Source of the DNA: Halomonas salipaludis
GTDB lineage: Bacteria; Pseudomonadota; Gammaproteobacteria; Pseudomonadales; Halomonadaceae
Assembly (NCBI RefSeq): GCF_002286975.1
Contig: NZ_NSKB01000016.1
Coordinates: 1-37,523, forward strand
DNA length: 37,523 nt
Reading direction: 5' to 3'
This document shows, piece by piece, positions 1 to 37,523 of the stretch. Numbering within the stretch: the stretch's first letter is position 1; each line of letters opens with the position of its first letter. The position numbers and the translations under genes were made by a program. Under the pieces are notes generated by a model. The model did not search any database. It saw nothing but the letters and a program-made list of their open reading frames with translations, and had not been told where the DNA came from.

Positions 1-249
1 GGCCTGACGGCCGCTCTAGAGTTTCTACGTGACGGGGATGTGCTGGTCGTGTGGCGGCTGGATCGACTGGGACGCTCACTGCCGCATCTGATCGAGGTGG
101 TCAGCACCCTGGAGGCGCGTGGTGTCGGATTCCGGTCGCTGACCGAAGCCATCGATACCACCACGCCGGGTGGGCGACTGATATTCCATGTGTTCGGTGC
201 CCTGGGGCAGTTCGAGCGCGACCTGATCCGTGATCGCACCAAGGCGGGA
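1..249. repeat. Terminal redundancy, left copy
   Basis: These 249 bases recur exactly at the right end of the window (37275-37523). A repeat lying exactly at both ends is the usual sign of a circular molecule written out with an overlap. The reading frame of the recombinase continues without interruption across the join, which supports a circle of about 37,274 bp rather than a real duplication. A true tandem copy cannot be excluded from sequence alone. Confidence 0.93.
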
Positions 250-444
250 CTGGCTGCTGCCGCAGCCCGTGGGCGCAAAGGGGGACGCAAGCCCGTCGTC
301 ACCGGCGACAAATTGAAGCGGGCAAGGGACCATCTCGCCAATGGGCTGAACGTCCGCGAGGCTGCGTCACGCATCAAGGTCAGTAAGACGGCTCTCTACG
401 CCGCCTTGAAGGCCAGCCAGCCTGATGTCCCAGACCATACCTGA
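1..444 (+). CDS. Serine recombinase/resolvase, C-terminal part (continues from 37143)
   Basis: This is the C-terminal 147 codons of a 191-residue serine recombinase whose start lies at 37143. On the circle, 132 bases upstream of position 1 complete it in frame. It contains the rest of the catalytic domain (VVWRLDRLGRS, then GQFERDLIRDRTKAGL on the long E helix) and a small C-terminal helix-turn-helix (NVREAASRIKVSKTALYAAL). The full length is typical of Tn3-type resolvases. An internal ATG at 40 opens the frame but is not the real start. The likely role is resolution of plasmid multimers at the repeats just upstream of 37143. No Tn3-type transposase or 38-bp ends are visible nearby. Confidence 0.9.
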   Translation, partial: GLTAALEFLRDGDVLVVWRLDRLGRSLPHLIEVVSTLEARGVGFRSLTEAIDTTTPGGRLIFHVFGALGQFERDLIRDRTKAGLAAAAARGRKGGRKPVVTGDKLKRARDHLANGLNVREAASRIKVSKTALYAALKASQPDVPDHT

Positions 445-605
445 CACTTCGTGCAGTCGCCTTAATTATTCTATGTGAATAAAAGGTAGGCTTTCTTTAC
501 CCCGGCTTATTCATGAGGCACGTCTGAAAACGAAGATAGCGGATGGTATTCTCTTGAGAAATCAGAACGTTCCGGCAAGAACCTGATTCTAGAGGACCAT
601 CCGCT

Positions 606-1889
606 ATGGGTGAAAGCGTATCTCCCTGGATTCCGTCCTGCAACGGGTCCATCCGCGTTGAGCTCGACCGCCAACGCACCACCGGCGACAGCGGCGCGCT
701 GCTGCTGCGCGAAGCCCTCGACAGCAGCGGTGTGATCGAGGCGCTCGAAGACAACCTGATCGATCCGCGCCATCCGCTGCGCATCCGTCATTCGCTGGCC
801 AGCCAGCTTCGCACTCTGTGCTGCAGCGCGCGATGGGCTGGATCGATCTCAGCGATACCGACACGCTTCGGCGTGACCCGCTCTGGCGGCTGGCCTGCAG
901 CGATGCACGAGGGATGACATCCCTGGCCCAGGACCGACCCTCTCAGCCACACTATCGCGGCTGATGACCTGCCTCGGGCGCAACGACAACATCGATGCCG
1001 TGCATGAAGGCCTGCTGCGGCTGGTGGTCTGGCGCCTGACTTCGCTGAAAAACAGTGAGCGTCCTAAGCAGCTGACGCTGGACATCGACGGCCTGCCGAT
1101 CGAGGTGCACGGCCATCAGGGCGGGGCCTTTACGGTGCCCGCATCTACTCGCCGCTGGTTGCCTCGCTGGCCGAAACCGGTGACATGGTGGGTGGCCTGC
1201 TGCGTGAGGGCAACGCCGGCCCGGCCGAGAATGCCGATACCTGGATCCCGCATCTGGTACGGCGTCTCCACGAGAGCACCGGCGCCCAGGTTCGGGTGCG
1301 CATCGACGCCGGTTTCACCGACAATGACACGCTGGAGGCGCTGGAAGAGCGCGGCATCGAGTACCTGGGCAGACTGCGCAGCCACAAGGGCCTGCAGACA
1401 CTGGCCGCGCCATACTTGAAGCGGCCCCGAGGCCGCCCACCTGAACAGCCTCGGGAATGGTGCCATGACCTTGAGTACCAAGCAGGTTCCTGGCCAGCGA
1501 CACGGCGCGTGGTGCTGGTGGTGCAGGAACGTCCCGATGATCTGCTGTTGCATGCCTTCTTCCTGGTCACCAATCTCAGCAAGTTCGACTGGCCGCCGGA
1601 GAAGGTACTGGCGCTCTACCGCAAGCGCGGCAGCGCCGAGTCGCACATGGGTGAGGTGAAGTCAGCGCTCGACGTGCACCTCTCGTCGACCGACCGCGGT
1701 GCCTCCACGGTTCAGGATGTCATGACCCGCAACGAGGTGAGCCTGGGCCGGATGCGCGAGCAGGTACTCAAGGTAGCGGCCACGCTCTCGCTGCACGCCC
1801 GGCGCATCACCGTTCACCTCGGCGATGCGGCTGACAAATGGTGGCCGGCCTTGCTAAAGGGGCTGCCGAAGCTGACCGCGTTGAGTTGA
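606..1889 (+). pseudogene. IS1380-family transposase, multiply frameshifted
   Basis: The protein can be followed through three frames. Residues from 606 read VELDRQRTTGDSGALLLREAL. A base appears to be missing near 820, before LQRAMGWIDLSDTD. Another is missing near 945, after which the frame at 964 continues (MTCLGRNDNIDAVHEG). A small deletion with frame change lies near 1130, and the frame containing 1185 then runs to the stop at 1889. IS1380 transposases are usually about 430-450 residues. The GDSG/LTLDIDGLPIEVHGHQGG region carries the DDE core. The join NEVSLGRMREQVLKVA near 1740 looks shortened by about 25 residues against family members, an inference from memory of the family. The gene is non-functional as written. 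Confidence 0.85.
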
Positions 1890-2120
1890 CGCTCCAGCAA
1901 GACACCACAGCACCATAAGTTGAGCGACCGCAGTGGCGGTCAGCAATCACGGCTGCCTCGAAGGTCGATGTTGATAACTGAAAGCTATAGAAAATCGGCA
2001 ATAAGGCAGCATTCAGGCATTACCCAGCTGGCTTTTCCGCCAGAGATGTGGGTCCTGATAAGCGATGCTGCCGGTTGGAAGCTTCAAGCCGGCTCATCAG
2101 CATTCTCGTGAATGAGGCGG

Positions 2121-2198
2121 GTTCACCTCGGCGCTGCCGCTGATAAATGGTGGCCGACGCTGCTGAAGGGGCTGCCGAAGCTGACCGCGCTGCACTGA
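2121..2198 (+). pseudogene. Second IS1380 transposase tail (last 25 codons)
   Basis: The short reading frame starting VHLGAAADKWWPTLLKG nearly repeats the last 25 residues of the transposase ending at 1889, with D to A, A to T and S to H changes. The first copy is therefore not simply duplicated by the assembly; the two tails have diverged and came from separate insertions or an old tandem. Only the tail and the following right-end sequence remain. From 2199 to 2412 there is only the noncoding right end of this remnant. Confidence 0.75.
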
Positions 2199-2437
2199 TG
2201 CTCTACGCGATGACGAGTGACCGAGAACAAGGCGATCATAATGATGGCCGGCGAGCACGGCTGCCCGAATGGCCACCATCTATGCCTACACGATATAAAA
2301 GAACCCACCAACCATCCTAGAAGGAATAAGCGGAGTGCCCTTCAGACGACAACCGCTGCTGGTGCCAAGCGCAGCCGACAAGCCATGGGGTCATAACGCG
2401 CGATTCGGTACCTTCGTGAATAAGGCGGGTTTACCTA

Positions 2438-3484
2438 TTATTCATGGAGTATCCTTGGCAATGGGTGCTCACTGATTGCGCTCATGAATTCATTTAACGA
2501 GCTAGTTATGGCAGCGCCATCAAGACCTCGAGTTATAAAAATCAGATTCGAATCATTCTGGTCTTTCGGCCAGTCGTCAATATGCTCCGGCGGATGGATA
2601 GTATGTTGCACACCATGCAACACTACTGGCCTAGGGTCTCCATGCACATGGAGAACTCCCTTGACCCGGAGGATATTACGGCCGTGCCTGTTAAGAAGCA
2701 TTGAAAGCCAGATTCCAAAGCAGGTCCAGTCCACTGCTCCCTGAAAGCGAAGCCGAAAGGACTGCACTCCATGCAGGTGTTCATTCTCCGTCATCGTATA
2801 TTTGCGATGTTTCGGACCAAGCCAGCCTTGCACTTGTTCCGGCTTCCAGCACTTGATATGCGGCCCATCTTCAAATAATTCGCTGCTCGGCTGGGCCTGC
2901 GCGTCCGATCCCAGCAACACTGCGGTAGGATTGATGGCTTGCACCTGATAGGTTACTTCTTCGATCTGCGTATGCGTTGCCATTTCAGCTTTGCTCATCA
3001 CCAGCTTGTCAGCCGCTGCTACTTGCTCAGCCCATACAAAGTGGTCTTGCTGGCTTTGCTGGGCATTAATCGCATCCACGACTGTGACGGTGGCACCGGG
3101 TCGAATGTGGTAGCGTAACGTGGAGTCAGCAGTGATTGTGGAGGCGATCGGCCCCGGACTTGCTAATCCAGTGGTTTCTATAATGACCCTCTTAAATGGA
3201 GGAATTAGTCCTTCTTCGCGCTGGTACAGTAGGTCAAGCAGTGCCTCCGACAGCTCTCCACGGATTGTGCAACACACACAGCCACTTTTCAGGAGTACAA
3301 CATCTTCAGAAATTTTCCCGAGCAATAAATTGTCGAAACCGACTTCCCCGTACTCGTTGATTAATACCGCTGTGTCACCGTAGCTCTCAGATTCCAATAC
3401 CGCCTTGAGCAAGGTGGTTTTACCGCTACCAAGAAACCCGGAAATGACGTTCACCGGAAGAAGTCGCGAGGGTGAGTCACTCAT
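2438..3484 (-). CDS. COG0523 (CobW/CobP47K family) GTPase, putative metallochaperone
   Basis: A 348-residue G3E GTPase. The Walker A loop GFLGSGKTT is at residues 16-24. The metal-binding CxCC motif (CVCC) is at 69-72. NEYGEVGFD, the switch region, lies near 43-51, and the guanine-specificity motif is SKAEM rather than NKxD. A CobW_C-like domain fills roughly residues 230-340. COG0523 proteins bind GTP and deliver metal, often zinc, to client enzymes or act in metal homeostasis. It is the last gene of the leftward operon, and its ATG overlaps the stop of the upstream gene by four bases (atga), implying translational coupling. Since that operon encodes a CE4-type metal-dependent hydrolase, that enzyme is the likely client (inference). 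The left end abuts the IS1380 remnant. Confidence 0.88.
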   Translation of the reverse strand: MSDSPSRLLPVNVISGFLGSGKTTLLKAVLESESYGDTAVLINEYGEVGFDNLLLGKISEDVVLLKSGCVCCTIRGELSEALLDLLYQREEGLIPPFKRVIIETTGLASPGPIASTITADSTLRYHIRPGATVTVVDAINAQQSQQDHFVWAEQVAAADKLVMSKAEMATHTQIEEVTYQVQAINPTAVLLGSDAQAQPSSELFEDGPHIKCWKPEQVQGWLGPKHRKYTMTENEHLHGVQSFRLRFQGAVDWTCFGIWLSMLLNRHGRNILRVKGVLHVHGDPRPVVLHGVQHTIHPPEHIDDWPKDQNDSNLIFITRGLDGAAITSSLNEFMSAISEHPLPRILHE

Positions 3485-3837
3485 CTTGTCAGGCTCTGAA
3501 GGAAGCCCACATCCAAAGGATCAAATTTGCTATTTGTCATCACTTCAACCTGGTGCCAGACCCCACCCAGATCATGAACGATCTCATGCTTTCCGGTGGC
3601 GGTGGAAAGAATATAACTAGCTGACTGAAAATCCTCAATATGTGCAAGCCTTGAGGACAGCACCCGATTGATCAGCGCAATGCGGTATGCCCTTGCCCGA
3701 CGTCGTTCGTAATGAGCTGCTTCGGGATCCATAATCCCGATGGTCCAGTGATTCTCTCCTCCTAGGGCTCCGCATAGTCCGCACATGTGAATGTTTTCTC
3801 TGAATAGGGAATGATACGATGCCTGGGTCGCGGTCAT
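3481..3837 (-). CDS. Small conserved CGLCG-motif protein of unknown function
   Basis: The frame is 118 residues from the ATG at 3837, but a second ATG at 3786 starts exactly at MCGLCGALGGENHW and is at least as likely; neither has a strong ribosome site. The notable features are a CxxC pair at the second start, an HW shortly after, a charged ERRRARAYRIALINRVL helix, and a C-terminal part that reads as beta strands (SASYILSTATGKHEIVHDLGG). I recognise it only as a small protein that accompanies COG0523 GTPases, and I do not know its function. The cysteine pair and the four-base overlap with the GTPase gene suggest metal binding or a partner role (inference). Confidence 0.7.
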   Translation of the reverse strand: MTATQASYHSLFRENIHMCGLCGALGGENHWTIGIMDPEAAHYERRRARAYRIALINRVLSSRLAHIEDFQSASYILSTATGKHEIVHDLGGVWHQVEVMTNSKFDPLDVGFLQSLTR

Positions 3838-3878
3838 TACTAAGCATTGGCACCGCTTTTCGGCGACTGCCTGCTAGA

Positions 3879-4760
3879 CTAGACGCGTGGATGCCGCTTA
3901 GAAAAATCATCCGCAATCTCGTTGAAGGTGCAAAAATGTACGCCCTCATGACCAAGTATATGCTCAATCATCCGCTCCAGCATCATCAAAACCTGCGGCC
4001 GGCCAGATACGTCGGGATGGACCGTCATTGTAAATACAGCATAGTCGTTTTCGCGATAGACCCAATCAAACTGGTCCTGCCACATCTCCCCCAGATGCCT
4101 GGGACTGACGAAGCCATGGCTGTTGGGGGATTTTTTGATGAACAACATTGGCGGTAAGTCATCCAGATACCAGTTCGCCGGGATCTCGATAAGGTCCGTT
4201 TCCTCGCCACGTTGCAACGGCTTCATCCAATCTTTGGCCTTCTTGGAATAATCGATCTTCGTCCAAGAATCGCCAACACGTACATAGTACGGATGGAAAT
4301 CGTTGTGCATTAGGCTGTGATCGTACTTAATGCCACGCTCCAAGAGTAATTCATTGGTGATTGGACTGAATTCCCACCAAGGGGCTACATATCCTGTGGG
4401 TCGCTTGCCAGATAGTTTTGTTACCAGTTCAATGCTGTGGTCCAGCACTTCGCGTTCCTGCTCCCTAGTCATTGCAATGGGGTTTTCATGGCTATACCCA
4501 TGAACACCAATTTCGTGACCCGCGTCAGCGACAGCCTTCATCTGTTCTGGAAAAGTCTCGATGCTATGGCCGGGAATAAACCAAGTTGTCTTAAGGTTGT
4601 AGCGTTCAAAAAGTTTTAGTAGCCTGAGCGAACCGACCTCACCAGAGAACATGCCGCGCGAAATGTCATCCGGTGAATCCTCCCCGCCATAGGAACCTAG
4701 CCAACCAGCCACAGCATCCACGTCCACGCCGAAAGCAACAAAAATTTCCTTCTTTGACAT
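3879..4760 (-). CDS. CE4/NodB-fold metal-dependent hydrolase, resembles cyclic imide hydrolase (imidase)
   Basis: A 293-residue member of the polysaccharide deacetylase (NodB homology) superfamily. The metal site is recognisable as D13/D15 ([10 protein letters not shown]) with H87 and H91 (HGYSH). The strand [15 protein letters not shown], the APWWEFSP region and HPDVSGRPQ at the C-terminus fit the HpPgdA/imidase-like subgroup rather than secreted deacetylases. There is no signal peptide, so the protein is cytoplasmic. From memory, the imidase of Pseudomonas putida (EC 3.5.2.16, ring opening of succinimide or maleimide to half-amides) is also about 293 residues and closely similar; I could not check this. 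The TRAP importer and asparaginase in the operon fit amide/imide catabolism better than wall modification. Start supported by the site agaaggag, about 8 bp upstream. Confidence 0.8.
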
Positions 4761-4843
4761 TGTCGTATCTCCTTCTGATTATATTGGCGAGTAAACTCCA
4801 CGCCGTCTATTACATCTATATGGTTTCTTTTCCTCAAATAATC

Positions 4844-5764
4844 TCACTGACCAGCATGAGTAAGCCCGGAGACTCCTTCGAAAAGTGACACCCTGGGAGA
4901 CCACCCCCACTGGTCATGTGCACGGTCGATAGCCAGGGGAGCGGTCAAGTACTCTCTTTTTATCTCTTCATTGCAAAACGTGACCGATAGAGGCCCAATT
5001 GTTTTTCGCACGATTTCAGCGATTTCATCCATTCGCCATTCCGCTCCAGGTGCAACATTTGCAACGATTCGTCCAGGGCGCCTATCAAGCGTCGCCAGCT
5101 CTATTGCACGTACGACATCGTCAGAATGGATCAACTGTCGCTTCGACCAAGCATTTTCTTTAATAACCGTTTCGCTCTTACGTAGAGCACCTTCAACCAA
5201 TGCTCGCACCGGGCAATATGTCTTCCTATCAGGCCCATAAACATGGGCAATGCGCAATAAAGCAGCAGACATGCCGAACTGAGCCACGTAACTCGTGATC
5301 AACGCCTCACATGCAGCCTTGGTAGCACCATATACATTGGTCGGTACCAAGTCGCGATCTTCGTGCACAGGGCCCTGTTCCACTTCTCCATAGACCATAA
5401 TGGTTGAGCACTGTACGATTCTAGGAATATTATGGAGGCGCATTAATTCCAAAATATTAATTGTTCCAGAAATATTAATATCTGCAATTTCGTCAGGCCT
5501 ATCCTTCAGCACCATGGATCCCGAAACACCTCCACCATGTACGACAACATCAATGGGGGGGCTATCATTTAAGAAGGTTGAGAGCTGATGGATATCCCTC
5601 ACGTCCAAGACTTTCGTTTTAAGCCTCGTATGTATCAAATCACAAGGATGCACATCTATTCCTAACACAGTATGGCCAGAAGCAGCAAGTCTCATGGCCA
5701 AATTGCGACCAATCATGCCAGACACACCTGTTACAACAACATTTAGTAATTTTTTTTGGCTCAT
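4844..5764 (-). CDS. NAD(P)-dependent epimerase/dehydratase (extended SDR)
   Basis: A 306-residue extended short-chain dehydrogenase. The Rossmann signature GVSGMIG is at residues 13-19. The catalytic pair Y145 and K149 lies in YGATK, with S120/T121 upstream as the third catalytic position. The frame is open further upstream to 5821, but ATG at 5764 is chosen: it starts MSQKKLLNVVVTG, and sits two bases after the stop of the DctM gene, so translation is probably coupled. Family members oxidise or epimerise nucleotide-sugars or related hydroxy compounds; the substrate here cannot be read from sequence. Its place between a TRAP importer and an imidase-like hydrolase suggests a catabolic dehydrogenase rather than sugar-nucleotide synthesis. 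Confidence 0.82.
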   Translation of the reverse strand: MSQKKLLNVVVTGVSGMIGRNLAMRLAASGHTVLGIDVHPCDLIHTRLKTKVLDVRDIHQLSTFLNDSPPIDVVVHGGGVSGSMVLKDRPDEIADINISGTINILELMRLHNIPRIVQCSTIMVYGEVEQGPVHEDRDLVPTNVYGATKAACEALITSYVAQFGMSAALLRIAHVYGPDRKTYCPVRALVEGALRKSETVIKENAWSKRQLIHSDDVVRAIELATLDRRPGRIVANVAPGAEWRMDEIAEIVRKTIGPLSVTFCNEEIKREYLTAPLAIDRAHDQWGWSPRVSLFEGVSGLTHAGQ

Positions 5765-5766
5765 AT

Positions 5767-7047
5767 TTAAAACCCAAAGAGTCGTGGTAATGTTAAAACT
5801 AGCGCCGGCCAGAACATACAAATGGAAAGAAAACCGAACTGTATTATCACATACGGCCAGACGGCCGATACGATTTTCCCAATCGAAAGACGGGTTATAC
5901 CAGACATTACAAAGAGTAGCACGCCAATGGGAGGGGTAATGGAACCAATTACAATGTTGAGAACGAAAAGCAAAGCAAAGTGCAGAGGGTCCAGTCCATA
6001 CTCAATCGCCAATGGCGCGAAAAGGGGCACCAGCATTATGAAAGCGGCATTTGCCTCAATAAACATTCCCACACAGGCGAGAATAATCATAACGATAACC
6101 AGCATAAGATACTTATTATCAGTTACTGCACGCAACCATTCGGAAAGCGCTTGTGGAATGAGTTCAATAGTGAACAAGAAAGTAATTGTTGAAGCGAAAG
6201 CAATGAGCGCCCCGACTATCGATGTAGTTATTGCAGCACGAAGCAGAACCCCGGGAATATCTTTTATTTTCAACTCGCGGGTAACGGCGAAACCAATGAA
6301 TAATGCGTACAATACCGCAATTGCACTTCCCTCCGTTGCGGTAAACGCGCCACTAATGATACCGCCAACAACAATAATAGGCATCAAAACTATGATTAAG
6401 CCACGGCGCAACTCACGAAGAATTCTTTTTAGGCTTATAGGTTCGCCGGTAAACGGATAGCCGCGGCGCCATGCCACCCAAGAAACATAGCACATGAGAA
6501 TAAAAGCAAGTAGAATACCAGGTAATACTCCAGACAAAAATAATGCGCTGACAGACACCGAAGGTCCCGCCATGATGGCATAAACAATCATACCCGCACT
6601 CGGTGGAATAATAGGACCAAGGTTAGCCGAAGCTATCACAAGACCCGCGGCAAATTTTTTATCGTAAGCCTCAGAAAGACTCGGCACTAACGTGGATCCG
6701 AGGGCGCTTGCCGTTGCGATAGCAGTTCCAGAAACAGCCGATAACCCCATGGATGAAAGTATAGTGACATGTGCTAGACCGCCCCGCACACGTCCGATTA
6801 AACTATTGGCAAGGGATATGATACGTGCCATTGCTCCGCCGACAACCATGAGCTCGCCGGCCAAGATAAAGAAGGGAATCGCCATTAGTGGAAAGGAGTC
6901 CACGGCATAGAGCATGCGCTCTGGTAGAATGGATAGACTCATGTCCCCATACCAAAGCCCAGCGAGCGAAGCTACGCCAATGGCAAAAGCGAGAGGCATG
7001 CCAAGTAGCGCTAACAACACGAAAATTCCGATAGCGATCTCGATCAT
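5767..7047 (-). CDS. TRAP transporter large permease, DctM type
   Basis: A 426-residue, strongly hydrophobic protein with about 12 membrane segments. Family features include the GTAIATASALGSTLVPSL stretch, the NLGPIIPPSAGMIVYAIMAG loop and the repeated half-site GSITPPIGVLLFVMSG. DctM is the sodium-coupled transport subunit of tripartite ATP-independent periplasmic transporters. Its ATG overlaps the stop of the DctQ gene by four bases. The periplasmic binding protein and small permease are immediately upstream, so a complete importer is encoded. Confidence 0.93.
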   Translation of the reverse strand: MIEIAIGIFVLLALLGMPLAFAIGVASLAGLWYGDMSLSILPERMLYAVDSFPLMAIPFFILAGELMVVGGAMARIISLANSLIGRVRGGLAHVTILSSMGLSAVSGTAIATASALGSTLVPSLSEAYDKKFAAGLVIASANLGPIIPPSAGMIVYAIMAGPSVSVSALFLSGVLPGILLAFILMCYVSWVAWRRGYPFTGEPISLKRILRELRRGLIIVLMPIIVVGGIISGAFTATEGSAIAVLYALFIGFAVTRELKIKDIPGVLLRAAITTSIVGALIAFASTITFLFTIELIPQALSEWLRAVTDNKYLMLVIVMIILACVGMFIEANAAFIMLVPLFAPLAIEYGLDPLHFALLFVLNIVIGSITPPIGVLLFVMSGITRLSIGKIVSAVWPYVIIQFGFLSICMFWPALVLTLPRLFGF

Positions 7048-7625
7048 GATTTCATACTTTCCTTCACTTCTTCGACAAAGCTAGATGGCAACTCACCACC
7101 AAGGGCCAGGTCGAGACTTTGGGAAGCAAAATGCAAAGAGCAATGAAACCCTGCCCACAACAACGGAACATAGAACCATCCGCTACTCAAAGGTAGTGAC
7201 GATAGCGTTTGATTCCAAGTGGACATGGTTGCCCGTGTGCCGACGACAGTCACAACCATCATCAAGAAAATGCCAACGACATTCAATCCTATGATAAGCC
7301 CCCTTTGAAAAAGTGGAGGAAGAAGATTTTGCAAAATGTCTATCCCCACATGTCCTCTTATCTTGAGAGCCAAGGGAATGGCAAAGAAGATGAGCGCCAC
7401 GAAGCAAAGACGAGAAACCTCCCACGCCCAATCCAATGACGAATTAAAAATGTATCTCAAAACGACCTGTGTGGAAACAACCACAACAAGTGTCGCCATA
7501 AAAACGATAATCACAACAGACACTAACGCATCTATCCGACCAAGAAGTCGATTCAGAAAAACTCCTGCAGCATAAACTGCCGCAGGAGAATTTGTATCTT
7601 TGTGTTTATTCTTCAACGCCGACAT
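7044..7625 (-). CDS. TRAP transporter small permease, DctQ type
   Basis: Four hydrophobic segments are visible (VVIIVFMATLVVVVSTQVVL, the LCFVALIFFAIPLAL stretch, LIIGLNVVGIFLMMVVTVV and a C-terminal amphipathic segment), as expected for DctQ. The frame extends to 7673, but the ATG at 7625 (MSALKNKHKDTN) gives the normal length of 193 residues. It overlaps the end of the DctP gene by 20 bases, so the two are tightly coupled. DctQ sits with DctM in the inner membrane. Confidence 0.88.
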   Translation of the reverse strand: MSALKNKHKDTNSPAAVYAAGVFLNRLLGRIDALVSVVIIVFMATLVVVVSTQVVLRYIFNSSLDWAWEVSRLCFVALIFFAIPLALKIRGHVGIDILQNLLPPLFQRGLIIGLNVVGIFLMMVVTVVGTRATMSTWNQTLSSLPLSSGWFYVPLLWAGFHCSLHFASQSLDLALGGELPSSFVEEVKESMKS

Positions 7626-8604
7626 CCTCGAGAACCATATCGACCAAATCGGAACCAATGCGCTCACGCGCACTGTCGATGATACTACTGGTCATTTCAC
7701 GCATTTCATCACGCAGCTCATCCGAGATGGGCGTAAATGTCATACCTTCCTCAATGAGCGCTTCTCGAGCCGCCTCATTAGATTCCTTGTTGTAGCTGCG
7801 CTGCCATTCAATAGCCTCATCCATGGAGGTGCGAATTGCCTCCTGATACTCCGGATCCAAGTTTTCGAATGCATCTTTGTTTGCCAAGTACACCACATAA
7901 TCGTAAAAGTGCGCGGTATCGGAGAAATGATTCTGTACCTCTTGGAAACGATTCGTCAGGATGATGCTATATGGGTTTTCTTGCCCATCTACGACGCCTT
8001 GCTGAAGCGCTGAAAACAACTCAGCAATGTCGAGCGGCGTGGGATTGGCTCCAAGTGCGCGGAACGTGTTTAGATGCACCTCGTTGGGCTGCATGCGAAG
8101 ACTTAGGCCATCGAAATCTTCGATCGAATTCAATGCACGACGAGAGTTTGTCACATGTCGCGCCCCGAGGTCACCCCACCCCAAGGCGATGACGTCCCTC
8201 TCCTCGAACCGTTCGGACAAGATATCCCCAACAGGACCATCCACAAGTTCGAAAGCTCTTTCCTGGTCGGGCAGCATGAACGGAAGAGACAGTGCTTCTA
8301 TTTCCGGCACCACCCCCGTCCAAAACGATGGGCCCGACCAAGACATGAAAATGGAACCACGACGTACCTGATCCACCTGTTGTGAAGCCCCTCCCAACTG
8401 ATTGGATGGGAAGAGGTCAATACGTACTTCGCCATTCGTTTTTTCAGATACTGCGTCTCGAAATCTCTCCATTGCCAGACTGCTGGAGTGGTCGGGCTGA
8501 AAGCTCCCAGATGCCCTAAGCGTGACTTCCTGGGCAGAAGTTAACCCGCTAACTCCCAAACAACTCAGTGCAGCAGTCAATGTAGCATATTTAACCATTT
8601 TCAT
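7606..8604 (-). CDS. TRAP transporter substrate-binding protein, DctP type
   Basis: A 332-residue periplasmic binding protein. Residues 1-24 form a signal peptide ending TSA before QEV. Family features are LPFMLPDQERAFELVDGPVG, the GARHVTN turn, RMQPN (the arginine that grips a substrate carboxylate in DctP proteins lies here) and GVVDGQENPYS. The ribosome site gtgggag lies about 7 bp before the ATG. The conserved arginine argues for a carboxylate-bearing substrate, for instance an amidated or imidic acid; this is inference from the family. Confidence 0.93.
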   Translation of the reverse strand: MKMVKYATLTAALSCLGVSGLTSAQEVTLRASGSFQPDHSSSLAMERFRDAVSEKTNGEVRIDLFPSNQLGGASQQVDQVRRGSIFMSWSGPSFWTGVVPEIEALSLPFMLPDQERAFELVDGPVGDILSERFEERDVIALGWGDLGARHVTNSRRALNSIEDFDGLSLRMQPNEVHLNTFRALGANPTPLDIAELFSALQQGVVDGQENPYSIILTNRFQEVQNHFSDTAHFYDYVVYLANKDAFENLDPEYQEAIRTSMDEAIEWQRSYNKESNEAAREALIEEGMTFTPISDELRDEMREMTSSIIDSARERIGSDLVDMVLEDVGVEE

Positions 8605-8637
8605 AGAAATACTCCCACTTTAATTTGATCAAGTGAT

Positions 8638-9120
8638 CTATTGATTTTTAGAGTCTAGTATTTCGTGAACCTCTTGAACAGCCTTATTTAAGTAGCTGAT
8701 TTCATTTGGCATCCATTCTCTTGTATTTTTATTCTCATGTACCGAGATCCACCCCACCAATTCGTCATCTCGAATAAGGGGCCCTAGCATTTGTGCCTTG
8801 ACGCCATAAATCTCAATGAGTGCAATTGGCGGCGCTGGCGTGACGTCCAGGCAAGACGTCTGAACCAGAATCTCCCGGTGGCGCTCGAGCCATTCCACCG
8901 TTTCCAATTTCCGCTGATCCAAGGAAGTTTCTCCAGATAATGGATTAATGTTTTTCGCCAATGCCTCGCCCGCTGGATCATCAACATGAAAGGAAACTCT
9001 CGGCAAGTCGATACGAAGGGTAGTGCGGCTTGCCTTGGTCGCCTCAAGCAATTTTTCGAGGACATTATTAAAGGCTTCTACCAGCCTTTCACGCTCGTCA
9101 ATATGGTTAGCTTTATTCAT
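8638..9120 (-). CDS. Small stand-alone GAF-domain protein
   Basis: 160 residues, with one GAF-like domain over most of the length: LLEATKASRTTLRIDLP (strand 1), IALIEIYGVKAQMLGPLIRDDELVGWISVHE (central sheet) and a C-terminal helix LNKAVQEVHEIL. There is no output domain. GAF modules bind small molecules or dimerise. It lies first after the asparaginase in the operon, 33 bases before the DctP start. A role in sensing the operon substrate or in guarding the pathway is possible, but nothing in the sequence shows what it binds. Confidence 0.68.
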   Translation of the reverse strand: MNKANHIDERERLVEAFNNVLEKLLEATKASRTTLRIDLPRVSFHVDDPAGEALAKNINPLSGETSLDQRKLETVEWLERHREILVQTSCLDVTPAPPIALIEIYGVKAQMLGPLIRDDELVGWISVHENKNTREWMPNEISYLNKAVQEVHEILDSKNQ

Positions 9121-9224
9121 GATGTCCCAATATTTATGTAATTATGCATTGATGCCAAAAATTCTGACACTGAAGTTTTTAAAAATTCTCGACAGATCTA
9201 AAGTACTCAAAACATATCACTGCA

Positions 9225-10223
9225 TCAGGGTGGAGGTATCGTTTCTTCGAGCCTCGCGATTATGTCGACTTCACCCGTCGTGGAGAGCAGTACGGCTAGG
9301 GTCAAACGCGCCTTGCGAGCACTGAGATCACGTACCGCCAAGCATCCTCGCGCTTCTAGACTGACTAAGCTGCCCGGGAATTCGTAACGGGTATTGACGG
9401 GCCCTTCCGGACAGGACGACACCACCATCACCGTTAGGCCAGCCGCCACGGCGCGGTCAATGGCATCGAGCCAGGTCGGCGGCACATGCCCCCTGCCCAG
9501 TCCGTCGATGATCAGGCCTCTGGCCCCGCCAGCCACCACTGCGTCTACCAGATCGGGGCTGGCCCCCAGATACACCGCTAGAATGTCCACCCGTGGCAGC
9601 ACATCGCCCAGCGGCAACGAGGCCCCACATCGCGGCATCTGCGCCAAGTGCACACGATGGCCATCCACATAGCCCAGCGGCCCGTATCCCGGCGCGCCAA
9701 ACCCCTGCACCTGATAGCTGTTTAGCTTGCGAACGTGGCGCGCGGCATAAATCGATTCGTTGAACACCACCGTCACGCCGAGCCGCGCCATCACCGGTTC
9801 GGCGGCGGCGCTGATTGCACTTGCCAGATTGCGAAACGCATCACTACCCGCCTCATGGGGGGCACGCTGGGAGCCCGTGACCACCAGGGCGCAGTGATCA
9901 AGCGACAGAGTAATGTCTAGAAAGTGCGCGGTTTCCTCAAGAGTGTCGGTACCGTGAGTCACAACGATACCGTCGACATCGGGGTCAATCGCCAGGCGCT
10001 TGCATATGCGAGCCATCTCGACCAGATCCACTAGGTCGACCGCGTTGCTGGGCTTCTGCAGAATTGATCTGACCTCGACCGTCAACTGCTCATTTTCCGA
10101 GAAAGCAACACGCTCCAGCAGTGCCTCGCCGCTCATCGCGCCAGAAATGTTGAGGCCCGACGCGCTTGGCTCGCTGGCGATCGTGCCACCGGTGGTCAGC
10201 ACAACGACGTGTCGCTTGGTCAT
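9225..10223 (-). CDS. Asparaginase-family amidohydrolase
   Basis: A 332-residue member of the asparaginase/glutaminase superfamily. Both threonine motifs are present: TTGGTIAS at 10-17 (nucleophile region) and VVTHGTDTLEETA at 88-99 with T92-D93. No signal peptide is seen, so it is probably cytoplasmic. The third conserved region, usually TGAMR followed by SADGP-NL, reads TGSQRAPHEAGSDAFRNL and is clearly different, which may reflect a substrate other than asparagine. It is the first gene of the leftward operon. A half-amide such as succinamate, the product expected from an imidase, is one candidate substrate (inference). It faces a divergent FadR-type regulator across about 250 bp. Confidence 0.87.
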   Translation of the reverse strand: MTKRHVVVLTTGGTIASEPSASGLNISGAMSGEALLERVAFSENEQLTVEVRSILQKPSNAVDLVDLVEMARICKRLAIDPDVDGIVVTHGTDTLEETAHFLDITLSLDHCALVVTGSQRAPHEAGSDAFRNLASAISAAAEPVMARLGVTVVFNESIYAARHVRKLNSYQVQGFGAPGYGPLGYVDGHRVHLAQMPRCGASLPLGDVLPRVDILAVYLGASPDLVDAVVAGGARGLIIDGLGRGHVPPTWLDAIDRAVAAGLTVMVVSSCPEGPVNTRYEFPGSLVSLEARGCLAVRDLSARKARLTLAVLLSTTGEVDIIARLEETIPPP

Positions 10224-10273
10224 CGATTCTCCCCGAGTGTGTTACGGACCCCTGTGCTCAGAAGCAACCTACA

Positions 10274-10307
10274 AGATATCTGCTGTAAGGATATCTGATG
10301 TCTGATG
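10274..10307. promoter_or_regulatory. Candidate operator between asparaginase operon and FadR-type regulator
   Basis: The word gatatctg occurs at 10275-10282 and again at 10290-10297, 15 bp apart, followed by a tandem tctgatg at 10294-10300 and 10301-10307. The divergent arrangement makes this the natural place for a regulator binding site. GntR/FadR proteins usually bind short inverted repeats, and these are mostly direct repeats, so the match is only suggestive. Confidence 0.35.
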
Positions 10308-10473
10308 TCTAAGAAGCATGCTAGACTCTCTTCACGTCGAGACGCAAGTGTCGTTTGCCAAGATTTTCATCAGGCCAGGTGCAGACTCCGGCACAAGCGA
10401 AGGCGCAAGCGACCCCGCGGAGCAATCCAGCCTGCCATTCTCACGTATACCATCGACAACACGAGACTCGCTC

Positions 10474-11211
10474 ATGAGGACCAAGCCACAACCGGCTGTC
10501 ACCCCAATGGAACCGACCCGCTTTGGCGGCTCTATGGAGCGCAGCTCCATCGCCTTTCAGATACTCGAGCGTATCAAGACCGCCCTGATCCGCGGACAAT
10601 TAAAGCCTGGCGACTATCTGCCCTCCGAGACCGAGCTCACCCAGAGCCTGGGTATCGGCAAGTCGAGCGTGCGGGAAGCCATAAAGATGCTACAGGCGAT
10701 CGGCATTGTAGAAGTACGCCGCGGCCAGGGAACCATCATCCGCCGCGAACCCGGCACGCCGCTGGTCGACCCCATGGCGTTCGGGATGATCCTGGCCCGC
10801 GGGATGACGCGCGACGTCCTTGAATTTCGCCAGATGTTCGAGCCCGCCTACACCCTCCAGGCCATGGCCAATGCCACCCCTGAGGATCACGCCAGCATTC
10901 GTCACGCTATCACTGCCTTGGCAGCAGCCATCGCCAACGGCGAGCAGACCTCGCGACACGATGTCTCTTTCCACCGTGCCGTGCTGCGGGCTACGCACAA
11001 TCCGATGACAATTCGTGTCGGGGAAACCTTGATCGAGCTGATTGAAGCAGCCCTTGAGACCTCAATGCAGACACTGCCGGAAACAGCCCTGAAAGATCAT
11101 CAAGCAATTTATGCCGCCTTCCAGGCAGGGGATACCAACGGCGTGCTTGCCGCCATCGAAGAAAGCAGCAAAAGCTGGGAAACCAACCTCACGTATCCCG
11201 ATGATCCGTGA
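10474..11211 (+). CDS. GntR-family transcriptional regulator, FadR subfamily (FCD domain)
   Basis: 245 residues from the chosen ATG at 10474. The frame is open back to 10318, but the upstream part is low in secondary structure and unlike the family; ATG at 10507 is a further option and none has a good ribosome site. The winged helix occupies the first third (AFQILERIKTALIRGQLKPGDYLPSE, then the recognition helix GKSSVREAIKMLQAIGIVEVRRGQGT). An FCD all-helical effector domain follows, with the metal-binding pattern of D..., H in FHRAVL and KDHQAIYAAF. It is transcribed away from the asparaginase gene and is most likely the local regulator of that operon, released by a carboxylic acid ligand (family knowledge plus position). 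Confidence 0.85.
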   Translation: MRTKPQPAVTPMEPTRFGGSMERSSIAFQILERIKTALIRGQLKPGDYLPSETELTQSLGIGKSSVREAIKMLQAIGIVEVRRGQGTIIRREPGTPLVDPMAFGMILARGMTRDVLEFRQMFEPAYTLQAMANATPEDHASIRHAITALAAAIANGEQTSRHDVSFHRAVLRATHNPMTIRVGETLIELIEAALETSMQTLPETALKDHQAIYAAFQAGDTNGVLAAIEESSKSWETNLTYPDDP

Positions 11212-11457
11212 ACTTGTAAACCAGCCGATGCTCACGATCGATTCAACGTGGCCAACCGCTTAGGTCAAGCGGTGCGTGATCCGAACTTTCTCAACGCTCG
11301 ACCTCGGCGATAGCTTCATTCAGTTGCTTCACGTTCCCTGAGGTTGCCATCAGGTAGGCGGCCTCTTATTAAGTTCTACGCATTCTGGCGTGAAAGCGAA
11401 GTGATCTTAGTGAAAGGCAGGATAGAGAAACGGCGGTAAATCCGAGTAAGCTGATGT
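11212..11457. other. Noncoding stretch between regulator and truncated umuC
   Basis: No convincing gene. On the minus strand a short open end reads MATSGNVKQLNEAIAEVER before a stop at about 11292, which could be the tail of a lost gene, but it has no recognisable family. The missing C-terminal two-thirds of umuC was presumably removed by a deletion that ended in or near this stretch. Confidence 0.4.
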
Positions 11458-11973
11458 TCACCACAAACGTCTGCTCACGGATACCGCCGTTGCCATGTGC
11501 GAGAGGGGAAGCTTCTTGGCCATCCGATTGGCCAACTTGGCCAGGGTGCGCGTCGGTGCGATCCCCACGCTGACCGGGATATGCGTGAAGCGACGGACCT
11601 TGGTAAACAGCTCTTGGGCATGGACATGCATCTGATCCGGGGAAAAGCCATCGAAGCGCACGAACATCTCATCAATGGAATATGGCTCGACCCCGGCAGA
11701 GAACTCCTCCAGCACCCGCTGCACCTGTGACGACATGTCGCCATACAGCTCGTAGTTGGACGACAGCAGCACGATGCGATGCTGACGCAGCAGCTGCTTC
11801 AACTCGAAGGCGGGCGTGCCCATCTCCACCCCCAGGGCCTTGAGCTCGTTGGAACGGGCAATCACGCAGCCATCGTTATTGGAAAGGACGCCGACCGGCA
11901 CACCATCGAGATCCGGCCGGAACGCCCGCTCGCAGCTCACGTAAAAATTGTTGCAGTCGATCAGCCCAATCAC
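11458..11973 (-). pseudogene. umuC: UmuC, truncated (N-terminal 163 or so residues of DNA polymerase V catalytic subunit)
   Basis: The frame encodes 171 residues where UmuC normally has about 420. The palm and active-site parts are present: the first acidic residue in MIGLIDCNNFYVSCERAF, then VLSNNDGCVIARSNE, SSNYELYGDMS and the catalytic YSIDE. Similarity stops at about MAKKLP; the last residues (SHMATAVSVSRRLW) look unlike UmuC and end at a stop. Thumb, little finger and clamp-binding parts are gone, so no polymerase is expected. It starts 15 bp after the umuD stop, preserving operon order. Confidence 0.88.
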
Positions 11974-11988
11974 TCGGAGGCTCCCTGG

Positions 11989-12429
11989 CTACACCGGATA
12001 CTCGTGGATCACCGCACGGACCACGCCCCAGGCCTGGCACTCCAGGTCGGCAGCGGGGATAGGACGGTAGCGGGGATTACCCGAGGTGAGGTAAGGCCGG
12101 TTGCCTAGCAGCTCGTAACGCTTGACCACCAGCTCCCCCTCCACCGTCGCGACGAGGATATGCCCGGGCCGTGGGTCTATCGAGCTGTCCACCACCAGCA
12201 GATCCCCCTCCTGGATCCCCAGCGCCTCCATGCTGTCGCCGGTCACCGTCATGAAAAAGGTCGAGGCCGACCGCTTCACCAGCCGCTCATTGAGGTCCAG
12301 GGTTCGGCCTTCATAGTCTTGAGCCGGGCTCGGGAAGCCCGACAGGCCTGCGCGGGTCAGCTGTAGCGGAAAAGGTAATGGCAGCCACGGCGGCTCGCGA
12401 TGGGCCGGGATCAGTTTGTCATGTGCCAT
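11989..12429 (-). CDS. umuD: UmuD, LexA-like self-cleaving SOS mutagenesis protein
   Basis: 146 residues. The peptidase S24 catalytic pair is S66 (TGDSM) and K103 (VVKRYELL), 37 residues apart as in E. coli UmuD (60 and 97). The cleavage site lies in the LSG-FPSPA segment around residues 30-31, in line with the C-G site before FPSPA in E. coli. RecA-stimulated cleavage gives UmuD', the partner of UmuC in polymerase V. The start has an excellent ribosome site (aaggagg, about 5 bp upstream). The gene itself looks intact, but its partner umuC is truncated and its operator is split by an insertion sequence 28 bp upstream. Confidence 0.92.
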   Translation of the reverse strand: MAHDKLIPAHREPPWLPLPFPLQLTRAGLSGFPSPAQDYEGRTLDLNERLVKRSASTFFMTVTGDSMEALGIQEGDLLVVDSSIDPRPGHILVATVEGELVVKRYELLGNRPYLTSGNPRYRPIPAADLECQAWGVVRAVIHEYPV

Positions 12430-12443
12430 GGAGGCCTCCTTGA

Positions 12444-12457
12444 TACTAGATATGCAT
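12444..12457 (-). promoter_or_regulatory. Half of a LexA box left next to umuD
   Basis: tactagatatgcat here and acagta at 13500-13505 become contiguous if the IS1595 element and one copy of its 8-bp target duplication are removed. The joined 20-mer matches the E. coli LexA consensus (TACTGT-(AT)4-ACAGTA) at 16 of 20 positions, with the right-hand CAG intact and TAG in place of CTG on the other side. It would sit just upstream of the umuD ribosome site, the normal place for an SOS operator. Confidence 0.7.
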
Positions 12458-13491
12458 GGCTATGTTGGTATCTGTTGTTGGTTACCGCCGATCGCCGCAC
12501 GGAGCCACGCTTCCTCGGCTGGCTTGGCGGTTTCAAACAGTCGCCGCCATGCCAGGTAATTCGGTAAATACGCTGTTCCCACCCCATGAAAGCGTCCCAT
12601 CCAGCCCTTTAATCGGCTGATATAGCTGTTGACGTTCTGAATGTGGTATTCCTTGCCAATCACTCGCTGGTTATCGAGTGTGATCAGTCGGTGATGGGCA
12701 ATCCCATGCTCAGCAGAGAAGGTCTTATACCAGCTGTGCCCGTCCGAACATAAAATCGAATCCCGATCGATGATCGGTGCCAGAAAGTCGTGGACAGTAG
12801 CCTTCTGAAGCATCGAATCCACCAGATCACTGACGTGGCCGTTGCGATCACGCACGATAACGACTGAAATTTTATCCGCTTTTTTCTTCCTATTGCTCTG
12901 TCCGCCACGCTTCCGAGGCTTGCGGTGCGTGAGGTAGCGTTTTCCCTTGCAGGACTCCGCAAAGAAGGTCTCGTCTACCTCGATAATGCCGGACAAGGCA
13001 TTGACGTTGGCACGGGCACTCTCTCGCAGGAAGCGATGACGCCAACGGAAGGCTGTCTTTAAATCGATACCCACTCGGGCTGCCGAGACGCGTAATGTCA
13101 GGCTGTCTCGCATGCAGCGCAGGTAGTTAAACCATTTGTCACGGTGGTGCAGCTTGGCCAGGGGCGTTCCAGTAAGGCCATTGAACGTCTTGCGACACGC
13201 AGGATTCCGGCACCGATACCGCGGCAAACCACCGGCACGCCCCCATTTGACAGGATGCTCATTGCCGCAGTGGGGACATGGAGGGTGAGATCTTGACGTC
13301 TCAATCAGGGTGTCCGCTTGGGCGTTGATTTGCCCAATCAGCTGATTGGAAAAGTACTTTTTGAGATCGACGGGGAGGCGAACCAGTATCTGCTCGAGAG
13401 ATTTGAGGTCTGCACGCTTCATGGTGTACTCCAGGGGAAACTGGATATACAGTATTTTGGAAGCACGCCAACAGCAGATACCAACATAGCG
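12458..13491. mobile_element. IS1595-family insertion sequence, complete, 1034 bp
   Basis: The terminal inverted repeats are gctatgttggtatctgttg at 12459 onward and its near-complement ending at 13490 (one mismatch in about 23 bp). The element is flanked by a perfect 8-bp target duplication atatgcat at 12450-12457 and 13492-13499, the size expected for IS1595. One intact transposase gene fills it and its stop codon lies inside the left inverted repeat. The clean duplication indicates a fairly recent insertion. Confidence 0.93.
12460..13422 (-). CDS. IS1595-family (ISXO2-like) transposase
   Basis: 320 residues from the ATG at 13422 (MKRADLKSLEQ); the frame is open upstream to 13530 but that extension would run out through the inverted repeat. 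An N-terminal zinc ribbon is visible (CPHCGNEHPVKW, then CRNPACRKTF), followed by a helix-turn-helix-like part (RVSAARVGIDLKTAFRWRHRFL). The ISXO2-like DDE/N domain has GIIEVDETFF for the first acid and SDGHSWY for the second, with HIQNVNSYISRLKGWMGRFHGV near the end. Transcription runs toward umuD, so readthrough could drive umuD. Confidence 0.92.
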   Translation of the reverse strand: MKRADLKSLEQILVRLPVDLKKYFSNQLIGQINAQADTLIETSRSHPPCPHCGNEHPVKWGRAGGLPRYRCRNPACRKTFNGLTGTPLAKLHHRDKWFNYLRCMRDSLTLRVSAARVGIDLKTAFRWRHRFLRESARANVNALSGIIEVDETFFAESCKGKRYLTHRKPRKRGGQSNRKKKADKISVVIVRDRNGHVSDLVDSMLQKATVHDFLAPIIDRDSILCSDGHSWYKTFSAEHGIAHHRLITLDNQRVIGKEYHIQNVNSYISRLKGWMGRFHGVGTAYLPNYLAWRRLFETAKPAEEAWLRAAIGGNQQQIPT

Positions 13492-13505
13492 ATATGCATA
13501 CAGTA
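13492..13505 (-). promoter_or_regulatory. Other half of the split LexA box
   Basis: atatgcatacagta repeats the 8-bp duplication and carries the acagta half of the operator now stranded on the far side of the insertion sequence. The base next to it is the end of the element, so the opposite half-site is lost. From here to 13705 I see no gene and no other signal; the stretch is the former upstream region of umuD. Confidence 0.6.
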
Positions 13506-13705
13506 TCGGGGATGAAAAATACCTTGCCAAGAGCTCGCGGGAAGATGCGGCTCGGTATGCAGAGGCATGCTATGAGGCCTTTAGACGTATTTGATGATTT
13601 CTGTATTTCTTCAACAGCCTTTCGTCGTGGAGACGGCTGCCTTTCAGTCCAGTAGCGTCCCTTATCTCGTTCGCTATAGAGTGACTCTTTCTCTTTTTTA
13701 CGATT

Positions 13706-13948
13706 TTACGACTTTCTGTATTTTTCCGTCAGCAAGTCTCTCACCTCATCGGCCATTTTGCGCCCTCTCATCGCGCAGTCGGCTTTGAGTTTGGAATGCA
13801 GCTCCGCTGGAATGTCGATAGTGAGGCGCTTCATAGGCTCCTTGGGAGCATCCTGTGTTCTGGAGCCCACCCAGGCATCCGCTGCCGTATCGTCAGCTGC
13901 TTTCTTGGCGGAGGGCTTTCCGCCGATCGACACCTTCTTGCTACTCAT
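13706..13948 (-). CDS. Small ribbon-helix-helix protein, ParA partner (centromere-binding candidate)
   Basis: 80 residues. The N-terminal 38 residues are polar and flexible (KKVSIGGKPSAKKAADDT). The C-terminal half reads as a ribbon-helix-helix: strand KRLTIDIPAE, helix ELHSKLKADCAMRG, turn, helix KMADEVRDLLTEKYRK. This layout, a disordered N-terminal arm plus an RHH fold, matches ParG-type partition proteins, whose arm stimulates the ParA ATPase. Its ATG overlaps the ParA stop by four bases. I infer that it binds the plasmid partition site and represses the par promoter. Confidence 0.78.
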   Translation of the reverse strand: MSSKKVSIGGKPSAKKAADDTAADAWVGSRTQDAPKEPMKRLTIDIPAELHSKLKADCAMRGRKMADEVRDLLTEKYRKS

Positions 13949-14574
13949 GAGAAACGCTCCTGCAGTTCTAACATCACGGCCTCGATCTCCTGAGAGGCAA
14001 CTCCATCTCGGTCTTGTTCGTAGACGGCTTTGCCAACTGCGGCGGCTTCAGCAAAAACCACACGCTGCACCACGCTGGCTTCGAGCGTCGGTAGTTCATA
14101 GGCCTCCAGAGCCTCGCGGACATCACGACCAATAGCGGTGTTGATAATTTTACGGTTAATTACAAATACAGATTTCAAGCTTTCTTTAAATACAGATGCT
14201 TCCTGTATGAGCTTCACTACCTCGTCCGCTGCCCAGATGTCGTAGGGAGACGGTTGGACAGGAACCAGTACCACGTCACTCGCCATGATGGCGGAACGGG
14301 CTAGATCAGTGACGCGAGGTGGCCCATCGATCACGATGGCGTCGTACCCCTCGCCCACTACAGGAAGTTCTTTGTGAATGCTGGGCTTGGGCAAACCGAC
14401 GACAGCGAATAAGGGATTTTCTTCTCGGGCCGCCGCCCAATCTAGGGCGCTACCTTGGGGGTCAGCGTCAATCAGCAGCACCCGCTTTCCAGTTCGTGCC
14501 AGAGCTGCGGCAAGGTTAACGGATAACGTCGTTTTACCAACGCCACCCTTTTGGTTGAGCACTCCTATGATCAT
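13945..14574 (-). CDS. parA: ParA-type partition ATPase
   Basis: 209 residues, the short (type Ib) class without an N-terminal DNA-binding domain. The deviant Walker A KGGVGKTT is at 9-16, the A' motif LIDADPQGSA follows near 34-43, and the Walker B-like segment IVIDGPPRVTDLA is near 80-92. ParF/ParA proteins form ATP-dependent assemblies on the nucleoid that separate plasmid copies. It is the first gene of a two-gene par operon and is read away from the six-repeat array that begins about 90 bp upstream. Confidence 0.93.
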   Translation of the reverse strand: MIIGVLNQKGGVGKTTLSVNLAAALARTGKRVLLIDADPQGSALDWAAAREENPLFAVVGLPKPSIHKELPVVGEGYDAIVIDGPPRVTDLARSAIMASDVVLVPVQPSPYDIWAADEVVKLIQEASVFKESLKSVFVINRKIINTAIGRDVREALEAYELPTLEASVVQRVVFAEAAAVGKAVYEQDRDGVASQEIEAVMLELQERFS

Positions 14575-14661
14575 AAGAAAGCCTTAAATAAAGAAATACG
14601 CTTTTGATTAAAATCGTATTTGAAGTTTTTGTCAACCAAGGAATTAAGAAGGTCGCATGGA

Positions 14662-15230
14662 CCTAGGTAGATGTTGTGTCACAACAGCCATTTTGTCCTC
14701 ACTTCGTAGGGCGACCGCCTGGAGAGAGTGGGGGGAGTCGAGGCATCAGGGCCCAAGTAGGTATTGTGTCGCAACAGCCATTTTGTCCTCACTTCATGAG
14801 GGCGACCGCCTGGCCCGGCCTGGAGAGAGAGCGGGGGAGCCGAGGCATCAGGGCCCAAGTAGGTATTGTGTCACAACAGCCATTTTGTCCTCACTTCATG
14901 AGGAAGACCGCCTGGCCCGGCCTGGAGAGAGAGCGGGGGAGCCGAGGCATCAGGGCCAGGTAGGTATTGTGTCGCAACAGCCATTTTGTCCTCACTTCAT
15001 GAGGGCGACCACCTGGCTCGGCCTGGAGAGAGAGCGGGGGGAGCCGAGGCATTAGGGCCCAAGTAGGTATTGTGCCACAACAGCCATTTTGTCCTCACTT
15101 CGTGAGGGCGACCGCCTGGCTCGGCCTGGAGAGAGCAGGGGGGGGGGAAGAGAGGCGACAGGGCCCTGGTAAATGTTGTGTGACAATGAAAGCCATTTTG
15201 TCCTCACTGCCCCGTTTCCGGTGGCAAATA
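14662..15230. repeat. Six ~100-bp direct repeats with an iteron-like core
   Basis: The core agccattttgtcctcac occurs at 14686, 14776, 14878, 14979, 15082 and 15191. Steps are 90, 102, 101, 103 and 109 bp. The first five copies share almost the whole unit, including a preceding ttgtgtc-caac word, a following gag-gcgacc-cctgg segment and a purine-rich tract; the sixth is only the core. No gene is credible here; open frames across it are repeats of the unit. The core shares agccattt-gtcc with the iterons at 16197-16279 upstream of rep, so Rep is the likely ligand, with a partition or incompatibility role as the alternative. Confidence 0.88.
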
Positions 15231-15254
15231 GGACCGTGAGTCTAGATTATTTCT

Positions 15255-16139
15255 TTATTTCTTTATTTCTTTATTTCTGGCATGCTTTTCGCGAAGCCGA
15301 TTAGCAACCTGCTCATAACTCTCCCCTGGGCGGGCGGTGTGGTCTAGCAAGTGCTTAGGGTAACCGAAGAGTGATTCTTCATCTTTAGCTTCCAAAAGGC
15401 GAGGAGGTTTCTGGTCTTTTTTGGAGCCGAATTTGAACTGTATGTGTGTGACTCGACGGCCGGTTTTACGTTGCCCCCATGTGACAGAGAGATCGCTGTG
15501 GTCATTGACGTCGTTCACTGCCGGCTCGATGACCCGTCGCTTCAGGTCGCGGATAGAGGGGTACTTGTCTTCTAGATTCAGGATGTAGCGTAGCCAGTCG
15601 ATCTCCACCTCACGTTCGCCACGTCCCCGCCACTGGATCAGTAACTCATACAAGCGTACTCCGTAGCTACTGGTCATTCCCGAGACATTCTGTAGGCGGT
15701 ACTGACTAAATTCCGCCGTAAGCTGACTGAGGTAGGGAATGATGTCCTTGGAAAACCTAACCTCTACAGCCCCTTCATCTTCACGGTAGAGAATACTCTG
15801 TACCCAGCGTGTCAGCAGTACACGAGGCCGGGATCCTTTGCCGTTAGGATACTCGGTGATCCGAATGGCCTGTTCCCATAGTTTTTTTGAGGCCTGTTTG
15901 AGGGCTCTATACTCATGGTTAGCTTTGAACCCCCCCATATCCGCGAGGGCGTTAGCAGTTACGGTGTAACGGACATCATCTGTGACGACCTCATCCCGTC
16001 GTACCTGAGCAATCGCTGCTAGAATCAGCTTGCTCTCGGCGACAGTGAGACTATGGGCAGCCTCAATGAGAGCATTTGATTTGACGACGAGGTCTGTACT
16101 GGAGGGATTGTTGCTCGGCATATTGGATTGGGCCTGCAC
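15255..16139 (-). CDS. Rep_3 superfamily replication initiator
   Basis: 294 residues, the usual size for iteron-plasmid initiators. Two winged-helix halves are recognisable: the first begins LVVKSNALIEAAHSLTVAESKLILAAI and includes the stretch ANHEYRALKQASKKLWEQ; the second runs through SYGVRLYELLIQWRGRGEREVEIDWLRYILNLEDKYPSIRDLKRRVIEPAVNDVN. Such proteins bind iterons as monomers to open the origin and bind an inverted site as dimers to repress their own gene. An ATG six codons in is an alternative start. The stop codon lies in a tandem run of the 8-bp unit aaataaag (plus-strand 15247-15278), so gain or loss of one unit would change the last residues. Confidence 0.93.
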   Translation of the reverse strand: MQAQSNMPSNNPSSTDLVVKSNALIEAAHSLTVAESKLILAAIAQVRRDEVVTDDVRYTVTANALADMGGFKANHEYRALKQASKKLWEQAIRITEYPNGKGSRPRVLLTRWVQSILYREDEGAVEVRFSKDIIPYLSQLTAEFSQYRLQNVSGMTSSYGVRLYELLIQWRGRGEREVEIDWLRYILNLEDKYPSIRDLKRRVIEPAVNDVNDHSDLSVTWGQRKTGRRVTHIQFKFGSKKDQKPPRLLEAKDEESLFGYPKHLLDHTARPGESYEQVANRLREKHARNKEIKK

Positions 16140-16157
16140 TAGAGCGGATGTGTGACA

Positions 16158-16186
16158 TTATTATAGGACATGACACATGATGGCGT
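16158..16186. promoter_or_regulatory. Candidate rep operator (inverted iteron half-sites)
   Basis: ttataggacatga at 16161-16173 is the reverse complement of the sequence at 16246-16258 inside the third iteron (tcatgtcctataa). It is followed by acatgatgg, part of a second copy. The inverted iteron-like element lies 20-45 bp upstream of the rep start, where autorepression sites of iteron plasmids are normally found. Confidence 0.5.
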
Positions 16187-16196
16187 CACATAATAG

Positions 16197-16279
16197 AGCC
16201 ATTTAGTCCCAACTTTGAAAGCCATTTAGTCCCAATTTTGAAGCCATCATGTCCTATAATGACAGCCATTCCGTCCCAA
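16197..16279. repeat. Four iterons upstream of rep, candidate oriV
   Basis: Related 16-bp cores begin at 16197 (agccatttagtcccaa), 16220 (same), 16242 (agccatcatgtcctat) and 16264 (agccattccgtcccaa). Spacing is 23, 22 and 22 bp, i.e. about two helical turns, the classic phasing for iterons bound on one face of DNA. An AT-rich stretch (16281-16345) follows. The combination marks the likely replication origin. Confidence 0.82.
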
Positions 16280-16345
16280 TTACCCGCCATAAGTATATGT
16301 TTTTAATCAACTATCAGCACGCTAAAAGGATGAAAAGGAAAAAAG

Positions 16346-16638
16346 GACAGAAAAGCGCGCTACGCGCTCGCCTACCCTCCGCTCGTTCCTCGCTCCGCCC
16401 CCGCTTCGCGGGCCTGAACGATGACGCGCCAAAGGCGCGGCTGACGGGCGCTCTCGAGCCGCTTCGCGGCTGCGCGCCCTGGGCGGCGCAGCCTGCCCGC
16501 TAAAGTGCCAAGCCTCGCTGGGCCGAACCCCAGCCTCGTGCGGGAACAAGGCGCTTCGCGCCTGGGTTTAGCAGGAAGGAGGTCAATCCACGCGCAGGCG
16601 GTGTCGCAAAGATCCGTGGCGCCGCCCAGGCTGAATGA
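16346..16638. other. GC-rich hairpin cluster beside the origin
   Basis: No gene is credible. Perfect short hairpins occur at 16400-16412 (cccgcttcgcggg), 16425-16439 (cgcgcc aaa ggcgcg), 16458-16470 (gccgcttcgcggc) and 16551-16561 (gcgcttcgcgc). Three share the loop region cgcttcgcg. They could be primosome or single-strand initiation structures, transcription stops between the divergent rep and toxin-antitoxin units, or just GC-rich repeats; sequence alone does not decide. Confidence 0.5.
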
Positions 16639-16650
16639 TATACTTGTATA
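16639..16650. promoter_or_regulatory. Palindrome in the toxin-antitoxin promoter
   Basis: tatacttgtata is a perfect 5+5 bp palindrome with a two-base centre, 28 bp upstream of the antitoxin start. Ribbon-helix-helix antitoxins bind such short palindromes to repress their own operon. It also overlaps a plausible -10 element. Confidence 0.5.
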
Positions 16651-16677
16651 GCGCCCACCCTGCCGGAGGAGAGTTCG

Positions 16678-16902
16678 ATGCTCGCCCTACGCCTGCCCAC
16701 CGAGATCGAGGAACGCCTGGAGGCCCTGGCCAAGGCCACCGGTCGCACCAAGAGCTACTACGCCCGCGAGGCGATCCTCGAGCACCTGGATGACCTCGAG
16801 GACATCTACCTGGCCGAGAAGACCCTGGAGCAGGTCCGCCGCGGCGAGATGACGACCCACAGCCTGGACGACGTGGAGCGTGAGCTTGGCCTGGCGGATT
16901 GA
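16678..16902 (+). CDS. RHH antitoxin, RelB-like
   Basis: 74 residues. The N-terminal strand-helix-helix ([44 protein letters not shown]) is a clear ribbon-helix-helix of the kind found in RelB/DinJ and ParD-like antitoxins. The acidic C-terminal tail would wrap the toxin. The ribosome site ggaggag lies about 7 bp upstream. The stop overlaps the toxin start by 23 bases. Together they form a type II toxin-antitoxin pair that stabilises the plasmid after division. Confidence 0.9.
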
Positions 16903-17152
16903 ACTCACCGACGAGGCGGTCAAGCAGCTCAAGAAAATCGGCCATGCCGACGCCAAGCGCATTCGGGACTACCTGCGCGGGCGTCTCCAGCCGCTGGAGG
17001 ACCCCCGGCAGCTGGGCAAGCCACTGACTGGCCAGCTCAGCGAGCTGTGGCGCTACCGCGTGGGTGACTACCGCCTCATCGCCAGCATCGAGGACGCGGA
17101 GATCCGTATCCTGGTGGTACGCATCGCCCACCGCAGCAAGGTCTATCGCTAA
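16880..17152 (+). CDS. RelE/ParE-family toxin
   Basis: 90 residues from a GTG at 16880, inside the end of the antitoxin gene. The fold is indicated by [28 protein letters not shown], then [26 protein letters not shown] and [11 protein letters not shown]. The W-RYRVGDYR segment and the C-terminal HRSKVYR are the hallmark of RelE-type mRNA interferases. ParE toxins share the fold, but the arginine/histidine/tyrosine set here fits RelE better. Confidence 0.9.
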
Positions 17153-17183
17153 GGCCTGCCGCGGTGGCGCTCCAGAGCCTGAG

Positions 17184-18113
17184 TTACTCCCCCAGCGGCA
17201 GCTGGCCCTGATCCTCCTCCCGCTGTTTCGCTTTGCGGCTCTCCAGCGCCTCCATACGGGCCGCTAGGGCCTCACCCTGTACCTCGGCCTTGGTCCGACC
17301 CTTTTCGGCCTCCTGGGCGCGTTGCTGGGCGTCCTGGAGCTGCTTTTCCAGCGCAGCCAGGCGCTCACGGTACTCGTCGCGCTGTTCGGCCAGGGCCTGT
17401 TTGTGGGCCTGGGCGTCCTGTTGGCGGGCCTGCCGCTCCTCCTGGAGCGCCTTAGCGCGCTCCTCGGCCTGCTGCTGGGCGGCTTCGGTGCGGGTCTCGG
17501 CCACGGCCAGGGCGCGTTCGGCTTCGATGCGGGCCTGATCGATCTGCTTGGCCTCGCGCTGTGCCGTAATGCGCGCCTCCCGCTCCTCGTCGCGCTGCTC
17601 CTCGAGGGTGGTCACGCGGTTGCGGGCCTCGGCCAGCTGCTGTCGGGCCTCGTCGCACTGGGTTTCCAGCTCCTTCACCCGCTCGCGGAACTCAGCCACG
17701 GCGCTGCGCGCCTCGTCGCGCTCGCCAGTCACCCGATCGCGCTCGCTCTCCAGGGCCTCGACCTGGCCGCTCAGCGCCTCGACCTGCTCCTCCAGCTGCT
17801 CGCCGGTGGCCGACAGCTCATCGGCGGTGTGCTGGGCCTCCAGGGCGTCGGCCTCGGCCTCGGCGCGGGCCGCGGCGGCCTGGCGTTCCAGCTCCTCGGC
17901 CAGGGCGGCGGCCAGCTCGTCAGGCAGGCGGGCGGCGCGGCGCTCGGCCGGCGCCTGGGTGGCCCGCCAGGCCTTGAGGTGGCGATGGATGGTGTTGGGG
18001 CTGCCGGTGCCCAGCTGCTCGCGGATGCGCTGGATGCTGGGCTTCTCGCCCTGCCCCACCAGGGCGTCGGCGACGGTGGCGACCTGCTCGTAGGTGATCC
18101 CGGTGCGTGCCAT
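17184..18113 (-). CDS. KfrA-like plasmid coiled-coil DNA-binding protein
   Basis: 309 residues from ATG at 18113, which has ggagag about 7 bp upstream; the open frame extends to 18185 through AT-rich promoter sequence. The first 60 residues are a KfrA_N-type helix-turn-helix (YEQVATVADALVGQGEKPSIQRIREQLGTGSPNTIHRHLKAW). From about residue 75 to 290 the protein is one long heptad-rich, Glu/Ala/Arg/Gln-rich coiled coil. KfrA of IncP plasmids autoregulates its gene and supports stable inheritance. The upstream stretch 18130-18205 is AT-rich with repeated tacaaaata words, a likely self-binding region. Confidence 0.88.
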   Translation of the reverse strand: MARTGITYEQVATVADALVGQGEKPSIQRIREQLGTGSPNTIHRHLKAWRATQAPAERRAARLPDELAAALAEELERQAAAARAEAEADALEAQHTADELSATGEQLEEQVEALSGQVEALESERDRVTGERDEARSAVAEFRERVKELETQCDEARQQLAEARNRVTTLEEQRDEEREARITAQREAKQIDQARIEAERALAVAETRTEAAQQQAEERAKALQEERQARQQDAQAHKQALAEQRDEYRERLAALEKQLQDAQQRAQEAEKGRTKAEVQGEALAARMEALESRKAKQREEDQGQLPLGE

Positions 18114-18244
18114 ATCGTACTCTCCGCGGCTGTATCGTAATTCGTATTTCATATTATATGTTATACGGTACAAAATACAATACAAAATATCACTACGATA
18201 TAAAACATCCCGGCGCCGCCGCGGTTTTCGGGCGTCCAGGCACG

Positions 18245-18270
18245 AAAAAACCCCGCCGTAGCGGGGTTTG
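18245..18270. terminator. Rho-independent terminator, bidirectional
   Basis: aaaccccgc-cgta-gcggggttt at 18248-18269 is a perfect nine-base stem with a four-base loop. The A-run to the left becomes a T-run for leftward transcripts, and ttt follows on the right. It separates kfrA from the small genes at 18312-18720, mainly ending the leftward transcript of the latter. Confidence 0.85.
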
Positions 18271-18311
18271 CGTGTCGGGCGGCTCGCCTGGTGAGGGGGA
18301 GCGGGCCGGTA

Positions 18312-18473
18312 TCAGGGCGTCTGCTGGACCTGCTGTGCGATGCCATCACGCTCGCGGGCCAGGCGCCGCTGGCGGTTCTGGTGGGCGTGGCGCTCGATCT
18401 GCACGTAGGTGAACAGGCACACGCCGGCCATGAACAGGCCGAAGCCGGTGACCAGCCAGCCGAATGGCGTCAT
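18312..18473 (-). CDS. Small single-pass membrane protein
   Basis: 53 residues from the ATG at 18473, which is preceded by ggagggag. One strong membrane helix (FGWLVTGFGLFMAGVCLFTYV) is followed by a basic, arginine- and glutamine-rich cytoplasmic tail (HAHQNRQRRLARERDG). The frame runs on upstream to 18536, but that start would overlap the previous gene. I do not recognise a family. Position before the mobilization genes is the only clue to role. Confidence 0.62.
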   Translation of the reverse strand: MTPFGWLVTGFGLFMAGVCLFTYVQIERHAHQNRQRRLARERDGIAQQVQQTP

Positions 18474-18522
18474 GGGACGTCTCCCTCCTGATTTCATCTG
18501 GGCAAAGGTGGGGCTGTCCCGA

Positions 18523-18720
18523 TCAGGCGAAACCACCCGCCTCGATGTGGTTGAGGAACCGTAGCACGTCCTCGCCTCGGCCCTCGGCCACGAGCGCCGC
18601 CGCGGTCACGTTGCCGAGTGCGGCGATCGGGTGTGACTGGTACCACGCCCTGGCGGCGTGCCTCGATCCTGCCCAAGGCTCGATCGTTACGAGAATTCTG
18701 CCCTGCAGCGGGGTACTCAT
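18523..18720 (-). CDS. Small protein resembling a DUF2384/MbcA-ParS-type domain
   Basis: 65 residues with a ggag site 8 bp upstream. The segment ARAWYQSHPIAALGNVTAAALVAEGRGEDVLRFLNHIEAGGFA reads like the C-terminal toxin-binding domain of Xre/MbcA/ParS antitoxins (WL-x-P-N-x-ALG...PL-L-EG...V...L-IEHG-x). No Res-type toxin gene is adjacent, so either it is an orphan or it does something else. Resemblance judged by eye, without a search. Confidence 0.55.
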   Translation of the reverse strand: MSTPLQGRILVTIEPWAGSRHAARAWYQSHPIAALGNVTAAALVAEGRGEDVLRFLNHIEAGGFA

Positions 18721-19217
18721 CGTGATGTGCTCCGGGTCGGTCGGATTACAGCTTAGCGCCTGGTCCGAATGTCGTGAACCACCTCACTCGCGGCAGGGCT
18801 GCTGGTTCAGCCAGCGCGATGATCCCAGGGTGTCGTCGTGACGCATCCGGGATGGGGAAGATATACCGTTAACTGACTTCGCTGCCTGAACAGCCAGGTC
18901 GTCCGACCTGGACGATATCGCTGTTGCCCTGGTGGGGGCGTCGGCCCCTCCAGTGTGGCTGACCAGCCGGTGGTGGCATCCCATGTTTTCTCGGGGCTGT
19001 CGAGGAGACTGTCGAAAACCCCCTTATAGAGAGAGTACCTCTCTATACAGGAGATTTTCATTGCCGACCCACGCCCACACCCGGCCAGCCGCAAGATTTA
19101 GCACGAGAGCCAGCCTACCCTGTCAGACACTCGACTCGCTCCGCGGTCTCTGTCTGCCAGGGGCTGGCGGGGGGCTGCGCCCCCTCGACCCCCCAACCTC
19201 GACCCCGGGGGGCACTC
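18721..19217. other. Noncoding region upstream of mob genes, candidate oriT
   Basis: There is no credible gene. Three structured elements stand out: a palindrome ccaggtcg-tc-cgacctgg at 18894-18911; a perfect hairpin tatagagag-agtac-ctctctata at 19025-19047; and tataccgttaact at 18862-18874, which loosely resembles the tatac-ttaact context around the ColE1 nick site. ColE1-type plasmids place oriT next to the mob genes, so the origin of transfer is expected here. The nick position cannot be read with confidence. Confidence 0.5.
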
Positions 19218-19628
19218 ATGGCTGAGCCCTCCAAACGCACACCACCGCTGACCGAACGGGTGACGCTCAGGCTCCCCGCCGACACTGCCAACCAGTGGCG
19301 GCAACAGGCGAAAACCGCCGATCTAACGATCAGCGACTGGTTGCGTCGCCGTGTCGATGGTGGCCATGCGGTACCGGCCGTAAAGCCGAAACGGCAGCGG
19401 CGTCTCCGCACCCTGACTGCCGATCCCGAACTGCTTCGGCAGCTGGCTGCAATTGGTAGCAACGTGAACCAAGTCGCCCGTGTTCTGAATAGCATCGGCC
19501 TGACGCCTAGCGACCATCTGTGGCTACTCACCGAGCTGTCCGCCATTCAGCGCGAGCTGCACAGGCTTGCCGAGCTGCCCCGGTACGACCCCGATGACCA
19601 GGGCGAGGAGGGCGAGACATGCACCTGA
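19218..19628 (+). CDS. mobC: MobC/MbeC-like relaxosome accessory protein
   Basis: 136 residues. The N-terminal part is a ribbon-helix-helix (TERVTLRLPADTANQWRQQAKTADLTISDWLRRRV). The later segment LRQLAAIGSNVNQVARVLN, with its G-N-NQ-AR-LN core, is the diagnostic of MobC/MbeC proteins. These bind oriT and help the relaxase melt the DNA around the nick site. The stop overlaps the mobA start by 10 bases, as in ColE1-type operons. Confidence 0.92.
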   Translation: MAEPSKRTPPLTERVTLRLPADTANQWRQQAKTADLTISDWLRRRVDGGHAVPAVKPKRQRRLRTLTADPELLRQLAAIGSNVNQVARVLNSIGLTPSDHLWLLTELSAIQRELHRLAELPRYDPDDQGEEGETCT

Positions 19629-21478
19629 AATTCCTCCGCCACGGCCAGGGCAGCACCGCCGGTGCGGTGCGCTATCTCCTCCAGGAACGCGACCACAACG
19701 GCAAACGCCGCGCCGAGGTCACGGTGCTGCGCGGCGATCCACACCTGGTCGCCCAGGTCGCCGATGCCAGTCCGCACCGGTGGCGCTATACCAGCGGCGT
19801 CATCGCCTGGGCGCCCGAGGACGAGCCCACCGTCGACGAGATCGCCCAGGTCCTCGGGGAGTGGGAAGCCACGGCGTTTGCGGGTCTGGAGCCCGATCAG
19901 TACGCCACCTGCGCCGTCCTGCACCGCGACGACGACGGCACCCCGCATATCCACACGATCACCGCCCGTATCGAGCTGACCACCGGGCGGGCGCTGAATG
20001 TGGCGCCCCCTGGCCATGAGCGGCTGTTCGACCCGCTACGCGACGCCTGGAACCACGACCAGGGCTGGGCACGGCCCGACGATCCTGACCGTGCACGGCT
20101 CGTGCAGCCTGGCAACGAGGCGGAGGGCCGGAGCAAGCCCGGTCGGCATCCTCGGAGCCGGATCGATATCACTGAACACCTCGAGGAGCTGGTCACAGAG
20201 GGGCTGGTGACCAACGCTGCCGAGGTGTGCGAGGCGCTGGCCGAGATTGGTGAGATTACGCGCTCAGGACGCGATTACGTCAGCGTGCGCCCGGAGGGCG
20301 CCACGCAATCTATCCGACTACGAGGAGACCTGTTCCGTGACAACTGGACCATCGAACACACCCTTGAGCGAGAGGCTCGCCGAGCGCAGACAGCAGCAGC
20401 TGGCCGAGCTGGACGACGTGACCCGGCGGCAGCTGAGCGAGCACGAGAACGCCTTGCAGCAGCAACTGAACGACGCGCGGCGTACCACCGAGGCCGCTAT
20501 CAGCGACGAGACCCAGCGGCTGAGAACGATGTTGTCCGAGGCATTGGGCCAGATCGAGCGGCAGCAGACGCGGCGGCTCTCGGGCTGGGAGACGGCGCTG
20601 AGCGATTCGGAGGCGCGACAGCGGCAACAGATCGAGGGCATCGAGCAGAGGCTCGCGGACGCGGCGAACCAGGCCGAGCGGCTGGGTCGAATCGGAGGCC
20701 TGCGGAGCTGGACACGTCCGGCGGCGATCACCGCGGCCGTGATGCTGGCCGTGGGGAGCGTGACGGCGGGTGGTCTGCACCTGGCCGACCGGCTGATCGA
20801 CAGCCGCGTGGAGTATCTGATAACGCTCCGCCAGGAAATTCGTCGGGCCGAGAACCTGCCCCGGCTACAGGAGGGCATGGAGATCGAGGTCCGGACGATC
20901 CAGGGCGAAAATTATCTCGTGTTGGAGGGAATAAACCCGGGGATGCGGGTGCTCACGATCGACAATGGACAAACCCCAGTGATCCCACTGACCAGAGAGG
21001 ACTGAGCAGTGACAGAACTAGAAATGATGCTACTTCGGCAGTTAGAGCAACAGCAGCACGACTCCGAATCGCTGGTCAGTGGGCTATCAACCGATCTCGC
21101 GAGATTGCAGACAGCGCTGAACGCGCAGCAGGCCGAGAGCCAGGCGCTGCGTCGGGAGCTCGCGCACAGCGACCGCCAGAACGCCGAGCTGATCGAGCGT
21201 CTGACAGGGCGCGTCGACGCGCTCACGACGTTGTTGGGCGATTTGAGGATGCGATAGGGCAGGTGACAACTGCCTACGAGGCCTGGATAGCTCGCCAGCA
21301 TGAGCGAGATCGGCAGGATCGCGAGCGGGAGGAGCTCGCACGAGCGAGGCGTCAACGGTCGACTGCGGTGGTCGATCCCGCACCCGCCCGCCCGGTGCCG
21401 AGGGAGTCGTCTCAGGAACCGTCCTCCTCCCCCGGGTGGGCGCCGGATCCGGGAAGAGAGGGGCCGGGGATGGGGTAG
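19619..21478 (+). CDS. mobA: MobA/MbeA-type relaxase (MOBP class)
   Basis: 619 residues. The N-terminal 240 residues form the relaxase domain. Y19 (GAVRYLLQERD) is at the same position as the catalytic Tyr-19 of ColE1 MbeA. The metal site reads H102 ... H110-I-H112 (LHRDDDGTPHIH), the ordinary three-histidine arrangement and not the HEN motif of ColE1 itself. The rest is a long arginine-rich, low-complexity region with alanine-arginine and glycine-arginine tracts. That part is constrained because mobB and mobD are encoded in another frame across 20337-21257. The enzyme nicks oriT and pilots the strand into a recipient using a helper conjugative system; no type IV secretion genes are on this plasmid. 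Confidence 0.93.
   Translation: MHLKFLRHGQGSTAGAVRYLLQERDHNGKRRAEVTVLRGDPHLVAQVADASPHRWRYTSGVIAWAPEDEPTVDEIAQVLGEWEATAFAGLEPDQYATCAVLHRDDDGTPHIHTITARIELTTGRALNVAPPGHERLFDPLRDAWNHDQGWARPDDPDRARLVQPGNEAEGRSKPGRHPRSRIDITEHLEELVTEGLVTNAAEVCEALAEIGEITRSGRDYVSVRPEGATQSIRLRGDLFRDNWTIEHTLEREARRAQTAAAGRAGRRDPAAAERARERLAAATERRAAYHRGRYQRRDPAAENDVVRGIGPDRAAADAAALGLGDGAERFGGATAATDRGHRAEARGRGEPGRAAGSNRRPAELDTSGGDHRGRDAGRGERDGGWSAPGRPADRQPRGVSDNAPPGNSSGREPAPATGGHGDRGPDDPGRKLSRVGGNKPGDAGAHDRQWTNPSDPTDQRGLSSDRTRNDATSAVRATAARLRIAGQWAINRSREIADSAERAAGREPGAASGARAQRPPERRADRASDRARRRAHDVVGRFEDAIGQVTTAYEAWIARQHERDRQDREREELARARRQRSTAVVDPAPARPVPRESSQEPSSSPGWAPDPGREGPGMG
20337..21005 (+). CDS. mobB: MobB/MbeB-like protein, nested in mobA
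   Basis: 222 residues in the +1 frame relative to mobA. The GTG at 20337 is chosen because gaggaga lies 9 bp upstream; the frame is open further up. The N-terminal two-thirds is coiled coil rich in Gln, Glu, Arg (LAERRQQQLAELDDVTRRQLSEHENALQQQL), the MbeB_N pattern. It is followed by one membrane helix (PAAITAAVMLAVGSVTAGGL) and a small C-terminal beta-rich part. MbeB-like proteins stabilise the relaxosome and bring the relaxase to the membrane. Confidence 0.87.
   Translation: MTTGPSNTPLSERLAERRQQQLAELDDVTRRQLSEHENALQQQLNDARRTTEAAISDETQRLRTMLSEALGQIERQQTRRLSGWETALSDSEARQRQQIEGIEQRLADAANQAERLGRIGGLRSWTRPAAITAAVMLAVGSVTAGGLHLADRLIDSRVEYLITLRQEIRRAENLPRLQEGMEIEVRTIQGENYLVLEGINPGMRVLTIDNGQTPVIPLTRED
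21009..21257 (+). CDS. mobD: MobD/MbeD-like protein, nested in mobA
   Basis: 82 residues from a GTG three bases after the mobB stop. The sequence is nearly all one amphipathic helix (LRQLEQQQHDSESLVSGLSTDL, then RELAHSDRQNAELIERLTGRVDALTTLL), as in the MbeD/MobD family, which is involved in mobilization or entry exclusion. It lies wholly inside mobA in another frame, the same nesting as in ColE1. Confidence 0.85.
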   Translation: MTELEMMLLRQLEQQQHDSESLVSGLSTDLARLQTALNAQQAESQALRRELAHSDRQNAELIERLTGRVDALTTLLGDLRMR

Positions 21479-21542
21479 CGATGACCAGCGGCACCTACCT
21501 CGCATCTGGAAAGCAGGGCGCCGACGAGCGCTACTCGCAGGG

Positions 21543-21857
21543 TTATCCGGGGTACAGTTCGTCATGGCTGAGCCCCGGTTGCACCGGCTCCATAATGGTA
21601 AAAGCGGTGATATCCGCCACCCGTTTTGCCGCCATCCTGCCCTCCTGGCGAGGCCATAGCCTGACCCCGGTGAGCAGCTGCCCCACGTAGGGTGGACGAT
21701 CATCGCCTGGGCTGAAGCGCGCATCCTCGAGGTACGTATTCCAGAAGCCGCCGGCGCCGAATACCCGGTACCAGCCTGCGTGCTGCGACTCGTAGCGTCG
21801 CCAGCAGCGCGTGATCACGTAGAGGCCCTCATGCGTACGGCGTGTGGTATCGGCCAT
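21543..21857 (-). CDS. Uncharacterised small protein, aromatic-rich
   Basis: 104 residues from the ATG at 21857, preceded by gaggaggag; the open frame extends upstream to 21974 through the previous gene. Its composition is unusual: many Trp, Tyr and Arg in LYVITRCWRRYESQHAGWYRVFGAGGFWNTYLEDARF, then a predicted strand-helix end (RMAAKRVADITAFTIMEP). No signal peptide or membrane helix. I do not recognise a family. It starts one base after the stop of the upstream gene, so they form a two-gene operon divergent from an XRE regulator. Confidence 0.68.
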   Translation of the reverse strand: MADTTRRTHEGLYVITRCWRRYESQHAGWYRVFGAGGFWNTYLEDARFSPGDDRPPYVGQLLTGVRLWPRQEGRMAAKRVADITAFTIMEPVQPGLSHDELYPG

Positions 21858-21858
21858 T

Positions 21859-22149
21859 TTAGTACTCCTCCTCGAGAACCTGGGCCAAGCGCTGGCACAG
21901 CGGCTCGATCGCTTCGTTATTCGCGGGGAGATCGAGGTCGTGAAGTGCCAGCTCCACCCATTTTTCCAGCGCATCCTGGTTGCTGATCGTGATGGGCTGG
22001 CCGAGGCAGGGGGCCAGGACCAGTGCCGGGTGTTCCACGTGCAGCCTCAGCCTCTGTGTCATGGCGTGAGTGAGCCGGCGAATGGCGCGCTGCGTTTCGC
22101 AGTGATCGAAAAACGCCTGGAGGGAGGGGCTCTGGGAAAGGCTGAGCAT
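21859..22149 (-). CDS. Uncharacterised small protein, first gene of a two-gene operon
   Basis: 96 residues from ATG at 22149 with gaggaga 6 bp upstream. The predicted structure is all helical (SLQAFFDHCETQRAIRRLTHAMTQRLRL, then DALEKWVELALHDLDLPANNEAIEPLCQRLAQVLEEEY), acidic overall. No family recognised. The next gene follows after one base, and a small XRE regulator is divergent, an arrangement often seen for regulated accessory or toxin-antitoxin-like pairs, though nothing in the sequence shows toxicity. Confidence 0.66.
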   Translation of the reverse strand: MLSLSQSPSLQAFFDHCETQRAIRRLTHAMTQRLRLHVEHPALVLAPCLGQPITISNQDALEKWVELALHDLDLPANNEAIEPLCQRLAQVLEEEY

Positions 22150-22286
22150 GCGGGTCTCCTCTTTTTGATTAAAATATGCTTTATTTGAAGCCTGAAATCG
22201 ACAATACAGAAGATGGAGAGAGCGTTGCAAGCCTTTTTTGTCGATTCTATGTATCATTCGATGCACAAGAGTGCGGAGCTTGATGC

Positions 22287-22523
22287 GTGATACGGTTTAA
22301 AATCAAAGAATTGATCGCCAAGAAAGAGTTCGTCGAGGAGCGTCGCCTCACGATCGGGGAGGTGGCCAGCGCGGCGGGCATCCACCGGATGACCCTGTCG
22401 AAGATGATCAATCAGCGTGGCTACAACACCAGCACCGAGAACCTGAGCCGGCTTTGCGGGTATTTCGATTGCCGGGTGGAGGAGTTAGTGGAGTACGTGC
22501 CTGATAGGGCGCCGAGTGAGTGA
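22287..22523 (+). CDS. Small XRE/Cro-type transcriptional regulator
   Basis: 78 residues from a GTG at 22287. A single helix-turn-helix fills it: FVEERRLTIGEVASAAGIHRMTLSKMINQRGYNTSTENLSRLCGYFDCRVEELVEYV. The wording LSRLCGYFDCRVEELVEYV is typical of the short Cro/CI-type family. It is divergent from the two-gene operon 21543-22149 and probably controls it. A broken second copy of its C-terminal half lies 200 bp downstream. Confidence 0.85.
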   Translation: MIRFKIKELIAKKEFVEERRLTIGEVASAAGIHRMTLSKMINQRGYNTSTENLSRLCGYFDCRVEELVEYVPDRAPSE

Positions 22524-22658
22524 TCCCGGGCCCTGTGTACCGGCCGCAATATGCGGCATCAGGTGTCGCATGCCTGTGGTAGCAGCCGTTGGCAGGGGCT
22601 GAGCGATATCGCGACCAGGAGCACCCAACTGAGGCTTGGGATTGGCTACGGCAAGACA

Positions 22659-22718
22659 TACTCCACCAGTATCGAGAACCTGAGCCGGCTATGCGGGTAT
22701 TTCGACTGCCGGGGGTGA
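22659..22718 (+). pseudogene. Partial second copy of the XRE regulator C-terminus
   Basis: Twenty codons read YSTSIENLSRLCGYFDCRG then stop, against YNTSTENLSRLCGYFDCRV in the complete gene. About 52 of 57 bases of the shared part match by eye. The N-terminal half is missing and the frame ends early, so this is a remnant of a tandem duplication or of a related gene. The stretch 22524-22938 holds nothing else except this and a terminator. Confidence 0.72.
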
Positions 22719-22891
22719 AGTGGGCGGCGTGTGTATCGGGAATCACGACGCCGCTTATTGTTAGTTATTTGCTATCATGTGAGTTTATTTGATAGCTATT
22801 ATCTACTTCATGGCGGGCTATATTCTGGCCACTATAGCCCTACGACTCAGCCCTGCACGCAGCGATTCAGTTCGCTGGCAGTCAGGGTGAG

Positions 22892-22922
22892 GAAACCGGC
22901 CAACGCGCCGGTTTCTTCGTTT
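22892..22922 (+). terminator. Rho-independent terminator
   Basis: gaaaccggc-caacgc-gccggtttc (22892-22915) is a perfect nine-base stem followed by ttcgtttct. It ends just before the NYN gene and would stop upstream transcripts, or act as a leader element for that gene. Confidence 0.75.
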
Positions 22923-22938
22923 CTAGGGATCGCATCTC

Positions 22939-23631
22939 GTGCAGACGGCTTTTTTCATCGACGGCTATAACGTGTTCTATGGGTTACTGGCCGGCACGCC
23001 ATACAAGTGGCTTGACCTTCCCGCCTTGCTGGGAGCCGTGGTTCACGAGAATGACCCTCTGAGCCAGGTGGCCGAAATCCACTACTTCACCTCTCCGGTT
23101 CAGCCCTCCTTGGCGACGCGCGGCCGCCAGTCCAAGCAAGCTCAGGACACCTACGTCAGAGCGCTCAAGGCGCGTGGCGTCGCGGTCCACTGGGGGCGTC
23201 ATCGCCTGGATCACCGCAAGGCGCCGCGTTTCGTGTCCCGAGACGTGCCCGCTTCCCGGGAAGACCAGGTGGATATCTGGAACCTGGAAGAGAAAGAGAC
23301 CGACGTGCGGATCGGCATTGCAATGTATCGCATGGCCGCGAAGCACTGCTGGCGAGGCGAGTGTGATGACCAGGTGCAGCAGGTCGTGCTGGTGTCAGGG
23401 GATACGGATATGACCCCTGCGCTGGAGGCGATCCGTGAAGACTTCCCTCATCTTCGCGTCGGTATCATCGTGCCCCACCGAAATGATCGTGAGCGCAAGC
23501 CGCCTGGCTCCCTGCAGAAGCATGCTGATTGGATGCGTCGCTACATCTTGCCAGAGGAGCTTGAGGCGCATCAGTTGCCTGTGCGCGTGCATACGCGCAA
23601 GAAGCCGGCGGATAAGCCCGATTATTGGTGA
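22939..23631 (+). CDS. NYN-domain (PIN-like, DUF88/LabA-type) RNase-like protein
   Basis: 230 residues from a GTG at 22939. The NYN acidic site is complete: D8 in FFIDGYNVFYG, D122 in EEKETDVRIGIAM, and D155/D157 in VLVSGDTDMTPAL. NYN proteins are metal-dependent nucleases related to PIN and 5'-exonuclease domains and usually act on RNA. The C-terminal tail is basic (VHTRKKPADKPDYW). A small gene follows 19 bp later. No RNA target or phage-defence partner can be named from this sequence; stand-alone NYN proteins appear in RNA turnover, toxin and defence roles. Confidence 0.88.
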   Translation: MQTAFFIDGYNVFYGLLAGTPYKWLDLPALLGAVVHENDPLSQVAEIHYFTSPVQPSLATRGRQSKQAQDTYVRALKARGVAVHWGRHRLDHRKAPRFVSRDVPASREDQVDIWNLEEKETDVRIGIAMYRMAAKHCWRGECDDQVQQVVLVSGDTDMTPALEAIREDFPHLRVGIIVPHRNDRERKPPGSLQKHADWMRRYILPEELEAHQLPVRVHTRKKPADKPDYW

Positions 23632-23650
23632 TGCTGCAGGAGACCCGCCA

Positions 23651-23878
23651 GTGAGTGACTTTCGCGATGAACGTATCGGCTTGACCCATGCCGCCCGTCT
23701 GTTGGGTGTGTCGGTCAGTGAATTGAAGGCGGCCATCCACCAAGGGACACCCTTGAGAGGGGCAGACCCGCCACAGCCCGTGGTCAGAGCCGGCGAGAAC
23801 CGGGGTAACCTGCTGTTCCTGGCCGGTGACGTGATGGACTGCGCCGAGGCACTGGGGAATTCGGGACGGAACCCTTAA
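23651..23878 (+). CDS. Small HTH-like protein following the NYN gene
   Basis: 75 residues from a GTG at 23651 with aggaga 8 bp upstream. The sequence IGLTHAARLLGVSVSELKAAIHQGTPLRGADPP resembles the helix-turn-helix of excisionase-like or MerR-type DNA-binding proteins; the rest includes RGNLLFLAGDVMDCAEAL. It sits 19 bp downstream of the NYN gene and is probably cotranscribed. Function unknown; I infer DNA binding or a specificity or control role for the NYN gene. Confidence 0.66.
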   Translation: MSDFRDERIGLTHAARLLGVSVSELKAAIHQGTPLRGADPPQPVVRAGENRGNLLFLAGDVMDCAEALGNSGRNP

Positions 23879-23902
23879 CCCTTGCCGCTGCGGTAACCAG
23901 CC

Positions 23903-24108
23903 GGTAGTCACTGCTCGCAAAACCCCCTGACCGACCCGGCGCCACTGGACAGTGTTATCGCATCTGCAGTCTATGTGGGTGGTAGTTGGGACTCGCAAAA
24001 CCCAGCCCAGCCCCCTGATTTCCGAAGCCGGTAGCTGATGGTCGCAAAACTCGTGGAGCGCCGGTGAGAGCCTAAGGATGGGAGTGGTAGCTGATGGTCG
24101 CAGAATCC
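23903..24108. repeat. Four irregular direct repeats (ggtag...gctcgcaaaac)
   Basis: Copies begin at about 23903, 23981, 24030 and 24086. The shared pattern is ggtag, seven or eight variable bases, then (g)(g/c/a)tcgcaaaac; copies 3 and 4 share ggtagctgatggtcgca. Spacing is 78, 49 and 56 bp. The repeats lie right after the HTH-like gene at 23651-23878. They are too regular for chance and too short and few for CRISPR. A weaker relative, gagtggtagc, occurs at 25531. I do not recognise them. Confidence 0.7.
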
Positions 24109-24124
24109 CCCGGGGGCCGGGGAT

Positions 24125-24271
24125 ATGATCCTTGGCACCCTGACGGGCCTGGGCACGATAAGCGCCATAATCTTGCTCGTAGACCGCTGCCGGCCCCGGC
24201 TGTGCCTAAGCAACTGCCCTGTGTGTGCCGGATCAAGCTCTTCGTCGCGGCCGGAAGTGACCAGCTGCTGA
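24125..24271 (+). CDS. Possible 48-residue membrane protein (weak)
   Basis: ATG at 24125 opens 48 codons. The first 19 residues are hydrophobic (MILGTLTGLGTISAIILLV), followed by a cysteine-rich, basic tail. The only ribosome-site-like sequence is ggggat directly before the ATG. It matches the length and layout of the better-supported ORF at 24616. From 24272 to 24463 there is nothing except a run of twelve C at 24390-24401. Confidence 0.25.
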   Translation: MILGTLTGLGTISAIILLVDRCRPRLCLSNCPVCAGSSSSSRPEVTSC

Positions 24272-24463
24272 GGTGCCTGGCCATCGAAGGCGGGGAGGCG
24301 GTCATGGTGAAACCAGTTGAGGGCCAGCTGCCTAGGCCACAGAGCCGGGGGAAGAGGCCTGGTGGCTCTTCCCGGATGACCAGGTGACTCCCCCCCCCCC
24401 CAGGCTACGGGTGGGGCGAATGGCTCAATGCACCTACGGTGTGGGTCCTGATATTAACCAATT

Positions 24464-24511
24464 CAGGTATTCATATTGACTTGACTATTTATGCTTAAAT
24501 ACCTGTATTTT
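24464..24511 (+). promoter_or_regulatory. AT-rich promoter with flanking inverted repeat
   Basis: caggtatt (24464-24471) and its complement aatacctg (24498-24505) frame two overlapping ttgact -35 candidates (24476-24481 and 24481-24486). The region to 24600 is strongly AT-rich, unlike the GC-rich surroundings. The arrangement is what an autoregulated promoter would look like; the winged-helix protein at 24759 is the obvious candidate ligand. Confidence 0.5.
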
Positions 24512-24615
24512 AATGGTTTTTTTATTTTTTTGATAGTTAATCGCAATTACTCTATCTAGAAAGAGATTTTATCGTCGTTCAAAATTTCAGCATCGAAGTT
24601 TTGGAGGGCGTTTAC

Positions 24616-24762
24616 ATGTCGTTTATCAATGACTTGGTTGGCCTGTTGAGTGCCACTACTCCTGAAGTGCTCGTAGCAGCCGTGGCCTTGGCCTCGTTAG
24701 CGGTGGCTTTCCAAGCGCTCCGCGTGGTGTGCCGTCTGATAGACAGGAGGCGTGACCAATGA
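24616..24762 (+). CDS. 48-residue membrane protein coupled to the winged-helix gene
   Basis: 48 residues with ggaggg 10 bp before the ATG. Layout: short polar N-terminus (MSFINDLVGLLSATTPE), one membrane helix (VLVAAVALASLAVAFQALRVV), basic tail (CRLIDRRRDQ). The stop overlaps the ATG of the downstream gene by four bases, and its tail carries the aggaggcg ribosome site for that gene. The sequence evidence for a real gene is good; the function is unknown. Small toxins, holin-like proteins and membrane anchors share this layout. Confidence 0.65.
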   Translation: MSFINDLVGLLSATTPEVLVAAVALASLAVAFQALRVVCRLIDRRRDQ

Positions 24763-25385
24763 GTGGGTTCAGGAAGTTGCCGACCTGGTGGCTGCGGGAG
24801 GGCCAGGGTATGAAGCGGTTCAAAGGGGGAGGAGAAGCTGGAACCAGCATCGCTGCGCTGAAATGCTTGCTGGCCATCACGTTGGAATCTGATGTTGAGA
24901 ATAGAGAGGCGCGGATCTCGTATAGCGCACTCATGGACTTGACGGGTCTTTCTCGCCCGATGATCGCGAGGGGGGTGAAGAGGCTAGAGGGCGAGGGGAT
25001 CGTCGAGGTTCGGCGTAGTGGTCATGTGAACGTGTACCGGATCGGCTTTTCAGTGGGTGATGCCAAGTGGGCGAAGGTGCCTCGCGCTAGAGTGAAAAAA
25101 GCCCTTGTCGATATCCCAAACAAGGGAGAGGCAGCGTTAGCTGCGCTGAAGATATACATCGAACTTCTATCGATGAGATGGAACGATACCCGGGAGGTCA
25201 ACGTGTCGTACGACAATCTGCGCGACCGTGTTGGTGTGCAGAGACACAGAATCCGCCCTGGACTCGACATCTTGTTCAGCCGTGTTCTGATCCATGTGAA
25301 GCAAGTCGAGGAAGAGGCCTACCTGGTTCCAGGGCAAGCACGGAACGTATACAGCATCGCAGGTGATCTGCGTATGCCGTCTTAA
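24759..25385 (+). CDS. Tandem winged-helix DNA-binding protein
   Basis: 208 residues. Two similar winged-helix units can be seen: residues about 53-95 (ISYSALMDLTGLSRPMIARGVKRLEGEGIVEV, wing, VNVYRIGF) and about 146-202 (VSYDNLRDRVGVQRHRIRPGLDILFSRVLIHV, wing, NVYSIAG). Both start with ISY/VSY and end NVYRI/NVYSI, so an internal duplication is likely. Tandem winged helices are found in Rep_3-like initiators and in phage replication O/DnaD-like proteins, so a second replication or copy-control function, or a regulator, is possible. I cannot assign a named family. Confidence 0.7.
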   Translation: MSGFRKLPTWWLREGQGMKRFKGGGEAGTSIAALKCLLAITLESDVENREARISYSALMDLTGLSRPMIARGVKRLEGEGIVEVRRSGHVNVYRIGFSVGDAKWAKVPRARVKKALVDIPNKGEAALAALKIYIELLSMRWNDTREVNVSYDNLRDRVGVQRHRIRPGLDILFSRVLIHVKQVEEEAYLVPGQARNVYSIAGDLRMPS

Positions 25386-25582
25386 TGGCATAGGCCAGCC
25401 ATATCGGATCAGGGACGAGAATAAACGGTCAGCTGGCCCTATGTTACCCCGTAGGCTGGGGGGCGCTTCAGGGGGGCGCTTCAGGGCGGACATGATCTTT
25501 GGGCTTGAAGCGGCCTAGTTTGCTGGCTGTGAGTGGTAGCATATCGGCAAACGATAATTCGCTGTGCCAGGGAGTCCCACGC

Positions 25583-25772
25583 ATGGATGCCGCCGTCAAA
25601 CCGATCGCTGATCCCGCTGCCGTTACCGAGTTCGTTGTCCGCTGGAAGGGCAACGCCGGCAGCGAGCGCGCCAATTTCCAGTCGTTCATGCGCGACCTGT
25701 GCGGACTGCTGGACCTGCCACTGCCCGACCCTGGGAAGGGCGAGAATGCGCACAATGCTTATGTGTATGAGC
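25583..25772 (+). pseudogene. MmeI-like type IIL restriction-modification protein, N-terminal fragment cut by IS21
   Basis: From ATG at 25583 (gggag about 8 bp upstream) about 63 codons read AVTEFVVRWKGNAGSERANFQSF followed by MRDLCGLLDLPLPDP and NAYVYE. This is the start of the MmeI_N region of combined restriction-methyltransferase proteins that run to about 900 residues or more. The frame enters the IS21 end at 25773 and then reads through it into noise to 25861. No continuation is found right of the element, so the rest of the gene has been lost. Confidence 0.8.
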
Positions 25773-25865
25773 TGCGTATTCCGGCGAACGTGACCGGTCA
25801 TTACGGCGATCGTGACCGATCTGCTCACCGCTCTCTCGCTGGCTCTGGTTTTGTAAGCTGACCGG

Positions 25866-26621
25866 TCACGATGGGTCAACTTCTGCCGCTTGCGGGGCGG
25901 CGCTCTTGCGCATCGATTCTCCTCTGAGCGTCAGGCGGTGAGCGCTGTGCAGCAGCCGGTCCAGAATGGCATCGGCCACCGTCGCCGCGCCGATATAGTC
26001 GTGCCAGTGCTCAATGGGCAACTGACTGGCGATCAGCGTCGAGCCCCGGCCGTGTCGGTCCTCGATCACCTCCATCAGGTCTTGGCGCTGCGGCGCGGTC
26101 ATCTTCTGCATGCCCCAGTCGTCGAGGATCAGCAGGTCGGTCTTCTGCAGCTGGCCCATCAGCCGGGCGTAGGAGCCGTCGCCCTGGGCGATGCGCAGCT
26201 GCTCGAACAGGCGCGGCACCCGGAGATAGCGCACCGAGTAGCCTTGCCGGCAGACCTGGTTGCCCAGCGCGCAGGCCAGCCAGGTCTTGCCGCACCCGGT
26301 GGGGCCGGTGATGCACAGGTTGAGTGACTGGCCGATCCACTCGCCGCTCGTCAGCGGTGCCATGCGGCCCCGCTCTAGGCCGCGGGGATGGCGGTAGTCG
26401 ATGTCCTCGACGCAGGCCGTCACCCGCAGCTTGGCGGCCTTCAGCAGCCGGTCGAGGCGGCGGTTATCGCGATGCAGGACCTCTCGGTCGAGCAGCATGC
26501 CCAGGCGATCCTCGAACGGCAGGTCGTAGGTGTCCGGCTGGGTGAGCTGGTGGGCCAGTGCGTCATGCATGCCGGTCAGCTTGAGGCGGCGCAGGGTGTC
26601 GAGCAGGGGCTGGGTCATCAT
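25866..26621 (-). CDS. istB: IstB, IS21 transposition helper ATPase
   Basis: 251 residues from ATG at 26621, which has gaggaga about 7 bp upstream; the frame is open to 26657. The DnaA/DnaC-like AAA+ core has Walker A GPTGCGKTWLA, Walker B LLILDDWG and sensor-like STLIASQLPIEHWHDYI. IstB assembles on target DNA and hands it to IstA. It begins 17 bp after the istA stop. Full length and undamaged. Confidence 0.94.
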   Translation of the reverse strand: MMTQPLLDTLRRLKLTGMHDALAHQLTQPDTYDLPFEDRLGMLLDREVLHRDNRRLDRLLKAAKLRVTACVEDIDYRHPRGLERGRMAPLTSGEWIGQSLNLCITGPTGCGKTWLACALGNQVCRQGYSVRYLRVPRLFEQLRIAQGDGSYARLMGQLQKTDLLILDDWGMQKMTAPQRQDLMEVIEDRHGRGSTLIASQLPIEHWHDYIGAATVADAILDRLLHSAHRLTLRGESMRKSAAPQAAEVDPS

Positions 26622-26637
26622 CGGTCGTCTCCTCGGA

Positions 26638-28176
26638 TCAGTGGTAGTACTCGGCACCGCGCACGTTGGTGTGGGGCGGCAGGTCGTCGAGCGCCTCGGG
26701 GAGCGTCAGCATCGGCTGCTGATCCAGCCCCTGCTTGAGGATCGAGGCGATGCTGGCGTAGCGGGTGGTGGGGATCGCCAAGGCATGCGCGCAGGCCTGC
26801 TCCAGGCGGTCCTTGCCGTAGCGCCGGCTGAGCTGCAGCAGGCCCAGGCAGGCACGGTAGCCATGCTCGGGATGGGGGCGGTCCTGCAGCTGCCGCTGGG
26901 TCATCTCCAGCGTGGCGACGCCGATGCCCTTGGCCCACGCCAGGAAGCGGCTTGGCGACCAGTCGCGGTGGGCCTGATGGCGCTTGGGCATGTGCTCGGC
27001 CAGGGTCGAGAAGCGACCCGGGGCATGGCGCGGGTGCGTCGCGACCCGTTGCCCCTTGTGGAACACCTCGACCATGGCGTGGGTCAGGCGCACCTCCAGC
27101 ACTTGGCCGACCAGGCTGTGCGGGACGCTGTAGAAGCGTTTGTCGAGATCGAGGTGGTAGTCGATGCCGGGCCTGGCCTTGCGCCACTCGGCGTACTCGT
27201 AGGGCGTCTCCGGCAGCGGGCGCAGCACCGGCCGGTCGATGGCTTGGAACAGGTCACGCCGGCTCTCCTCGCGGCCCTGGAAGGGTCGGTGGTTGAGATC
27301 CTCCAGGAGCTCGCGGATGGCCTGGTTCAGTGAGGCCAGCGTGAAGAAGGTGTGGTGGCGCAGGCGGGCCAGGATCCAGCGCTCCACCAGCAGCACGGCG
27401 GCCTCCGCCTTGGCCTTGTCCTTGGGCTTGTAAGGCCGCGCCGGCAGCACCGCGACCTGGTAGTGCCGCGCCATCTCGGCGTAGGTCGCGTTGAGCTGGC
27501 TCTCGTAGCGACACGCCCGCGTCACGGCGCTCTTCAGGTTGTCGGGGACGAGTAGATCGGGGACACCGCCCAGGAACTGGAAGGCGCGCTGGTGAGAGGC
27601 GATCCAGTCGGGCAGCGCCTGGCTCCAGGTGGCCTCGGCGTAGGTGTAGCTGGACGCCCCCATCACGGCGACGAACACCTGGGCATTGCGTACCTCGCCG
27701 GTGGCCTGGTTGATGATCGGTACGGTCGGGCCGCAGTAGTCGATGAACAGCTTCTCGCCGGCCCGGTGGACCTGTCGCATGCTGCGCCGCTGACGGTCAC
27801 GCCAGGCGCGGTAATGGTCGCAGAACCGACTGTAGCGGTAGGCCTTGTCGCCGTGGACCTCGACGTACTCCGCCCATAGCAACTGCAGGGTCACGCCCTT
27901 GCGCTTGAGCGCCTGGTGGACCTGGAAGTAGTCCGGCGCCGTGAAGCGCAGCGGCGGGGTCTTGGCCGGGAACAGCCGCGCCTCCAGCGCGGCTTCATCG
28001 GTACCGTCAGGCAGCGGCCAACTGATGCCAGCCACCTGGGCCAGGCTGATGTACTTGCTGACCACGCCCTTGGAAAGGCCGCAGGCCCGGGCAATCTTCT
28101 CGTGGCTGAGCCCGGCGTCGTGCTTGAGGCGCAACACCTCGGTGATGGTTCGCATGGGAATCCTCGGTGCTGGCAT
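26638..28176 (-). CDS. istA: IstA, IS21-family transposase
   Basis: 512 residues from ATG at 28176 (ggagg five bases upstream); ATG at 28155 (MRTITEVLRLKHD) is equally possible and closer to family starts. Helix-turn-helix domains at the N-terminus (SHEKIARACGLSKGVVSKYISLA). The integrase core has the first acid in FIDYCGPTVP and the second in LLVPDNLKSAV, followed by the glutamate in the KPKDKAKAEAAV region. A basic C-terminal domain (SLVGQVLEVRLTHAMVEVF) completes it. No disruption seen. Confidence 0.93.
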   Translation of the reverse strand: MPAPRIPMRTITEVLRLKHDAGLSHEKIARACGLSKGVVSKYISLAQVAGISWPLPDGTDEAALEARLFPAKTPPLRFTAPDYFQVHQALKRKGVTLQLLWAEYVEVHGDKAYRYSRFCDHYRAWRDRQRRSMRQVHRAGEKLFIDYCGPTVPIINQATGEVRNAQVFVAVMGASSYTYAEATWSQALPDWIASHQRAFQFLGGVPDLLVPDNLKSAVTRACRYESQLNATYAEMARHYQVAVLPARPYKPKDKAKAEAAVLLVERWILARLRHHTFFTLASLNQAIRELLEDLNHRPFQGREESRRDLFQAIDRPVLRPLPETPYEYAEWRKARPGIDYHLDLDKRFYSVPHSLVGQVLEVRLTHAMVEVFHKGQRVATHPRHAPGRFSTLAEHMPKRHQAHRDWSPSRFLAWAKGIGVATLEMTQRQLQDRPHPEHGYRACLGLLQLSRRYGKDRLEQACAHALAIPTTRYASIASILKQGLDQQPMLTLPEALDDLPPHTNVRGAEYYH

Positions 28177-28364
28177 GTCCCCCTCCAGGGGCAAAGGCAA
28201 AAGGAGGGGTATGCCGTAAAAGTCCGAATCATTCCAGCGAGTTGGGTGAGATTCCGGGAACGTGACCGCTGATTCCGAGGAAAAGGCCGAAATCGGTCAC
28301 GATGAAACGGAATGGCCGGTCACGTTGGCCCGGAATGGTCGGTCACGATGGCGCGGAATACGCA

Positions 28365-28484
28365 CTTCTCCTTGAATTCAGGGCTACAGCTGAAGCCTCT
28401 GTCCGGATGTTGGGTCAACTTTAGTATTAACAGGAAGATTCTTTTTGACAGGAATAAATAGAAAAACTAGATTGTGTATATGTA
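28365..28484. other. Short remnant right of the IS21 element
   Basis: The bases after the IS end read in frame as ALLLEFRATAEASVRMLGQL and stop at about 28421, which could be the tail of a gene whose body was lost with the rearrangement that removed the target duplication. It is not like the MmeI family. The rest is AT-rich and would hold the promoter of the GntR gene. Confidence 0.35.
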
Positions 28485-29180
28485 GTGAATACAGAGACTA
28501 TCCTAGTGAAAGAAGGTAACAGATTGGTCAAACGGGCCTATCGCTGCGCGAAGCAGGCGATCCTATGCGGAAAATACGGTCCTGGAGAGGCGCTTTTCGA
28601 AAGCCATCTAGCCACCGACCTTGGGATGAGTCGAACGCCTGTTCGTGAAGCCCTTCAGCTGCTCGCTCGTGAGGGATTCGTTGAAGCTAATCCGGCACGT
28701 GGATATCTCGTTCCGCGATTCACAGCCGAAGATATGCGTGAGCTTTTTGAAGTACGAGAGAGCCTTGAGGGTATGGCAACACGCGCAGCTGCCTTATATG
28801 CATCAAATGCTGAGATTGAGAAACTTGAGCGGATATGCGATGAGTATGAAGCGGCTAAAAATGATGTAGACACTTGGACAAAATTAGGAGCTGAGTTTCA
28901 TAGCAGGATTATTGACGCCTCTAGGAATCGACGCCTTGCCATTATTCTGGATTCACTCAAAGACCAGATTATGTTGTGTCGGCGGTCGTCTTTTCAAGGT
29001 GGTCAATATCGACGCGATGACGCGTTGCGAGAGCATCTTGCAATCCTGAATGCCATCAAATCGGGTGACGGTGATGCAGCTGAACAACATGCACGCATTC
29101 ATGTGCGTCACTCGCATGAAGCCGCATTACGTTCATTCAGTCGGCACTTTGATCCTAGTTCTTTACAAAAAAACCCCTGA
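28485..29180 (+). CDS. GntR-family regulator with FCD domain
   Basis: 231 residues from GTG at 28485; there is no good ribosome site and no other start before residue 48. Winged helix: YRCAKQAILCGKYGPGEALFESHLATDLGMSRTP, recognition helix VREALQLLAREGFVEANPARGYLV. The FCD domain follows, with the metal-site residues in EFHSRIIDAS and the HARIHVRHSHE helix. It precedes and runs in the same direction as the catabolic genes, 18 bp before the FAD oxidoreductase, and is the likely controller of them. Its ligand is probably a sugar acid or hydroxy acid, by analogy with the family. Confidence 0.88.
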   Translation: MNTETILVKEGNRLVKRAYRCAKQAILCGKYGPGEALFESHLATDLGMSRTPVREALQLLAREGFVEANPARGYLVPRFTAEDMRELFEVRESLEGMATRAAALYASNAEIEKLERICDEYEAAKNDVDTWTKLGAEFHSRIIDASRNRRLAIILDSLKDQIMLCRRSSFQGGQYRRDDALREHLAILNAIKSGDGDAAEQHARIHVRHSHEAALRSFSRHFDPSSLQKNP

Positions 29181-29198
29181 TTTTTGAGGAGATAGACA

Positions 29199-30647
29199 AT
29201 GGTCGAGCCAACTTCAATTCAGCTTGATAAGGGGCACATCGTTGAAGCTGCCCGGAACACACCGGTCGTTCGTAACGTCGAAGTACTAGTGTGCGGGGGT
29301 GGTGTATCCGGCGTTGGTGCTGCGCTCGGTGCGGCACGTGCCGGGGCTAAAACGATGGTACTTGAGCGAAACGCATTTCTCGGCGGCGCCGCCACTGCGG
29401 TGATCATGAACACTTGGAACGTGCCAGTAACACGCATGACGGGTGTGGCCAAGGAAATCGCCATCACTCTCGCCGAACGCGGAGCCGGCAATATAAAGGG
29501 ACCGACATTTCCTTTTGACCCGGAAGCTCTAAAGGAACTCTCCGCTGAGTTGCTCAAAGACGCCGGTGTTGAGGTACTGAATTACAGTTGGGTGGTTGAC
29601 TCTATCATGGAAGGCAATCGCATCAAGGGTGTGATCATCCAGAACAAGTCCGGCCGGCAGGCAATTCTAGCGAAAACCGTCGTTGATGCTACGGGTGATG
29701 CCGATATCGCAGCCGCCGCCGGCGCTGAGTACGTGCTGGGACGCGAAGAGGACAACAAGATGCGGCCCATGAGTGTGCTCTTCCGAATGGGGGGGGTAGA
29801 CCTGGAAAAGGCAGTCGAATACTGTCGTAGCCAGCCCAAAGAGAATTTCACAGCTGACCCTAACTTCCATATTCTTGATCTTGATAAGGGCCTGGTGCGT
29901 ATGTCCGGCTTCTTCGATATTGTCGATCGAGCGCGCGCCTCAGGCGAATTAGCTGACGAGATTCACTACCTTCGGTTCGAAGGTATCAGCGTTGAACGTG
30001 GTATTGTAACGGTGAATAATTCACGTGTTTACGGTGTAGATGGTACCAACGCGTGGGATATCTCCCGCGCCGATACCGAAGCGCGCCTGCAGAACCGTAA
30101 GCTTTATAAAGTAATCAAGGAAAACATCCCGGGCTTCGAGAACGCATTTGTTATCGATTCTTCTCCAACCGTTGGAGTGCGCGAGACGCGCCGGGTACGT
30201 GGCCCGTATATACTGCCGCAAGAAGACCTTATTGCCCAAAGTACATACCCGGACTCGGTGGTGCGGATATGGCGGCATATGAAGGCTGGCATCGACTGGC
30301 ATAAAGCGGACGGCGGCGAAGGTGCACCCACCGACCCCGTATATAGAACAGCTACTACTGACTTGACTTGGTTCGAGATTCCTTGGGGCGTCTTCACGCC
30401 AAACAACGTCGAGGGTATGACGGTCAGCGGACGTGCGCTATCAGTGACACATGACGCCGACATGTGGACCCGAGGCCAGTACTGCTGCCTAGTCACGGGG
30501 CAGATCGCGGGGATATCGGCAGCACTGGCAGCGGAGAACGAACTCTCACCATCAGCATTGGACGTTGGTGACCTACAGCGCATGCTCTTTGAGCACGGCA
30601 TCGATATCGGTGAAGTGAGCCAGCGCCTAGAGCTCGAGAATACCTGA
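29199..30647 (+). CDS. FAD-dependent oxidoreductase (PF12831-type)
   Basis: 482 residues with gaggagatag 6 bp before the ATG. FAD-binding Rossmann motif GGGVSG at 33-38 and the GAKTMVLERNAFLGGAAT acidic strand end around 49-66. The conserved DATGDADIAAAAGAE segment lies near 165-180. The C-terminal signature WFEIPWGVFTPNNVEGMTVSGRALS and GQIAGISAALAA close the FAD domain. PF12831 enzymes are soluble flavin dehydrogenases of varied, often unknown, substrates. The operon suggests oxidation of a hydroxy acid or polyol before or after the UxaA-type dehydration. Confidence 0.88.
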   Translation: MVEPTSIQLDKGHIVEAARNTPVVRNVEVLVCGGGVSGVGAALGAARAGAKTMVLERNAFLGGAATAVIMNTWNVPVTRMTGVAKEIAITLAERGAGNIKGPTFPFDPEALKELSAELLKDAGVEVLNYSWVVDSIMEGNRIKGVIIQNKSGRQAILAKTVVDATGDADIAAAAGAEYVLGREEDNKMRPMSVLFRMGGVDLEKAVEYCRSQPKENFTADPNFHILDLDKGLVRMSGFFDIVDRARASGELADEIHYLRFEGISVERGIVTVNNSRVYGVDGTNAWDISRADTEARLQNRKLYKVIKENIPGFENAFVIDSSPTVGVRETRRVRGPYILPQEDLIAQSTYPDSVVRIWRHMKAGIDWHKADGGEGAPTDPVYRTATTDLTWFEIPWGVFTPNNVEGMTVSGRALSVTHDADMWTRGQYCCLVTGQIAGISAALAAENELSPSALDVGDLQRMLFEHGIDIGEVSQRLELENT

Positions 30648-30716
30648 AATCCTAGAGGGAACGCGAAGGCGAAAGTTGTCTCGTGATCTAATGTTTTTTA
30701 AAAGTTGGAAAGCCAT

Positions 30717-32273
30717 ATGCCTACACCTTTTCGTAATGAGGGTAAGCTGCAAACTGTGCAGCCCTTTATCCGTCTACATCCTGATGATAATGTTATTATC
30801 GCTCGTTCAGATATCATTTCGGGCGCAGTACTTTCACTTCCAGAAGCATCATTCGAAACCAGAGACCTGATTCCGTCCGGCCACAAGGTCGCAGCAAGCT
30901 CAATCAATAAGGGAGCACCGGTACGAAGATACGGGCAAATTATCGGTTTTGCATCACAGGATATTAGCGCTGGCGAACATGTGCACGGTCACAATCTCGA
31001 TATGGGTGAGTTTACCCGGGAATATGACTTCTGTGCTGATGTGAATCCGGTCGAATATGTGAGTAAAGCTGCGACTTTCCGCGGCATTGTCCGGCCTGAT
31101 GGGCGTGTGGCTACACGCAACTATATCGGCGTACTGACCACAGTAAACTGCTCAGCCACAGTTGCTCGTGGGATTGCGCAGCACTTCACTTCTGAGTTAT
31201 TGCGTGACGTGCCGAATGTCGACGGAGTGGTGGCCCTAACCCACGGATTGGGCTGCTGTATGGACACGGGCGGCGAAGGCATGCGGGTACTTCAGCGCAC
31301 CGTGGCAGGCTATGCTCGGCATGTTAACTTTTCAGGTATTCTTGTCGTCGGATTGGGTTGTGAAGCAAATCAGATTTCGACACTATTTGAGGCACAGTCG
31401 CTCTCTGAGACTTGTCAGGTGCGTTCGCTAATTATTCAGAATACTGGCGGCACATCGAAGACAATCGACAAAGGAATTGGTATCGTCAAGGATATGCTGG
31501 TGCACGCTAATAATGTAGATCGCCAGCCTGTCCCGGCAAGCCATCTTGTGCTAGGCCTTGAATGTGGCGGCTCGGACGGATACTCAGGTATTAGTGCGAA
31601 CCCAGCATTGGGGGTCGCAGTAGACCTACTGGTTCGCCATGGTGGGACTGCTGTGCTTGCTGAAACACCCGAGGTTTACGGTGCTGAGCACCTGCTAACC
31701 CGCCGTGCTGTATCCCAGTCGGTGGGAGAGAAGCTGATTGAGCGCATTAGGTGGTGGGAGGATTATACCAACCGGAACCGTGGCGAGATGAACAATAATC
31801 CCACTCCTGGCAACAAGGCAGGAGGCCTAACGACCATTCTCGAAAAATCTTTGGGTGCAGTGGCGAAGAGCGGAACCACACCTTTGGTAGAAGTTTACGA
31901 ATACGCAGAAAATATCACTGCAAAAGGGTTTGTTTTCATGGACACGCCAGGCTATGACCCAGTCTCTGTCACTGGGATGGTGTCGGGCGGAGCTAACATA
32001 GTCTGCTTCACCACGGGTCGTGGTTCGGCATATGGCTGCGCTCCATCACCGTCTCTTAAATTGTCTACCAACTCTGAACTCTGGGAGCGGCAGGAAGAAG
32101 ATATAGACATCAACTGCGGTACCATTCTGGACGGTAAAGAGACAGTCGATGAAGCCGGGCGCAGGATATTCGAGACAATTCTTCGCATTGCTTCGGGGGA
32201 GAAAACGAAATCTGAATTGCACGGTTATGGGCAAAACGAGTTCGTTCCATGGTCCATTGGCGCTGTGATGTAG
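30717..32273 (+). CDS. UxaA-family dehydratase (altronate/galactarate type), SAF plus C-terminal domain
   Basis: 518 residues. ATG at 30717 has ggaaag six bases upstream. The N-terminal SAF-like part covers about residues 1-110 (NVIIARSDIISGAVL... ). The UxaA domain begins IVRPDGRVATRNYIGVLTTVNCSA and contains LTHGLGCCMDTGGEGM, VVGLGCEANQIS, GLECGGSDGYSGISANPALG and GTTPLVEVYEYAENITAKG. Family members dehydrate sugar acids or related hydroxy acids (altronate, galactarate, sulfolactate) with an iron-dependent site. Both halves are fused in one gene, as in single-chain UxaA/GarD. Substrate not determined. Confidence 0.88.
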   Translation: MPTPFRNEGKLQTVQPFIRLHPDDNVIIARSDIISGAVLSLPEASFETRDLIPSGHKVAASSINKGAPVRRYGQIIGFASQDISAGEHVHGHNLDMGEFTREYDFCADVNPVEYVSKAATFRGIVRPDGRVATRNYIGVLTTVNCSATVARGIAQHFTSELLRDVPNVDGVVALTHGLGCCMDTGGEGMRVLQRTVAGYARHVNFSGILVVGLGCEANQISTLFEAQSLSETCQVRSLIIQNTGGTSKTIDKGIGIVKDMLVHANNVDRQPVPASHLVLGLECGGSDGYSGISANPALGVAVDLLVRHGGTAVLAETPEVYGAEHLLTRRAVSQSVGEKLIERIRWWEDYTNRNRGEMNNNPTPGNKAGGLTTILEKSLGAVAKSGTTPLVEVYEYAENITAKGFVFMDTPGYDPVSVTGMVSGGANIVCFTTGRGSAYGCAPSPSLKLSTNSELWERQEEDIDINCGTILDGKETVDEAGRRIFETILRIASGEKTKSELHGYGQNEFVPWSIGAVM

Positions 32274-32370
32274 AAAAATTGATGAGTCGTCCATAAAAAA
32301 GCGCTGATTCTTAATTTTATTAAAAATAAAATGTAAAGAAACATGCTGAGCTTTCAGCGAGGAGAGATGC

Positions 32371-34272
32371 ATGGTCAACAGCCGTAGCTATAAGGTGGGG
32401 CTCATTAGGGCAGTATGCGTTATCATGGCGACTTATTTTTTTTGGATCGCGATGACCGGGATGCCAGAGCCGATGATAGTTCGTTCTATCTTTGTAAGTT
32501 TCGTACTTTTCTTAGGATTTCTCGGAGCGGGAGTAGCTACGCAAAAAAATACTGGTAGCGTTGGCTGGTACAATTGGATATTCGCTTTCTTTGGTGCAGC
32601 ATCTTCCATATATATTCATCTAGAATATGAGCGCATTTCATCTCGACTAATGCACCTTGATGAAGTAACTTTTGGGGACTGGTTCTTTGGGGTGGGAACG
32701 ATTCTACTTGTCCTTGAGTTGACACGCAGAACGGCTGGAAACACTCTATTAATTATTATTCTAGCAATTGTCCTCTACACCCTTTTCGGTAACTTTCTAC
32801 CTGGGACTTTTCACCACCCTGGAATTGCAATTGAATCATTATTTGAGCAATTATTTCTATCTACAAACGGTCTGTATGGTTCTCTTACCTCTCTTGCTCT
32901 GGCCGAAGTTTTCATGTTTATTATGTTCGGTGCTTTTTTGCAGGCTGCCGGCGGAATGGAGTTTTTTACTCGGGTCGCCGAGGCGGCAACTAAACGAGCC
33001 AAAGGTGGTCCAGCAAAGGCAGCTGTTCTAGGGAGTTCAATGTTCGGTGGCGTTAGTGGTAGTGGAGTCGCTAACGTTTACGCTACCGGGGCTGTGACAA
33101 TCCCGCTAATGCAGCGCGCCGGATTCCGCCCCCAATTTGCGGCCGCGACAGAATCCGTTTCCTCGGCCCTTGGTCAATTGATCCCCCCCGTCATGGGAGC
33201 TGCTGCGTTCATTATTGCTCAGTATTCGCGTACTTCCTATATCGATGTCGCGACCGCTGCTCTTGTACCGGCATTTCTATACATCTTTGCGATTTACGCA
33301 GCGGTACACATGGAGACAAATAGGCTCGGTATCGGTCTCTTCCGTCGCTTCGAAAATCCGCCATCAATGATATCAACCATGCGAGATTACGGGCATCTGG
33401 TGCTGCCGCTCGCACTGCTTGTTTACCTGCTGATATTGCGCCACTCCGCTTACTTCTCGGCAACCATGGCCACGTTAGCGGTTATCGCGCTAAGTGTACT
33501 ACGGCCCGCAACGCGGATGGCACCAAAGGTTCTTCTCGACGCTATTGAGACGGGCATCCGTCGTATCGTTTCTTTAACCGCGATCTTACTATCTGCTGGG
33601 CTTGCCGTTTCCGCACTTACTGCAACGGGAACCGTATTTGGTATCAGTGCAATGATCATAAACTTAGCTCAAGGACACCTGTTAGTGGCTGCTATATTGG
33701 TTGCTTCGACCACTATCCTGCTCGGCATGGGGCTGCCACCTGTAGGCGCTTTTCTCATAGCGGCTGTATTCGGTGCGCCTGCGCTTACTGAACTTGGCGT
33801 TGATCCGTTCACCGCCTACATGTTTATTTTCATGTTTTCGGTTGTTGCGTTAATCACCCCCCCAGTTTGTCTAACGAGCTTTGCTGCAGCTTCCATAGCC
33901 GAAGCGGATTTTATGAAAACAGGTGTTCAGGGGTTTTTTCTGGCCTTACCGGCATATTTAATTCCTTTCATCATTATATACGATCCAATTTATCTGAATC
34001 CTTTCGATCAAAGCCTGGAAAGCGGTTTAATGGCTCTGGCCACTGCTTTGATCGGAATCATTTCTATCGCTGGGTGCACAATTGGGCACTTCGTCACCAA
34101 GGTTCCTTGGATTCTACGCGGTGCCCTGCTGATTTCTGCCATAGTGCTTCTCTGGCCTGGACTCTTCACCGATGTCGTTGGGGCCACAGGGTTTGCCTTC
34201 ATAACGATTGTCCAGCTGTTGCGAAAATCTAAACAAGAGCGAAAGGGGGGGGATGCAGCAAAAGCCATTTAA
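32371..34272 (+). CDS. TRAP transporter fused permease (4TM-12TM, DctQM)
   Basis: 633 residues, with gaggagag seven bases before the ATG. Hydrophobic throughout, with a short DctQ-like start (to about residue 150) followed by a DctM-like part. Recognisable are LGSSMFGGVSGSGVANVYATGAVTIPLMQ, SVSSALGQLIPPVMGAAAFIIA and LLGMGLPPVGAFLIAAVFGAPALTELGVDPFTAYMFIF. The fused form is the permease of TAXI-type TRAP systems; the matching binding protein is next. Together they import the substrate of this operon with sodium. Confidence 0.92.
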   Translation: MVNSRSYKVGLIRAVCVIMATYFFWIAMTGMPEPMIVRSIFVSFVLFLGFLGAGVATQKNTGSVGWYNWIFAFFGAASSIYIHLEYERISSRLMHLDEVTFGDWFFGVGTILLVLELTRRTAGNTLLIIILAIVLYTLFGNFLPGTFHHPGIAIESLFEQLFLSTNGLYGSLTSLALAEVFMFIMFGAFLQAAGGMEFFTRVAEAATKRAKGGPAKAAVLGSSMFGGVSGSGVANVYATGAVTIPLMQRAGFRPQFAAATESVSSALGQLIPPVMGAAAFIIAQYSRTSYIDVATAALVPAFLYIFAIYAAVHMETNRLGIGLFRRFENPPSMISTMRDYGHLVLPLALLVYLLILRHSAYFSATMATLAVIALSVLRPATRMAPKVLLDAIETGIRRIVSLTAILLSAGLAVSALTATGTVFGISAMIINLAQGHLLVAAILVASTTILLGMGLPPVGAFLIAAVFGAPALTELGVDPFTAYMFIFMFSVVALITPPVCLTSFAAASIAEADFMKTGVQGFFLALPAYLIPFIIIYDPIYLNPFDQSLESGLMALATALIGIISIAGCTIGHFVTKVPWILRGALLISAIVLLWPGLFTDVVGATGFAFITIVQLLRKSKQERKGGDAAKAI

Positions 34273-34318
34273 CTCGACATTACATGTTTAACTTATATTT
34301 TATTTAAAGGGTGAGACC

Positions 34319-35323
34319 ATGAATAAATATACATTGAGCACTCTGATCGGATCGTTCGCGGTGGCTACTTTTTTCACAACGCCGAGCATTGCCAGCGAAA
34401 GCTATAATATCGACGCCCACACAGGAGCTGCCGGGGGGCTTTATATGGAGCCGACCGTGGTGTGGGTAGAGCAGCTGAAAGAGGCAATTCCGGAGTTGAG
34501 TATTTCCCCGGTGCCCGGCGGATCGATGACGAATCCGATTAACGTATCGAATTCCGATACACCATGGGTCATGGGTTGGACAACTCTTCCCCTTGCACGA
34601 CAATCTATGGCAGGCACTGGCGATTATGCGAGCCGTGTTCCCGACGGAATAAATAATTTGCGCGCATTATGGCGTGTCAATGCTTTAACATGGGGCGACA
34701 TTGTTGCCCGCCCTGGAGTCTTACCCGACGGAGTTTCCACTCTTGGCGAGTTCCTGGATACCGAGCCGGATGTACATTGGGTATTTAAGAGCAGAGGCAG
34801 TGGCGCTGAATCGATGATGCAGAAGATATTAGACGTTTATGATCTTAGCTACGATGACCTACGGGAGTGGGGCGAAGTCTCTTTCATGGACACAGCCGAT
34901 GGCGCCAGAATGCTTATTGATGGTCATGCCGACGTTTATGTGAACGCGCTTCCGATGCCGGACTCAAACATGCTAGATATAGACGCCTCCATCCCTAACC
35001 TGGAATGGATCGCCATCGATAAAGAACAGGCTGACATCCTCGCATCCGAACACGGTTACATATCGGATGAGCACCCAACTGGAGCCTATGACAGCCTCAA
35101 CTCTGGCCTGCATACGGTAGCGTACGATCATGTCGTCTTCGTTCGGGAAGAAATGGAAGAAGATATCGTATACAAAATTACTAAATCCATTCTGGGAAAT
35201 CCGGAGAGGACACAGGGTTTGCCCCAGCTTAGTGATTTCGATCCTGAATTGGCCGGAACACAGACGGTTTTTCCACTTCATGAAGGCGCGGAACGAGCTT
35301 ACAAAGAACTTGGACTGAAGTAG
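34319..35323 (+). CDS. TRAP transporter TAXI-family substrate-binding protein
   Basis: 334 residues. Signal peptide in the first 26 residues (cleavage after SIAS). The mature start SYNIDAHTGAAGGLYMEPTVVWVEQL and the GGSMTNPINVSNSDTPWVMGWTTLPLA region are TAXI-like. Other TAXI features are NNLRALWRVN and HTVAYDHVVFVREEM. TAXI proteins are the binding component for fused TRAP permeases and mostly bind dicarboxylates or amino acids. It lies 47 bp after the permease. Confidence 0.9.
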   Translation: MNKYTLSTLIGSFAVATFFTTPSIASESYNIDAHTGAAGGLYMEPTVVWVEQLKEAIPELSISPVPGGSMTNPINVSNSDTPWVMGWTTLPLARQSMAGTGDYASRVPDGINNLRALWRVNALTWGDIVARPGVLPDGVSTLGEFLDTEPDVHWVFKSRGSGAESMMQKILDVYDLSYDDLREWGEVSFMDTADGARMLIDGHADVYVNALPMPDSNMLDIDASIPNLEWIAIDKEQADILASEHGYISDEHPTGAYDSLNSGLHTVAYDHVVFVREEMEEDIVYKITKSILGNPERTQGLPQLSDFDPELAGTQTVFPLHEGAERAYKELGLK

Positions 35324-35759
35324 TTTTTACGAAATGGCGGAATTCTGTTGGGATTGCTGATTGGCGGGTGGTGCGAACAATATACGTTGATTTTCTCGAG
35401 GCTCGAGGTGACCTCAGTAAGAGAGTTCCGCCACTAGCCTTCGTTTTCCAGGAGGAATTCGCCTAAGCTAAGAGCTAACCCCCGGATTAGCCGGGGGATA
35501 CTTTAAGTTGGTCCGTTGTGATGCGGTCACAGGAAAACTTCATTCTCGGCCAAGAGATAGGAATGTCATATGTGGTTGGCTACATAAAGTAAAGCGCGAT
35601 CTCGATAGTCTGACGCTTTATGGAAGGCGGTCTCAATGACCAAGTGCAACACCTGACCCATCAGGTATCATGTTGCCACGCTCCATTGCTATCGTCATCT
35701 CACTGCTGAAGACCGTCGCCGTAACCGGTCATTTCCAGGCGTCTCAGGTACCGCTTGCA
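35324..35759. other. Noncoding gap downstream of TAXI operon
   Basis: The stretch contains a GC-rich hairpin (35479-35497), an inverted 8-mer tggcggaa (35334-35341) and ttccgcca (35426-35433), and an aggaggaat site with no start codon after it. No gene is supported. It may be a scar of a recombination that joined the catabolic block to the flavin reductase fragment. Confidence 0.4.
35479..35497 (+). terminator. Hairpin after TAXI operon
   Basis: cccccgg-attag-ccggggg is a perfect seven-pair stem, followed by atactttaagttg. The T content is weak, so it may be a poor terminator or a bidirectional stop. Confidence 0.5.
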
Positions 35760-35945
35760 TTACACACCCCGTAATGGCTGGATCAGTCCCACCGAGACCT
35801 TCCACTGGCGGTTGTCTTCCGACTGTACGACGACCGTCTTGCAGTTGATCTTGATCACTCGACCGAAGACCTGACCTTCGCGGGTCGCGAAGGAGACGGC
35901 CTGTCCCAGGGTCAGACGGCTCAGTACGTCAAGCTCTTGTCGGGC
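35760..35945 (-). pseudogene. 5'-truncated small beta-rich protein (C-terminal part)
   Basis: The C-terminal 60 residues, ELDVLSRLTLGQAVSFATREG then VFGRVIKINCKTVVVQSEDN and WKVSVGLIQPLRG, read as a small SH3-like domain of a common class of short proteins (G-V-F-tRdG...V-KiN-KtV-V...W-VsP). The open frame continues to 36161, but beyond about 35945 it is simply the complement of the plus-strand SnoaL-like sequence, which I regard as the real coding strand there. The gene therefore lost its start at the junction. Confidence 0.6.
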
Positions 35946-36173
35946 ACGGAGCGCGAGCGCATTTCCGCAGGCAAGAGCCTGCTGATCGTATATGAATGGG
36001 AGGGTCATCTCGAAGGCCGGCTCGGCCCGTTCGACGGCATCGGCCAACCGATCGAGCTTCGTGGAGCCTTCGCCTTGGCACTGGGCGAGGACGGCAAGTT
36101 GGCATCCTCGCTCGACTACTGGGAGCCTGAGGCATTCGCTCGCCAAGCCCATCTGGAACACACATCTTCATGA
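35937..36173 (+). pseudogene. SnoaL-like/NTF2-fold protein, 5'-truncated
   Basis: 78 codons from an unlikely TTG at 35937. The text IVYEWEGHLEGRLGPFDGIG, then IELRGAFALALGEDGKLASSLDYWEPEAFARQ, matches the C-terminal half of SnoaL-like ester cyclases (...GPF-x-G-x-x-V-x-RG...DYWD-x-AFARQ). The N-terminal half of the cone-shaped fold is absent because the sequence upstream belongs to a minus-strand gene. Its stop overlaps the flavin reductase ATG by four bases, as in an operon. Probably not functional. Confidence 0.65.
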
Positions 36174-36688
36174 AAGGTATCGACATGAGCGACGAGGGAA
36201 CGCTTTTCCGCGCGGCAATGGCACGCCTTGGCGCGGCAGTGAACGTCATCACCACCGATGGCATCGCAGGGCGCGGCGGTTTCACCGCCACCGCCGTCTG
36301 TAGCCTGAGCGACAACCCACCCAGCATTCTGGTGTGCATGAACCGAGGCAGTGCGCAGAATGCAATTTTTCGCACCAACGGCGCGCTCTGTGTCAACATC
36401 CTGGGCGAAAAGCAGAGATTCCTGGCCGACAAGTTCGCCGGCGCCACCCGCGAGGATACCGCCGCGCGGTTTGCCTCGGCACAATGGGAGGCGACCGACA
36501 CGGGGGCCCCCGCACTCGCTGATTCGCTTGCCAGCATCGACACCTGGATCCGCCAGATCTTGGAAGTGGCGACCCATGACGTCATGGTCTGCGACGTCGT
36601 GCGTATCCGCATGAACGAACCGACATCCGCCCTGATCTATTTCGGCCGAGATTATCACGCCCTGCCGGTGCCGGCGGCACTGTCGTGA
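36170..36688 (+). CDS. Flavin reductase, RutF/HpaC family
   Basis: 172 residues from ATG at 36170, or 167 from ATG at 36185, which has aaaggt 6 bp before it and fits the family start better (MSDEGTLFRAAMARLG). The domain runs LGAAVNVITTDGIAGRGGFTATAVCSLSDNPPSILVCMNRGS, LCVNILGEK, the THDVMVCDVVRIR strand and LIYFGRDYHAL at the end. It is strikingly like E. coli RutF in order and wording. These enzymes supply reduced FMN to a two-component monooxygenase; no monooxygenase gene is on this plasmid, so the partner must be elsewhere or was lost with the truncation upstream. Confidence 0.87.
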   Translation: MKGIDMSDEGTLFRAAMARLGAAVNVITTDGIAGRGGFTATAVCSLSDNPPSILVCMNRGSAQNAIFRTNGALCVNILGEKQRFLADKFAGATREDTAARFASAQWEATDTGAPALADSLASIDTWIRQILEVATHDVMVCDVVRIRMNEPTSALIYFGRDYHALPVPAALS

Positions 36689-36770
36689 TTCGACGCATGC
36701 TGCACGATACTCGACGGCGGACGGACGGCAAGATCACTGTCTTAGGAGTATGCAACGTCAACTACTTTGA

Positions 36771-36795
36771 GTGCGCCAGGCCTTGCCTGGCGCAC
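36771..36795. terminator. Perfect 11-pair hairpin after the flavin reductase
   Basis: gtgcgccaggc-ctt-gcctggcgcac is a perfect 11-base stem with a three-base loop, 83 bp after the reductase stop. There is no T-run, so it could be a weak terminator or a protein-binding palindrome. From 36796 to 37025 there is nothing else recognised. Confidence 0.6.
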
Positions 36796-37025
36796 TGCTG
36801 CGGTTATTCTATGAATCCAAGCTTTCGAGGCCGAGCCGGCTAGCTTCCTAGCCCAGTATACCGACACGATCTTGGTGGACGGCCGGCAGATGGTTATTTT
36901 CAGAAGACGGCTGCACCAGCCCATCGGGCGGACCGCTCGGTGGGCAGCGGACTTGTGAACGAGCCGTGTCAGCAATCCTATGCATGACCCCGGAATTGTT
37001 AAGAACGCTCATGTACGATACAGCC

Positions 37026-37130
37026 TTGTCCGGAAAACGATCGTTAGACGGCCAATCCGGACAATGTCCGAAAATAGGCTTGTTTGATGGGTTTTCGGAC
37101 AATAAGATAGACGGACGAATTAACGGACAA
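37026..37130. promoter_or_regulatory. res-like site: clustered inverted repeats before the recombinase
   Basis: ttgtccgg (37026-37033) pairs with ccggacaa (37057-37064); tgtccgaaaa (37065-37074) pairs with ttttcggaca (37092-37101); and two further acggac words lie at 37111 and 37124. Three closely spaced inverted subsites immediately upstream of a serine recombinase gene are the classical layout of a resolvase res site, with the crossover expected in the first subsite. Confidence 0.78.
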
Positions 37131-37142
37131 AAGGGGCGGTCA

Positions 37143-37523
37143 ATGGCGCTGATCGGCTATGCGCGGGTCTCGACGGCGGAGCAGGACGCCGCCTTGCAGA
37201 TGGATGCGCTGCTCAAGGAAGGATGCGAGCGGATCTTTGATGACACCGTCTCCGGCGCCAAGGCGGAACGCCCCGGCCTGACGGCCGCTCTAGAGTTTCT
37301 ACGTGACGGGGATGTGCTGGTCGTGTGGCGGCTGGATCGACTGGGACGCTCACTGCCGCATCTGATCGAGGTGGTCAGCACCCTGGAGGCGCGTGGTGTC
37401 GGATTCCGGTCGCTGACCGAAGCCATCGATACCACCACGCCGGGTGGGCGACTGATATTCCATGTGTTCGGTGCCCTGGGGCAGTTCGAGCGCGACCTGA
37501 TCCGTGATCGCACCAAGGCGGGA
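37143..37523 (+). CDS. Serine recombinase/resolvase, N-terminal part (continues at position 1)
   Basis: From ATG at 37143 (ggggcgg just upstream): MALIGYARVSTAEQDAALQM. S10 is the nucleophile and sits at the position normal for Tn3-type resolvases. The frame runs off the end of the window; the last 249 bases equal 1-249, so the protein is completed at 444 (191 residues in all). Functions with the inverted-repeat site at 37026-37130, probably in resolving plasmid multimers. Confidence 0.93.
   Translation, partial: MALIGYARVSTAEQDAALQMDALLKEGCERIFDDTVSGAKAERPGLTAALEFLRDGDVLVVWRLDRLGRSLPHLIEVVSTLEARGVGFRSLTEAIDTTTPGGRLIFHVFGALGQFERDLIRDRTKAG
37275..37523. repeat. Terminal redundancy, right copy
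   Basis: Exact copy of 1-249. See the left copy. The circular length is therefore 37,274 bp if the overlap is an assembly end. Confidence 0.93.

Follow-up and report, generated by a model that had tools for sequence, protein, structure and literature searches.

A plasmid operon of Halomonas salipaludis carrying a conserved CE4-CxxC-COG0523 gene module, with a possible role in cyclic imide catabolism

The window analysed here, i.e., the whole stretch of 37,523 nt from Halomonas salipaludis, comprises an entire contig (NZ_NSKB01000016.1), the first and last 249 bases of which are identical. The contig is a closed plasmid of ~37.3 kb, and together with the presence of Rep3 and KfrA this bears out the plasmid-borne character given to the locus in a preliminary description. 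A match to a MobA-type relaxase is weak (26 bits, cut-off 24.6). We also noticed a ParA-like ORF on the plasmid by eye. The locus comprises nine minus-strand genes and one divergent regulator gene:

10474..11211, plus strand: transcription factor of the GntR/FCD type, read divergently to the asparaginase gene (PF00392, PF07729)
9225..10223, minus strand: asparaginase-type amidohydrolase, proposed half-amide hydrolase (PF00710, PF17763; G+C 0.618)
8638..9120, minus strand: GAF-domain protein (PF01590; G+C 0.462)
7606..8604, minus strand: DctP, TRAP solute-binding protein (PF03480; solved relatives exist)
7044..7616, minus strand: DctQ, TRAP small permease (PF04290; TTG start at 7616 inferred)
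5767..7047, minus strand: DctM, TRAP large permease (PF06808)
4844..5764, minus strand: extended SDR of the epimerase/dehydrogenase type (PF01370, Epimerase)
3879..4760, minus strand: CE4-family hydrolase, proposed cyclic imide hydrolase (Polysacc_deac_1; 78% to PDB 3qbu)
3481..3786, minus strand: CxxC protein, putative metal carrier or adaptor, with MCxxCGxxGGxxHW at its N-terminus (no Pfam/NCBIfam family)
2438..3484, minus strand: COG0523 (CobW-type) GTPase, proposed metallochaperone (PF02492, cobW; PF07683, CobW_C; Walker A, CxCC)

All nine ORFs between 10223 and 2438 are codirectional, as first described, and Pfam agrees with the families assigned to them, including all three components of the DctPQM importer, the SDR, the GAF protein and the COG0523 GTPase, the CxxC protein being without a family. 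The overlaps attributed to these genes were recovered at three junctions, namely DctP/DctQ (11 nt, with DctQ probably starting at the TTG at 7616), DctQ/DctM (4 nt) and CxxC/COG0523 (4 nt), whereas the other five junctions are gaps (Ans-GAF 104 nt, GAF-DctP 33 nt, DctM-SDR 2 nt, SDR-CE4 83 nt and CE4-CxxC 92 nt).

The CE4 protein is 78% identical (225/290) to Helicobacter pylori HP0310, or HpPgdA (PDB 3qbu and 4ly4; 541 bits to 3qbu), followed among solved structures by 3rxz (126 bits), 1z7a (74 bits) and PuuE (3cl6, 71 bits). By analogy with 3qbu, its metal ligands would be D15, H87 and H91, and its active-site residues D13 and H248; the ligands, the active-site Asp and His, and closing Trp/Tyr residues are conserved in 98/98 aligned sequences, window included. 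No signal peptide is evident by eye, and the enzyme is probably cytosolic. Although PuuE is the best NCBIfam match, its score of 94.8 bits lies below the curated cut-off of 424.6, and an identity as PuuE allantoinase was rejected. According to the available part of PMC9304392, the known structure most closely related to the fungal cyclic imidase HxnM is that of HpPgdA, and the assignment of HxnM was proposed from metabolites of deletion strains; the relation between the CE4 protein and HxnM is drawn from that source via HpPgdA. The resemblance to a cyclic imide hydrolase first proposed for the CE4 protein is upheld by its closeness to HpPgdA and by a full set of metal and active-site residues, and by this analogy it would act on a cyclic imide and use a metal.

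The name of the closest characterised homologue raises the possibility that the CE4 protein deacetylates peptidoglycan or another N-acetylated substrate in an operon for cell-wall or sugar modification, a reading that we consider very unlikely. An HP0310 mutant showed altered peptidoglycan acetylation (cited in PMC3084791), HP0310 is described as an acetylesterase, active on pNP-acetate, acetylated xylan and chitin, in the available part of PMC3688963, and D-Ala-D-Ala peptidase genes lie near some homologues (Shaik et al., PMC3084791). Furthermore, capsule-type genes adjoin one related locus (L130) and MlaD/PqiA-type genes another (L025). Against this, HP0310 was inactive on GlcNAc and chitotriose and lacks a polysaccharide groove (Shaik et al., PMC3084791), the CE4 protein shows no evident signal peptide, and most of the annotated loci that we opened have importers, dehydrogenases and amide hydrolases as neighbours. 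The preliminary description had named a grouping with peptidoglycan deacetylases as counter-evidence to its proposal; such a grouping holds in name, through HpPgdA, but not otherwise, as the proteins named peptidoglycan deacetylase that follow it among the listed PDB matches score ≤43 bits against 541 for HP0310. Owing to this low similarity and to the usually catabolic gene context, we rejected an ordinary peptidoglycan deacetylase as the main reading.

Gene content of the related loci, read by tblastn, also bears on the type of substrate. Hydantoinase A/B occurs in L038, PxpA in L010, and an NCS1 permease of the cytosine/purine/uracil/allantoin type is the head gene of one locus. Along with the below-cut-off match to PuuE, these neighbours suggest that CE4 could act not on an imide but on a different small ring compound of the amide or ureide type, such as a lactam, hydantoin or dihydropyrimidine. 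We find this alternative doubtful, in that allantoin is not acted on by HP0310 (PMC3084791) and HxnM, the nearest functionally studied relative named in the available part of PMC9304392, is assigned to an imide. The structural study of HP0310 did not settle which substrate the enzyme uses (PMC3084791). As for a second hydrolytic step, an AS amidase lies on the same strand and within 5 kb of CxxC in 57/80 loci, asparaginase occurs near CE4 in five further loci (with the trio of CE4, CxxC and COG0523 genes in L036, L130 and L153, without it in L126 and L155), and an isochorismatase-type hydrolase directly follows COG0523 in L124. In Thioclava (L130), the asparaginase occupies the amidase slot of the rhizobial loci. 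Because unrelated amide hydrolases share the gene rows of the trio, imide followed by half-amide hydrolysis is supported. Some loci, e.g., L025, stand without a catabolic context.

The start of the CxxC gene is at 3786 (MCGLCG...) and not at 3837, with an ATG there in all 80 relatives scanned. C2 and C5 are conserved in 81/81 sequences and H13 in 80/81, window included. The protein has no family in Pfam or NCBIfam, and a fold search gave 0 matches at E ≤ 0.001; its N-terminal part, where both cysteines lie, was modelled with low confidence. The GTPase carries Walker A, the CxCC motif and a CobW_C domain, the first two being present in 98/98 aligned sequences, window included. CE4 and CxxC were found in the identical 10 of 398 sampled Pseudomonadota genomes (Fisher 4e-20, uncorrected for relatedness), and COG0523 lies ≤0.8 kb from CxxC in 9/9 loci of this sample outside the own genome. 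In a scan with CxxC, CobW follows CxxC in 80/80 loci, and CE4 falls within the fetched stretch in 78/80. Since CE4 and CxxC share genomes and COG0523 adjoins CxxC, the three genes form a conserved module, with exceptions: L024 holds a CxxC-CobW pair without CE4 in 20 kb, and Rhizobium ACO-34A has an intact CE4 (L126) with CxxC/CobW not nearby, the full trio being on another plasmid of the strain. The neighbourhood survey that had been suggested thus returned CxxC and COG0523 as near-constant companions of CE4. Mirror-tree correlations among CE4, CobW and CxxC (r 0.81-0.91) were set aside as evidence because linked genes share history. A literature search covering titles, abstract beginnings and passages found no description of the trio, although a COG0523 review (Edmonds et al. 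2021, PMC8360895) might contain one.

Such an arrangement suggests that the CxxC protein and the GTPase would load CE4 with metal, making CE4 the GTPase client. Alternatively, the pair may serve a general metal role such as zinc homeostasis, or another client, which is in line with the CE4-free pair of L024 and with COG0523 clients being mostly unknown and zinc-linked subgroups existing (available parts of PMC2770081 and PMC9164220). We regard this as unlikely, given that CE4 is the only enzyme of the trio for which a catalytic metal is expected, and that it shares its genomes with CxxC. A point against the proposed metal loading is that HP0310 produced in E. coli crystallised with a metal ion bound (PMC3084791); this enzyme therefore does not strictly need its own chaperone.

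The asparaginase carries PF00710 and PF17763 with the Thr motifs TGGTIA and HGTDT, and misses the NCBIfam cut-offs of both asnASE_II (156.7 of 314.3 bits) and asnASE_I (134.9 of 260.5 bits). Its altered third motif, pointed out in the preliminary description, was confirmed along with the asparaginase domains but is not unique, since the best solved match, the L-asparaginase 8h4d, has it too (single alignment); we therefore rejected the motif as a mark of new chemistry. A search of 151 genomes of the family gave 17 other matches, to which the protein is 52-66% identical; its identity to the CE4-linked asparaginases is only 31-37%. All six of the family loci fetched for these 17 matches read GntR-Ans-DctPQM-...-amidase, with GntR 77-82% identical to that of the window and DctP only 27-30%. 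The TRAP operon that the GntR-asparaginase head resembles is also present on contig C1 of the host. Furthermore, G+C is 60-62% in the GntR-asparaginase head and 45-51% from GAF to COG0523, with the step falling between asparaginase (0.618) and GAF (0.462). Because the head resembles a different TRAP operon and G+C steps after asparaginase, the nine-gene operon looks chimeric. Two promoter-like sites occur in the Ans-GAF gap (9129-9170), but the regional total of 12 against 8.9 ± 2.5 expected means that the promoter scan is not evidence.

The resemblance of the head to a different TRAP operon makes the asparaginase step less certain here. It is quite possible that the asparaginase is a passenger from the donor operon, outside the pathway, and that a half-amide, if any, is handled elsewhere, e.g., by amidases encoded at the C1 or C12 locus. 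The family loci, the G+C step and, with the reservation above, the promoter-like sites would fit this alternative, while asparaginases near CE4 in the five other loci indicate that the pairing is functionally sensible. SDR relatives were confined to the own genome at E ≤ 1e-50 (151 family genomes) and at E ≤ 1e-45 (369 class genomes, ≤6 candidates scored per genome), with none in plasmid records at 1e-40; GAF relatives were confined to it at E ≤ 1e-15 (293 order genomes), with none in plasmid records at 1e-5. A 36% SDR homologue occurs in CE4 locus L124, and L054 encodes a fusion protein resembling arylmalonate decarboxylase/Asp-Glu racemase whose GAF portion is 44% identical to the GAF protein. 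The imide/amide hydrolysis pathway first read into the nine genes stands in so far as the CE4 row frequently includes an amide hydrolase, sometimes an asparaginase, but a single co-evolved operon is not supported in view of the likeness of its head to another operon and of its SDR and GAF relatives.

Taken with the gene context, these sequences make it somewhat probable that the plasmid carries a catabolic operon in which CE4 opens an imide, with CxxC and COG0523 as metal helpers, uptake by TRAP, and asparaginase maybe acting on the half-amide. The TRAP importer would take up a small, probably anionic molecule, and the extended SDR may oxidise a precursor. The metal-dependent CE4 would cleave the ring of a small cyclic imide, or of a closely similar compound, and so yield a half-amide, while the CxxC protein and the GTPase together would load or guard its metal. 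The asparaginase may then split the half-amide into ammonia and a dicarboxylate. The module, with TRAP, SDR and GAF, would have joined downstream of a GntR-asparaginase pair like that of the different TRAP operon, and the plasmid suggests how a catabolic operon was assembled from two TRAP operons.

Among the neighbours of HP0310 in H. pylori, HP0312 is a COG0523 member like the window GTPase and HP0309 is an annotated amidohydrolase, according to the available parts of PMC2770081 and PMC3866246, respectively. HP0310 has the same metal ligands as the window CE4. The trio is likely represented by HP0310-HP0312. More tentatively, CxxC and COG0523 might constitute a dedicated metal-insertion system for CE4 imidases on many Proteobacteria plasmids, HP0310 being the same enzyme, with a small imide as substrate, and HP0309-HP0312 a variant of the module. 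Our confidence in this reading was lowered because an H. cetorum table, in the part seen (PMC3866246), names HP0309, HP0311 and HP0312 as absent and not HP0310, such that HP0310 may exist there without helpers. If the reading is true, CE4 cyclic imidases would be an undescribed class of COG0523 client, and imides would be a defined group of compounds on which to try HP0310. For many COG0523 GTPases the clients are unknown (available part of PMC9164220). Here, co-occurrence singles out CE4 as the candidate client, together with a partner family absent from the Pfam copy searched, so metal transfer becomes testable with three purified proteins.

A comparable logic is found in Aspergillus nidulans, where the dehydrogenase HxnW, the cyclic imidase HxnM and the amidase HxnN act in series in the 3-hydroxyglutarimide branch of nicotinate catabolism, as the available part of PMC9304392 describes. 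This order recalls the SDR-CE4-amidase rows of the bacterial loci, whereas the window operon relies on TRAP for import, and its SDR is of the extended type and its amide hydrolase of the asparaginase fold. Fe-type nitrile hydratase with its activator Nha3 likewise represents a metalloenzyme degrading a nitrogen compound with its own COG0523 GTPase (available part of PMC9164220). Both client and metal differ from those proposed here. To our knowledge, no CxxC protein of the window family occurs beside nitrile hydratase/Nha3. The rhizobial and enterobacterial clusters L009, L012 and L128 (L010 and L011 in part) have the same trio, an importer and dehydrogenases. In contrast to them, the window has TRAP, GAF, an extended SDR and asparaginase, and is without the classical SDR pair, the cytosolic binding-protein homologue and the amidase present in L009, L010, L012 and L128.

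The nine genes that had been assigned to the operon from sequence alone were all located on the minus strand, running from 10223 down to 2438, and Pfam returned the same families that had been named for them. The CxxC gene, first placed at 3837, actually starts at 3786, and an ATG stands at the matching MCxxC in 80/80 scanned relatives. In a PDB search, the best match of the CE4 enzyme was H. pylori HP0310 (3qbu; 541 bits, 225/290 aligned positions identical), with the next matches at 126, 74 and 71 bits, and other proteins named peptidoglycan deacetylase scored at most 43 bits. HP0310 was described as a tetramer in which D14, H86 and H90 hold a buried metal ion, taken to be zinc; it was inactive on GlcNAc, chitotriose, several acetylated amines, acetyl dipeptides and allantoin, and Shaik et al. 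inferred a small-molecule substrate (PMC3084791). We aligned the CE4 sequences from 98 loci at which all three members of the trio (CE4, CxxC and COG0523) were well covered, leaving out 9/107 loci, those without the trio among them; not all 98 are independent (L029 and L121 are apparently the same locus). The three ligands, the active-site residues D12 and H247, and Y23, W127, W196 and L201 (HP0310 numbering) are kept in 98/98 sequences, the window included.

HxnM of A. nidulans, whose closest known structural homologue is HpPgdA (i.e., HP0310), was proposed as a 3-hydroxypiperidine-2,6-dione hydrolase and shares 64% identity with an imidase homologue of P. putida (PMC9304392). However, another study reported that HP0310 acts on pNP-acetate, acetylated xylan and chitin, classing it as a deacetylase/acetylesterase (PMC3688963), which counts against an imide reading based on HxnM.

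The preliminary description had suggested a neighbourhood survey for the CE4-CxxC-COG0523 trio, and the association was borne out. A profile search of genome contigs with the CxxC alignment recovered 154 relatives, and we retained the 80 best. Among these 80 loci, a COG0523 gene follows the CxxC gene in all 80, the fetched stretch includes a CE4 gene in 78, and CE4 is at most 600 bases upstream of CxxC in 72. The two loci lacking CE4 are a 3.7-kb contig (L015) and a 20-kb stretch (L024), the latter carrying CxxC-COG0523 with SBP-like and amidase genes. Because this set was selected by the CxxC protein, we also sampled 398 Pseudomonadota genomes. An HP0310-like CE4 (E ≤ 1e-90, a threshold of our own setting) was present in 10/398, and the CxxC protein (E ≤ 1e-6, with up to 12 candidates evaluated in each genome) in the same ten, forming 11 CE4-CxxC pairs separated by 23 to 3,166 bases (Fisher's P = 4e-20, a value that ignores relatedness, the ten genomes representing seven genera). 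CobW was found within 0.8 kb of CxxC in 9/9 loci other than the host's own, and in both of the host's own loci. The second of these is a complete standard trio cluster, whose CE4 is 80% identical to that of the window:

Host contig C12, 438000-457999: GntR, amidase, CE4, MFS, two SDRs, CxxC, COG0523, SBP-like

Among 14 plasmid loci whose CE4 is at least about 65% identical, hand-picked rather than random from 81 records at E ≤ 1e-70, the trio lay within the stretch in 12. One exception (L126) has an intact CE4, and a full trio (L151) occurs on another plasmid of the same strain. The other, a Rouxiella plasmid (L152:7998-8879), encodes a CE4 73% identical to that of the window in which Gly replaces the active-site Asp at position 13; no trio was found in its stretch, which stops at the record end. 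Two haloarchaeal CE4 relatives (L155, 51%; L156, 39%) had no trio within 8 kb. The neighbours of one further trio (L123) include an NMT1/THI5-type binding protein, an amidohydrolase, DAO, and ThiG- and ThiE-like genes.

Walker A and CxCC are kept in 98/98 COG0523 proteins. In the CxxC protein, C2, C5, W14, R32, D52, T64, G65, W77, D89 and P90 are kept in 81/81 sequences and H13 in 80/81, the window included in both counts. The protein had no match in Pfam or NCBIfam, and its AlphaFold2 model (mean pLDDT 83, the cysteine end being of low confidence) returned no fold match at E ≤ 0.001. By elimination, CE4 is the shared enzyme expected to need metal, and we therefore infer that it is the metal client of the CxxC-COG0523 pair.

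The enzyme families of the operon are already known. A limited literature search found no description that treats the trio as one module and counts the CxxC family among its parts, although the association may in part have been noticed in 2011, since a supplementary figure of Shaik et al. compares the genomic neighbourhoods of HP0310 and HP0312 (PMC3084791). In H. pylori, HP0312 was named as a COG0523 member (PMC2770081), and HP0309 carries the annotation N-carbamoyl-D-amino acid amidohydrolase; a passage on H. cetorum reports HP0309, HP0311 and HP0312 as missing there and does not name HP0310 (PMC3866246). The module is likely present in H. pylori, with HP0311 as a putative member.

Amide hydrolases of unrelated families surround the trio. 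Among the best 80 of the 154 CxxC relatives, amidase-type matches occur anywhere in the locus in 58 and, in the same orientation as CxxC and no more than 5 kb from it, in 57. An asparaginase lies near CE4 with the trio present in L036, L130 and L153, and with the trio absent in L126 and L155; in Thioclava (L130) it occupies the position held by an amidase in rhizobia. In L124, COG0523 is immediately followed by a gene of isochorismatase type, and an amidase gene and one of nitrilase type stand some kilobases upstream, past opposite-strand genes; hydantoinase A/B occurs in L038 and PxpA in L010. In our view, this interchange at loci that share one ring-opening enzyme is the strongest argument that gene context offers for hydrolysis of an imide and then of a half-amide. 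Several trio loci carry two classical SDRs, which together with CE4 and an amidase recall HxnW-HxnM-HxnN. Against a catabolic context, L025 adjoins MlaD/PqiA-type genes, and D-Ala-D-Ala peptidase genes lie near some HP0310 homologues according to Shaik et al. (PMC3084791).

Importers at trio loci are of ABC, MFS, NCS1 and TctA types, and of TRAP type in the window. A Roseovarius plasmid (L127) holds TRAP, molybdenum hydroxylase, asparaginase and amidohydrolase genes in one row, adjoined by a ParB-like gene. A solute-binding-protein (SBP) homologue (at least 45% identical) follows COG0523 in 51/80 scanned loci (best 80 of 154), even where an ABC permease was not found; it is missing from the window, and no signal peptide was evident in the four sequences inspected. 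Examples are:

L009, 7612-8844: SBP homologue after COG0523
L010, 7568-8782: SBP homologue after COG0523
L011, 3467-4660: SBP homologue after COG0523
L106 (second host cluster), from about 13553: SBP homologue after COG0523

The most likely scheme runs from TRAP through SDR and CE4 to asparaginase, each chemical step being putative. The TRAP system would import an anionic substrate; several solved DctP relatives bind sugar-type acids. The extended SDR may oxidise the imported compound, CE4 would be metallated by CxxC and COG0523 and would open an imide-type ring, and the asparaginase may liberate ammonia.

The window operon looks chimeric. A window-like asparaginase (Ans; E ≤ 1e-60) occurs in 17/151 family genomes, the host included, with 17 matches beyond the window's own (52-66%). 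All six loci fetched from this set, one of them on host contig C1 (L147, with M20 peptidase, RidA-type and amidase genes downstream), have the order divergent GntR, Ans, DctP, DctQ, DctM, with an amidase further on. Identity to the window is 77-82% for GntR and 56-65% for Ans, but only 27-30% for DctP. G+C is 0.596 for the window's GntR and 0.618 for Ans, against 0.446-0.509 for the other eight genes. Given this likeness and the G+C step, the GntR-Ans head probably derives from such an Ans-TRAP operon and was fused to the lower-G+C body, with the junction between 9225 and 9120. The closest relatives of the trio in this body are loci of Halomonas, Modicisalibacter, Salinisphaera and Marinobacterium (CE4 87-91%, CxxC 56-69%, CobW 55-64%), which instead have MFS, two SDRs and an amidase in place of the window's partners. 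No source of the TRAP-SDR-GAF part was found among plasmid records and the family, order and class genomes searched. Near another CE4 trio (L054:6337-7563), an arylmalonate decarboxylase/Asp-Glu racemase-like fusion has a C-terminal GAF domain resembling the window's GAF protein.

The first and last 249 bases of the 37,523-base contig are identical, and we therefore interpret the contig as a closed plasmid about 37.3 kb long, in agreement with the earlier view of the operon as plasmid-borne. It carries Rep3, KfrA and a weak match to a MobA-type relaxase. The region spanning Rep and KfrA matches part of a plasmid from Halomonas sp. Y3 at 91% identity (41% of the query). On the basis of this match, and because Halomonas and related genera supply the nearest trio loci, we regard the host as a halomonad. 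The plasmid also holds a second catabolic set:

Window 28485-35323: GntR/FCD regulator, FAD oxidoreductase, D-galactarate/altronate dehydratase, TRAP permease, NMT1-like binding protein

By eye, UmuD/UmuC-like genes were recognised at 11458-13530 in the window, adjoining a transposase-like ORF; the UmuC-like ORF is short.
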